DNA of 64,000 bases from Malania oleifera (taxonomy: Eukaryota > Streptophyta > Magnoliopsida > Santalales > Ximeniaceae): contig NC_080419.1 of assembly GCF_029873635.1 (NCBI RefSeq), positions 73,520,597-73,584,596 on the forward strand. The letters run 5' to 3'. A program made the translations under genes and the position numbers. A model generated the notes under the pieces. It was not told where the DNA came from. It did not search any database and worked only from the letters and a program-made list of their open reading frames with translations. Below, in pieces: positions 1-64,000 of the stretch (its first letter is position 1; the number at the start of each line of letters is the position of its first letter).

Positions 1-830
1 GGTCGACCGTAGTGAAGGCTCGGTCGACCGGCCTCTACTTTTCTGCGCAGGCACTATTTAGTGTTTCGGCCATAACTTTTCCTATACAATTCCAAATTGG
101 ATGTTTTTTATATCAATAGAAAGGTAAGACAAAATCCCACAACTTTTATGTTGAGTACAGTTTAAGATAATGACTTTTTATTTGAGAAAAATGTCTATCA
201 ATGAGACGGAAGAAACATGAAGAGAGTTTTTCTCTTACGGACATGTTTCAGTATTTTGGCCATAACTTTTTTTGTGTAACTCCAATTTGGACTATCTTGG
301 TATCAAACTCAAGCTATGGGAAAATTCCACAATTTTCATGTTGAACATGGTTTGATATGAGATCGAATTGAGTAAGAAAATTGTTCATTTCTAACATTCA
401 GTCGACTGGCCGGTTGACCGACTCCTTTGAAAATTTTAGTTTTTGCCTTCTTTTAACTTTAAAACCATTTAAAAACCTTTGTATAAGTTAGGAATTTTAT
501 GGAAAAAGTTTTTCATGTTATTTGGAGGTCCTATGGTCAATCTAAGGTCAATTCGAGCATACCTACCTATCATGCTTGATGCAAATTATTACAAGCCATA
601 TGAGTGTACAGTCCATAATAAAATTACATTCCAGAATGAAGAAACTGAAAAATAAATACAAATGCAGCACAAGATTCTTCATTCATCGGCAAGAACACCG
701 CACGCCATCATAATAAGTATTTTAGTCCCAAAGCGCGCACAAGGTGATCCTGCATACAATTCTCAGTACAACCATTAGTACCAAGAGTATTTGTCATAAT
801 CAAAACTGGGTGCAACCAATCAAGTCAACA
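1..830 (-). mobile_element. SIRE-type Copia LTR, partial (5' part of a minus-strand LTR)
   Basis: Read on the minus strand, the sequence from 830 leftwards matches the first part of the other SIRE-type LTRs here: a short leader, TTTTGATTATGACAAA, then a stretch ending in GTCGACC words at about 1-60 and 400-420. The rest lies off the left edge. It ends at 830 with ...AAGTCAACA, the reverse of an LTR start. It abuts a fragment of the opposite-strand LTR at 831, so it probably inserted into that LTR. Confidence 0.7.
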
Positions 831-1183
831 TGTATAAGGTGGCTCTACCTAGTTAAGGAGTGGTTTAAGGAAATCCTCAAGTAGGTTGTCTTGAGGTGAG
901 GACGTAGGAAGGGATAGCCGAACCTCGTTAAAAATATTGTGTTTACTTTCTCTTTCCCTATGCTATTTAATTTTCTTCTTGTGTATGCTTATATTTAATT
1001 TGTTGTGATTGTTGTACATATATTAAATATTTGCATACTTAAACATTTTTGGGATTTGAGATTGCTTGAAAAACCCTAAACTTGAGTTATACTGGTTATG
1101 GATTTAAAATTAAGGCAAAACTTGACCAAGAATTTTTAAATATCCAAATCACCCTCCTTTTTGGGATTATACCATAAATCACA
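831..1183 (+). mobile_element. SIRE-type LTR 3' fragment, plus strand
   Basis: This carries the conserved end of a SIRE-type LTR. It has the GTAGGTTG...GACGTAGG...GCCGAACCTCG block shared with 3,290-3,340 and 30,330-30,370, an AT-rich stretch, and the terminal CACCCTCCTTTTTGGGATTATACC. It stops near 1,183, eleven bases before the next LTR begins. Its upstream part is missing, consistent with interruption by the minus-strand LTR that ends at 830. Confidence 0.65.
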
Positions 1184-1474
1184 TTAGGTACCAGTGGTCA
1201 CCCTATGGGTCATACCCTGTTTTGATTATGACAAATACTCTGGTATTTAATGGATTGATGAGTTTGTGTATAGGACCAATCGAACATATCATATAGTGCA
1301 CGCACATGACATATGAAGTGAAGACCTGAAGACCCTGAAGATCATATTTATTGTATTTCATTATTATTCGGGTTTGTAATATTTAAATAGGAATATGGTC
1401 TGTAATAATTAATGCCTTACCTGCATGGTAGGATCAATAAGCTCAAGACCATAGATGGACCTTAGGGAATATCC

Positions 1475-2145
1475 TTCGGTCGACCGACACCGTATTTTTT
1501 TGATGTCTTGAAAAATGCTTAGAAATGACCCTACGACACTCACTCATGCATACATATGATTGATTATTTGATTTGGGTGATTGAATGCTTGAAACATGAC
1601 CAAAATGCACAAAATGTGCCCACTCAGTCGACCGACCTTACCTGTAGTAAAGTGCCTGGTCGACAGAACTGGTGCTGGGTCAACAAGTTGACCATGACCC
1701 GGTCGACCGAACTTCCCAATTCATTACCTTTCGGTCAATCGAACCCTGACCGAGTCAACGGTTTGACCAGCGAACGTATATAGTTCATTTATACTCGGTC
1801 AACTGAACCCCCTAGGGAGTCAACTTTTTGACCACTTGGTCGACCTAGCTCAAAATGTACTCCAACGCTCTGGTTGACCGAGGGTCCTCAGGAGATGCCC
1901 CAACGGTTTGGTTGACCGAACCATCTAGTTCATTTCTTTTCGGTTGACCGAACCGCGCTGTTTGGAAAAATCGCCCTTCCCGGTCGACCGAGACCATAGT
2001 TCATTTCCCCTAGTTGACCGAACCTAGGTAATTTTGCCCTCGACACATGTGTCTGGTCGACCGAGTCCCCAGTTCATTTTTATCCTGGTCGACCGAACCA
2101 TATGAATTTGGGTTGATCCAAAATGTTTCTAGTCGACCGAAACTC
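1475..2145. repeat. Array of GGTCGACCGA palindromic words upstream of an LTR TATA box
   Basis: About fifteen copies of a palindromic word, GGTCGACCGA(A/C), or one-base decay forms such as GGTTGACCGA and GGTCAACTGA, lie at irregular intervals of roughly 25-90 bp. Clear copies sit near 1,477, 1,698, 1,940, 1,981, 2,054 and 2,086. The intervening DNA is not repeated, so this is neither a simple satellite nor a CRISPR array. It ends about 125 bp upstream of the TATA box. Confidence 0.85.
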
Positions 2146-2265
2146 TCGGGTTGGACTTAATTTTTACCGTGGTTAATATTTTTAAACAGGGTTAACTTGG
2201 TTAAAATATATTAAAACTTTCCTAATAATTCCATATGTTCCTTAACAGTTTTATTTTAGGGGTTG

Positions 2266-2280
2266 TCTATATATACCCCA
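2266..2280 (+). promoter_or_regulatory. LTR TATA box
   Basis: CTATATATACCCC in a context shared with the LTR at 29,406 and, reversed, the LTR at 31,718. It lies between the palindrome array and the presumed transcribed R/U5 part of the LTR. Confidence 0.7.
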
Positions 2281-3558
2281 TCATTTGGAATAATTAGCAT
2301 GAGATTAACAAATATAATTAGCCAATATCCTCTCAATCTCAAAAAGCCTATATTTCATTTCAAGTTTTAAACTCTCACTTTTACTCATTCATATTGCAAA
2401 TACCTCTTTGTAAGAGTATTCTTGTGCCTATCTCACCAAGCTTAAACTCTTTCTTACTTGTTCTATTTGAGATTTATATTTTATAGAGAGTAAGTTGCAA
2501 GTTCTCCTAGGGGGCTTCGTAAATAAGCCTTCTGTAGGAAAACTTCTTTGGGCTTCTGAGTTTTGCATTCTCATTGCAATACTCAAGAGTTCATATTGTG
2601 TTTTGGTTGCCAAAATATTATACATCATTTTCAAAAATATCTCCTATGCGTATCTTTGAGAAATCTATTTTGAGATATTTTCTTAAATGCTAAAAGATCT
2701 TTGTTGCGACACCTTTTGATTGAGATTATCTTTTTATTACAAAGATCAAATAAATATTTTGCAAACCATTTTTAAATATCTTTTGTGGTTTATATTGAGA
2801 AATATTATTTGTTGAGATATTTGAAGTGTGCTTGTGATCTTTGGTCGTGCATTGTGATTGAAATATTATTTTGACACAAAGATCCTATCATTTACACTCT
2901 CACACACTGATTGCTATATTTGCATAAATATTTGAGAGTAAATACTTAGACTACACCGAGCTTAACAAATCCTATCCTTTGGTAGTGTATTAATTACATT
3001 GTACTTAGTGGTACATAATCAGCTTAGTGTAAGAAGCATTTCCTTGTACACAATTATATATGCATCTGTTGTATTTCCAGCCACGGGCCTGAAGAGGGAG
3101 ACTAGCCTTGGAATAGTCTCCGACTAGCTTAGACTCGGTTAGGAAAGTTAGGTGCGCCATCCTAGTAAGGCGTGTAGGTTGAGGTCAGCCCTGCTAATTA
3201 ACCTGGTTAAGGTTGAGGTCAGCCCTATGGTAATTGACCTAATTGTAATTGGTGCCGCTCCACCTTTAAGTGAGCAATAGTGGAATCCTTGTGCTTGTTA
3301 TCCAAGGTGGGGACGTAGGCAATATGGCCGAACCTCGATAACATTTCTGGGTGTCGTCTCCTTTACTGCTTTATTGTGCATGTTTGGCTAAATGTTTATT
3401 GCAGTTTAAATTCCATTGTATATTTACATTGATTTATTTTACATGCACTAGATTGACCTTAGGCTTGTGTAATACTGTTGTTAGCTGATTGACCAAAGGC
3501 AATAAATTTTAAATACTAATTCACCCCCCCCCCTCTTGGGATTGCACCAAAGCTAACA

Positions 3559-3575
3559 ACCAGAGCCCGATTGCA
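3559..3575 (+). other. Primer-binding-site region of the SIRE element
   Basis: ACCAGAGCCCG directly after the LTR end resembles the initiator-methionine tRNA complement (TGGTATCAGAGC) used by plant Copia elements. It is decayed at its first bases. Confidence 0.55.
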
Positions 3576-3607
3576 ATAAGCTTAACCGTTTTTGCATAAA
3601 GATTGCA

Positions 3608-4692
3608 ATGGCTCATGTTGGTGTATCCCCGTTTTTTGAGGGTCAATCCTTTACAAACCCTTCATTGTTTTGTGGTGTAGATTATACCCCTTGGAAACAA
3701 AGTATGAGCATATTTGTAAAATCAATGGATTAGAGGGCTTGGAAAGAAATTGTTAAAGGAAATTTTGTGCCAATGAAAAATATTAATGATATAGAAATCC
3801 CTAAGTCAGAAAATGAGATGAATGAGCTTGATACTTTTTTAATGCAAATAAATTCTCATGCCATGAATATGTTATATTGTGCCTTAGACATTGATGTACT
3901 TAATGAAATTTTGACTTGTCTAAGTGCAAAGGAAATTTGGGAAGAGCTTGATAGGATATATATGGAGGAACCGAAGAGAAGGAGACCACTACTCTAGATG
4001 TTTTGACTTCAAATGATCAAGAGAAAGAAACTTGTTGCTTAATAGCATTAGTCGATGAGGAGGTACATGTCTCTCAATCTACTTTTGTAAATGATTCATT
4101 TATTAATTATTGTGATGAAACTTGTGATAAATCTAGTAGTAAATCATGTTATGAATCTCAAAATGATAGCATGCCTTCTTACGAAGAATTACAAAATGCT
4201 TTATTTAAAATGCATGAGATTCTAGTTAAGATGTCTAAAAAGAAAACAATCCTGAAAAATGAAAATAAAAATTTGGCAAAATAATTGGAAGATTTAAAAG
4301 AATCGCATGCTACCTTTGAAAAGGAAAATATTGAATAGGATGTGAAAATCACTTGCTTGGAGAGGAAAATTGAAGATCATTTTGGAATGATTTCAAAATC
4401 TACAAGTGAAAAGGATGACCCAAATAAATCCATAGGAATAAAAAGAAATAGGGTTTTCAAAAGGGATTTGGGCTTATCTTATAAATCCCATAGTCATAAC
4501 AATTTTTATGCCTCATCAAGTAAAAATAGATTTAAAAAGAAAAATCTTTCACATGCATATAAAACTTGCTTATATTGTGAAAAGAAAGGGCACATTCAAT
4601 GCACTTGCCCATATAGAGGTGTTAGAGGCAAAAAAAGAAAAATGATATGGCTTGTCAAGAAAGCAAACCCCTCAGGACCAAAGGAAAAATGA
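3608..4692 (+). pseudogene. gag: SIRE/Maximus-type Copia gag, broken
   Basis: The start ATG at 3,608 follows the LTR and primer site. The N-terminus contains the Copia gag signature (FxGxDYTPWKQSMSIFVKS), interrupted by a TAG at 3,731, then continues in frame to 3,997. There the central gag domain appears deleted and the frame shifts. From 4,003 the frame matches the later part of SIRE-type gag: an acidic segment, a coiled-coil PSYEELQNALFKMHEIL, stops near 4,282 and 4,336, then a CCHC zinc knuckle at 4,567-4,608 (C-x2-C-x4-H-x4-C). It ends with KKANPSGPKEK, as at the gag-pol junction of SIRE elements. No protease, integrase or reverse transcriptase follows. It would have packaged element RNA; it is not functional now. 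Confidence 0.85.
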
Positions 4693-6530
4693 GTTCCAAA
4701 AGGAATTACATTATTGTTTAGAACAATTCTTCCTTAGATCCCAGGATTAGTTATAAGGGGGTAGTGATAACTGAATGCTTGGAAGTCGTCTGTGCTTAAA
4801 ATTTCAAATCCTAGAATACACAATTGTTATACTAAGAACATTAGAGAATCAAACCAATATGAAAATTCAAGTGTCATATTTATTCTAATCACTTAACGCA
4901 TATATCATCATCTCTTGAGTGAAATCTCATAAGTATGCTCAAATTAATCCACTTCCAAATGGACAAAGGTATTTGTGTTTACTAAATGATTTTTAATGCC
5001 ATAAATATGCTTAAATTTGAATATCTTAAGATATAACATATTTTTGTCCATAACTTAGATTTGAGCTTTTTGGAATTAAGCTTATACTATTTATCATATA
5101 ATCCTAAACTCATCGTGGAGCATTAATGCTTGATCACATTCAAGGGCTTTCTAAACTTATCCCCATGGTTGGATAATTTATTCATCACTGGAAATTCACG
5201 TTCTTCTGGTGAATCTTTCTCAAACCTAGTGTAAGCACATATTATCATAATCATTTCTTAATCTGTTAGTGCTTACTAAAATCCCTTCATGACTAACTTA
5301 GAAGCATCTAATAAGGGATTCAAGGTCTTCAGTACATCAAAGCTTTCCTTTGTGTTTAATCAGCAACATATGTCTAGGCCTCTATTAATATAAAAAGTGC
5401 TCTCCTCTATAGGAACTCTTTACCAATTATCGACCATAATAGGTAAAGAATTATCCTTTCATAAACTCGTATCCTTGCTCAAAGTTGTGAACATATTTGT
5501 ATGGTACTTTCCATTGTGGAATATCATAAATCACCCCAAAAGTTGTGCTCAAGAAAAATTCGTATACTCTTAAATGCTCTTTGGCAAAATGTTTAGGACA
5601 TATTCGCTAGCTTGAATATATTTTGCTTACTTTGAATACTGTCCATTCATAATTACTTTGGAACTACTTCAAAATTGAAAAACAACTCTTGGGCTATACT
5701 TATGAGCATTCCTTGCTATTGATTTATCACTTGAATGTTTATAAAGGAAGCAACACCAAAGTAATTCAAAGAAGAGCTATCCTAACGTAGGTCGTATCAA
5801 CTTAATATTTAAAAATTCACCTTATTAAGATGATTGTTGAACAAAAGCTTCTAAGTGTTTAACATAATGCTCAGCAGAAAGTCAAATTCAATCTCTTCAT
5901 CTTCTGTTCTATTATAGACACATTCTAGAGCTGCTAAATTTGTGCATAATTAGAACGAACATCTCTAGAGAATTTATATAAATTTGTACTCCGTAGTAAT
6001 GATTAATGGAAAGTCTGGCTGATATTATCAAGAAATGAGTTAACTCAGTTTTATCCTTATACCTCTATCAATATCATATTGAAACCACCCTTTATTAATT
6101 TTTGGGTAAGTCTTTACGTAAGATAGGATTTCGCTTTGAGAATCAATATATGAAGCCTCATAGGATATATGAAAGTTGGTTGAATCCAAATACTCATTCA
6201 TGTCATATATTGAACAGGAGATTCAACTTATCAAAATATCAAAGCAATCTTGGGTTCTCTAAACGAACATTCGATCATGATTATCTGAGAAACCCATGCT
6301 CAACCATGAGCTTCAAAGTATAAGTGCAATGCAATTGATTTTTCAAGCATTCAAAACATATGGCTGATTCAAAAAGGGAGAAAAATTTCATCTGCGCATT
6401 TTTCTAAATTCATTAAAGAGTAGGTATTCATACTCCCTTCATAAGCTCTAAAATATTAATCAAATCAATTAGAGCTTCATTTCCTTAGAATGGCATTAAT
6501 GAGCTAGGATGGTTGTTATAGGGTTCAATT
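4693..6530. other. AT-rich stretch without a recognised gene
   Basis: No frame of useful length or recognisable domain appears. It may be decayed internal SIRE sequence, since it lies between the gag and the next element. I saw no repeats linking it to other parts of the window. Confidence 0.5.
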
Positions 6531-6849
6531 GTCACTAATAGTATTAGTAACGGTTTTCCAAGTATTAGTGACGGTTTTGAAATAGTTATCATAACTGCAG
6601 TTATTAATAATTATTAGTGACGAATTTTAAAATTCGTGACTACTAATAGAGTATTAGTGACAGATTATAACCATCACTAAAACACCTATACCGTCACTAT
6701 AAATTCTATGTTGACTCCGCTCAAAATCATCACTAATAACAGACTAGTAGTTACAAATTTTAAAACGTCACTAATGCCACAGTAATAGTGACGAATATTG
6801 AATTCGTCACTACTAATATGCTTTTAGTGATGATTTTGAACTTTGTCCC
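6530..6849. repeat. CACTA subterminal repeat array, left part
   Basis: Repeated direct and inverted copies of ATTAGTGACGGTTTTGAA and its complement form short hairpins about every 40-60 bp. These are the expected TNPA-type binding sites of plant CACTA elements. The array is cut at 6,849 by a solo LTR and resumes at 9,026. Confidence 0.8.
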
Positions 6850-8026
6850 TATTAGTTTTGGTGTAATCCCAAGAGGGGGGTGAATTAGAGATTAAAAAAT
6901 TTGTTCCCTAGGTTTAACTAATCTAGCAGTAGTATTACGCAACCTAAGGGTAGTCTAAATGTATATGAAATTGCACATATGATATATTAAATAATTTTTA
7001 GAACATGCATCACAATTTCAGTATATCTCAACCAAAAAGTAATTATGTGTCAATCAAATATGCAGTATATTCAGTAGGAAATTTAAATCAAGCACAAAGT
7101 AGAATATAATGCAGGAAATGTAAACTTGACACCGAATATGATATCGGAGTTCGGCCAATCCTGCCTGCGTCCCCGCCTTGGCACACTCGCACATAAGCTC
7201 ACTTAACGGGTGGAGCGACACCTAATACAACTAGGTCAATTAGCACAGGGCTGACCTCAACCTTTACAATTCTCTTTACGGAGCGGAGAAGGGCCTTAAC
7301 AATCCTTACGGGTTGGATTACCGCCCCCTCAGGCCACGCCTGGAATACAACCGAATTACAGTACATACTGTGTACAATGTAATGCTTCTTCGATAAGCAG
7401 ATATGTACCAATACAAATCAATCAATGCACATCAACTATATAGGTAAATAAATGTAAGCTCAGTGATGTGTATTTTTGTGCAAGCCACACTCAACAAAAT
7501 ATGATCGCAAGAATGCTTAAGAGTGTTCTAATCAAGCTATTTCTTTGAAACAAATTATATAAAATCTCAATAATGAATAAGAGTTTCAAAGATACTGCAA
7601 CAATATTCAAATCAACTCAAAAATATATTCTTCAATGAAATATGCTCAAGAGTTGTTTGAAAGAATAATATAGGTTATAAAAATGTTTACACAACAAAAT
7701 ATTGCTATAGAAATCTTGCAACAACAATATAAAGATCCTCAAGCTACTAGTTTTTCCCAACACAATATTTATTAAATAAAATCTATGGGATAAACCTTAT
7801 TTAACTCCCCAAAATCAACACCAATCAACCAAGCAAAGTAATGGGAGTATGAGCTATAATACTAAGCAATAACACAAGTAAGAACTCTCACAAAGCTAAG
7901 ATTAATCAAATGAATGAAGGTATGAGAGTGTTTGGAAGTATTATAGGAAAAATGGGATTTTGAGTTTGAGAGAATTTTGACTAATGATTTTTCTTAATCT
8001 CCACTTAATCCTCACAAATGAACTCA

Positions 8027-8036
8027 CATTTATAGA
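8027..8036 (-). promoter_or_regulatory. LTR TATA box (minus strand)
   Basis: Reverse complement TCTATAAATG at the position equivalent to the TATA boxes of the other SIRE-type LTRs, about 130 bp downstream of the word array. Confidence 0.5.
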
Positions 8037-8159
8037 AAAAGGCCAAAATATAATTGTTTAGGACATGTACGGTATTTTTAGGAATGTTTTAAAACATATT
8101 ATAAAAATTAACCCTATTTAAAGCATTTGAACCTCGGTAAATAATTTGCAACTCGAGAA

Positions 8160-8530
8160 GTTTCGGGTGGCTGAACTTTAGTTCGGTCGCCCGAATAGAC
8201 TCAGCTCAGAAAGCCATTTTTAATGGTTCGGGTGCCTGAGTTCTTGCTCGGTTGGCTGACTAAAAGTCAAAATCTTTTTGTCCATGGTTTGGGTGGCCGG
8301 GTCTAAGTTCAGTTAACCGAATACAGGTATTCGATCTCCCGAGGCCTATTTTGTACTAAAATGTTCAATAGCCCGAGTTGGTGAAAAGTGTCCTTTTAAG
8401 GGTTCGGTCGCCCGAGGGAGATAAGATCATTTCTAGTTCGGTCACCCGAAACCAGGTCAACTCGCTGACTTTCCAGCGGTTCGGGCGCCCGAAGTGTTTT
8501 GAATACAACGGTTTCGGTCACCCAACCTCT
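8160..8530. repeat. Palindromic word array, TTCGG(T/G)CGCCCGAA type
   Basis: In the same LTR position as the GGTCGACCGA array, this copy carries a different word. GGTTCGGTCGCCCGAGG, GTTCGGGCGCCCGAA, GGTTCGGGTGCCTGAG and relatives occur about ten times. The TATA box of this minus-strand LTR lies on its left at about 8,030. Confidence 0.75.
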
Positions 8531-9025
8531 TGCAAATTTGCCTATTAAGTTCATTTTCACTTCAATTAATTTCCCTAATATGTTAAGTGATTTTGGGGAC
8601 ATCTAATGTGCTTGTGCATGGACCTAAAGGCCTTCTAAGGTCTTTGAGGACACCGAAAAAATCCAACGTTGATCGACCGAAGGGTGTCCTAATGACATTC
8701 GGTTCCTTATGGTCAGTCTACGATCATTTTGAGCTTACAATTACCTGCATGCATGACATGTAGAGATTATTACAAACCGATATAAATTATTACAAACCCA
8801 AATATAACAAATGCATTTACAAATGAAGCATAAGTAGATCTTCTTTTACCCTTCATTTTCTCATTGAATATGCCAGAAGTATGATCTTTAAGACTTTCAG
8901 GCTCCCATCAATCCTTTCTCATGTGTGTGCAATGAATTAATGACCTGTTCAAGTACTAGGCACACACATTAGTAATATATAGTTTGTTATAATCAAAACC
9001 AGAGATCGGACTCAAAAAGTCGACT

Positions 9026-9874
9026 GTCACTACTAGTCTACTATTAGTGATGATTTTAAAATCATCACTACTACCCTAATAGTAGTGACAGTTTTGAAAT
9101 TTGTCACCAATACTTAAAAATGACATTTATTAGTCACAGTTTTGAAACCGTCACTAATAATTTAAAATTATTATTATTATTTTAATCATTAGTTCTTATA
9201 AAAATCTGTAATTACATTTTTGCATACATAATATTAAATCATACTTACAAAAAAGTTCATAAATTATTGAAAATTCTAATTAAAAATTGAAATTCAAATA
9301 CAAATACATTATTGAAATTCAATTAGAATACAAAAATTCCATATGTTCAAATAACAAAAAAAAATTCAAAATTCAAATTCAAATACGTATACATTATTCA
9401 AATTCAAATTAAAATAAAGAAATTCCATCTTTTCAGATAAAAAGAAAATAGAAATAATCAAATGTTGCATCTGACTGTGATGCATGACATCGTGCTAATG
9501 TTGTAACAGCGGCAAACCTTACAAATTAAGAATTATAAAAAATATTAGTATACGATTTTTGAACATATATGTATACGTATTATAAGTATTAATAATTTGA
9601 TAGCAAAATAATCAGACATTCGGACATAGTTAAAAAAAATGATATAATTTTAAATAGCTAAGTTATATCAATTTAGAAAAAATTTGGCAACATTTTGTTT
9701 ATAAATATGATATTTTCCATAGAGATATGCTCCAAACCTGGGTGTTTATAATAAACAATACACAATAATCCAACCAGTAATGAATTTTATGAGTGCACCA
9801 GAGCTTCATATAATAAGCATTAAATAATGTAATGTGTTTATGCATCCTACAAATAATCTATGTCAGAATATAGT
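9026..9874. repeat. CACTA-2 subterminal repeats and AT-rich internal flank
   Basis: Subterminal words continue to about 9,165. The rest is AT-rich with repeated AAATTCAAATT runs and aligns with 40,260-40,660 of CACTA-1, including the blocks TTAGTATAC...GAACATATATGTATA and CAGACAT(T)CGGACATAG. There is no gene. Confidence 0.7.
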
Positions 9875-9954
9875 TGTAGTAACCTAGACAATTATGGGAA
9901 TTAAATAATTAAGAGATGAAAGGAAAAAGGAAATTTTGAAGGGGGGCGCAGTAG

Positions 9955-10150
9955 GGCCTCGTCGACGAACATAGAGCGTTCGTCAAAGAATAGTTTTCTT
10001 GGGCTTGTCGGCGAGGACGTGTGTCTTGTCGACGAGAGTTTATCGAGGGGTTGTTTTTTAGGCCTAAAACTCGTTGACGAAGGTTAGGTGTTTGTCGACG
10101 AACTTCCTTCTTAGACTCATCGATGAAGTGACGTGGCTCGTCGACGAGGC
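9955..10150. repeat. Array of CTCGTCGACGAG words in a Gypsy LTR
   Basis: About nine copies of TCGTCGACGA or close variants (TTGTCGACGAG, CTCGTTGACGA, CATCGATGA) lie in 195 bp, ending next to a CACGTGGC motif and the TATA box. The core GTCGAC palindrome is the same as in the SIRE-type arrays although the LTR families are unrelated. Confidence 0.85.
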
Positions 10151-10177
10151 CACGTGGCAAGAGGTCTATAAATAGCA
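10148..10177 (+). promoter_or_regulatory. G-box/ABRE-like site and TATA box of the Gypsy LTR
   Basis: CCACGTGGC is followed twelve bases later by CTATAAATAGC. The same pairing is present at 27,090-27,115 (reverse), while 24,670-24,706 has GACGTGTC with CTATAAATAG. These are plausible core-promoter and bZIP/bHLH sites; binding is inferred. Confidence 0.6.
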
Positions 10178-10215
10178 GAAAATGATGGTTCAGCAAGGAA
10201 CTTTATTTTCTCTTA

Positions 10216-10250
<35 letters not shown>
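10216..10250. repeat. (CT)n microsatellite
   Basis: About seventeen CT units lie just downstream of the LTR TATA box, as in many plant 5' untranslated leaders. Confidence 0.8.
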
Positions 10251-10252
<2 letters not shown>

Positions 10253-12365
10253 CTCAACCCTCCCTCCTTCTCTCTACATTTCTAGCTCCATTTCTCCCCT
10301 TTTCGACGATCAAAAGCCACCATGTTGATCCTGGGGAGATTTTCTACAAGTCTACTGGAGTAAATTGTTGGTTTGAACAATTTGGGCATCATCCCAAAAT
10401 TAGGGTAAGCATATTATTTTTGGGTATTTTTAGTATTACCAGGTTTATTTAAGCTTAGATTTGGTTTTGTATGAGAATATACTAGTGTTTTGTGAAGTAA
10501 AATTAGAATGTTATATTTTTAGGGTTAGGGTGTTTTTGGGACCCTACAGGCATAGGTTGAGGGGCCCAGCAGATATTTTTACAGGAGTTCAGGTATATTA
10601 TAATTGAGGAAATTGTGAATAGGCAGTTTCAAGAAATATGAGTGAGATAATTTTCTGGGAAAATTCAGTGATTTACTGAGGAATTTGTATAAATGTATTT
10701 TTGCAAGATTTTAAGATTGGTACACCGAGAGTGTGAGGGTAGAGTTGGAGGCGAGCCTCCCAGTCAGTTAGGTAAGAGAAATATGTTATGCTAGGAATGT
10801 TAGAATATTTATTAATAAATTATATGTTTTCCATATTATTATTCAGTTCATAAATTATTTGTATATCAGAAAATATAGTAGCAGTATATGAGATATTTAT
10901 TTATGTAGTTGTGTGGCATGAGACAGTATTTGATCAATATATGAAATATAAGGTTCTAGATTATTATGTTTTATGGTATCTAAGTAGAAATATGTTTATG
11001 TGACCTTATCAGAATAGTACAGAAACAATACAGTTTTCAGATTGGTATGATTTATATTATTGTGTAGAGATATGTTTATCAGAATTTACAAGAGTACGAA
11101 TTACAGTGTTTATACAAATAGATAGTTTACAGCATATGTAGGTTACCATGATTTTCCAAAATACTAAAACCGTAACACTATGTTATTACAGTTTATACAA
11201 CTCAGATAATACAATATTTTTAGATTAATTTTTGGTATTATGGTTATTTTCCATAACACTATGATATTACAGTTTACACAGTACAGAAATTACAGTATAT
11301 TCAGGATTAGTTTTCGGTGTTATGGTTATTTTGGAATCATGATGAAACAACAGGATAATTATGTATATCGGTACTATATAGTATCAGACCCTAATGAATC
11401 AGTTTAGTAAATATTCAGTTATTAGAGCACGATACCATTGCTATTACAAGATCAAAGTGCAACCACACATCTTAGATAGTGTGTGGAAGGTTTTCGTCAA
11501 CTGTGCTTGGAGGGATTGCAGACTCCCTAGAAGATTGGGTTGAGGTGGCCAGTTTGATGAGAGAATTACCAATTCCATGCCTAGGAGAGGTTGTAGTTTG
11601 GTCGGGCTGGCGTTTGGTAGAGTTATGGTTGACTTACGTGGTAGGCCAACTAGGATTAAGTCCCGCCTATGGGCCGCACAACCCTGTTATGAGGATCATG
11701 ACGTACAGATTTCCAAGGTAAGCATCTCAGTTATATATATGTATATGTATACAAATTTAAAAAATATCAGCAGATATAGTATGATACTAGAAGTATGAAA
11801 AAGTAGAAAACTTAGATAATACAGTTATACCTTAAACTATGATAGGTGCAAGATATATTGTATATGGTTTTACTAGCTTTTATAGTTTCATATATTGTCA
11901 ACATAGTATTATGAAACTTAGTTGCCACAAACTAGTAATAGCATATTTCCTCTTACTGAGCGTTGTCTCATCCCAATGATTTAATATTTTTCTAGTGATC
12001 CAATTAGGAGAGCGGGTCAGGCTCGCAAATAGAGAAGGTGAGTACACTACCCTACTAGCTGGGTAAGCATATACAGGAGATAGTATTTTTGCGTAGATGA
12101 TACTGGGATGATGTGTATATGTGTGTATGGTTGGGATAAGTTACTAAAATTCTGGTATTGTTTATATGGATGGACAATTTTATGTTTTTTCGCTGCATAG
12201 GTGTGTAATATAATCAGGTTTCCTCAATGCTTACATGGGGCCTAAGATGTTATAGCAAATTATACAGGAGTGACATAATGTTATATTTTGCAGTTTATTT
12301 TTTTTTTTAAATGGTATAAATTTTTCGGGTCGTTACAATAGTTCTATGAAAAAATAGAATGTGAT

Positions 12366-13040
12366 GTTCATGGTTTACATGACTTTCACTCATCCTTTCA
12401 AAAATATTTTAACATTCATGCTATCATAATTATCTTTGTACATGATTTTATTTGGGAAAATTTTAACGAAATTTTTGCAGCATGCCACCTGTAAATTGGA
12501 CATTTCCCCATAAAACTTGTACCTGAAATAGTATATTGTTTTCATCAAATAAATCATTTCAAGCATGCAACAACCTAAATCTACTACCAGCATGCAATTC
12601 ATAATATACTGCATCAGCCATGCAGTTGGCGTTCAACGCAAGCATGTATTCCAATAGTTCAATGAATAATTCATTTAACATTATACCATCCATCAAAAAT
12701 ATTTATTCATTCGGTGCATTATGGATAGTAATTTGTAATGTTGTTCACATAAATGATGAAGTTTAATATTCATTTAAATTTCACTCATCCTTTCAAAAAT
12801 ATTTTAACATTCATGTTATCATAATTATCTTTGTACATGGTTTTATTTGGGAAAATTTTAATGATATTTTGGTAGCATGCCACCTATAAATTGGACATTT
12901 TCTCATAAAACTTGTACCTAAAACAATATATTGTTTTCAGAAAATAGATTATTTCAAGCATGCAACAACCTAAATCTACTACCCGCATGCAATTCACAAT
13001 ATACTGCATCAGCCATGCAGTTAGCGTTCGACACAAGCGT
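12366..13040. repeat. Tandem duplication, period about 396 bp, in CACTA-2
   Basis: The block from CTTTCACTCATCC through CTGCATCAGCCATGCAGTT occurs at about 12,380-12,640 and again at about 12,775-13,035. A third related copy lies at about 19,920-20,240, beyond the TNP2-like gene. The TNP2/TNPA genes are thus bracketed by copies of this non-coding segment. The rest, to about 13,640, is AT-rich with no gene. Confidence 0.75.
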
Positions 13041-13817
13041 CTCGTGCAAATCTAAATCACAAATGAGATGAATGGTGTAGCATTTGCCATCACTACAATT
13101 TCTATCTCCTTTTCATAATGCACCTCTATTATGATTTCTTTCCTTTGGATTAACACCAAAAAAAAAAAAATTAACTAAAAAATTTTCATGAAAATTATTT
13201 TTCAGTGTTCGATGTATCACGCTATTGTCCCAATTGGCATTGTTTATCTAAAAATCATCATTATTGTGTAACAGGTATTAGTTCATCGATAGATTCGACA
13301 TAGTAACATCATTATTGGAAGTTAATATCATTCACAATTTAACCTAATTATTAATTTGTAATGCAAAATTTTACTTTGTGGACATCGTCTTTGCTTGTGC
13401 TTCATGATTTTAGATTTACTAGTTTCTAACTTGTGCTTTACATGGAAAGCATGAATTTATATCAAATGTATTTTCAATAATAAACTATAAATTGTGAGCA
13501 TGTATTAGAAATTAGACATATTTGCTTTAACTTTCACCCTAAATATTATTATATAACTTGAAAAGTTGTATATTACCATATATTAAGCCAACTTCTACTC
13601 GGGCATGATTTGTCCAAATTAGACAACTTATTATTTCCCCATCTTGACACCCCACATCACAACACCCAAGCTCTGTTCATACGAACTAATCTCCTCCCCA
13701 TCTCAATGTGATACTTGTCGTCTCCTTGTCATCATTGAACCATTCACTCCTCTCCTTCAACCATACTCTTTCTGTTATTCGTTTCACAACACACACACAC
13801 ACACACACTTATATATA

Positions 13818-13890
13818 CTAGAATATTATGAGATCAGTTGAACTAAGATCCTAACATGATAATGTACAAGAAGAAGCACCTTATTGTTGC
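13818..13890 (-). pseudogene. AGO4-clade intron remnant fused to the TNPA-like gene
   Basis: About 70 bp match the second intron of the AGO fragment in CACTA-1 (52,411-52,484), including GAATATTATGAGATCAG and AACTAAGATCCTA. The match ends with the splice donor and the last bases of the preceding AGO exon (CAACAATAAG|GTGCTTCT on the minus strand). Upstream of it (to the right) the sequence switches abruptly to the TNPA-like last exon. It cannot be translated as AGO; what remains is intron and ten bases of exon. Confidence 0.8.
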
Positions 13891-15376
13891 GAGGAGGAGC
13901 CACCTGCATCATCAGGACGAGATTGGTTTAATCTTTGTTCGAGCTGCTTGTGCCTGTTCATCATTATAACCATCAGGGCCTCAAAGTTGGAGACCTTCTC
14001 TTTCAATTGATTGATCTCCATTTCCATCGTCTATATCTAAAGAACCATCTCCTCCTTTTGAGATTCGACTTCCCTACGCGCTCAATCAAACTCAGCATGA
14101 GACGCCGCTCTGGCCATTGAAGATGATGTTGTTAGGGTGATGTTTTGAATAAAATAATGAATTGAATAATATATTTGACTTACATGTGTGCTCTGCGCAC
14201 CGTGGCACCACTCTCCCGATCGCTTTTGGTGTGTTTTCTAATAAAGATTTGGTATCGGCTCATATGTGCCAGTCTCGGGATCACACTACATTATCATATA
14301 AAACATCATTAATATTAATTCAACGATTTAAACATAAATAACACTCATCAGATAATGGTCAGATAGTTTTATAGCAATTACCATTCGATGATTGATGAAT
14401 AACCTCGACCCACCGCAATGAGGTATCTCTAGTTTGCTGCGGTTCTTAGCATTTTGTTCACATATAGTCTACGAAAAAGATGTAAGGACTTTTAATTAGC
14501 CACATTAATATGGAGAAGTAGTTATTATAATAGATACACATCACTTGAGTGTGGGTCGCGGAAATGGTGACACACCACCTCCCAATCCTCTTGGAATATC
14601 CTATCGAATGGGTGCACTTCTACCCGATCTCCCATTGCCCTAAAATTGTTGCGCATTTTGGCCCGATAGGTCTTAAATTTGTTGCACAGCTACACGTTGA
14701 CCACCCTTTTAACATGGTCGGCCTCAAGAATGTCCATATCAAACTCCTCTTATATATGAAATGCATTTAGAATGTTAGACAATTATTTGGCTAGTATATT
14801 AAAAGTAAAAGTGAAAAAATGGTTTGGGTTTACTTACCAATATGCGCCTGTAAAAAACCATGCACTGCACCTCGATCACCTGTGGTCAGCTGAAGGCGGT
14901 GACTGGAGTATATTGCTGGCATATAATGCCGAGCTCCTGTGTCCAAGTTGTATACCAATGGCCGTTATGCGGGGCTGTGAAACCTAGAGGAATATCAATT
15001 CGGATCCGCGCCCTAGTACTGTGTAGGTGCTTCTTCAGCTCCATGTTCTTTACTATACTGTGACCTGACCTCGTCGCCTGTGTCGTTGGGGTCGATGCTG
15101 AAATAAAAGTTAAAGAACAATATTTCAATCACACACATGTATGACCATCAATAGTTTTATTCTAAATCAATTACTTGTAACCTTACTAACGCTGCTGATG
15201 ATGGTGGGCAACTCACCGTGGGTTTGATCCTTAGCTGATGGATCCATGTCTGGCTGGGCTCTTGAAAGCTGAGACGGTGATGGTGTCGCCGGTCTCGAGG
15301 ACATCGAATCATCCTCGGGTGACGATGTTGTCGACACATTGGGCTGAACTCCACTACGATGACCTCCTAGTGCCAT
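13881..15376 (-). pseudogene. TNPA-like CACTA accessory protein gene (plant transposase, Ptta/En/Spm family)
   Basis: A multi-exon gene read leftwards from MALGGH (ATG at 15,374-15,376). Exon 1 runs to about 15,187 and ends at a GTAAG donor. Exon 2 is about 14,838-15,097 and encodes the conserved IRIDIPLGFTAPHN...WTQELGIICQQYTPVT segment. Later exons near 14,550-14,760 and 14,200-14,480 match those of CACTA-1. The last exon, near 13,890-14,100, is a heptad-rich dimerisation-type tail. An in-frame TAG near 14,244 stands where the CACTA-1 copy has CAG, so it is probably dead. Its termination codon lies in the fused AGO-derived sequence (13,881-13,883). TNPA proteins bind subterminal repeats during transposition. 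Confidence 0.75.
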
Positions 15377-15493
15377 GTCTTCCAAATATTACACAAGTAA
15401 ATATATGAAGATTGGATATTAGATGGATGCATAATAAACATATTTTCAGTTATTTACACATGTCAGATGTACAACATAACATGCTTACGCACC

Positions 15494-16493
15494 TTATACG
15501 TCCTCAATATTGATATCATCCTCATTTTTTAGAGTGTCTTCCTCTTCACTACAATACTCGATGACAGTTTCATCTTCCCCATTGGTTTCATCATCGTTGA
15601 TGAAGTCAACATCTACATAAGGTTCAATTATAATGTCAGCAGTCCCTACGTGTTTTGCCGTGGCACCAACCCTATTCAATGGTATAGGATCGGCTCCTTC
15701 CTCGGCAACATTTAAAGCAGATTACATTGCTACACTAATAGATGGCTGACCTTCTTGGAAAGCATCATTGCTAATGCTCTTCTCCCCATATGCAACTTCT
15801 TGAATATCATATGAACTTCAAGGAGGAATTTTTTGTGCCACATGCCATTCACCTTGCAATTTTGTGTCTTTAAGGTAGAACATATGTTCTTCCTGCGTTG
15901 CTAGCACAAAAGAGTCATTTTGATGCCATGTTTTGCTAAAATTAACACTAGTAAAGTAGGCATCTGTGTTCATCCCACTCTTTTTATTACTAATGTCCCA
16001 CCAGGTACACTTGAACATGTTGACAAGTCTCTTAGCTCAATAGTGAAGCTTTAGAATATCATCCAAGACACCAAAGTAGTCAATTTCTTCATCTCCTTCT
16101 ATGCCTAGCACCACAACCCCACAATTTTGGGTTCTTCTATGCAGTTCAAGGGACTTTGTATGAAATCGTAAGCCATTGACAATGCAACTGTTGTAACGGT
16201 TAACTCGTTGATCAGGGCCACACGCCCACACATACAAATCTTTACCTGTTGTTGGTTCTTTATTATAATGTATGACTTTCATCTATTAATTAAAAAGGAG
16301 TTTAGATGAGTAAACCGTCAATATTGAAAATAAACATTGCTTTGAATTCAAGTAGTATTTGTTACTTACACGACTCTCAAACCAATTGACAAATTCCTTA
16401 TTATGTCTTTCATCAACATTCCTTTGATTTTGGGCCATAAATTTAGCTTTATGTTCGCTATATGCAAGAATATTACATGTTAATGTCAACTAA

Positions 16494-16550
<57 letters not shown>

Positions 16551-19299
16551 TATGTAAATACAATGCAAATGAGGAGTTTGGAATCACGTACTCGATATAT
16601 GGAACAATTTCATCACAATTATTAAGGACGTAAAAATGCGTATTTCGTAGGTCATCCATATCAATGAAATCGTAAACCCATACACAGAATGGCCAAAAAT
16701 TTCCTCAAAATATAGAGCTCATTAGTTCTTCATCTTCGGCATTAATAGCATGAATGTCTGCATTTTGCTCCTCATAAGTGAAACTTGTCTCAATATCATG
16801 TAGATACATTGAGCAAAATGCAAAACATTCACTATCAGTGTATGCCTCAATGATTGAACCTTCCGACCATGCCTTATTGTACATATACCCCTTCAAAGTG
16901 GATAAGAACCTATGCATTTTACATGGCATTAGTGACTTCTACGTACAAAGAAAGCGATGAAATCACGTGAATATTTATAAAAGGACTTTATATAATTTAC
17001 CTCTTAATAGGATACATCCAACGATATTGCACTGGTCCTCCAATTATGGCCTCCTTTAGTAAATGGACGGCTAGGTGGACCATCACATTGAAGAATGCAT
17101 GCAAAAATATTTTATCCAGCTTGCATAGTATGATCACAATGTCCTCCTCTAACCATGTAAGTACGTTTGCACTCAATTTTTTGGAGCACAACTGTCGGAA
17201 GAAGATCCCTAGCTCAATTAGCACTAAGCGAACATCTCTAGTCAAGTGTCCATGAAGGAAAACGGGTAGAACCCATTGCAGAAGGATGTGACAGTCATGA
17301 ATTTTCATTCCTAGCATCTTCCCTTCCTTTGTGCTTATGCATTGAGCTATGCTCGATGCATAGTCATCAGGGAACTTCACTGATTTCAACCATTCAAAGA
17401 ATTTATTCCTTTCATCCTTCGGAAAGGTGTAACAAGATGATGGCATGAGAATTTTGTCCCCATCACAAATCATATGCAACTCATGTTGTATTCCCATATC
17501 TTCCATATCTCGGCGAGCATTTGTGGTGTCCTTTGTCTTCCTATTTATATCCAACAATGTACAAATGACATTCTCACATATGTTCTTCTCGATGTGCATG
17601 ACATCCAAGTTGTGGCGTAGTGGAAAATCTTTCCAGTATGGCAACTCGAAGAAGATGCTTCTCTTTGTCCAATTCAACTTCCACTCAACACGTTTCCTTT
17701 TTGTACTGCTTGGTGGTTTCCCAAATTTCACATCTCCGATCAACCTGAGTTGGTTTATTATATCTTCCCCACTTAGTTAGTTTGGCTGCAACCTTCGTTC
17801 AGGTTTTCCATTAAAGCTTCTGACACCATGACTTCTCCAAAGATGTCCAGGTCGTAGAAAACGACGATGACACATAAAACATAACTTGCATACATGATTG
17901 AAGGATAAGGATCCAGCATCCTTATTACACACTGGACATACGAAGTAACCTTTTGTGCTCCAATCGATAGGTTGCCGTAAGCAGGGAAATCATTAATTGT
18001 CCACAACAGTGCAGCATTCATATGAAATGTTGTCCCCATTTCCACATCGAATGTCACCACTCCTTTTTCCCATAGTTCTTTCAACTCATCAATTAATGGA
18101 CGTAGGTAAACATCAATATCATTACCAGGTGCCCTCGGTCTAGGAATAAGCAGAGACATATAAATGAAAGGTTCTTTCATACATTGCCATGACAGCATAT
18201 TGTATGACATCATCATAACTGGCCACATGCTATACGGATTGTTCATGTTACTAAAAGGATTGAACCAATTTGAAGTAAGGCCAAGTCTGATGTTGCGAGG
18301 ATCACTAGCAAACCATGGATGCAATTTATCAAACTAGGCTCAAGCTTCAGAGTCCACTGGATGGCTTAGGGTGTTTTCATCTTGAAAATGTTTCTCTTTA
18401 TGTCATCTCATATCTGCAGCAGTCTTTTTACACATGTACAATCGTTGCATACACGGTATTAACGATCATTATCGCAAAACTTTTTTGGGGATCTTTTTAC
18501 CCCTTTTTTTATTCATTTTATACCTCGATTTACTGCATTCTGGGCACTTGTTCACATTTTCTTGTTCACCATAAAAGAGTGCACAATCATACCTACACAC
18601 ATGTATTGGAGTGTAACCGAAACCCAATTCACGCATGTATGTCTTTGCTTTATAAAAGAACTTTGGAAGGGTTTCACCATTAGGCAGTGCCGCCTTAATG
18701 AGGCTTAAATGCATGTTGAATGCACTATGAGAAAACCTATTCATTGTCCTTGCATGAAGCAACTTTATCAAGAACTCTAATTTTGAGAACTTTGTGCAAT
18801 TTGGATATAGGGGCACCCATGCATCCCTCACAAGATTAGCAAATGGTTTACCAAGTCAATTTAATGTATTGCGATCGCAAGGTATTGTACCTCTTGAAGT
18901 AGATTTATCACCAGTACGCGACACACTGACATTGTCTGTGTCCACTGCAATCCCCTTTTGCAAGTCACCTAACATTTCAATTAACCCTTCGAAACGTGTA
19001 TCACTACCTACTATATTTGCCCCCTCATTTTCATCATCATCATGATTGCTCTGAACTGTGTAATCTTCATCGTGGTACACCCATGTTGTGTACCTATTCT
19101 CCATTCCAAAGTCTAATAAATGTGTATAAACCAAACCAATGTGTTTGAATGTTAGGTTTTGACATTTCTTGCGAGGACACCTTATTCTACTAGCTTTGTC
19201 TACACGAGGATGCGCGAACTCTATAAAATCATGTATCCCTTTCACATATTCTGGAAAAAACCTACCTCAAGCCTCCATCCACCTTTTATCCATGTTCAT
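15494..19299 (-). pseudogene. TNP2-like CACTA transposase gene, nearly full length but broken
   Basis: It starts at MNMDKRWME (ATG ending at 19,299). Domains in order: a transposase-associated domain (VKGIHDFIEFAHP...C-x4-C, 19,245 leftwards); the tnp2 domain (18,831-17,300) with AWVPLYPNCTKFSKLEF, a FASDPRNIRLGLTSNWFNPF block and NDIDVYLRPLIDELKELW, then WKDFPLRHNLDVMHIEKNICENV; a DUF4218-like part (GGPVQYRWMYPIKR to MHRFLSTLKGY, 17,260-16,705); a DUF4216-like part (GVVVLGIEGDEEIDYFGVLDDI and FKCTWWDISN, 16,280-15,818); and an acidic C-terminus ending at 15,494. Introns separate several blocks. Stops occur at codon 11 (CGA to TGA) and near 18,465. The usually conserved DGFNP acidic residue reads as N in TSNWFNP. 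It would have been the catalytic transposase. Confidence 0.9.
16494..16546. repeat. (TA)n microsatellite in a TNP2 intron
   Basis: About 25 TA units lie between two coding blocks of the TNP2-like gene. CACTA-1 has only a short TATATATA at the equivalent place (45,513), so the expansion is specific to this copy. Confidence 0.85.
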
Positions 19300-19689
19300 T
19301 AATTACCCTATAACATGTTCAAGTAAAAGGTGTTGATTACATTCTCAGAATGTTTATGACGCATGCATCATTAATCCTAAAATCAACCACCTTTCGTCTA
19401 AAAGGTACGGATCCTATCCTATTCAGGAATGTCACATTTACACTGCAATCAATTTCTCAAATTCCTTCATCTAATCATTATAAATTTCGACAGCATCTCC
19501 CCATGGCTCTCCAAGTACACGAGATGGAGGAAGTGCACATTACCTGCTAGTTTTCCATCACTAACAAATTGTCACAACACCACACTATGCACCCAGAGAA
19601 CAGAAGTAGAGACGCACTCGAAATATATAATGACAATGAAAAAAGCGTGAATGATGACAACAATGTAAATACAACTTCCTAAACTGTCC

Positions 19690-19885
19690 GTATTGGACAA
19701 TTCAAGAATGGTTGAAATACAAAGATCACTAGTTGTAAGTGAAACAATTAATTAACATATTAAATTGATTATTAGTCTACATAGTATGCCTAATAATCAA
19801 TTGAATTTTAATAATTCATTTCTCTCACATCTATGATTAGTCATGAATGTATAGTAACCATTCTTGAATTGGTCTAATCTTCAAT
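19690..19885. repeat. Imperfect hairpin upstream of the TNP2-like gene
   Basis: Outer arms CAATTCAAGAATGGTT and AACCATTCTTGAATTG and inner arms AATTGATTATTAG and CTAATAATCAATT pair around a short loop (TCTACATAGTATGC). The same foldback is present in CACTA-1 at 47,550-47,740. It lies 5' of the transposase start on the minus strand, so it would be in the leader or promoter. Confidence 0.75.
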
Positions 19886-20311
19886 GAACACATCAAATGA
19901 CAGTACTTATTATGTAAGGATGAAGTTTAATATTCGTTTAACTTTCACTCATCCTTTCAAAAATATTTTGATTAACATTCATTTTATTATAATTATCGTT
20001 GTACATGGTTTTATTTTGGGAAAATTTTAATGAAATTTTGGTAGCATGTCTTCTGTAAATTGGACATTTCCCAAAAAATTCATGCACTAAAACCTGATAG
20101 ATTCAAGCAAAAAAATCACAATAATATGCATCGTGCAGATACCATTCAGTTAGAGCATGCGAGAACCTAAATCCACTACCAATATGCAATTCATAATATA
20201 CTGCATTAGCCATGCAGTTGGCGTTCAACATAAGCATGTATTCCAGTATAACATTGAATAATTCATACAACATAATACCATCCATCAAAAAGATTTAGTC
20301 ATTGGTGCATT

Positions 20312-21065
20312 ATGGATAGTCATCCATCACCCACTCGCCAGTTGCCACTCAAATTTTTTTTCCACAAACCACTTCTTCCAAGCCTCAACCCTTGTTGCGG
20401 CTCTCGCCTTAGCGCACTCCATATCATTCATCTTATTCTTCAAATAAGCAACAACCTCCTTCTCACCTTCACAATAACTACTCAAAGGCCCTAATAACCT
20501 CTTGCATCCCTTATTCTTCCTCTAGAACCTATTGTTCGTTACTTTGTTATCCTCTTACAAACGAATAATCGTCTCTATAGCATCTTTGTACTCTTTCTTC
20601 AAGTCTTCCAATTGATCTTTAAGCTTGCATTTACTGAGTGCGAGCACTTGATCAATTCTCCTACATAAGTATGACCTTCACTTGAACATCACTCACAAAT
20701 GGAGAGCAAAATGGAGAGCTAGCACTCAGTAAACACTTGCTTGAGGATCAATTGTAATACTTGAAGAAAAAGTATGAAGACGCTACAGAGACGATCATCT
20801 GTTTGCAAGAGGATAACAGAGTAATAAGCGATAGGTTCTAGAGGAGGAAGGAGAGATGCAAAAGGTTATTGGGGCCTTCGAGGAGTTCTTGTAAATGTGA
20901 GAAGGAGGTTTTTGCTTATCTGAAGAATAAGACGAATGATTTGGAGTGCACGAAGGCGAGAGCCGAGGCGAGGGTTGAGGCTTGGAAGAAGTGGTTTGTG
21001 GAATTAGAGGCTAGGGAAATTTTTTTGAATGGTGACTGGTGAGTGGGTGATGGATGACTATCCAT
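20312..21065. repeat. Large foldback: inverted repeat with arms of about 340 bp
   Basis: The left arm (20,312-20,645) and right arm (20,718-21,065) are reverse complements at roughly 85 percent by eye, separated by 72 bp. Both ends carry ATGGATAGTCATCCATCACCC. The right arm in the plus direction, or the left arm in the minus direction, reads as a broken coiled-coil-like protein (YEDA-ETI-LQED and AWKKWFVE). So it appears to be an inverted duplication of a once-coding segment, and a transcript through it would form a long double-stranded hairpin. Left-flank bases match those after the 396-bp repeat copy at 12,700. Confidence 0.85.
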
Positions 21066-22083
21066 AAAACGGACACTAAATTCCAATATAGCAATTTAAA
21101 ATAATAATATAACCAAAAATACTTCTATATAACTTTCAACTTCAACTTTGATATCACTACTTCACATTAGTTTCCCAACAATCCTGACAATCAACTTTAT
21201 GTTTCATATGAAAAAAGTTATGAGGACATAAAGGAGCATAAGTTTGAATCCCAACAAACCTCGTGGCCATGAAGGTCACTAACACATCCTGAATGTTGTT
21301 TGATGTAAAAGTTGAATGGCTTATAGATTTGATGATCTCAGAGACAACAATTGCATTTTCGGAATCATCAAACTTATTCTAGTTTGGTGAATCACAACCC
21401 ACAAAATTATAATTTTGCCTCCTAATTTTTCAACTCTACCACTAGAACCAACGGTGACTTTGGCTACTATATTCTGGTTTCTTATAAATGTATTGCAAAC
21501 TTATCTACATTGACAATTTGATATTTAACCTTCAACCTTCATTTTAGAGGCTTGGTCCTATTTCTTTGTTCATGTTGTCTAATAGGTAGGGCAGAGGTCT
21601 TCTAAATCCCACATAACCAAACAAATTAAAGGGGTGGAAAATTAAAGGGTGGCGGCTGTGAAATGATTGGCATGCATATAGGAATGCTCTCCGTGTCGAA
21701 TGGGAACCAAAATTTGTGAGGATTTCCTAGTTGGAAATTTATTTTTGATAGTAAAGGTGTCATTGATAAAGGCAGTGCAACATTACAACTGATTCGACAA
21801 TGTGCTTTCAGAAACTTGTGGAAAAGTAGCAGTGTCTCTATGATTTTTTTGAGAGCTGTGATGGGATTTGATAATTTGATTGTGGGGACTTTGATGTATT
21901 ACAATGTTTTCAACAATAGAGGAGTGAAAAAGTCAAACTATAGTTGAGATTTGGGTTTTGCTTTGGTAGAGCAAAACAATGAAGAAGAAAAAGGAAAGGG
22001 CAGTGCGTAAGGTGAATAGAAAAGAATCATAAGAAGATTTTAAATTTCAATTCAAACTGTAGAAACTTAAACAAATACAAATG
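21066..22083. other. Unassigned stretch with one short open segment on the minus strand
   Basis: From about 21,370 to 21,170 on the minus strand, about 65 codons are open apart from one stop. They read DDSENAIVVSEIIKSI and LVTFMATRFVGIQTYAPLCP, which looks like real protein but which I could not assign. The rest shows no clear coding or repeat signal. It may be the right flank of CACTA-2 or another captured piece. Confidence 0.35.
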
Positions 22084-22105
22084 AAATTGATCTCTTCTTC
22101 TGTCC

Positions 22106-22816
22106 CTACTCCTCTACGTCCATCCGCTCACTAGCCTTAGCCAATTCTGCTCTATTGACTAACTCAGCAAAGTCCTGTATCCTCAACACTACTACCTGCT
22201 TGTATATTCCATGCCTCAATCCCCTTTCAAACTGCCTTGCTTTCTTTACTTCATCAGGAACAATATACAGAGCAAAGTGAGACAACTTTATGAACCTCGC
22301 CACATACCGTTGGATTGACTGCTGTCATTGCTTTAGATTCAGGAACTCTTCCACTTTAACTTCCCTGACAATGGCTGGGAAATATCAGTCAAAGAATAAT
22401 TCTTTAAATTGGTCCCATGTCATAACGATCGGTGTTGTCCTCAGCAGCTCCAGAAGTTTCACAGAAGTCCACCACCTCTCAGCCTCCCCTATCAGTTTAT
22501 AGGTAGCGAAGAAGACCCTTTGCTCCTCCGTACATTGTAATACTAGCAAAACTTTCTCGATCTCTTGTATCCAATTCTCGGTGGCTGCAGGATCAACTCC
22601 TCCTGAAAATACCAAAGGATTCATCTTGGTAAATTTCTCTATCGTGCACCCATAGCCTACAGACGGGCCTCCATGCTCCCTAGAGCTCCTAGCGATCTCA
22701 ACCACAACCTGTCAAGCCACACTACGTAATACCGCATCAAAATTAGCCCCACCTACACTCGAGGGCCCTGCACCCTCACTACCACTCGCATGGGCACTAG
22801 CTCCCCTAGGTTCCAT
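22106..22816 (-). pseudogene. gag: Ty3/Gypsy gag, broken by CGA-to-TGA stops
   Basis: It starts MEPRGASAHASGS at 22,816, about 300 bp inside the LTR. Conserved retrotransposon gag blocks follow: FSGGVDPAATENWIQEIEKV, TYKLIGEAERWW, TWDQFKELFFD, then RYVARFIKLSHFAL and ARQFERGLRHGIYKQV. In-frame TGA codons occur at codon 35 (22,712-22,714) and at 22,385-22,387. At both, the family residue is Arg, so the likely change is CGA to TGA. The reading ends about 22,106. No zinc knuckle, protease or polymerase remains to the left, so the element is truncated. Confidence 0.85.
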
Positions 22817-23123
22817 GTTGAAAAGACAATAAACATGAATCAAGGACCCTATTCTTATAATTTACGCGTCTAACTATAATCCCCTATCTTGACATCCTTA
22901 TCTTATTTCAAGATCCAGTCCTACACTTTTAGAAACACAACCCAACAATAGTTTACTATAGTTTTCTTGAAATCATCATCTCAGGAAAAACACAGAAACC
23001 ATCACAGAAGTCCTACCTCTAAACTGCAAAACAAAACCTTAAATCCTTTTCTTATACTCTGCTATTGTTTCCGCTGCACTCTAGAGTCTAGAGAACCTAG
23101 TAGCCTAGGCTTTGTTACCAAAC
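22817..23123 (-). other. Gypsy leader with primer-binding site
   Basis: The untranslated leader lies between LTR and gag. On the minus strand TGGTAACAAAGCC (23,108-23,120) follows the LTR end by three bases and resembles the initiator-Met tRNA complement TGGTATCAGAGCC. Confidence 0.6.
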
Positions 23124-24117
23124 TATAACGACCTGCCTATTTGACCATAATTTTTTTTAAAAAAAAAAATTGTAACATTTAATCTAATAATCCTAATCAG
23201 CCGATAAAATATATTCAACCTGAACTCATGGGTACCAGGGATAAACCTAAAATACAAGTCTGAAACTTAAGGAGCGGAAAATGTAAAATCGTATACATAT
23301 CAAATCATCCAACCAAAACAATACCAGAGTTTTACTAAAACTGTTATATACATATACACATCCCAAAATGACCAAAAGTGCCCTAGGGTCACAACCCAAA
23401 AATCTATCAGACCCTAGCATAACACCTTACCCTTCTAATAGGGTAGAATAGTCGACCTTTAACGCTGCGGAGCTCTATCATCTCTTCTATCTAGGTTCCC
23501 TGAAATGTTTATATAGCTGGGGTAAGACACCTCTTAGTAAGGTAAATTAACTAATATCAGTGTGTGGCAACATAAGCATTTTCATGCTATACATAGAACA
23601 ATACATAAATCATATATGGTAAAATTGTCTGTATCGTATCTGTTTAAAACATAATTTATCATATCTTGGTATAACATACTGAGTTTCTATACATGAAATC
23701 ATCATATATAACTGTACATGAAATAACACCCTGAATGGATAGCTGGTTGGTGTCATGTCTTACCCCCACATGACTAGGCTGTGCAGCTCAAAGGCAAGAC
23801 CTAGCAATTGCTGGCCGACCACGCTAGATCAATATAAGTCTATAAGTATGATGGGTCTGCCCCTCCTGGTTCAGACACCAGAGGGACGCTTGCACTACCA
23901 TAAAACCATATCGACTGTCGATCTCCACTTCCCCTCACGACAAGTGGTAGCACTAATATATACATGATCGTGATCATATAGCTGTGGTACCGTGTTTCGT
24001 GAAAGCCTAAACCAAGTCATCTGGGTTCTGATAACATATAGTAAATCTCAAATAAGGATACATAATTGTTTCATAATAATGTCAGTCAAGATAATATTTT
24101 CATGAATTTTTGCATAT

Positions 24118-24300
24118 CATAACATAAAAGCCACGGCCTTTACACCGGTTTAGTAAAACATGAAAAGCACGACCCTTACGCTAGTATATCATATCATATA
24201 AAACCCACAGACCTTACGCCGGTATGTCATATAAAAATCACGACCATTATGTCAGCATGCCATATCATGTAAAATCACAACCCTTACGTCGGCGTATATT
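24118..24300. repeat. Short tandem repeats in the Gypsy LTR
   Basis: Five or so units of about 33-40 bp carry CACGACC(C/T)TTACG(C/T)(C/T)GG.AT.TCATAT. The same element part in the LTR at the right edge (63,305-63,570) carries an expanded version. Confidence 0.7.
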
Positions 24301-24311
24301 TTAACATACGT

Positions 24312-26390
24312 TGTAACAACCCAAAAAATAATGGTTTTTAAATAATGAAGAGAGAGGGAAATGGAAATAGAAACAGAAGGAGGTAGTAGGCTTCGTCGAT
24401 GACATTGCACTTTTGATGGAATAAATTGGAAGTAACACGCAGGGTGTTTGTCGACAACATTGCACTTTTGATGGAATAACCTGGAAGTAACACATAGGGC
24501 CTCGTCGACGAACACAGGGAGTTCGTCGACGAGTGCATAAGGGGACCTCGTCAATGAAGCCACGCCTCGTCGATGAGAAGATACCGAAAAGGGTTTTTGG
24601 GACAGTCTGAAATTCGTCAACGAGGGAGGAAGTTCATCGACAAAATTATTAAAGGACTCGTCGGTGAGGTGACGTGTCTCGTTGACGAATCCGGCTCTAT
24701 AAATAGTGAAAACCCGGATTTTTAGACAAATTTTCAGCGCAAACCCCCTCTTTCTCTCTCTAAAACGCATCTCCCTCCTTCTCTCTTCAATTTTGGGTCC
24801 GTTTTACGCTGGATCGACGATCTGAAGCCACCACAAAGCTCCTGGCGAAGTTCTCTACAAGTCTGCTGGAGCTGATCGTTTTCCTTGCTATGCAAGGAAT
24901 TTTTATAATGTTATCAGAGATTTTATACATATGTATATACCAGCTTATTACCTAGTTTTATAGAATATGAGTTTTAAATGTTTGTGTGGCCTGAGTAGAT
25001 ATTTATATGATGATGAACTTATATAGTTTTTACAATATATCATACTATACTGAATACATAGATATCGACAGTATATTACAGATATTTATCCAGAATAGTA
25101 TATTACACATGTTTACTCAGATCAGTATATTATAGTTAATACAAAACAGTATATCACAGTTATTTATCCAGAATAGTATATTACAGTTTTACTCAGATCA
25201 GTATATTACAGATTTATTCAGAATAGTATATACAACATTTATAGTATACCATGTTTCTTATTACCATAACATACAGAGTATACAGACAGAATATATAGAC
25301 AGAGTATACATGCAGATGTACAAAGATAGCATCAAGATGCTACGGATACAGAATATAGAGATTACAAAATTTACAGTACAGAAAGATAGCATTATGGTAA
25401 TTTTGGAAACATGATGAAAACAGTAAAAGAGTATATATGTATATATATATATATAGTATCAAATCCCTGAGGAATGATTACAGACAGATATAGATAAAGA
25501 ATACAGAGCACGGTACCGTTGCTATATACAGATAGAGTGCAACCACATATCTCAAATAGTGTGTGGGTACCATCAAACTGTGCTCGGAGAGGATGCAGCT
25601 CCCCAGTTTGCTGGGTTGAGGGGGTCAGTTTGACGAGGTAGCAGCCAGTCCCGTGCCTTAGAGAATACGCAGTTTGGCTGGACTGAGGTAGTGTAGAGTA
25701 TATTGACTTATCTAGAGGGCCGACCAGATTAAGTCCCACTTACGAGCCACACAACCTTATCATGAGGGGTCAAATTATAACATATAGAGTTCCAGGGATA
25801 AAGCACAATTATGTATATGTATACAGTTTTGTAGTATCTGATGAGTATAATATGATATTAGCAGTAAGAAAAGTAGAAAATACAGATGATACAGTTATAT
25901 TTTAAATTGTGAAAATGATGGACATGCTTTACAGATTTACTATTTCATTACAGTTCAGTTGTTATTTTAACAGTATGCAACTTAGTCGCCACACACTAGT
26001 AATAGCATATTTCCACTTACTGAGCATCGACTCACCCCATGACTTTAACATTTTTCAGGTAAGCCAGCTGGGCGAGCTGACCAGGCTCGTGGAAAGAGAG
26101 TTTATTTGATTACCCTAGATTAGAGGGTAAGTTTGTGCAGGGTTTTGTGTTTTGGGACAAATATTTTGGAGAGCAATGTAATATATAGTATGGTTTGGAA
26201 ATACAGATCCCTGATATTGTATGATGTGTATGGATGTATAGATTATGTTTTCACTACATAAGTATGATTTTATATTCAGATTTACCCTAGTGCCTTCCGA
26301 GGCTCGAGTTTCATAGCAGGGGGTATCAGAGTAGTTCATATATATATATATATATATATATAAAATAAAAAGAAAAGAGAGGTCGTTACA
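24312..26390 (+). mobile_element. Ty3/Gypsy solo LTR nested inside another LTR
   Basis: It starts TGTAACAACCC and ends GGTCGTTACA, 2,079 bp. It is flanked by TACGT (24,307-24,311) and TACAT (26,391-26,395), a target duplication with one change. It carries the CTCGTCGACGAG array, CTATAAATAG and a TA microsatellite near its end. It has no internal genes. Confidence 0.85.
24393..24690. repeat. GTCGAC word array of the nested Gypsy LTR
   Basis: About twelve copies of CTCGTCGACGAA and decay forms (CTCGTCAATGAA, CTCGTCGATGAG, TCGTTGACGAA) lie up to the TATA box at 24,696. Part of the block, around TTGCACTTTTGATGGAATAA, is duplicated with a period near 67 bp. Confidence 0.8.
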
Positions 26391-27089
26391 TACATAGTTT
26401 GAAATCCCTTTACCGTTTTAATATCTTCCTAAAAACAGTAGCAACATGCTAATTCTAAAAACATAATATTCTGATATTATATAAAATCATATAATTTCAT
26501 ACTCATGCTACACAAAAGTGAATATTGTTCTATTCATAAAATCTGCACCAAAAACATATTCCCTGCTAATCTATATTAAAATCATTGTCCTGTTAACAAT
26601 AGTATTTTCAAACTCAGGTCTAAAACATACATAATTTCCTTGAAAATAAAATCTAAATATTAATAAATAATTTCATAGAAATATTGACTTAGTTTATCCC
26701 CTTACCTGACTTATGGAAAAGCCAACAATCTACTCCAAAATTACACCCGTGCGTTCCCCAACTCAACACGTTGAAATTGCGTTTCCCCCAACAAAACTTC
26801 AGTATAACCCATCTACAACCTTTCCTTAACCCAGAAATACCAAATACCTTAATAAATATTAAAATAATCAACTTACCCAAATTTTGGGATGGTTCTCAAG
26901 TTAGCCTAACCAACAAATCACTCCAGCAAATTCATAGAGAATCTTCCTAGGAGCAACGTGGCGGCTTCGGATTGTCGAACCGGTGAAGAACGAGGCTGGA
27001 TTTCTAAAGAGAAGAGGGAAAGAGTCGTAGGAGAGAGAGAGAGAGAGAGGTTCTGTAAATTTTTTTTCGCAGAAAATTGGGTTCTTGAT

Positions 27090-27115
27090 CTTATATAGAA
27101 AGTTTGTCCACGTGG
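27090..27115 (-). promoter_or_regulatory. TATA box and G-box of the minus-strand Gypsy LTR
   Basis: Reverse complement GGCCACGTGGAC followed by CTATATAAGATC. The arrangement matches 10,148-10,177. Confidence 0.55.
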
Positions 27116-27116
27116 C

Positions 27117-27310
27117 CTCGTCGACGAGTCACATTTCTTCGTTGACAATTCAATGAATGGAGCTCATCAACGAACACCTTCTCCTCATCGACGAGTTTCA
27201 GAGTCTAAAACAGTCCTCTCGGTAACTTCTTGTCGACGAGAAGCATGTCCCCATCGACAAGCCCAAGAATCCTACTCGTCGACGAGCACTTCTTCACTCG
27301 TCGACAAGAC
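27117..27310. repeat. GTCGAC word array of the minus-strand Gypsy LTR
   Basis: About nine copies of CTCGTCGACGAG-type words, the outer ones decayed (TTCGTTGACAA, CTCATCAACGAA). Confidence 0.8.
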
Positions 27311-27391
27311 CTTGTTGAAATCTTTTAAGAAAATTCTTTTTTTCTCTCCTTCTTTTATTATTTAATTACTATAATTCTTTTGGTATCTACA

Positions 27392-27705
27392 ATATAAACA
27401 TAAAATCCTATCTTGTGTTGCTCACCAACATTTTAGGTTTAGATTTCTTTTTGAATTTTATGTGGCTTGTGCTTAAATGTGATAATTTTATTGAAAGTTT
27501 TTAATTGAATTGTTCTACCATGTGATCCTTGTTTTTAAAATTATTAGAATATTTTTAGGATCTATATGGTTTGTTTTTTTGGGTATTTATTGAATTTCTT
27601 TGTGCTTATTTGCTCAACTAGAAAAACATTGTTTGTTCGAACTTTCATGTTAAAGTTTCTTTTTCAGCAAGCATTGCCCCTAGTATTTATCAAAAATATG
27701 AGGGG

Positions 27706-27793
<88 letters not shown>

Positions 27794-28589
27794 TTTAAAA
27801 GCAAGAATTGAACTTATATAAAATATACCTTATTTCTTACTTATGTGCGTGAATGCTTTCATGACTGTGCTAGTATTGTATTGAAATTTTATGTCATGAA
27901 ATTATATTGTCTATAAATTTTCAAAGGATGCTGCATAACTAGTTCATGGTTCATACATGAAAATACATGCGAACTAGTTAGACCAATCTTATGCTCAAAC
28001 CTATATTTTTATATATGCCGCACGCTTTAAATTCAAATCTTTTGCGGATCTTACATTGTGCTTAAATTGCAATGGTTTGAGAATATTTCTGGTCTGATCT
28101 TGTTAACATGTCATTTTAATTGACTAGTTATACTGTTCTGTATGCTTAATGGCCATATCTTTCAAATCAGTTCAATTATTTCTATGCCCAAATCCTATGC
28201 CAAAAAGAGGGAGTGTTTTTCTTAGAAAAATAAAAATTATTTTAGAAAACAGGGAGTTCTCTTAAGTTAAGTTTGTTTTAAATAATCAAAATGTTTCCTA
28301 CTTAACTTAGCCTTTTTTGTTGATGCCAAAAGGGGGAAAATATTTATGAGCAAAATGTTAATGACGAAAAGGGGGAAGTTTTTAGGGACAAAAATTCAGA
28401 GGCAAATATCAGAGCATAAATGCTCTTTAATGCAAAAATTAAACGCGTAATTACTTTGTAATGTCTTCTTTCTTGATATGCATGTGTTATATTGTCCATA
28501 TTTTTTGGTTATGCATAATCTTATGGGCAGCCTTTTTAGGTTGTACCCATTTTCCTATAGTGCGTTTGTTATCATCAAAATGGGGGAGA
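27392..28589 (+). mobile_element. 3' internal part of a SIRE-type Copia element, with polypurine tracts
   Basis: Non-coding sequence ends in AAAATGGGGGAGAT immediately before the TGTTG of the LTR, the polypurine primer of SIRE-type elements. Similar tracts recur upstream at about 28,205, 28,327 (CAAAAGGGGGAAAAT) and 28,365 (GAAAAGGGGGAAG). A (TA)n(CA)n microsatellite lies at about 27,708-27,790. The coding part of this element is absent to the left, where the Gypsy LTR ends. Confidence 0.7.
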
Positions 28590-28897
28590 TTGTTGCCTTT
28601 TGGAGTCTGGTTCCTATTTTGATTCTAACAAAGCACTTGGATCTAATGTGTGTGTCTGGTGTTTTGAACAAGTTTATAATTCAGAATGCACACATCGAAA
28701 AGGAAGATGGAAGCCAAAATGGACTTAAAACTCATATCATACTAGCGTATTCCATGAAGAGAAGAGCCAAAAGAAGAAGACATGTTTTGAATTGTAAATG
28801 CATTTAATTTTTTATTTTTGGTCTGTAATAATGCATGCATCTGCAAGATATGGATAAAATGCTCAGAATGACCATAGACAGACCTTAGGGCAGACTT

Positions 28898-29310
28898 CGG
28901 TCGACCGATGTTGGATTTTTAGGCTTAATTAAAAAAGCCTTAGTTGACCGTCTAGTTATGTGTTATAACCCATCAGTCGATCGACGCACTATTTGCTCAG
29001 AGTCAAAGTGTTGACCAAAACTTGGTCGACCGATCGAATTTGAACATAGCTTCCATGGTTGATCAAACCTAAAATTTTGACTTTTCTACCACCCTCAGGC
29101 AACTGACCTTATGGTTCAAAAACACCTCGGCCGATCAAGGTTTATGAACTGACAGACCGGCCTTAGGTCTGGGTGACCGAACCTACTAAGGTTTGGCAAA
29201 TTACCTTGGCTCAACCGACCTATCATCGCCCATAGCCAACCAAACCTATTTTTAAAAATAAATTGGCTATGAGTGTTCAGTTGACCGACGCTGTAGGTCA
29301 ACCGAACCAA
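28898..29310. repeat. GGTCGACCGA-type word array
   Basis: Copies such as CGGTCGACCGATG, GGTCGACCGATCG, GTTGACCGAC and GGTCAACCGAACC, many decayed, lie between the LTR start and the TATA box at 29,406. Confidence 0.75.
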
Positions 29311-30575
29311 ACCTACCGGGTTTTAAATTTTTTAAGGGCTAATTTTGAATTAAACAATTTGAAAAGTACCCAGCGTGTCCCTAACGGTCATATTTTTCTA
29401 AAAATCTATATATACCCCTTCATAAGCTTAGATTAGCAACTTTAATTAGTCTTAAAAATCTCTCAAATTATTTTTAATCAAAGTTCCCCTAAATTTTTTT
29501 TATTGCAAAATTCTTTTCTTTGGGGCAAAAATCTTTATACTCTCTCAACTCTCTTTCTTTCATTCTTTGAATATGTTCTATAAGAGAGCATTTTTTTTGG
29601 GCATTTATTTTTTATTGTATTTATTGCAAAAAACATTTGGAGCATAAATCCTAACTTCTCCAAACATCTTTTATTACAATGTGGGAGAAAACTTTTATTA
29701 CATTTTTATCTTTCAAGTTTTTATTGCATATCTCACTTTACATCAAAGATCATATGTTTTGTTTTAGAAAAAATACTTTTTAGAGCAAAAACCCTAGGTT
29801 CTCCTGTTATTCTTTGAAACATAATTTTTGGGAGAAAATGTTATTAAGGTCATATCTTTGAGTATTTTATCATACACATCATTTCTAAAAGATTAAAAAT
29901 ATTATTTTGAGAAAATACGCTTACTCTACTGAGCATAATTCATATCTTATTGGAGTGCATGTTTTAGAGCTTAAATGTTATACATCTTTGCTTATATTTA
30001 AAACATTTTTATGTGTACAAAAATTATTTTTACGTAGTGGTTGGGTTCAGCCCGTTAATTGAACTAGGGAGTCTCTGTCCCATATGAGAGACTGATTTGA
30101 TTCAATCTGTAATTGAACTAGGGAGTCTCTGCCCTATAAGGGAAACCAGTTCAGGTTAGCTTGGTAATTAAGCTAGGATATTCCTCGTCCCATAAGAAAA
30201 GGTGTGTAGGTTGGAGTCAGCCCTGTAATGTGACCTGGGGTTTACCTTGCCTCATAAGGAAAGGTTGTAAAAAGCTTACGCTCTACCCATTTAAGTGAGC
30301 AGAAATAGTGAAATCCTTGGGGGGTATGCCCAAGGTGGGTAAGTAGGCTGGTTTGGCTGAATCTCAATAACAAATATCTTGTGTCACTCTCTCTCAATCT
30401 CATTTAATTACTGCACTTTATTTTCCATATGTGTATGCTTGCTTATTTACTGTTATAATTATACGCATCCACACATTTAATTTAAATGAGATATGCTACA
30501 CACGTGTATGTCTGCACTAATAACTTAGTCGTTTTACATACGCTTTTTCAATATTAATGGGATATGAACTGTGTT

Positions 30576-32906
30576 TATTGGAATTGGTGTGATCCCTAGA
30601 GGGGGGGAGGGGTGAATTGGGTTTTAAAAACTTTTGGCTCAATTAAGCATTTATGTCGATTCACCACATATCATATCTCATTCAATGTATACGTGTGTAT
30701 GTAAAATAATTTTAACAATGAAAGCAAACATACATGAGTATAGTATATCTTATTTAAATCAAATGTGTGTATGAAAAAAATTATGACATTAAATAAACAT
30801 TCATACGCATGTTGAAATTAAAGTGCAAGAATTCAAATAAGATAGAGAGAGAGTGACACACAGATTTGTTATCGAGGTTCGGCCAAACCAGCCTATGTCC
30901 CCGCCTTGGGCATACCCTCCAAGGATTCCACTATCCTTGCTTAGTTAATCGGGTGGAGTAGAAGCCGTTACAACCTCTCCTTACGGGGCGAGATAAACCC
31001 TAGTTCAATTATAAGGCTGAGCCCAACTTGTCTTACTTACGGGGTTAAGACTCCCTAGTTTAATTTCTGAACTGAACCTAGCTGGTCTCACTTACGGGTT
31101 AAGATTCCCCAGTTCAATTCCGGGCTGAACCCAACTGATACAATAAAATAATTTTTGTACATATAACATGCTTCAAAAATAAGCTGGGATGTACACATTT
31201 AAGCTCATAAAATGCACACTCTAATATGATATGAAATTGTGCTCGGTAGAGAAATGGTGTAAAACAAATGTTGCAATCTTTGATGAAAGATATATATATG
31301 ATAAAATGCATCAAAGATTTGAACCCTAATAGAATACTTCTCCAAAAAATATTTTCAGTACAAAGTAGGAGAACCTAGGGTTTTCTTTTCAAATAGTTTT
31401 TTGCACAAATAAAATATATATGAAAAATGAGTATTATGTTCTCCAACAAAGGTTTTTGCAAATGAAAAATATTTGGAGAATTTATGAGTTAAGCTCAAAG
31501 ATATTTGTACAATGAATACAAAAACAAATGCCCAAACAAAATACTCTTTTTAAAAAAATATTTCAAAGAATGTAACAAAGAGAGTTAGAGAGTATGAAAA
31601 ATTTGACCCCAAAATGATTTTCGAATTAAAAGAATATGTGGGGAACTTTGATTAAGTAAAAAATTTGAGAGACAAAAAATTTCTAATCAAAGTTGCTAAT
31701 CTGAGGTTTTGAGGGGGTATATATAGATTTTGTGAAAAATATGAACGTTGGGGGACACGCTTGGTATTTTTCATATTGTTTAATAAAAAAATTAAGCTTA
31801 ATTAGTGCTGGAAAATAACCCAACCTGAGAGGTTCGATCGACCATATCACTAAGTTCGGTCGACCGTGGTATTTTTGAACTAAGGTTTTGGTCAACCGTC
31901 CAAAGGCTATTTCGAACCCTTCGTAGGTTCGATCAACCATGATTGAGGTTCGATTGATCATTCATGAGGTTCGATCGACCGTGGCCAATTTGAACTATAA
32001 GTTTGGTTGACCAAGTAGTTGGGGGTCAGACACGTGTTGGTTCGGTCGACCAAGGAAGATACGTTCAAAACAAAACGGTCGATCGAGCGAAGTCAATATG
32101 TTGACTTCTGACTTGTTCGGTCAATCGAGGCATTTATATTGCCAAGGATTCAGTTGACCGGACTTTTAAATTAAGCCTAAAAATCCAACGTCAGTCAATC
32201 GAAATCACACAAGGCGGTTCCAAAACCTTTGTTCGATTTCGAACCCTTCGTAGGTTCGGTTAACCATGATTGAGGTTCGATTGACCCTTCATGAGGTTCG
32301 GTCGACCGTGGCCAATTTGAACTATGAGTTCGGTCGACCAAGTAGTTGGGGGTCAGACACGTGTTGGTTCGGTCGACTGAAGATGATACGTTCAAAATAG
32401 AACGGTCGACTAAGCGAAATCAATATGTTGACTTCTGACTTGTTCGGTTAATTGAGGCATTTATACTACCAAGGATTCGGTCGACTAGACTTTTAAATTA
32501 AGCCCAAAAATCCAATGTTAGTCGATCGAAATCACCTAAGGCTGTTCCAAAACCTTTGTTTGATTTTAGTTTTTATGAAAATGGTTTTTGGTTAAACTTT
32601 AGGTGCCCTGAGGTCTGTCTACAGTCAATCTGAGCATTTAGACATATCATGCAGATGCATACATTATTATAGACAAAAATAATAAAACTTAAATGCATTA
32701 CAAATACAAATTAAATATGTCTTCTTATTTCGCTCTGAAGACTCCATTGAATACGCCAAGTTTTATGCGCTTTAAGTCCTGGTTTGGCATCCACTTCTTC
32801 TCCCTTATGTGTGTCCTGAATTATGATCTGTTCAAGCACTAAGTACACACATAAGACACTTGTGTTTGTCAACATCAAAACAGAGATCGAACTCAAAAAG
32901 TTAACA
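30576..32906 (-). mobile_element. SIRE-type solo LTR inserted in another SIRE-type LTR
   Basis: A minus-strand LTR of 2,331 bp. The left end TATTGGAATTGGTGTGATCCC is the reversed LTR end, and the right end ...GAACTCAAAAAGTTAACA is the reversed LTR start. The flanks are GTGTT (30,571-30,575) and GTGGT (32,907-32,911), a one-mismatch target duplication. It includes a reversed TATA box at 31,718-31,726 (TATATATAG). Confidence 0.85.
31830..32530. repeat. GTTCGGTCGACCG word array with an internal duplication
   Basis: About twenty GGTTCGGTCGACC-type words. A block of about 360 bp is duplicated: GAACCCTTCGTAGGTTCG...GATTGAGGTTCGATTGA occurs at about 31,914 and again at about 32,240, followed both times by the TTGGTTCGGTCGAC and AACGGTCGA stretches. 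Confidence 0.8.
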
Positions 32907-32991
32907 GTGGTGAATTGACAAATATTTAAATTAGCCAAAATATTTTTAAAACCCAATTCATTCCCCCTCTTGGGAATACACCAATTCCAAC

Positions 32992-35017
32992 AAGTTTCAA
33001 TCTCTCCTCACTAGAAATGTGCATATAGGTTGGACATCCAAATACTCTCAAACCCAAGTAGTCTACTGCATTACCTGTCCATATCTCCCCCCGCAACTTT
33101 TCCCTCTAGTGATGCGCTTGTTAATTAGTTAACTAAGAAACACGTCATACTCACTACCTTGGCCCACAAGTTCTTTGCAAGCCATGCATTCAACCAGAGA
33201 CAACGAGCTCTTTTAGTTAAATTTTGGTTCATCCTTTTTGTCACACCATTCTATTGTGGTATCTTGCATACTATAAAATGTCTCCTTATGCCATGCTACT
33301 TGCACAACTCCATGACCTCGAATCATTGTATTCAATTCCATTGTCTGACCTAAGGCATTTAATCTTTCTCTCAGTCTGGTTTTTTACCTTAGCTTTCCAC
33401 AATTTAAACTAGGAAAATTTCTTTGACATGTATCACATGAAATGCACCCAGACCTTTCGTGAGTAATCATCGATAAAACTCACAAAGTACATATGCCCAC
33501 CTCATGATGCTACCCTTACCAATCCCCAAACATTTGAATCAATGTAGTCAAGAATACCCTCTGTCTTGTGTGTGGCTGTCTTGAACTGCACCATGTTCTG
33601 CTTCCCAATAACATAATACCTACAGAAATTCAGCTTACACGTTTTGACACCCTTCAAAATATTTCTCTTATGAAGCTCCATCATTCCACACTCACCCATA
33701 TGCCCTAACCGCATATACCAAAAAATAGTTTTATCTAACTCAGAATCGGCAGCTACAGCTCCACCTACAAATGTGGTACCCAACAGTGCATAGATATTTT
33801 TCGCTAATTTCTATCCCTTCATCACCCTTAAAATGCCTTTACACACCTTCATTACCCCACTTTCAGACTAATAGTTAAACCTGTTACAATATAAAGTGCT
33901 TAATGAAATTAAATTCTTCCGTAGATCCGGTATGTGCCTAACATCACATAATGTTCTCACAACACCACAAAACATTCTAATTCTGATATTTATTATTCCA
34001 ACAATTTTGCATAAAACATAATTTCCCATCAGAACAAAAGCAGAATTTACTAACATGTAGATACTGAACCAATCTTTCTTGGTGTCATGTGATAAGAGCA
34101 CACCAAATCTAGGATCCAAGAATCTATGAGGTGATTTGGATCTAATGAAACAAAAAGCATATCACCATTATCGCTCTCTGAGTCTTCTTCTTCCACTACA
34201 TTTGTCGATTTTGAAGAACCCTCTAGATTTTCTACATTCCCTTTCTTCCTTTCAAGACACTTTGGTTTTATGTGCCCCTTTTCCCTGCACTTAAAACACC
34301 GTATGTCCTTCTTCTTGGACTAGGACCGAGATTTATTAATACTCGATCCAATTTGGAACTTGCTTCTCCTATATTCCTTATTACCTTTCACCACAAGGCC
34401 TTCACCTTGTGAAATCTCATCGCTGGCTTTCTTCCTCTGTTGAAAACCTAGTAAAGCATCTGTAACCTCTTCCAAATTTAGGATTTCTTTTCCCCACATA
34501 AGAGTTGTAACAAAATTTTCATACGTATAAGACGTAGGTAGGGAATTCAATAGCATCAACGACTTGTCTTCTTCCTCGAACTTCACATCAACCAGCATTA
34601 AATCACTTATAATCTGATTGAATACGTTGATGTTTTGATTCAAATACGAACCCTCTGTCATCTTAAGCCAATACAATTTTTGCTTAAGATATAACTTTTA
34701 TCATTAAAGACTTGGATATATACCGACTTTTCAGTTTCTGCCAAACAGCCGCCAGAGATTCCTCATCTATGATGTGATACAACACATCATCATCCAGACA
34801 AAGTCTGATAGTCACCATAGCCTTCCCTTCTAACTCCTTCCGTCCATGCCTTTAGGTTGACTTCCGTATAATGCCTTCACCATACCTTATTGCACTAATA
34901 GATCTTTAATCCTTCTTTACCATAGTCCAAAATTTCTCGATCCATAAAACTTCACAACATTGAACTTTGCAGAAGAAATCCCAGAAACCATTGTAACCAA
35001 GAGCTCTAATACCAATT
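32992..35017 (-). pseudogene. Truncated Copia gag-pol (gag, protease, integrase start)
   Basis: Read leftwards: a leader with primer site TTGGTATTAGAGCTC (35,001-35,015); gag from MVSGISSAKFNVVKF (about 34,992) through SDLMLVDVKFEEEDKSLMLL and LLGFQQRKK; a CCHC knuckle (CFKCREKGHIKPKC, about 34,260-34,300); a protease-like region (LCDVRHIPDLRKNLISLSTL, 33,920-34,119); and the integrase zinc-finger region (MRLGHMGECGMMELHKRNIL to CKLNFC, 33,600-33,720). It breaks off in the integrase C-terminal part (VDYLGLRVFGCPTYMH, about 33,030-33,080) at the SIRE LTR junction. Stops and frameshifts are throughout. Reverse transcriptase and RNase H are missing, so it is dead. Confidence 0.85.
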
Positions 35018-35240
35018 TGTTGTGCAAATCAATGCGTAGTAGAAAATTGAATCACACAATGCAATAACCAACAATGAAATATACAGAAAACACAATCAGT
35101 TAGATTATATGAAAGCAATAAAACAATGACACGAAGAAATTACGTGGTTCGAAAACACTACAACACACTATCCTTATTACTTTCAAGTCCAAGACCCATT
35201 TAGGCCCCCTCACAATTTTATGGGCCCTAGATAGATTGAG
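35018..35240 (-). mobile_element. Copia LTR, probably partial
   Basis: TGTTGTGCAAATC starts directly after the primer site. The GAAATTACGTGGTTCGAAAAC block resembles the LTRs at 38,678 and 57,881. The far limit is unclear and the LTR seems cut near 35,240. Confidence 0.5.
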
Positions 35241-37440
35241 CCTCTTGACATATGTTTTATATTTAATTTGTAAAATGCAAGACAATTAAGCTTGCTTGCA
35301 TGTGTATGTCAAGTAACTAGGAGCATTTATTTTGTTAGTGATTAGTGTTAGCATTTAATATTTGTGTCTCTCATGCTTGTGTGGGAAGTGTAAGTTGTTT
35401 AATGTCTTGTCCCCCATGCTTTGTCCCCCCATGCTTTGTAACCCATGCTTTGTCCCCCACAGGCTATGTAACCCATACTTGTCCCCCCTATTTCCAATGC
35501 TCGTCCCCACCCCCCCCCCCTCCCCCTCCCAAAGTTAAGTCTGTATATACCCTTTTCATTGTAAGAACAAAGATAAAATAAAGTTGAAATTGAATATTGA
35601 AGAAACATTTCTTTGCTTGAACTTGTAAAACTTGTTCCTCTCCTTGTGAGTGTGTAGTGTGCGGCTACGATGTCCTCTTTGGGGATCAAGTGCTGAGAGA
35701 CCACTAATCTATCCAGCAACTCCATCATCCCCTCCTCCATCTAACACTCTCACAACCTCCATCAACACCACACGGCCACCACCAACATACACCCCCACAA
35801 CCACATTCCCTACGCTCCATAGCTACGTTTGTATTGGTATTTCAAAGATTGTACGAAGGACCTACGGTATGATCTATGCTCGTGTCAAACAACTTCAAAT
35901 CAATTGGCAAATCTCTTGGTGAATTCGGTACTTGTTTTGAACCCTTACTTTATATTGTGTAAGCCTTTACTTGAAGCCAGAAAATCCATATTTGATAAGC
36001 CATTCGAATCATTAAATTTCGATATTGTCACTTACTAGCTAATATCTATTGTATGAATGTTAGTTTGTTAACATAGAACTTTCATTCTTGAAATTTTGAA
36101 ATAGCATCTTTTCCGCATATAACTTGATTCCTTTGTGAATGAACAATTGGAACTTATTTTCTGGACAAACACATACATCTTTTCAAAAATCTAACAACAT
36201 GTGAAATTTAGCATAATTTATGGTGTTTATGTTAGTTAATTGAATTCTTAATCTAAATTTTTTTGAATGTATGTGCTTGTGCGAGGGTTGAACATAGGAC
36301 ATAGGTCGACCAATCCCATCCTCTATCAAACCTATACTCTTGTATGTATCCCCTTGTGTATATGTTCCTATATGTACATCCTCGCATGCTAAAATAAAAA
36401 AATTTTGATTCCTTCTTTTCATGGCCACGTGGGAGCCACAATTTTAGGGAATTAAAACCGGACTCGAAACAAGATTCAATGGTAACTTGATTTAAAAACG
36501 AGGAATTAATGAACGAATTTAGTAATAGAGACTTGATTTCAAAAGGACTTAATTTACAAAAATAAAGACTTACTAAGACTTAGTGATAAGGGACTGGATT
36601 AACAAAAAGAAATAAAAGGGCTTTAGCTAACAAGGACTCGATTTCAAAATTAAATAAATAAAAGGACTTATTTAACAAGGATCCGATTTTAAAAAAAAAA
36701 AAAGAGAAGATAACATCGACTTGACTTCAAAAATAAATAAAATGAAAATACTTAATTAACAAGGATTCGACTTCAAATTTAAAAGGACCTAAATAACATG
36801 GACCCAACTAACAAGGATTTCCATGACAGAGACTTGTTCTTAGGGATTCATTGACAGAGATTTGATTTCAAACTCACACTAGGACTCAAATAGATGCTCC
36901 AAAGAGGGTCTTTCAATTTCTAACACAAAATTGACTCTTTCTTGTGCTAATCACCACACAATAAGGAAAAGAGAAACCCGATAAAAATTGGGGTGTCTAC
37001 ACCTACTATATGTTTCTCCAATAACACACTAGAGACTATACTAATTACATGAGACAATTACACACTTTAGATATTTCTCCTAGAAGACTTTGGAGACAAA
37101 ATCACTTTCGTGTTCAAGTAATGTTCGTGTTGATGCAATGTTTCTCCAATATCGTTCTTAATTTTAAATTATATTTATTTTTAATAACATTTGATATAAA
37201 AAATACAATAAAAAATATTTCTTTTCACGCAAAAATTCTTGATAAAAAACGGAGAGCCTAAAAAGTTAGAAGGTTGAAAAAATTAAAAAACAAGATACCC
37301 CTTATCCTCTTCGTTATTGGCGTTGATCACAACAGCTAGAGCGCACCACCCTTTACTCTCTCTCTCTCTCTCTCTCGCGCCCCCCCCCCCCCCCCCTCTT
37401 TAAGAGGTTTGCGTTGGCTCTATTATCTATACCCATTTAA
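35240..37440. repeat. Repeat-rich spacer upstream of the LFS-like gene
   Basis: It contains repeated CCATGCTTTGT(CCCC/AACC) words at 35,400-35,500 with a C-rich tract, then an LTR-like promoter-terminator pair (GTCTGTATATACCC at 35,540, AATAAA at 35,576). A degenerate minisatellite lies at about 36,500-36,850 (unit about 45 bp, AACAAGGACTCGATTTCAAAA). The GGGGTGTCTACA near 36,990 resembles the end of a plant transposon. No gene was recognised. Confidence 0.5.
37350..37400. repeat. (CT)n and poly-C tract in the LFS-like gene leader
   Basis: A CT microsatellite and a run of C lie 60-110 bp upstream of the ATG at 37,461. CT-rich tracts are common in plant core promoters and leaders. No clear TATA box was identified. 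Confidence 0.6.
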
Positions 37441-37460
37441 TTCCCGTGTTGTAATTTGTA

Positions 37461-38009
37461 ATGGAGCACAGGTCAGAAGCCAAGTGGGAAGGCAAGGCGT
37501 CTGCAAGGCTATCAAGAGCCAGAGCTGACCAAATATGGCCTCTCTTCACCGACTTCTTCAACCTCCACAACTGGTTCCCAACCCTTTCCACCTGTTACGG
37601 CCTCCAGGGCACCAACGGCCAACCCGGCTGCGTTCGCTACTGCGCTGGATTTTCCATCAAGTCCCCCAGCGGCGACGGCGACGGCGACGAGGACAGCACG
37701 CCCGTCAACTGGTCCAAGGAGAGACTGGTGGCCCTTGATCCCATGGAACGTAGCTTGACGTATGAGATTGTGGACAGCAGCATCGGGTTCGAGTCGTACA
37801 CGTCGACGGTCAAGGTGAGTCCTGCCGGTGAAGAGGGGTGCGTGATCGAGTGGTGGTTCGCGGTGGATCCGGTTGAAGGGTGGAGATTGGAAGATTTGAG
37901 GAAGAAGTACGACGTGGGCTTGCAGCGCATGGCGGAAAGAATGGAGAAAGCGGTTGCAGATTTAAAGGATGGGGATGGTTGTACTGGATTTCGTACTACT
38001 GTTGCTTAA
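37461..38009 (+). CDS. Lachrymatory-factor synthase-like protein (START/Bet v1-fold, polyketide cyclase family)
   Basis: A single uninterrupted 182-residue frame matching the usual length of the plant LFS-like family. Conserved blocks in order: EAKWEGKASARL (residues 5-18), DQIWPLFTDFFNLHNWFPTLSTCYG (24-48), GQPGCVRYCAGF (53-64), VNWSKERLVALDP (82-94), SLTYEIVDSSIGFESYTSTVKV (98-119), then GCVIEWWFAVDPVEGWRLEDL (126-146). An amphipathic C-terminal helix with MAERME closes the cavity. The family binds small hydrophobic ligands. The onion member rearranges a sulfenic acid, but dicot relatives have no agreed reaction, so substrate and partner are unknown. No signal peptide is seen; it is probably cytosolic. 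A GGCGAC-repeat expansion encodes an acidic loop SGDGDGDEDS (about 70-79). It is GC-rich unlike its surroundings and has no stops, so it is likely expressed. Confidence 0.9.
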   Translation: MEHRSEAKWEGKASARLSRARADQIWPLFTDFFNLHNWFPTLSTCYGLQGTNGQPGCVRYCAGFSIKSPSGDGDGDEDSTPVNWSKERLVALDPMERSLTYEIVDSSIGFESYTSTVKVSPAGEEGCVIEWWFAVDPVEGWRLEDLRKKYDVGLQRMAERMEKAVADLKDGDGCTGFRTTVA

Positions 38010-38394
38010 TCAGTGGCTGTGCTCCTTTGCTTTACAATAATAATAATAATAATCTTTAGCATTAGAAAGGGATATTCTTGATCTGAATTTTAATATTTCC
38101 AAAATACCCTTATAATTATTTATAAAAATTTCAATAGCTATCCCTATATATTTTAATATCCCTAAAATATTCCTATGATCCATAAAAAATTCAAAAAATT
38201 TCTTATAACTAGTATATATATTTTAAAAATATTTCTATAACTACTTATAAATATTTTAAAAATACCCCTAATTATTCATAATTTTTTAAAATATATTTTT
38301 ATAGTATATTTATTATTTTTTTTAAAAAATATTTTATTATAATTATCACTCAAAAGTTATGGAGCCCATGCATCACACATGTGTGTTACTAGTG

Positions 38395-38427
<33 letters not shown>

Positions 38428-38603
38428 CTACATTACAAGCTTTAGAAATTTGGTGAAATTGCACATTGCGTTATATAAATTTTATATTAACAATTTGATA
38501 TTAATTTCATATTTACGATAGTTACTATTTTTGAGCGACCTCAATTACAATTAAAATTTTAAGGACATTTGTGGAGTAAAATATAATTAAGCCAAAATTT
38601 ATC

Positions 38604-38670
<67 letters not shown>

Positions 38671-38677
38671 TATTATT
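38010..38677. repeat. AT-rich 3' flank with AAT and AAC microsatellites
   Basis: (AAT)n occurs at 38,036-38,052 and 38,394-38,425, and (AAC)n(AAT)n at 38,605-38,669. The CAATAATAATAATAA just after the stop may contribute the polyadenylation region of the LFS-like gene. No gene was seen. Confidence 0.65.
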
Positions 38678-39044
38678 TGTTATAAAAAATGCAAGAAAAT
38701 AAATTGAGATGAAACAAAAATTTACGTGGTTCGACTATGTTTGCTTCAGGACAATCGGGATAAAAAACTTCATTGTTTTAGGAGGAATTACAAAATAATT
38801 TGGAATTGACCTTGTACAAAATATCTCTGAGCTCGTATAAAATATCTCTTTTCTCTTTATCTTTCTTCTTCTTTCTATATGTCTACTTACTTTAAGCATG
38901 CAAATGTGTATACAAGCATGCAATGTGTGTGTTCAAATGAGAGGGAGAGGGTGTCCTTTTACAGGGCAATAAGGATGGGAATGAATTTATGACGGTAGAA
39001 AAACGAAGGGTGACAGTCATTAGTCCCTCATGGTTTTCACAACA
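38678..39044 (-). repeat. Copia 3' LTR
   Basis: 367 bp, TGTT...AACA in both directions, next to the polypurine tract at 39,045-39,056. It is the partner of the LTR at 57,881. Confidence 0.8.
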
Positions 39045-39056
39045 CTCCCCCTTGGA

Positions 39057-39679
39057 TCTCACTCATATATTAACTCATTCTGCTAATATCTTTAAGATGT
39101 CTCATTTCAATGAGATAAACTAATTTCTTGAATATTGTAGTAGGCAAAACTTTGGTGAACAAATCTGTTATATTATCACTTGATTGGATTTGCGGAACAT
39201 GTATATTACGATTCTTTTGGAATTCATATATATAGAAGAATTTTGGAGAGATATGTTTTGTTCTATCACCCTTTATGTATCCTCCTCTTAGTTAAGCTAT
39301 ACATGCAGTGTTATCTTTATATAAAATTGTTGAAATATCTTTGATTGATTAAATACCACAATTTGCTTAGATATGAGAAATCATTGATCTGAATCACACG
39401 TATTCTCTACTAGTTTCATGGATAACTAGTATTTCAGAATGATTGGAGGATGTTGTAATCGTTTGCTTTATTGATTTCCAAGATATAATAGTTTTTTCTG
39501 TAAAGAAATACATATCTAGTTTAAGATTTAACATTGTGAGGATAAGCTAAATATCCAGCATCTGCAAATCCTACTAATTGAAACTTGAAATCAAATAAGT
39601 AGAATAGACTCAAATCAGATGTACTTCTCAAATAGCGTAGAATGTGTTTAATTTTATTCCAATGTCTCCGAGTAAGAGC
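39057..39679 (-). pseudogene. pol: Copia RNase H region (3' part of the interrupted pol)
   Basis: It begins at the CACTA insertion with TRRHWNKIKHILRYLRSTSDL and continues FADAGYLAYPHN, the RNase H entry motif. A decayed RNase H follows, with recognisable IRVIQINDFS and RRIHKG..NKTYLSK remnants and many stops. It is the direct continuation, in the same frame, of the pol fragment that stops at 53,815. Confidence 0.85.
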
Positions 39680-39682
39680 AGA

Positions 39683-40255
39683 CACTACAAGAAAAAAAGT
39701 TATTAGTAATAGTTTTAAATCGTCACTAATAATCAAAAAATTGTCACTAATATTATTAGACACAGTTTTGTCGGTATTAGTGACGATTCCAGCTTTGTCA
39801 CCATATTTGCGAATACTTATACTTATTAGTGACGAAATATTCAAATCATCACTAATAGTGGAGTATTAGTAACAGGAAAAAAAAGTATCATCACTAATAG
39901 ACTACGACCGTGACTATAAATTATACATATGGTCGGATCAAATTCGTCATTAAAGAGCAAGTATTAGTGACGGATTTAATAATTGTCACTAATATGACAC
40001 TATTAGTGACGCTTAATAAACCGTCACTAATGTTACGCTTTTAGTGACGGTTACTAGAACCGTCACTAATAATATAATATTAGTAACAATTATAAAACTA
40101 TTACTAATATTGTGCCTTTTGTGACAAAATTGAACGTAGAAAATGGTGATTCTATAGTGATGGTTTTAAACTTTTAGTGACGATAAATAAACCGTCACTA
40201 AAAGTTCATTCTTGCTATTATTAGTAACAGTTTTGTAAACTGTCCCTAATACTTT
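39683..40255. repeat. CACTA-1 left terminus and subterminal repeats
   Basis: CACTACAAG is followed by about fifteen TTAGTGACGG / CCGTCACTAA words in alternating orientation, making hairpins with short loops (TTTAATAATTG, CTTAATAAAC). Confidence 0.9.
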
Positions 40256-40669
40256 GAATTTTTTTTTTAAATTCCTGTAAAAACCCATAATTACATTAGC
40301 ATACATAAAATTAAACCAGAATTACTTAAACATTCAAAAATTATTCAAAATTCAAATACATGTATACGAATGTAAATTCAAATTAAAAAATAAAAAATAA
40401 TTCTATTTAGAAAGTTCAGAATATAATAAAATTCTAAATTAAAGTTGTAGTGCATCGACCCGACTGTAGTGTCTATCATCGTCATAGTGGTCTGCAGCCG
40501 CAAGCCCTACAAAATCATAATTATACAAGAAATTAGTATACAATATTTAAACATATATGTATATACTATAATTAAATATCATTTTATACAAAAATGATCG
40601 GACAATCAGACATAGTGGAAAAAAAATGATACAATTGTAAAATAACTAAATTTGATCAGTCGAAAGTTA

Positions 40670-42535
40670 GCTCACTCGGTTTGGACCTCATATGACTGAA
40701 TTGTAAGCTTAGTTTACTAAGTAGTTTGTTTGTATTATAACTTTACTTTTAAGGGGAAAAAAAGCTCTTGGGGAGGAGTTTTTGGGGACCATCAGATCTA
40801 ACATGTCCAGTTTGATGTGATGAACGTGTCGATATTGACCAAACTTAGTTTGGACCTCGAAGTCCCGAATTGGACACATGGGTTGTTAAATTCAACTAAG
40901 TGCACTAAGTTTGCCTCTAAGCGTATAATTTTTAATTGGCATGGATTTTTTGATGACCGTCAAATTCGGCACGTCCCATTTGATGTGACGGACGTGTCGG
41001 GACTAATCACGCTCGGTTTGGAGCTCGTATGACTGATTTGGATACCTAAGTGCTTAAAATGAACTAAGTTTACTAAATAGTTTGTTTCTATTCTAACTTT
41101 ACTTCTAAGTGGGGAAAAAGCTTTCGGGAAGGAGTTTTTGGGGACTGTCAGATTTGGCACGTCCAATTCAATGTGATGGACGTGTCAGGACTAACCACAC
41201 TTGGTTTGGACCTCGTATGCCCGATTTGGACAGCTGAGTGCTTAGAAATGAACTAAGTTTACTAAGTTCGTCTCTAAGCATATAATTTTCAATTAGCATG
41301 GAGTTTATGGGGAATGTCAGATCCGACATGTCCAGTTCGATGTGATGGACGTTTTGGGATTGATCGAACTCAGTTTGGACCTCTAATGCCCAATTTGGAC
41401 ACATGGGTTTTTAAATATAACTAAGTGTACTAAGTTCGCCTCTAAACATATAATTTTCAATTGGCATGGAGTTTTTGAGAACCGTCAGATCCAACACGTC
41501 TAGTTCGATGTGACGGACATGTCGGGACTGACCATGCTTGATTTAGACCTTGTATGCCCGATTTGGACACCTGAGTGCTTAAAAATGAACTAAGCGTACT
41601 AAGTTTTCCTCTAAGCATATAATTTTTAATTGGCATGGATTTTGTGGGGACCATTAAATCCAACATGTCTATTTCGATGTAATGGATGTTTCGGAACTGA
41701 CTGAACTCAGTTTGGACCTCGAATGCCCGAGTTGGACACATGGGTGGTTAAATTCAAATAAGTGTACTAAGTTCACCTCTAAGCGTATAATTTTCAATTG
41801 GCACGAAGTTTTTGGGGACCATCAAATCTGGCACATCTAGTTCGATGTGACGGATATGTCAGGACTGACAAGGCTCGATTGGGACCTCGTATGCCTGATT
41901 TGGACACCTAAGTGCTTAAAATGAACTAAGTTTACTAAGTAGTTTGTTTCTATTCTAACTTTTTTTCTAAGACGGGAAAAAGCTTTCGGGAAGGAGTTTT
42001 TGGGGACCGTCAGATCCGACAGGTCCAATTTGATGTGACAGACGTGTCGAAACTGACCACGCTCGGTTTGGATCTCGTATTCCCAATTTGGACATCTAAG
42101 TGCTTAAAGTGAACTAAGTTTACTAAGTAGTTTGTTTATATTCTAACTTTGCTTCTAAGTAGGGAAAAAGCTTTTGGGTAGCATTTTTTAGGGACCATCA
42201 AATCCGGCACATCCAGTTTGATGTGATAGATGTTTCGGGACTGACCACGCTCGATTTAAACCTTGTATGCTTGATTTGGACATTTAAGTGCTTAAAAATG
42301 AACTGAGTGTACTAAATTCGTCTCTAAGCGTATAATTTTCAATTGGAATGGAGTTTATGGGGACCATCAAATCCGATATGTCCAGTTCGATGTGGTGGAT
42401 GTGTTGAAAATGACCACATTTAGTTTGGACCTTGTATGCTCAATTTGGACACCTAAGTGCTTAAAATGAACTAAATGTACTAAGTAGTTTGTTTTTATTC
42501 TAACTTTACTTCTAAGTAGGGAAAAAGCTTCTCTT
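40670..42535. repeat. Ten-unit satellite array in CACTA-1, units of about 168 and 188 bp
   Basis: The landmark GTTTTTGGGGACC(G/A)TCA(G/A)ATC recurs at about 40,778, 40,945, 41,132, 41,303, 41,470, 41,640, 41,809, 41,996, 42,186 and 42,355. Spacings are about 167-171 or 187-190. The longer units carry an extra piece (AAGTAGTTTGTTT...TAACTTTACTTCTAAG). Each unit also contains TTCGATGTGACGGACGTGTCGGGACTGACC. CACTA-2 lacks it at the equivalent place. Confidence 0.85.
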
Positions 42536-42538
42536 AAT

Positions 42539-44391
42539 TCATTGCATACAAAATATATATAATAAAATATGAAAATATAACTGCATAATTACACTGTGTA
42601 ATTTAGAACAACTCAATTTCAAAACTCCCAACACAAATTTCCGTACCGCATACTGAGTACACCTGATCAAATGAGAGGATGAGGCACCTGCAGCATCTGG
42701 ATGAGATTGGCACAACATTTGTTCCATCTGTGCTTGCCAGTTCTTCATTGCTTCCATCTCCACTTGGACGATAGACACCTTCGCTTGCCAAGTGGACACC
42801 TCTCCTTTAAGATGATGGTTCCCCATTTCCATCATCTGCACTCGGAGAACCATATCCTCCCTTTGAGATTCGGCTTCCCTATGCCCTCGATCAAGCTCGG
42901 TACTAGACGTCGCGGTCAAAGTAGATGCTGATGTTAGGGCAATGTATCCACTGCCAACGCCATTCAACCAGCCCCCCGCACATTCCCCAAGCACCTGCCT
43001 GTAGATGTCATCATCTGAAACTGGCTCAATCCCCTTTGGAACAGGTGCATTCTTCAGCTCGACCATCCTCGCCTATTTTCAGTCATAAAAATGTATAAAA
43101 TGAAGAAATAAGAATGCAAATTTGAAGTTTTGAATAAAATAATGAACTAAATAATATATTTGACGTACATGTTTCCTCTCCACACCCGGGCACCACTCCC
43201 CCGACGGTCTCTAATATGTCCTCTGATAAAGATCCGGCGTCGGCTCCAGGTCACCAGTCTTGGGATCACACTACATTATTATGTAAAACATAATTGATAT
43301 TAATTAGGTTTGGTGTAAACATAAATAACACTTGTCAGGTAATGATTATACATATAAATATAGAAATGACCCTTCGATGCCTGACGAACAGTTTCGACCC
43401 ACCGCAATGCGTCGTCTCTAGTTTGCTGCGGTTCTTGGAATTTTTGTTATAGATAGCTTACTAAAAAGAAAAAATGAATTTTCATTAATTAGCGACATCA
43501 ATATGACAAAGCAGTTATAACAATACAAACACCTCACCTGATAGGCCAAGTCGCAGATATGGTGACACACCACCTCCCAATCATCCAGGGAGATCGTATC
43601 GAATGGGTGAGCCTCTTCCTGATCTCCCATCGCCTTAAAATTCTTACGCATTTCAGTGCGAAAACTCTTGAACCGACCGCACATTTGAGTGTTCACCGCC
43701 TTTTTGACATAGTCAACATTGAAAATGTCCATATCAAACTTTACCTGCATATGAAATACATATAGAATGTTTGACAGTTAATTGTGTAGTATATTAAAAG
43801 TGAAAGAAATGGTTTAGAGTTACTTACCAAGATGTGCTCGTATAGAACCAAGCGTTGCACCTCTGTCACATTTGGCCATCTAAAGTAGGTGACTAGAGCA
43901 TATTTTCAGCATATAATGTCAATCTCTCATGTCCAACTCATGCACCAATCGTTTAGCGAGGCTGTGAATCTTGGAAGGATATCGATCCGGATCCGCTGCC
44001 CCCCATTCCTCTCTAGGTGATTTTTCAAGACCGTGTTCTTTGCTGCACCATGACCTGACCTCATCGTATGTGTTTCTGACAACATCGATGTTGCAATAAG
44101 AGTTAATTTCGAACAATATTGTTATCATTAACGTGTACAACCATAAATATATTATTCTAAATCAAATACTCGTAACCTTACCAACGCTGCTCATCATGGT
44201 GGGTAACTCACCCTGGTTGTGTGATGCCTAGCTGGTGGATCAACATCCTCGGGCAAGGGTCCTGAGGACTTAGATGGTGCCGCATAAGGACCGATGTCCT
44301 CCGCCGGTCTCAAAGACGTCGGATCAACCTCGAGGGACGATCCAGTTAAGAGCCTAGACGTAACTCGAAGATGACGACCTCCTGGTGCCAT
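42539..44391 (-). pseudogene. TNPA-like CACTA accessory protein gene
   Basis: The start is MAPGGRHLRV (ATG at 44,389-44,391). Exon 1 runs to about 44,182 (GTAAG donor). Exon 2, around 43,850-44,095, encodes RIRIDILPRFTASLNDWCMSWT-type sequence. Exon 3, around 43,540-43,745, encodes DMDIFNVDYVKKAVNTQMCGRF...DDWEVVCHHICDLAYQ. Exon 4 (about 43,380-43,440) encodes KNSKNRSKLETTHCGGSK. Exon 5 (about 43,165-43,275) encodes DLEPTPDLYQRTY followed by a stop, then PSGEWCPG. The last exon (43,066-42,539) has a coiled-coil tail (EAESQREDMVLRVQMMEMGNHHLKGEVSTWQ). The order and exons match CACTA-2, and both copies carry stops. Confidence 0.8.
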
Positions 44392-44512
44392 GTGTGCAAA
44401 ATAATACACAAGAAAATATAACATGATTTGATATTAGATTGATGCATAATAAATATATTTTCAGTTATTTACATGTCACATACATTGTGACAAACATTAC
44501 ATGCTTACCCCT

Positions 44513-47155
44513 TTATATGTCCTCAATATCAATACCATCCTCACTTTCTAATATGCCTTCCTCTTCACTACAATAATCAACCAAAGTTTCATCTTCCCCA
44601 TCAGTTTCATCATTTTCGATGAAGTCAATGTATTCATCAGGTTCAATTCCAATGTCAGCAGTCCGTACGAGTTCGGCCGTGGCACCAACCCTACTCAATG
44701 GTATAGGATCGGCTCCTTCCTCAACAACGTTAACAGCAGATTGTGTTACTGCACTAACAGATGGATCATTATCCTAGAAAGCATCCTCGCTGACACTCTT
44801 CTCCGCATCTGCAACTTCTGTAATAGCATACAAACTTTGGGGAGGAATGTTTTGGGTCACATGCCATTCACCCTTCAATTTTGTATCCTTAAGGTAGAAG
44901 ACTTGTTCTGCCTGCGTCACTAGCACATAAGGGTCATTTTGATACCATGTCTTACTAAAATTGACACATGTAAAGTAGGCATCCGTGTTTATCCCAGTAT
45001 TTTTATTGCTAATGTCCCACCAGGTACACTTGAACATGTGGACGAGTCCGTTGGCTTCATAATGAAGCTCTGTAATGTCATCCAATACACCAAAGTAGTC
45101 AATTTCCTCATCTCCTTCTGTGCCTAGCACCACAACCCCACAATTATGGGTTCTTCTATACACTTTGAGAGACTTCGTATGAAATCGTAAGTCGTTGACA
45201 ATGCAATTGCTGTAGTGGTTAACTCATTGATCGAGGTCACATGCCAACGCGTACAAATCTTTACTTGCTGTTGGTTCTTTATTGTAGTACATGAATTTTA
45301 TCTATTAATTAAAAAGGATTTTATATTTCACAAATCGTTCATATTGAAAATGTACAATGCTTCGAACTCACATAAAATTTGTTACTTTCACGGCTCCCAA
45401 ACCAATGGACAAATTCCTTCTTATGTCTTTCATCAACATTCCTTTCATTTTGGGTTAGAAGTTCAGTTTTATGTTCATTATATGCAACAATAGTACATGT
45501 TAATGTCAACTAAGTATATATATGCGTATGTAAATACAATGCAAAGTAAGGAGTTTGGAACCACGTACTCGATATATGAAACAATTTCATCACAAATATT
45601 AAGGACGTAAAAATGAGCCTTTTGTAGGTCGTCAATATCAATGAAATCGTAAACCCATGGACCAAACAGCCAAATATTTCCTTAAATATAGAGCTCCTCG
45701 GTTCTTCATCTTCGGCATTAATAGCATGAAATTTTGCATTTCACTCCTCACGAGTGAACATTGTGTCAATATCTTGTAGATATATTAAGCAAAATGCAAG
45801 ACATTCACTGTCAATGCATGCCTCAATGATTGAACCTTCCGGTCGTGCCTTCTTGTGCACATACCCCTTCAAAGTGGACAAGAACCTGTGCATTTTACAT
45901 AACATTAGTGACTTGTATGCCAAAAAAAAAAAAAAAAAAAAGGAAATCACGTGAACATTGTAGGACTTTATAATTTACCTCTCAACAGGATACATCCAAC
46001 GATATTGCACCAGTCCTCCAATTATGGCCTCCCTTAGTAAATGGATGGCTAGGTGGACTATCACATCGAAGAATGCTGGTGGAAATATTTTCTCTATCTT
46101 TCATAGTATGATCACAATGTCATCCTCTAACCATGCTAGTACGTTTACGCTCATTTTTTTTGGATCACAACTATTGGAAGAAGATCCCTAGCTTAATTAG
46201 TACTGAGCAAACATCTTCAATCAAGTGTCTATGAAGGAAAACGGGGTAGAACTCATTGTAGAAGGACGTGAAAGTCATGAATTTTCACATGTACAATCGT
46301 TGTAGACACGGTATTAATGGACAATATTGCAAAACATTTTGGGGAATCTTTTTACCCTTCTTCTAATTAGTTTTATACCTTGGTTCATCACATTCTGGGC
46401 ACTCATTCGCATTTTCAAGTTTACCATAAAAAAGTGCACAATTATACCTACAAGCATTTATTGGAGTGTAACCGAGGCCCAATTCATGCATGTATGTCTT
46501 CGCCCCATAAAAGGACTTCGAAAGTGTTTCACCATAAGGCAATGCCACCTAAATGAGATTTATGCATGTTGAATACGCTCTAAGATAATCCATGCATTGT
46601 CCTTGTATGAAACAACTTAATCTGAAACTCCAATTTTGAGAACTTTGTATAGTTTGGATATAGGAGCACTCGTGCATCCCTCATGATATTAGCAAATGGT
46701 TTACTGAGTCAATTTAACGTACTAGGATCATAAGGTATGGCACCTGCTGAAGTAGATTTGTCACCATTATGTGAGACATTGATGTCATCCGTGTCCACTA
46801 CAATCCCCTTTTGCAAGTCACCTAACATTTTAATCAACCTTTTCGACCATGTATCACCACCTACTATATTTGCCCCCCCCCCCAACTTTATCTTCTTCAT
46901 CATCATTTTGAACTGCGTAATCTTCACTGTGGAAGACCATGTTGTATAGCTTTTCTCCATTCTGAAGTGTAATATATGTTTACGAGCCAAATCAATGTCT
47001 TTGAATGTTATGTTTTGGCATTTCTTGCAAGGACGCCATATTCTACTAGCTTTGTTTGCACGAGGATGCACGAACTCTATGAAATCATGTACCCTTTTCA
47101 CGTATTCATCTAAAAACTTACCTCGAGCATTCATCAAACTCTTATCCATGTTCAT
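44513..47155 (-). pseudogene. TNP2-like transposase gene with its catalytic core deleted
   Basis: It begins MNMDKSLMNARGKFLDEYVKRVHDFIEFVHPRANKASR (ATG at 47,155). It continues through the N-terminal tnp2 part (LGYTPINACRYNCALFYGKLENANECPEC, 46,540-46,390) to 46,287. There the sequence jumps to the DUF4218-like part (46,280 down to 45,740, MHRFLSTLKGYVHKKARPEGSIIEA). The DUF4216-like part (45,160-44,830, GVVVLGTEGDEEIDYFGVLDDI, FKCTWWDISN) and acidic C-terminus (44,513) follow. Compared with CACTA-2 about 1.1 kb is missing (its 17,308-18,430), including the SDPRN...FNPF and HNLDVMHIEKN blocks. Further stops exist. It cannot encode an active transposase. Confidence 0.9.
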
Positions 47156-47549
47156 TAACAACCCTATAATATGTTCAAGCAAATGTTGTTGATTACATTA
47201 TCAAAATAATGTTTATACCGCATGCATCGTGAATCCTAAAATCAACCACCTTTCGTCTAAAGGGTACGAATTCTATCCCATTCAGGAATATTGTATTTGC
47301 ATTGCAGTCAATCACTCAAATTCCTTCATTATAGTCATTCTAAATTTCGGCAGCATCTCCCCATGGCTATCCAAGTACACGAGATGGGGGAAGTGAACAT
47401 GTTGCTAGATGTTCCATCACTAAAAAATTGTCACGACACCCCACTATGCACCCAGAGAACACAAGTAGAGACGCGCTCAAAATATATAATGACAATGAAG
47501 AAAGCGTGAACGATGAAGAAAATGTAAATACAACTTCCTAAACTATCCA

Positions 47550-47742
47550 CATTGGACAATTCAAGAATGGTTGAAATACAAACATCACTAATCGTAAATG
47601 AAACAAATTAATAATGAACATGGTCAATTGATTATTAGTCTACATAGTATGACTAATAATCAATTGAATTTCATTAATTGATTTGTCCTACATGTATGAT
47701 GAGGCATGAATGTATAGTAACCATTCTTGAACGGGTCTAAGC
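47550..47742. repeat. Foldback upstream of the TNP2-like gene
   Basis: Same structure as 19,690-19,885: CAATTCAAGAATGG against CCATTCTTGAA, with inner arms CAATTGATTATTAG and CTAATAATCAATTG around a short loop. Confidence 0.75.
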
Positions 47743-48640
47743 TTCAATGAAAATATGAAATGCAGTTCTCAATATGTTCAATTAACTAGCATGCAACATC
47801 ATTAGTTGGATTTTGGTTTCTTTGTTCTTGTTTCCTATATATGGAAGGAGGCATGTATTAAGAGGAAAAGAACAAAATTGCCTCTCACCATCTATAATTG
47901 TTTCGAAACTCATAAGGAATACTAACTAATACTGAAATTTACAATAACGATAATCGATATAAAACATACAAACAATAATAACAATAATAATGAATATACA
48001 ATAACTATAAAAATATAAAATACGATGACATATAATAATGCCCAAAACAAAAATCAAATAAATCAAAAATTTACATAAACAAATACAACATAAATAAGAA
48101 TCAAATAAAACTGAAATTTAAACTACTTACGAAATAATTAATTTAATTATATCCTTCAATCTTGAATTTCTAATAGAATTATACAACACTTTCAAACAAC
48201 ATAAAAATTATATGTAACAATTTAGGGGGATTAGGATTCAAATTGTAGTAGGCTACCACAGTACTTAGACCCACACACACACTCACATGCCCATGCAGAC
48301 ACATCCACACACACTCACATCCATACACACACACACACACACACACACACTTACACACCCTTGCAAACACACCTAGACACATTCAAACCCACACACACAC
48401 ACGATCACACACCCACACGCAGAGACACACCCACAGACACGGACAGACGCAGGTACCACGTACACACACGGTTTGGCAAGCAACAACGGCGAGATTCAGC
48501 AAGCGGCGGCGGGGGGAGGAGGTTTGGCAAGCAACGGCGAGCAACCGAGGGAGAGAAAGAAAGGGGCAACCGAGGGAGGGAAAGAAAGGGGCGAGGGAAA
48601 GAAATGAGGGATAGCGTAGGGATTTGGGGATTTTAACCAG
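47743..48640. other. Leader/promoter region of the CACTA-1 transposase genes
   Basis: AT-rich to about 48,240, then CACA-rich tracts (48,265-48,415), then a GC- and purine-rich stretch (48,475-48,625) with duplicated GGCAAGCAACGGCGAG and CAACCGAGGGAG(A/G)GAAAGAAAGGGG words. Read on the minus strand this is a pyrimidine-rich leader upstream of the TNP2-like start. No gene was seen. Confidence 0.5.
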
Positions 48641-48735
48641 ACTATTAATGTCACTAAAACTCTTAAAACTATCACTAATAGTCTATTATTAGAGACAATT
48701 CTCCTAAACCGTCACTAATAGTTTGTCATTTAAAA
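48640..48735. repeat. Displaced subterminal words
   Basis: CACTAATAGTCTATTATTAGAGAC and CCGTCACTAATAG are the right-end subterminal type, cut off at about 48,735 from the rest of the right-end array (52,985-53,814). The 4.2 kb between them therefore looks like acquired sequence. Confidence 0.7.
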
Positions 48736-49502
48736 TTAAAATTAAAAATGTTGTACCAATTAGGGGTGAGCATGTATAATTATAGAAAACGAGAAATCAT
48801 TGAATTAAGTGACCAATTTCGATCAATTCGGTACAGTCAATAAATAGGTTCTGTTCAATTAATCAGTTACGATTTTAACAATTTTTGGTTCATCAATTAT
48901 CAGTTTGGTTAACCGAATTAATAATTAATCACAAATTTAAATATAAATTAATGCTTAAAGCTACTCTGAAGTGTTTTGAAAACCATGTAGTCACTAATTT
49001 ATATTTTATTAATTTTATTAATAATAAAATTAGCATATTAATTAGCTACTTAACTAAGCTAAATGATTAGTGGCGGTTGATGAAAGCTGTAATGAATATG
49101 AAGACTATTATTGACGGTCTTTCTTCCTGGACAATATATATCAGCAACAGTTCCTATCTGTCCATATGCTATGAAGATAGTCTCACACTGGCCCATCTAA
49201 ATTGTAATCATCTTCACGAGCAACCCACCTACGCATGCACCGACATGGCTGTTATAGAATGAATCTCATTCCGGCTTAATTAATTGCGGCTGATACCAAA
49301 TTTGAATTCCTCCACTCATACGACTAGCTCCTGGTAATCCGTATATATGCCTGGTTCACTATCAATGACATTTCTCCCAAAATTTTTCCACCCACTATGT
49401 TAAGAACAATAATCTTAGTCCATCCGGACATATAGATCTTTCCTTCACATTTGAAAGTAGTTACTTCTATATATTAGCTAGGAAAAGTGAGAAAAGATTT
49501 TC
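48736..49502. other. Unassigned stretch inside CACTA-1
   Basis: AT-rich. TAGGGGTGAGCATG near 48,762 and GTTTGGTTAACCGAATTAA near 48,903 look like a hAT-type or MITE-like end, but no matching partner end was found. The GC-richer part at 49,075-49,330 could be another captured fragment but shows no recognisable protein. Confidence 0.35.
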
Positions 49503-49507
49503 ATGAT

Positions 49508-51556
49508 TGTTGGAATTGGTGTATTCCCAAGAGCGGGTGTGAATTGGGTATTAAAAATTTTGTCCTAGGTTCAATGTCCAGCAGCAGTATAACACAACCT
49601 AGAGTCTGTCTATACAATCCCAAATGCATAGGAAAATATAATATACGAAAATTAAATCATGCGCAGCATTCACAGTCTAATGAAAATAACATACATGTGT
49701 AGTAGATAAATCAAAAAATTATAAAGTAGACACACAATATGCTATTGGGGTTCGACCAATACTGCCTACGTCCCCGCCTGGGCTCGCAAGCCCAAGGATT
49801 TCACTAATGCTCACTTAACGAGTGGATCAGCACCAGTTACGATCGGATCAACTTTTAAAGGCTGACCTTAACCTTTACAAACTCTCCTTGTAGGGCGGAG
49901 AAGGCCCTATCAATTCTTACGGGCTATATCAACACCCCCTTAGGCCATGCCTGGAATACCACAATGAATATAAATTTTTTGTACAAATAAAGATGCTTCT
50001 AATGCAAGCAGATTTGTACTGATATGCACAAGCAATAACTAATGCACTTTAATATGATAAGATCTATAAGCTTAGTGAAGATAAGTCAATCTACTCTCAA
50101 TATTATGTCAATATGCAATGAAAGTGTGAGAGTGTATGTGTTAGTGATCTTTGAATCAAATAACAATTTCAATCACAATGTGCAATATCAAAGATCATAA
50201 CCACACAATCAAAAATCTTGAAAATGATTTTCAAAAACCAAGCGCATGAGATATTTTGAAAACAAAATTTGTCAATATTTTTCTTCAAAACACAAGACAA
50301 CCTCAAGAGTCAAAGACTCACAAAATGAATTTATTGATTAAATCATGAGGGAAAAACTCTTCAGCTTAACTCTCAATAAAATCAACAAATAATCACAAAT
50401 AAAAGAATATAAGCTTGTATAGGAAGTGTGGGTGATCTCAAAGATACTCTCACTCAATAAGATTTTGCAAGGAAATGAGTATATGTGAGGTATATAGGCT
50501 TGAATGGGGAAAGGAATTTTAGAGAGAAAAAATTTTAATCTAATCTCTAATCACTCTCTAATTTTTGCAAATGAAGGCATATATATAGCTTTCACTAAAA
50601 ATATGGCCTTTAGGATATAGAGGGAATAATTAAAAATGTTTTAAACAAGTTTAACCCAAAATAACCATGTTTTACCCTTAATAACCTGTAGTAAAAATAG
50701 GCCAACTTGAGAGTTTCGGTCGAACAAGCCATAGCTTCGGTCGCCCAAACTGACACATAAGAAAAAAAGGAATTTTTGAAGTTCGAGTGCCCATGGACGG
50801 GTTTGAGTGGTTGAACTAGGCTCTTTTCCAACCTGCTCGAGGTTCAGTCACCTGATTAGAAGTTCTATCTGCTGAACTTCAATATTCGATCACCCGATTT
50901 CAAAATGAACTTGAAGTCCGAGCGCCTGAGGATGTTGGGAAAAGTCAAGACTTGGGTTCGGTTGACCATGGACGTTTAGTTCAAATAAGATTGGTTGCCT
51001 GAAGTTAGGTCAACATTTTGACTTTTCCTATGTTCGGTCAACTGAGGCGTTTTCAATGCCAAGGTTCGGTTGCATGAATACATTTCAATTTTCAACCTAG
51101 CTTATATTTTTACCCCTGTTATTTTCCTTAAGTAAAGTGTAGGGACTTAGGGTCTCTTTAAGGTCAAGGCTCTTTGACTAAGCCTAAAAAACATGGTGTT
51201 GGTCGACCGCCCTAAAGACTATCTATGGCCTTTGATTATTCCTATGGTCCTTATTGAGCTTATAGTCCTATTATGCATGATATGCATAAATTATTACAAA
51301 CCTTTGAAATAATTATTACATACCCAAATAGAAAAACTAAATACAATTACAAATAAAAATAATTGTCTTCTTCTTCTTTTGCTCCTTTGGTCATGAAATA
51401 CACTAGACGATAGAATTGTTTTGTCTTTCGGGCTTCCATCAATCCTTTCTCATGTGTGTGTTCATAATTAATGACCTGTTCAAGTACTACGCACACACAT
51501 TAGTAACATACAATTTGTCATTATCAAAACCAGGGATCGGACACAAAAAGTCAATA
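49508..51556 (-). mobile_element. SIRE-type solo LTR with exact target duplication
   Basis: The left end TGTTGGAATTGGTGTATTCCCAAGAG is the reversed LTR end and the right end ...GGATCGGACACAAAAAGTCAATA is the reversed start. ATGAT flanks it on both sides (49,503-49,507 and 51,557-51,561). Length 2,049 bp. A reversed TATA box lies at 50,578-50,590. The word array at about 50,710-51,080 is heavily decayed (TTTCGGTCGAAC, TTCGGTCGCCCAAA, GTTCGGTTGACC). Confidence 0.9.
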
Positions 51557-51859
51557 ATGATCGACCTGATTCATTCAAGAAGCTAAAACTAAAAATGAGT
51601 AATGCTTCCGTGAAACCTTTGCACAATACTACAAAGTCCGTCTCAAAGAAGCTGGAACTAGCTTTCTCATATGGTGAAAGTACAAGAAATTCATTGGGGG
51701 AATAAGCAATATAATTAATATGATGTGTATGGGCTCTGGTCCCATAAAACTAGGACAAGCTCTGAATTGTAATCATCTTAATTCCATGAACAGTTTCAAA
51801 AGATCTCTCAAACTAGCTCAATTGCATAATTAAAAATCACAAATTAATGAAGTATACAC

Positions 51860-52786
51860 CTTAGCATTGATCTTGAGCAAAACATTTGTAAGATACTGGT
51901 TGTTAACTCTAGTAGGAGCAATGCATTAAGTGAAAATTCCAAAATCAGCAAGATTCTTTCGCTTCCAAAGACCTTAAACATTAGATAGATTCATTAGCAC
52001 CAACCAAAAATTAACTTTATAAATACAAAATAAACTAGCCACAACCATAAAGATCGGAGTTCTTCCTATCTGGAAGAAGGCAAAGAAGCAACTTTGGAGC
52101 TCCAGGAAGTTTATATTGTATGTCTTCAAACATTTTCTCCACTCTAACAATACGTGGAGCCCGTCTAGACTGAGGGTTCTCTTCAAATACATCGAATGTA
52201 GGTTCAATGACCTACAGAACACATGACAAAGAACTTCCATTAATCTCCACTCTTATATTGCAGAAAACATAATATAAAACTTACAATTCCTTTCATTTCT
52301 CCACATTTGATTAGATCTCTCACAAGACCACAAATATTACATCAAGCTGAGAAATTTACACAAGCCCAATGTTCAATCTTTACTTGCTCCACTAGTTTCT
52401 AAAACAAAGCACAAAGAATATTATGAGATCAGTTGAACTAAGATCCTATTATGATAAAACATAAGGAGAAGCACCTTATTGTTGAAATTCCATCTCCCAT
52501 TTCGAAGGAAGAAATCCTCCCCATTTCCTACTTTCAACTGCAATAAAACAAAATAAGATCAAATATGATACAAAACCAAGCTCAACATTCCATGCAAGGG
52601 AAGGTCAAGTTAAAATTCAATTTGTACGTACAACTAAAACAATTTTACAATCTATTTCAGTATTTCATTTAAATGAAAAACATACGCACCCTGGGTGCTG
52701 ACAAAACCCAACCTTCTACTTGAGTAAACTAGGAACTGATTGAGACCCTACAAGAACGTAGCATGGGCTCAGCATAATAATTGTTG
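51860..52786 (-). pseudogene. Captured ARGONAUTE (AGO4-clade) gene fragment, five exons with introns
   Basis: Five exons on the minus strand, each bounded by splice signals: A 52,690-52,786 (AEPMLRSCRVSISS, stop, FTQVEGWVL), B 52,475-52,537 (LKVGNGEDFFLRNGRWNFNN), C 52,285-52,398 (KIEHWACVNFSA, stop, CNICGLVRDLIKCGEMKGI), D 52,046-52,211 (VIEPTFDVFEENPQSRRAP... LPGAPKLLLCLLPDRKNSDLYG) and E 51,860-51,972 (LWKRKNLADFGIFT, stop, CIAPTRVNNQYLTNVL, KINAK). Exon phases agree across all junctions. The stretch covers the linker after PAZ and the MID domain. LLCLLP(D)RKNSD-YG and KRKNLADFGI are AGO4/6/9-type, not AGO1-type. Intact proteins of this clade load 24-nt siRNAs and guide DNA methylation. 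Three in-frame stops and missing N-PAZ and PIWI parts make this a fragment. Intron retention shows capture at the DNA level. Confidence 0.9.
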
Positions 52787-52859
52787 ATTTTTAAAGCATG
52801 CAAAAAAACCCATGAAATGCTGACAAAAAATCTAAGCAAATCATGTTGAGTATTACATT

Positions 52860-53814
52860 AATAACATTTTCAAGAGGGGGGGGGGGGTTCGACCTGAGAG
52901 ATTGAGAAAGGAGGGAGGAGGGAAAAGAGGGAGAAATGCGAGGGAAAATGGAAGCAGATTGGGAAATCGCATGGAGAAGGTAAATTTAATAGGTTAGAGT
53001 ATTAGTGACAGTTTAAAAAACTGTTTTTTAAACTGTCACTAATACTAGATTATTAGTGACGAATCCTCTAAACTATCAATAATACCCTATTATTAATGCA
53101 GAATGCTCTAAACAGTCACTAATATTCTTAACTAAATTATTTTTATATTTTTAAAATCAAAGCACTATAGTGACGGTTTCATAAACCATCACTAATAATA
53201 GACTAATAGCGACGAATCCTGGGAACCGTCATTAATATGGTTAAATAAATTATTTTCATATATTTTTAAATAAAAAACTATTAGTGATGTTTTTAAAAAC
53301 CGTCACTAATAATTGGCTATTAGTGACGAATCCTCTGAACCGTCACTAATAGTATTAAATAAATTATTGTTATATTTTTTTAAATAAAAAACTATCAGTG
53401 ACAAATCCTCTAACCGTTACTAATAGTGTTAAATAAATTATTTTTATTTATTAATACAATAATAGTAGTGATGGTTATTTAATCGTCACTAATAATTGAC
53501 TTTTAGTGATAGATTCAATTTGTCACTAATATGCAAAGAATCATCACTAATATTTTTCCGGGATACTTTCTGTATGAAAAATGGTTTCCTGCGATAGATT
53601 GAGTGGGAAAATCAGTTTTTAGTAACGAAATTATTAGTGACGGTTTTGAAATCGTCACTAATAGTGTCAAATTAGTGGTGGTTGCTAAAACCATCACTAA
53701 TGCTTACACTATTAGTAATGGTTCTTAAAATCAGTCACTAATACCCACTTTTAGTGATGAAATTGAATCCGTCACTACTACTTTTATCACTAAAAACCAG
53801 TGTTTTTTTTAGTG
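52860..53814. repeat. CACTA-1 right subterminal array
   Basis: After a G-run and a purine-rich block (52,880-52,980), about twenty ATTAGTGACGG/CCGTCACTAAT words alternate from 52,998 to the terminus at 53,814. Spacers contain TTAAATAAATTATT repeated with a period of about 115 bp (53,130, 53,245, 53,350, 53,430). Confidence 0.9.
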
Positions 53815-56230
53815 AGAACTATATCTTGCTAGTAGATTAACAGTAAATGCAATGTTGGGTTTTGTATAATTGGTCAGATACATTAAAGAGCTGATAACAC
53901 TTAAATATGAGACTTCAGGACCAAGTAATTCCTTCCCCTCATCATGAGGTCGAAATGGATCATTCTTGACATCAAGTGATCGCACCATCATTGAAGATCC
54001 CAAAGGATGAAATTTGACAATATAGAATTGCTTTAATATCTTTTCAGTATATTTAGATTGATGAACAAGAATTTCACTATTTACATGTTCAATCTGTAGG
54101 CCAAGATAATATTTTGTCTTTCCTAAATCTTTCATTTCAAATTATGCCATTAAATAATTAGCAGCTTTAGTGATCTCTTTAGGAGTCCCAACTAAATTTA
54201 AATCATCAACATAAACAACAATTATAGCAAATCTAGATTCTGATCTTCTAATAAAAATGTATGGAGAAATTGGATCATTCATGAATCCTTCTTTCACAAG
54301 GTACTCACTTAATCGATTGTATCACATGCGTCTAGATTGCTTTAATCCAGATAAAGAATGTTGAAGTTTAATTGAATATAAATTTATGGGTTTTGCTTTA
54401 GGCATTTTAAATCCTTCAGGGGTTTTCATATAAATTTCATTATCCAATGATCCATATAGGTATGTTTTTACTACATCCATAAGATGCATGCTCAGTCGTT
54501 CAACGACTGCACACAAATATTCATCTGTGATATAAAGTTTAATTCCAATGTGATAGTCTCTTTTCATTCTGGTCAATCACTTCTATATCGACATTCATTG
54601 ACAAATTTAGATTCAGGATCCTCATTACTACTGGTAATGTCAGTAGCTACTGCATATGCAAATATGTTGTTGACAACAACTTTATTTCTATCCCAAATGT
54701 TTCCTATCTAATGAATTGAGATCTCATTATTATTTTCAAGTACACGTCCATTTTCAAGGGATGTCTCTTTATAAGTTTTCTCTTCAGGAGATTCGTCTTC
54801 AAGAGGATCCTCTTTAGGATATTGCATAATAGTGATTTCATTTTTAGGAGAAATGAATTTGTAAATGTCGAATGGATTATCCACCTCTGTGAGCTCTTTT
54901 GGAATGTTTTTCAGATTTCAATTTTCTCCTTCTAGGAGTTTTATCTTTTGTACCAAAAGACCTTCCATGCTTAACTTGGGGTTTAGGTTCTTTAGCTTGT
55001 TGTTGTACTTCAGGGACATCAATACGTGCTAGAATATTTGCAGCAGGTATATGAGATTTTATATGGCCTCAGTATCTGCAAAAGAATCTGGTAATTGATT
55101 TGCAATCCCTTGCAAATGAATAATGTTCTGAACTTAAAGTTCACTTTGATTTGTGTGAGAATCTAAATGAGATAAACTCATGGTATTTCATGTGTTCTCA
55201 TGTTGTGCTTCATGCATTGATTTTGCTCCCCCTAATGTAGGGAATACTGTTTCATCAAAATGACAATTTTGAAAATGTGCTTTAAACAAATCAATTATTA
55301 AAAGTTCAAGATATCTAATAATAGAAGGGGAATCAAAACCAACATAGATACCAACCTTACATTAAGGACCCAGATTAGTTCTTCAAGGATGGGCAATTAG
55401 AGCATATACTGCACACCCAAAAGTTCTTAAATAAGAAATATCAAGTTGTTGTCCAGAAACTAATTGCATGGGTGAAAGATTATTATAAGCATAGAAACAT
55501 GTGACCTTCTAGTAGATGCATCAATTAAGACTATAAAGTATCTAAATGGTTCAGATGGTGGATGTATTGGTCTACATATATAACCATGAATTCTTTGTAA
55601 GAAACTGGGAGATTCAAGACTTACTTTTGAAATAGATTGTTTGACAATTAATTCCTTTTAAATCAAGCAGTATACGTGAATTCTTAATGATTCTTCGCAT
55701 CATTACATCTTCAGGATGTCCAAGACGATTATACCAAAGTGTAAATAACTTTGGGTCATTGCTCTTCTGGTGCCAGACATTATATGATTCAGTTGCCTTA
55801 ATCTTTGTATAATACAATCTAGAAGATAAAGTTGATAGTTTTTCTAAAATTTGTTTCTTCCGAGAAACAATAGAAGTAATATAAAGAAATTCATTACTGC
55901 CTTCATTTGTAGTTTCAATGTGATATCTATTAAGTCTTAAATTTTTAAAGGTTAACATATTTATTCCTAATCTACTGAAATATAAAGTTTCATCAATTTG
56001 TAACAGAGTACCATTGGGTAACTTTATATTAATGCTCTTCTAGAGCCTTTCATCAATTTTTTAGAACTAGATAATGTATTAACATTTGTTAAAGATATAT
56101 TCAAGTAATGTAAATATTTCCTTTCTTGAAGAATTTTGTGTGTTGTAGCACTGTCAGTTAAACAAACTTCTTCCAAAGAAATCTTAGAATCGATCAAAGC
56201 TTTAAGACAATTCACACTACAACACATATT
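53815..56230 (-). pseudogene. pol: Copia pol, 5' part: protease, integrase, reverse transcriptase
   Basis: Read leftwards: a protease region near 56,227-56,024 (CLTDSATTHKIL, NVNTLSSSKKLMKGSRRA); the GAG-pre-integrase region (LWYNRLGHPEDVMMRRIIKNS, 55,820-55,700); a degraded integrase; then reverse transcriptase. The latter has VKTYLYGSLDNEIYMKTPEGF (54,480-54,400), LSGLKQSRRMWYNRLSEYL, the catalytic YVDD (about 54,200-54,215) and MKDLGKTKYYLGLQIEH (54,135 leftwards). It runs to the CACTA insertion site at 53,814 and resumes at 39,679. Several stops and an integrase deletion make it inactive. Confidence 0.9.
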
Positions 56231-56321
56231 TTAAAAACTCATTATTATAATTGATCATAGTAACAATAAATATGATAACTTATTTATTAAAATCAAAATA
56301 CAATATTACTTACTTTATATC

Positions 56322-57330
56322 TTAAAATATTACATCATTATTTTCATCTTGATTTACAAGGAAATTAGCAACATCAAGATAAATAGAGTTGGATGGTCCA
56401 ACATCAAGGTATATTGGAACAATATTATCAGCAAAATTTGTTTCTACTTCTTTACTATTTTCCTTTTCTTTTATAAAGGCTTGGTATAGATTTACCAAGT
56501 GCCTAGGCATACGACAAGTAAGCGACCATTAACCTTTTCCTTCATATTTGTAACATTCAGTTTCATGATGTCTGACTCACTGATTTTGGTTGTTAGTTTG
56601 CTTCTGGGGGTCATCCCTCTTCTAGGGGATTGTAACCTCACGTCGATACCAGTGATTATTTCGACTACAGCCACGATCATACCTGCGACCTCATCCTCAA
56701 CCGCAAGATGTATTCATATTCACTTTAGGGAATAGGGTTGAACCAGTTTGATGAGTTTGGTGATTTTTCATCAAAAGCTCGTTATTTTACTCAACGAAGA
56801 GAAGACATGATATAAGTTTGGAAAAATTAGTAAATTTCTTCTCTATATATTGCTGATGCAGGAGCACATTAGTGGATGGAAAGTAGAAAAAAACTTTCTA
56901 GCATGTCTTCATCAGTGATATTTTCACCACATAATTTTAGCTTCAAGCTAATCTTATGTAGAGCTGAGTTATATTTGCTAATTGTTTTAAAGTATTGCAA
57001 CCTCAGGTGCAACCATTCATATCGAGTTTTTGGTAAAATCATAGTTTTATTGCGGTCAAATCTATCCTTTAAATTTTTTCATAAGATAAGTGAGTCTTTA
57101 ATAGTGAGGTATTCAATTTTTAATTCTTCATCTAAATAATGACAGAGGAAGATCATAACTTTTGCACAATCTTGCAGAGATGTGGTATTTTCATCTAAAA
57201 TAGTGCTTCCCAAGTTCATTGCATTTAGATGGATATCAACATCAAGAATCCATGATCAATAATTGTTGTCTTTGATATCAAATGAAACAAATTTAACTTT
57301 GCTTAGGTTCGATATCTGATTATATTAATA
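56322..57330 (-). pseudogene. gag: Copia gag
   Basis: It begins near 57,330 (SNLSKVKFVSFDIKDNNY) and continues WILDVDIHLNAMNLG, LWKNLKDRFD, YEWLHLRLQYFKTISKYNSAL and GENITDEDMLE. A basic stretch and a decayed zinc knuckle (CYKYEGKG-WSLTC, about 56,515-56,560) follow, then RHLVNLYQAFIKEKENSKEVETNF. It contains stops near 57,255 and within 56,500-56,740. Confidence 0.8.
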
Positions 57331-57880
57331 ACAATAAGGCAATTTAGGAAACAAAATGTAAAAAATGAAACAAAGTTGAGATAATAATATAATATTCTTT
57401 CCACCACTCCGGGGTACTTAAATATGTTTTTTAAGGAACATTATATTATTTTTCTCAGTTTGTACTCTTCAGCAGTATGCTTCCAATTTACAATTTTAAA
57501 TTGGGTAATAATTTACCACCTCATCTGGAGGATTAAGTTTCACCTCTTCAAGAAGTTGAATTTGACATCTTTTCGGGAGGTTAAAAATATACCCTCTTCA
57601 TGTGGTAAATATTTAACATCTCTTCTGGAGATTAGATACATAGCCTTTTCAGGAGGTCTATCTCTTTGAGAGATTAAATATATAGAAGAAATATTTAAAT
57701 ATATAGCCTCTTCAGGAGGACTATCTTACCATCTATTCTGGACATTGGTACTCTATAAACATTAAAAGGCATATTCACTTTTGGAGAATATTATGTTCTT
57801 GTAGAGTAAAACTTACAAGAAATAAATGAAATAAGATTTAAAGAAATATCTCAGATAGTTAGAATCTCATGCTGATAACA

Positions 57881-58068
57881 TGTTATAAAAGATGCAGGAA
57901 AATAAATAGCGATGAGATAGAAATTCACATGGCTCGGCTATGCTTGCTCCACAAGGGGATGGGATCAAAAACTTCACTATCGCGAGAGGAATTATCAGAT
58001 GATTTGGAAATAGCCTTTTACAAAATATCTCCGGCCTTGTATAAGATATCTCTCTTCTCTTTATCTCT
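57881..58068 (-). repeat. Copia 5' LTR, truncated at an ATT microsatellite
   Basis: It matches 38,678-38,860 (TGTTATAAAAGATGCAGGAAAATAAAT... ACAAAATATCTCCGGCC). The similarity ends at an (ATT)n tract (58,070-58,117), so the upstream half of the LTR is missing. Confidence 0.75.
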
Positions 58069-58085
58069 CCTCTTATTAATATTAA

Positions 58086-58116
<31 letters not shown>

Positions 58117-58117
58117 A

Positions 58118-58820
58118 AAATTTTCTATGTTCATACAAAAAATTGTTTTAAGAGGTAAGAAGTTTAATGACTAATAAACATGTGTTTAATCTAAATGGTA
58201 TCTAAATAAATGTTATGTAAAAATTAATTGACTAAATAAGTGATTTAGTGAGACATGAGAATATTTGGTGACAACTTTTAATTTTTATCAAAAATTGTCT
58301 AAACAATGGGGGAAATTCATTGACCTATTTTTTAAATTTTCATCATTATGAAAAAAAAAAAAAAAACTAACATCAAATGGTTAATATTGATACACCCAAA
58401 ATTGATAGATTTGCCCATGGGGGCGGATAGCTGCAAGACCAACATTTGACAGCATTTAACGTCTCATATAACTGCTTTCAAGTTATCCATAACCCCAAAT
58501 GTTGTTACAAGATTTACTATTGATGACTTGCATAACTACCGTGAGTCACCCATAACCCCCTAAGCATAATGGTACGCTTATAAATGTCAAGTTGAAGGGG
58601 AGTTTGCCTTTATTACTATAAAAAGGGGATCTCAAGAGGAGTTAAGCATCTCATTCTCATTCACTCTTCACTTACTGTTGCAATCTAAACCTCCCATTTC
58701 CTAACTTAGGCATCGAAGTGATCCCCCAGAATACACCACGGGTCCTCCAAGCCATTCTTTTTTTATTATTCTCAGGTGGTCACAATCGAAGGATGGAATA
58801 GCAAAAAGCAGTTCAATTCT
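58118..58820 (+). mobile_element. Probable Tat/Ogre-type Gypsy LTR end and leader
   Basis: The first 260 bp are AT-rich with nothing recognised. From about 58,385 the sequence leads into CTAACTTAGGCATCGAAGTGATCCCCCAG (58,700-58,728), typical of Tat-type LTR ends. AACAGTTAGCACCGTCTATGGGAACC follows at 58,827-58,852, matching the TTGGCGCCGTCTGTGGGAA that follows Tat/Athila LTRs. LTR start not resolved. Confidence 0.55.
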
Positions 58821-58869
58821 TGGCCGAAACAGTTAGCACCGTCTATGGGAACCCTAGGGAGGTTTTCTA

Positions 58870-59690
58870 TCATTGACCGTGACCATATTGCATAACTCTA
58901 AGCTTGAACTTGCTAGGGGAAACCAATCACCCCCTGTAAATTCATTGCACTCCAATAGATAACCCAAGTGTGCCACTAAGTGACTTTCTAGCCTTTCAGA
59001 AAAAGGTAGAAGACATGTTCACTATGATCTTGCATAAAAAAAAGGATCATGGGGAGTATGTTCTGGAGGCTAATCGGATAGAAGCAGTGTCAAAAAGGAA
59101 GCTAGTTGCCCCACAATAAATTGCTATGAAGGCCTTAGATCTAGTAAAGAAGGTAGAATATGCAAATGATGTGGGCATCTATGAATAGTGGTTTCACGAG
59201 CTGGAGGAAAAAATTGACCAATTGGAAAAGCTGGTGAAGGAAGTATGTAACTACCCCTCCATAGGGGAATCATCAGCTAAATCTTCGGACCCTCCTTTTA
59301 CCAAAGAGGTAATGGAGATCTCTTTGCCAAGTAATTTCGAAATGCCAAGTGTTGAATGGTATGAGGGTTTGACCAATCTTGTGGACCACCTAGACACCTT
59401 TAGGGTGTCAATGCAATTGCAAGGCACACCTGATGCAATCATGTGTCAAGCATTTGCAGCCACTCTAAAAGGGAATGCTAGGCTGTGGTATCGAACCCTA
59501 AAGCCTGGCTCTATTGGATCCTTTTATGAAATGGAGCAACAGTTTGTTGGGCACTTTGTTAGTAGCCAAAAAATGGTAAAAACTTCGTCTCATCTTACTA
59601 GCCTTGTCTAGGGGGAAAGGAGACACTTAAAGAGTTCATGTGCCACTTTGTCAACGCCATTAGAAATTCTTTGAAACTTATTCACCACTT
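58870..59690 (+). pseudogene. gag: Tat/Ogre-type Gypsy gag, truncated
   Basis: The best open part is 59,222-59,611. It has PFTKEVMEISLPSNFEMPSVEWYEGLTNLVDHLDTFRVSMQL, GTPDAIMCQAFAATLKGNARLWYRTL and GSIGSFYEMEQQFVGHFVSSQ, the standard gag core of this group. Past a TAG at 59,609 it continues ETLKEFMCHFVNAIRNS. It breaks off near 59,690 where SIRE-type LTR sequence begins. Confidence 0.85.
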
Positions 59691-59699
59691 AATCCCTAT

Positions 59700-60565
59700 A
59701 TCTAAATTTAACCAATTACTTATCAAGTTCGTGTGACATTATTCAACAAGCATACATGCAATGGAAGTAGTGATGTGCGTTGCGGAAATTAAAAAGATAA
59801 GGGAAGAGAGAATGCAAACACAGTTTTTACAACTTTCAGCCAACCCGACCTATGTCCTCGCCTTGAGCAACCCACTCAAGGATTCCACAATAATCCCTGC
59901 TCCTTAAATTGGGACGAAACTTCCCTTACAATCCGCTGCTTACAAGAGGTACAGCTTTCTCCTCAAATCGGGTTCACATCCCGAACCGTGAATACAATCA
60001 AATCTGTAAAACACTCAAAGTTGCTTCCAACAAAGCTCGTGAGTACAATTCAAATTCTTAATACATAAACATATGACAAAACTTGAAGCTTAGAATGTAT
60101 GAAACGATACAATCGTTTATGAATGATATCCTTCAATATGCAATTTTCCTTCCAACCAAAACTCCCAAGTAATGTTATATTTAAATGCTTTGGAGAATAT
60201 TAGGGTTCTAGTTCACTTTGTAAAAATGCACAAATATATCTCATGTGAACTTATTCAAAAACTTTGTCTTGAATATTAGATCAATCAAAATCAACAACTT
60301 TCTTTCAAATATTCAAACACACAATGATCTTTGTAATAAGCCAATACATACATATATATAATAAGATTTTCAAAGATCACAAACTAAATATATTGTTTTC
60401 CAAAAAATATCCCTCAATAAAAATAATATTTATAAATACCAAGGATATTTAATCAAGTGTTAATATATCTAAAAAATAGATCATTTAACAAAACACACAC
60501 TTGAATCAAATCTATTTAACCAATGATAAAACCCTTTATCAAGTAGTGAGATTATCAAAATAATA

Positions 60566-60610
<45 letters not shown>

Positions 60611-61824
60611 ACTCACTCTCTATCACTCAGCTTATTTTAACAATAGATTTCAAAATGAGTAGTTCTTTGAAAAATATATATATCAATGGAAAAATAACTT
60701 TCTCAAGTAACACACTTGTCAAGAAAAATCTCTATATAGTTAGGAACACTCAAGATCAAACTCTCTAACGATATTCAATAACAAGTGATGAGATGTGAAG
60801 CTCTGTAAAATAATAACTTGAATCACCAAACCTCAATACCAAGTTGAAATCAGGATGTATAAGAGAGATCCCTTTTAGTTTTCTGAGTAGATTTGCTCAA
60901 GGAAGATAAATATAGAATGGAGTGTAGGCAATCGTGTAGCAATCAGCTCAAGTTTCTCAATTCTCTTTCAATAAAAATGTTCTCTTCTCCTCTCATTTGT
61001 CTTAGCTTACGTACTAGGGTTTAGATATTCAATATATATAGTGATCTTGCCTTTAGAATAGATCTCGACCGTTGGATCAAAAAATATCTCGCGAGTTCTT
61101 TTAATAAAAATTAAATATTTAAGTTTTCCCGCAAACCCAGGCGACTGAAGCTCCTTAGTGTTTTGAAAAAATCAACTTGAATACAATGTCAGGCGACTGA
61201 AGTGGAGTTCAGGCTCCTGAAGTGATAACTTCAGGCGACTGAAATCACATGTTTAGGAGACCGAAGTGCCTCGGCCAGATTTTGTGTTTCACCATTAATT
61301 ATTCAGGCAACTGAACTTAATCTTCAGGCTTCTGAAGAAATTCTTCGGGCGACTAAGGTTGAGTTTAGGCTATCGAAGTGGCCATTTCCTGAATTTTTTT
61401 CTTTCTAAATTAAAATTATGCCTTGCTCTCTTTCTTGGCTCTTTTATAAAAATATTTTCCATGGTTTTAAAAATTATTTCTAAGTCCATGAACGTCCCCT
61501 AATGATGTTCATGAAATGCATGAGTCCTAAGGTCATTTTAAGGTATATGTTAAGCCTCAAATTAGATCATATGAAAATGTAAATACATGAGTTCTAAATA
61601 CCCATTCCCATGACGTTCTTGAACTTGGTGTTTGCATCTTCATTCTTGCACTCTTTGAGTTCCATGGATCTGCCAAGTTGTGTATACTTTATTCTTTATG
61701 GCTTCCATAACTTATTATCCTTCCGTGTATGCTTAATATAGTTCCTATTCACAATCTCAATGCACGGATCAAATACTAAGTGATCTGTCATTATCAAAAT
61801 CGGATTGAACTCGTAGAGTCTACA
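59700..61824 (-). mobile_element. SIRE-type 3' LTR on the minus strand
   Basis: The right end is TGTAGACTCTACGAGTTCAATCCGATTTTGATAATGACA read from 61,824, directly after a polypurine tract (AAAAAGGGGGAGAT reversed, 61,825-61,838). It has the reversed conserved CCGACCTATGTCCTCGCCTTGAG block (59,848-59,870), a TATA-like ATATATATAG at 61,031-61,041 and a word array at 61,138-61,380. The left boundary is approximate. A TA microsatellite lies at 60,570-60,602. Confidence 0.75.
61138..61380. repeat. Word array, TTCAGGCGACTGAAG type
   Basis: Eight or more near-palindromic words (CAGGCGACTGAAG, CAGGCTCCTGAAG, CGGGCGACTAAG) lie at the same LTR position as the GGTCGACCGA arrays, with a third word sequence. 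Confidence 0.75.
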
Positions 61825-62520
61825 ATCTCCCCCTTTTTGATGATGACAAATACACGAGCAAAAAATACATAATGGGTTACGCCTAACAAGGCTCTTCCTC
61901 AAATAATGCATTAAATAATAAATAAATGAAATATGCTTATGTTCATACACATTGTTTAGCTTGATTCCAAGTGAAATGCTCATGTTCATACACATGTTAT
62001 TTAGCCTGATTCCTCCAATGATCTGATATTTTTTCCCTTTTTTTTTTTTTTCTATTCTTCTCCTTTACACAATTAGTTTTGCCAAAAAATTTTGCTCATT
62101 ACAATTTTTGCTCCTCAATTTTCTCCCCCTTTTGACATCAACAAAAAGGTGTATAAAAATAGTGCGTGAGTGTACATAACCTTGTGTTCTTCTTCCATTT
62201 GAAATCTTAAAGTCGTAAACTTGTTCAATTAAAAAAATTTACTTCTCCCCTTTTTACATCAACCATCCCCCTTGCTAATGCATAAATCTATGTTGTGGAA
62301 TGTAAATTACATTGTGAACATACATAGTATGCCAAATTGCAAAGGTTATGTGAGAATACCAAATGTTGATTAATGTGATACCAACTATTTATATCTTTTA
62401 AATTGTGATACCGAATGAGAAGAAATGAGTGACATATGAAATTTTGAACAAATTGTGAATATTAAGCGACGTTGCTCCCCCCGAATTATGTTATCTAATG
62501 TAATTCTATGCAACCTCTCG
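61825..62520 (-). mobile_element. SIRE-type 3' internal region with repeated polypurine tracts
   Basis: Reversed AAAAAGGGGGAGA tracts occur at 61,828, 62,122 (CAAAAGGGGGAGAAAA) and 62,245 (AAAAAGGGGAGAAG), as in the plus-strand element at 28,205-28,589. No coding was seen. It is cut at 62,521 by a Gypsy LTR. Confidence 0.6.
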
Positions 62521-64000
62521 TGTAACGACCTGCTAAATTTTCACCCCTTTTTTTTCCCCCATAATAATAAAACAATTATCACAAAACTCAGTAGATCAAA
62601 ATCCACCTGGACCCGTGGGTACCAGGGATACATCAAAATACATAACGGAAGCCTAAGCAGTAGGAAACATAAAATCAATATGTCATAAACACAAATCATT
62701 CATCACAATACCAGAGTTACTACATCCACTGTATTTAAGTATATACATCCCAAAAGAAATACCCAGGGACATTTTTCACAAAAATCCCAACTATCCCTAC
62801 CAAAACTTACCCTTCAAAGAGGGCAGATCAACAGAACTATATTAGCGAAGCTTTACCCGCTTTCCTATCAGGGGCTCCTGAAATGTTTATGAAATTCGGG
62901 GTGAGACACCTCTCAATAAAGGAAATAAACTAACACTAGTATGTGGCAACATGACTATTTCCGTGTTCTATATAAAATCATACATAAACATATCAATATA
63001 TTGTCTATATCATATCTAGGAAATAAATATTTTCATATCATTGCAGAACTTACATGATTTTCATAAATATAATTCATCTCGTATAACATAATATGAAAAC
63101 AATCCTGGTAGATTAGCTGGTTGTTGTCATGTATTATCCCCATATAATTGGATTGTGTGGCCCGAAGGCGGGACTTGAACCAAGCTAACAAAGCCAACCA
63201 AGTTCTGATAACATATGGCATATACTGAAATTGTGATATATGGATATTTCATACAATTAATTATCAAATCATTCATATCATTTTGGATATATACGTATAT
63301 CATGAAAATCATCGGCTCGTACGCTGGTATTTCACATTTTACCATAGCTCGGCCCGTGCACCGACAAATCATATCCATAGCTCAGCTCGTATGTTGAAAA
63401 ATCACATCCATAGCTCGGCCCGTACGCTAGAAAATCACATCCATAGCTCAGCCCATACACTGGCAAATCATATCCATAGCTCGGCCCGTATGCCGGCAAA
63501 TCATATACATACCACAGCCTATACGCCAGCAAACATATAAAAATCTCGGCCCGTACACCGGTTTTTCATTATAAAAATTCATATCTTTATTATATTCCCA
63601 GAAAACAGTATTTTATATTAATTTCAACTCATGCCACACGAAACAGATTTTTCGTATATTCAACATACCATCATTTTCAGCAGTATTTCCTAAATATAAA
63701 TCATATATAAGTATATTTATTTTCCTAAAGTCAAATGTTGTAATAATATACATATTTTTCATAAAATACTAGTTAGTTTATCCCCTTACCTGATTCCTGA
63801 AAAGCCCCTAAAAGAAATACTTCTGCATCCGTAGGGTTCCCCGCTTAACACCCTGAAAATGACATTTTCCAAAACTAAAGTTTAGTATTTCTACGCATAC
63901 TACACTTCTACAACTGTCAAATAGCTAAATACTGAGTAGAAAGTCTTACCCTAGATTTGGGATGGTTTCCGCCCCGGTAAACTTGGAGAGAACTTCACTA
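62521..64000 (-). mobile_element. Ty3/Gypsy LTR, partial (continues past the window)
   Basis: TGTAACGACCTGCTAAATTTT starts it and CCGTGGGTACCAGGGATA, CAATACCAGAGTTA and GGGGTGAGACACCTCT align with 23,124-23,540. Its array and TATA box would lie beyond 64,000. Confidence 0.8.
63305..63570. repeat. 33-bp tandem repeats in the Gypsy LTR
   Basis: About seven units of CATAGCTCGGCCCGTACGC(T/C)(A/G)G(A/C)AAATCA. They are in frame in one direction (repeating NHIHSSAR), which is a by-product of the 33-bp period rather than a gene. Confidence 0.8.

Follow-up and report, generated by a model that had tools for sequence, protein, structure and literature searches.

A CACTA transposon carrying an amplified fragment of an AGO4-type ARGONAUTE gene, and other pieces of the gene in plant repeats

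Fragments of host genes have been described in several kinds of plant transposon. A review describes siRNA reservoirs in maize that consist of gene pieces taken up by Helitrons, Pack-MULEs and Sireviruses (PMC13317346). CACTA elements of Chenopodium are described as holding host gene fragments in their 5′ region, upstream of the coding sequence (PMC8978399). In rice, the precursor of the CACTA-borne miR820 folds back and gives rise to 22- and 24-nt RNAs, and cleavage of its target has been shown (PMC3459959).

The locus described here shares features with the CACTA systems among these. Its cargo derives from an AGO4-type ARGONAUTE gene, which would act in RNA-directed DNA methylation if its putative clade is right. 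As in the Chenopodium elements, host gene pieces occupy the 5′ region; the cargo there includes an 80-bp AP2 fragment and fragments of Neprosin, and here it is a five-exon AGO4-type piece in dozens of copies (PMC8978399). The soybean CACTA element Tgm-Express likewise carries host gene fragments, whereas the gene captured here is presumably a silencing gene and none of the copies examined is unbroken (PMC1947982). Coding segments were captured at the DNA level by a CACTA-ended element, as in Pack-CACTA and Pack-TYPE elements, although those are non-autonomous and this element still contains transposase-gene remains (PMC8903248, PMC13317346). Like the rice CACTA elements with pre-miR820, it holds exon and intron sequence, multiplied with the element, from a gene that may belong to RNA-directed DNA methylation; unlike miR820 and OsDRM2, the cargo is a sense fragment without a fold-back in the copy studied, and comes from an AGO4-type gene rather than DRM2 (PMC3459959). 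No report of a transposon-captured AGO gene was found in the open-access literature searched. As far as this literature shows, the new features are an AGO4-type ARGONAUTE as the captured gene, the large, high-copy pieces, and the occurrence of different parts of the gene in several repeat families.

The CACTA element and its ARGONAUTE cargo

We analyzed a window of 64,000 nucleotides (C3:73520597-73584596) in a 1.49-Gb plant genome (G000), the features of which are collected in Table 1. Both ends of the CACTA element are bordered by an AGA 3-bp target duplication (39680-39682 and 53815-53817), and subterminal repeats of the TTAGTGACGG type occur at both ends in both orientations, as in CACTA (En/Spm) elements. 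The insertion site is clean: once the flanks of 39683-53814 are joined, the RT/RNase H frame of the copia element is open. The preliminary description had allowed that the termini might belong to two different elements. The AGA/AGA flanks and the single open copia frame obtained from the joined flanks exclude a chance junction of two elements, and 39683 and 53814 are the ends of one insertion.

Table 1. Coordinates of features within the 64,000-nucleotide window.
Feature	Position	Strand	Description
Second AGO-gene remnant	13820..13889	-	End of exon 2 and intron 2, equivalent to L056:3131-3198
CACTA element	39683..53814	- (coding sense)	CACTA...TAGTG ends; inserted in a Ty1/copia element
Transposase-gene remains	44513..47197	-	Pfam Transpos_assoc and DUF4216
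Stretch of ~2.05 kb	49508..51556	.	Missing in all other inspected copies spanning the site; approximate ends
AGO4-type gene-derived segment	51829..52873	-	Homologous to L056:2750-4037 minus a 245-bp block of gene intron 3
AGO exon 5/5 (start of PIWI)	51860..51972	-	One stop
AGO exon 4/5 (MID)	52046..52211	-	89% protein identity to source gene
AGO exon 3/5 (MID)	52285..52398	-	One stop
AGO exon 2/5	52475..52537	-	In frame with the other exons
AGO exon 1/5 (linker 2)	52690..52797	-	One stop

Within the transposase-gene remains, Pfam identified Transpos_assoc at approximately 47140-46934 (E = 3.4e-10) and DUF4216 at approximately 45070-44858 (E = 8.1e-21). With these domains present, the element is not a Pack-CACTA, which is non-autonomous and without transposase coding. 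The window copy is probably defective, because no transposase-core family was reported by Pfam for 44513-47197 read in one frame. In 18 of the 19 other copies examined (L002-L020), the homologue of position 51557 adjoins the homologue of approximately 49507 without the intervening 2.05 kb; the nineteenth, L018, ends short of this junction point. L062, which represents the same place as L004, likewise lacks the stretch, which is probably a later nested insertion.

Five AGO-type exons had been reported inside the element at 51860-52786, and this is confirmed by exons that read in one frame, a Piwi domain match and a host gene with the same exons; the homology (52873-51829) is slightly longer than first reported. 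The 564 exon bases share a single frame with three in-frame stops and extend from linker 2 through MID into the beginning of PIWI. The four introns (152, 76, 73 and 73 bp) all have GT...AG borders, and the AG that precedes exon 1 in the gene is AT in the window copy. The identification as ARGONAUTE comes from Pfam Piwi, which matched the cargo translation above its cut-off (E = 7e-8); ArgoMid (E = 8.1e-6) and ArgoL2 (E = 8.3e-6) each scored 26.4 bits, below their respective cut-offs of 27.5 and 33.3. The translation also matches the solved plant AGO10, AGO1 and AGO5. From sequence motifs, we take the cargo and its source to belong putatively to the AGO4/6/9 clade; none of the matching proteins listed was labeled as a plant AGO4-clade member. 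The cargo and the transposase-gene remains are both on the minus strand, so that the cargo is in sense with them.

Source, spread and decay of the cargo

The host parental gene anticipated in the preliminary description was found at G000:C2:129160755-129167052 (L056), 90-92% identical to the cargo. It has the same five exons with the same borders, and its introns align with those of the cargo. Two aligned blocks of 626 and 425 bp, introns included, are 90.4% and 92.5% identical in DNA, which excludes a chance match; the source is this gene or a direct ancestor of it. The first frame with an ATG begins at locus position 756 and the frame of the last exon stops at 7053; the gene looks intact, as judged by these first and last frames. 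We also considered a second AGO4 gene as donor and rejected it: a search with gene positions 700-2257 gave only L056 at high full-length identity, the two other long matches being 65-66% identical (40 of 90 candidates scored). The 245-bp block of gene intron 3 is absent from all fetched copies that span the site, those of classes C and D (described below) included, and was probably acquired by the gene at a later time.

A search of G000 with the 927-bp cargo returned at least 42 matched stretches (40 of 226 first-look candidates scored). After removal of the window (one row) and the gene (two rows) and merging of three neighboring pairs, at least 36 other places remain, some of which belong to classes C and D. 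Further CACTA copies with the same cargo, whose existence had been raised beforehand, are thus abundant. We inspected 22 loci, namely L001 (the window), L002-L020, L024 and L025; L021 lies at the same place as L001 and L023 at that of L004, whereas L022 is the gene itself.

Nine of these 22 copies share a 5′ capture border at gene position 2257/2258, preceded by the same element sequence, and the others start at 2750-2753 (four copies, the window's type), at 2500 (three) or elsewhere (six). The 3′ border lies at 4033/4037 in 20 of the 22 copies and is followed by the same element sequence. The fullest copies span gene positions 2258 to 4037. Among the other copies L002-L020, all 11 of the 19 that show both sides have the order 5′ end, cargo, element interior, with the cargo in sense. 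Because of the two common borders, the pattern is best read as a single capture followed by amplification and deletion; counter to one capture, 13 of the 22 copies start away from 2257/2258, and L018 and L025 lack the common 3′ border.

For codon analysis, we used 21 aligned copies (L001-L020 and L024), three of them truncated. All 21 contain one or more in-frame stops, and exon indels are found in 15 of the 18 non-truncated copies. Between copies, first, second and third codon positions differ by 10.5, 8.9 and 8.2%, respectively, and introns by 7.4%. Because the three codon positions are similar to each other and to introns, this comparison demonstrates that the copies evolve neutrally, with no protein kept. 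The frequency of change at G/C sites is approximately 4 to 9 times that at A/T sites, depending on the site class, suggesting heavy methylation of the copies.

Differences from the gene that are common to at least 70% of the copies comprise 19 silent and 4 replacement changes, indicating that the gene line stayed constrained. At these 23 sites, L057, an AGO4-type paralogue on C10, has the copies' state 13 times, the gene's state 7 times and neither 3 times. This suggests that many of the changes arose in the constrained gene line, with a polarization that is weak because, of the 142 third positions that can be compared, only 75 are identical between L057 and the gene. In the cargo's own class (class A), fixed changes are more frequent at third codon positions (19/188) than in introns (16/474, p = 9e-4). 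The excess is absent in class B (6/90 versus 54/925), and we treat it as a lead only. No stronger CpG depletion was seen in the captured parts of the gene than in the uncaptured parts.

Other pieces of the same gene

Additional repeats hold other parts of L056. Class C comprises gene positions 2973-4553 in L065, in a related CACTA-type element with an inverted 2109-2160 piece nearby. Class D is an internally deleted form in L066 that ends at the same position 4553, downstream of a frame that we take to be TNPA-like. The second remnant in the window (Table 1) is 90% identical to the cargo over 70 bp (E = 1.4e-21) and 87% identical to the gene, and sits at the end of a degenerate frame, presumably also TNPA-like, in another CACTA-type element; L066 is arranged alike. 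No Pfam family was found for the TNPA-like frame. Window positions 12300-14800 represent the remains of this second CACTA-type element, in which the degenerate frame enters AGO-derived sequence and stops inside it.

Shared states suggest, with moderate confidence, that classes A, C and D trace to one capture, and independent captures were rejected at the same level, some sites being contrary. L025 agrees with class A at 13 of 15 coding sites, and L065, L066 and L058 share several non-gene states, for example at 3267. Other observations are contrary or equivocal: L065 keeps the gene state at 3112, 3649, 3655, 3810 and 4035, and L066 at 3153, 3230, 3655 and 3672. In the tree, classes A and C, together with L058, are separated from the gene and L066 by a branch with support 83/76, and L058, a short class D piece, is placed inside A at support 0/30.

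A separate 59-bp segment, L056:2102-2160, has at least 16 matches in G000 at 93-98% identity and is better conserved than the rest of the cargo. This repeat adjoins the class C piece or an E5-type piece in L065 and L059.

Class B spans gene positions 5073-6644 with sharp borders and accounts for at least 62 matches, the gene included (40 of 216 candidates scored). In the one example that we followed, a PMD ORF (E = 2.3e-16) lies approximately 2.5 kb off and a MuDR-type ORF (E = 6.7e-6) approximately 5 kb off, with a copia element on the other side and a CACTA-type subterminal array approximately 7 kb away. A MULE-like carrier is a guess, because copia and CACTA-type sequences are also near this example. 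Class E, gene positions 905-991, was present in 21 of the 40 matches listed (40 of 90 candidates scored). Three class E loci were fetched (L067 1061-1172, L069 1047-1158 and L068 1084-998 on the minus strand), and they belong to one repeat family. The match goes straight into the next exon in L067 and L069, and at all three loci the sequence continues without an intron. Because it reads on in this way, the class E piece appears to derive from spliced RNA. Gene positions 4554-5072 match only the gene and the paralogue on C10 (33 of 33 candidates scored).

The dispersal is also visible in profile searches of G000. Piwi gave at least 86 matches (130 of 323 candidates scored), 44 of which are dispersed fragments that fall in the class B exon, at profile positions 220-279; 13 of these loci were confirmed as class B by DNA. 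No scattered pile-up was observed for three control families with all candidates scored: the 33 MCM matches (36 of 36 candidates) group into 8 gene-like clusters, C5-methyltransferase has 7 matches (11 of 11), and the 22 RdRP matches (54 of 54) also group into gene-like clusters. Nor did L057 scatter at high identity beyond a C11 cluster and one C8 piece (40 of 655 candidates scored). The control set is small, with three families and one paralogue, and profile searches see domain exons only. Four long RdRP-family matches lie within 0.7 Mb, at G000:C4:58031761-58702193.

The C11 cluster includes an inverted duplication of part of L057 (L070 859-2607, G000:C11:25348658-25350406), with arms of approximately 870 bp that are 95.6% identical in self-alignment and are separated by approximately 6 bp. 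By search, the same duplication is also indicated at C11:25445664-25449261 and C11:25428587-25432213. L070 may be a natural hairpin-RNA locus directed at a further ARGONAUTE gene.

Possible effects of the cargo

The observations above show capture, amplification and decay of a gene fragment, and we consider it probable that its copies serve as passive cargo and give rise to small RNAs with homology to AGO4. A CACTA element took up genomic DNA with its introns from the AGO4-type gene or a direct ancestor, between the element 5′ end and the transposase genes, and carried it to dozens of places, the window form losing gene positions 2258-2749. Given its sense orientation relative to the transposase-gene remains, the cargo would contribute AGO4 sequence to a transcript of the element. 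For the same reason, antisense RNA from the element's own transcription, one of the roles offered in the preliminary description, is not favored. We infer methylation of the copies, the small RNAs and any effect on AGO4. Against purely passive cargo stand the other gene pieces in other repeat families, with three control families clean: chance capture of one gene does not easily fit pieces in several repeat families.

An siRNA effect of the cargo is possible. In the exons of the gene, 176 of the 464 21-mers and 129 of the 449 24-mers have a perfect match in one or more of the 21 aligned copies, and the window copy alone accounts for 29 and 19, respectively. Three gene stretches absent from the tested class A and B copies gave 0/1538, 0/1015 and 0/436 21-mers, in a control that covers these two classes, parts of two of the stretches occurring in classes C and E. 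Small RNAs of this kind might lower AGO4 in trans, weaken RNA-directed DNA methylation and help the element spread. The CACTA-borne miR820 acting on OsDRM2 in rice provides a precedent (PMC3459959), and the many perfect matches, the several repeat families that hold pieces of one silencing gene and the class A third-position excess over introns, as escape from mRNA-directed siRNAs would predict, point the same way. However, the window copy contains no inverted AGO copy of useful length and folds in an ordinary manner (z = -0.93, 4 of 20 shuffles at least as stable), the third-position excess is absent in class B, and CpG depletion is no stronger in the captured parts of the gene. Overall, we regard such an anti-silencing role as rather unlikely. 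An extended form, in which unrelated families took up AGO4 repeatedly (CACTA, repeats close to MuDR/PMD ORFs, and repeats with a spliced piece) and retained it at high copy number since AGO4-homologous small RNAs dampen silencing, with the gene answering by silent-site change in the captured exons, is more doubtful still.

Homology to a needed gene may alternatively shield the element, since strong silencing would also hit AGO4 and be selected against. This model has been stated for captured pieces of important genes (PMC13317346, PMC8978399), and the high copy number would fit, but the mutation pattern of the copies is an indirect sign of heavy methylation; we find such camouflage improbable. 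With linker 2, MID and the beginning of PIWI represented in the cargo, a dominant-negative AGO protein or a decoy, the latter raised in the preliminary description, could be imagined. The stops in every aligned copy, the exon indels in most non-truncated ones and codon-blind evolution contradict it, leaving this possibility barely credible. Taken together, the part of the earlier interpretation that stands is the capture of an AGO-type piece by a CACTA element, now widened to many copies and other repeat families; the protein decoy is contradicted and the antisense role is not favored.

Rice miR820, acting against DRM2, is the only worked example we found of a transposon that makes an RNA from a gene silencing it. 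In the present case that gene would be the effector AGO4, the cargo is large and present in many copies, and different parts of the gene are distributed over several repeat families, as against three clean control families.
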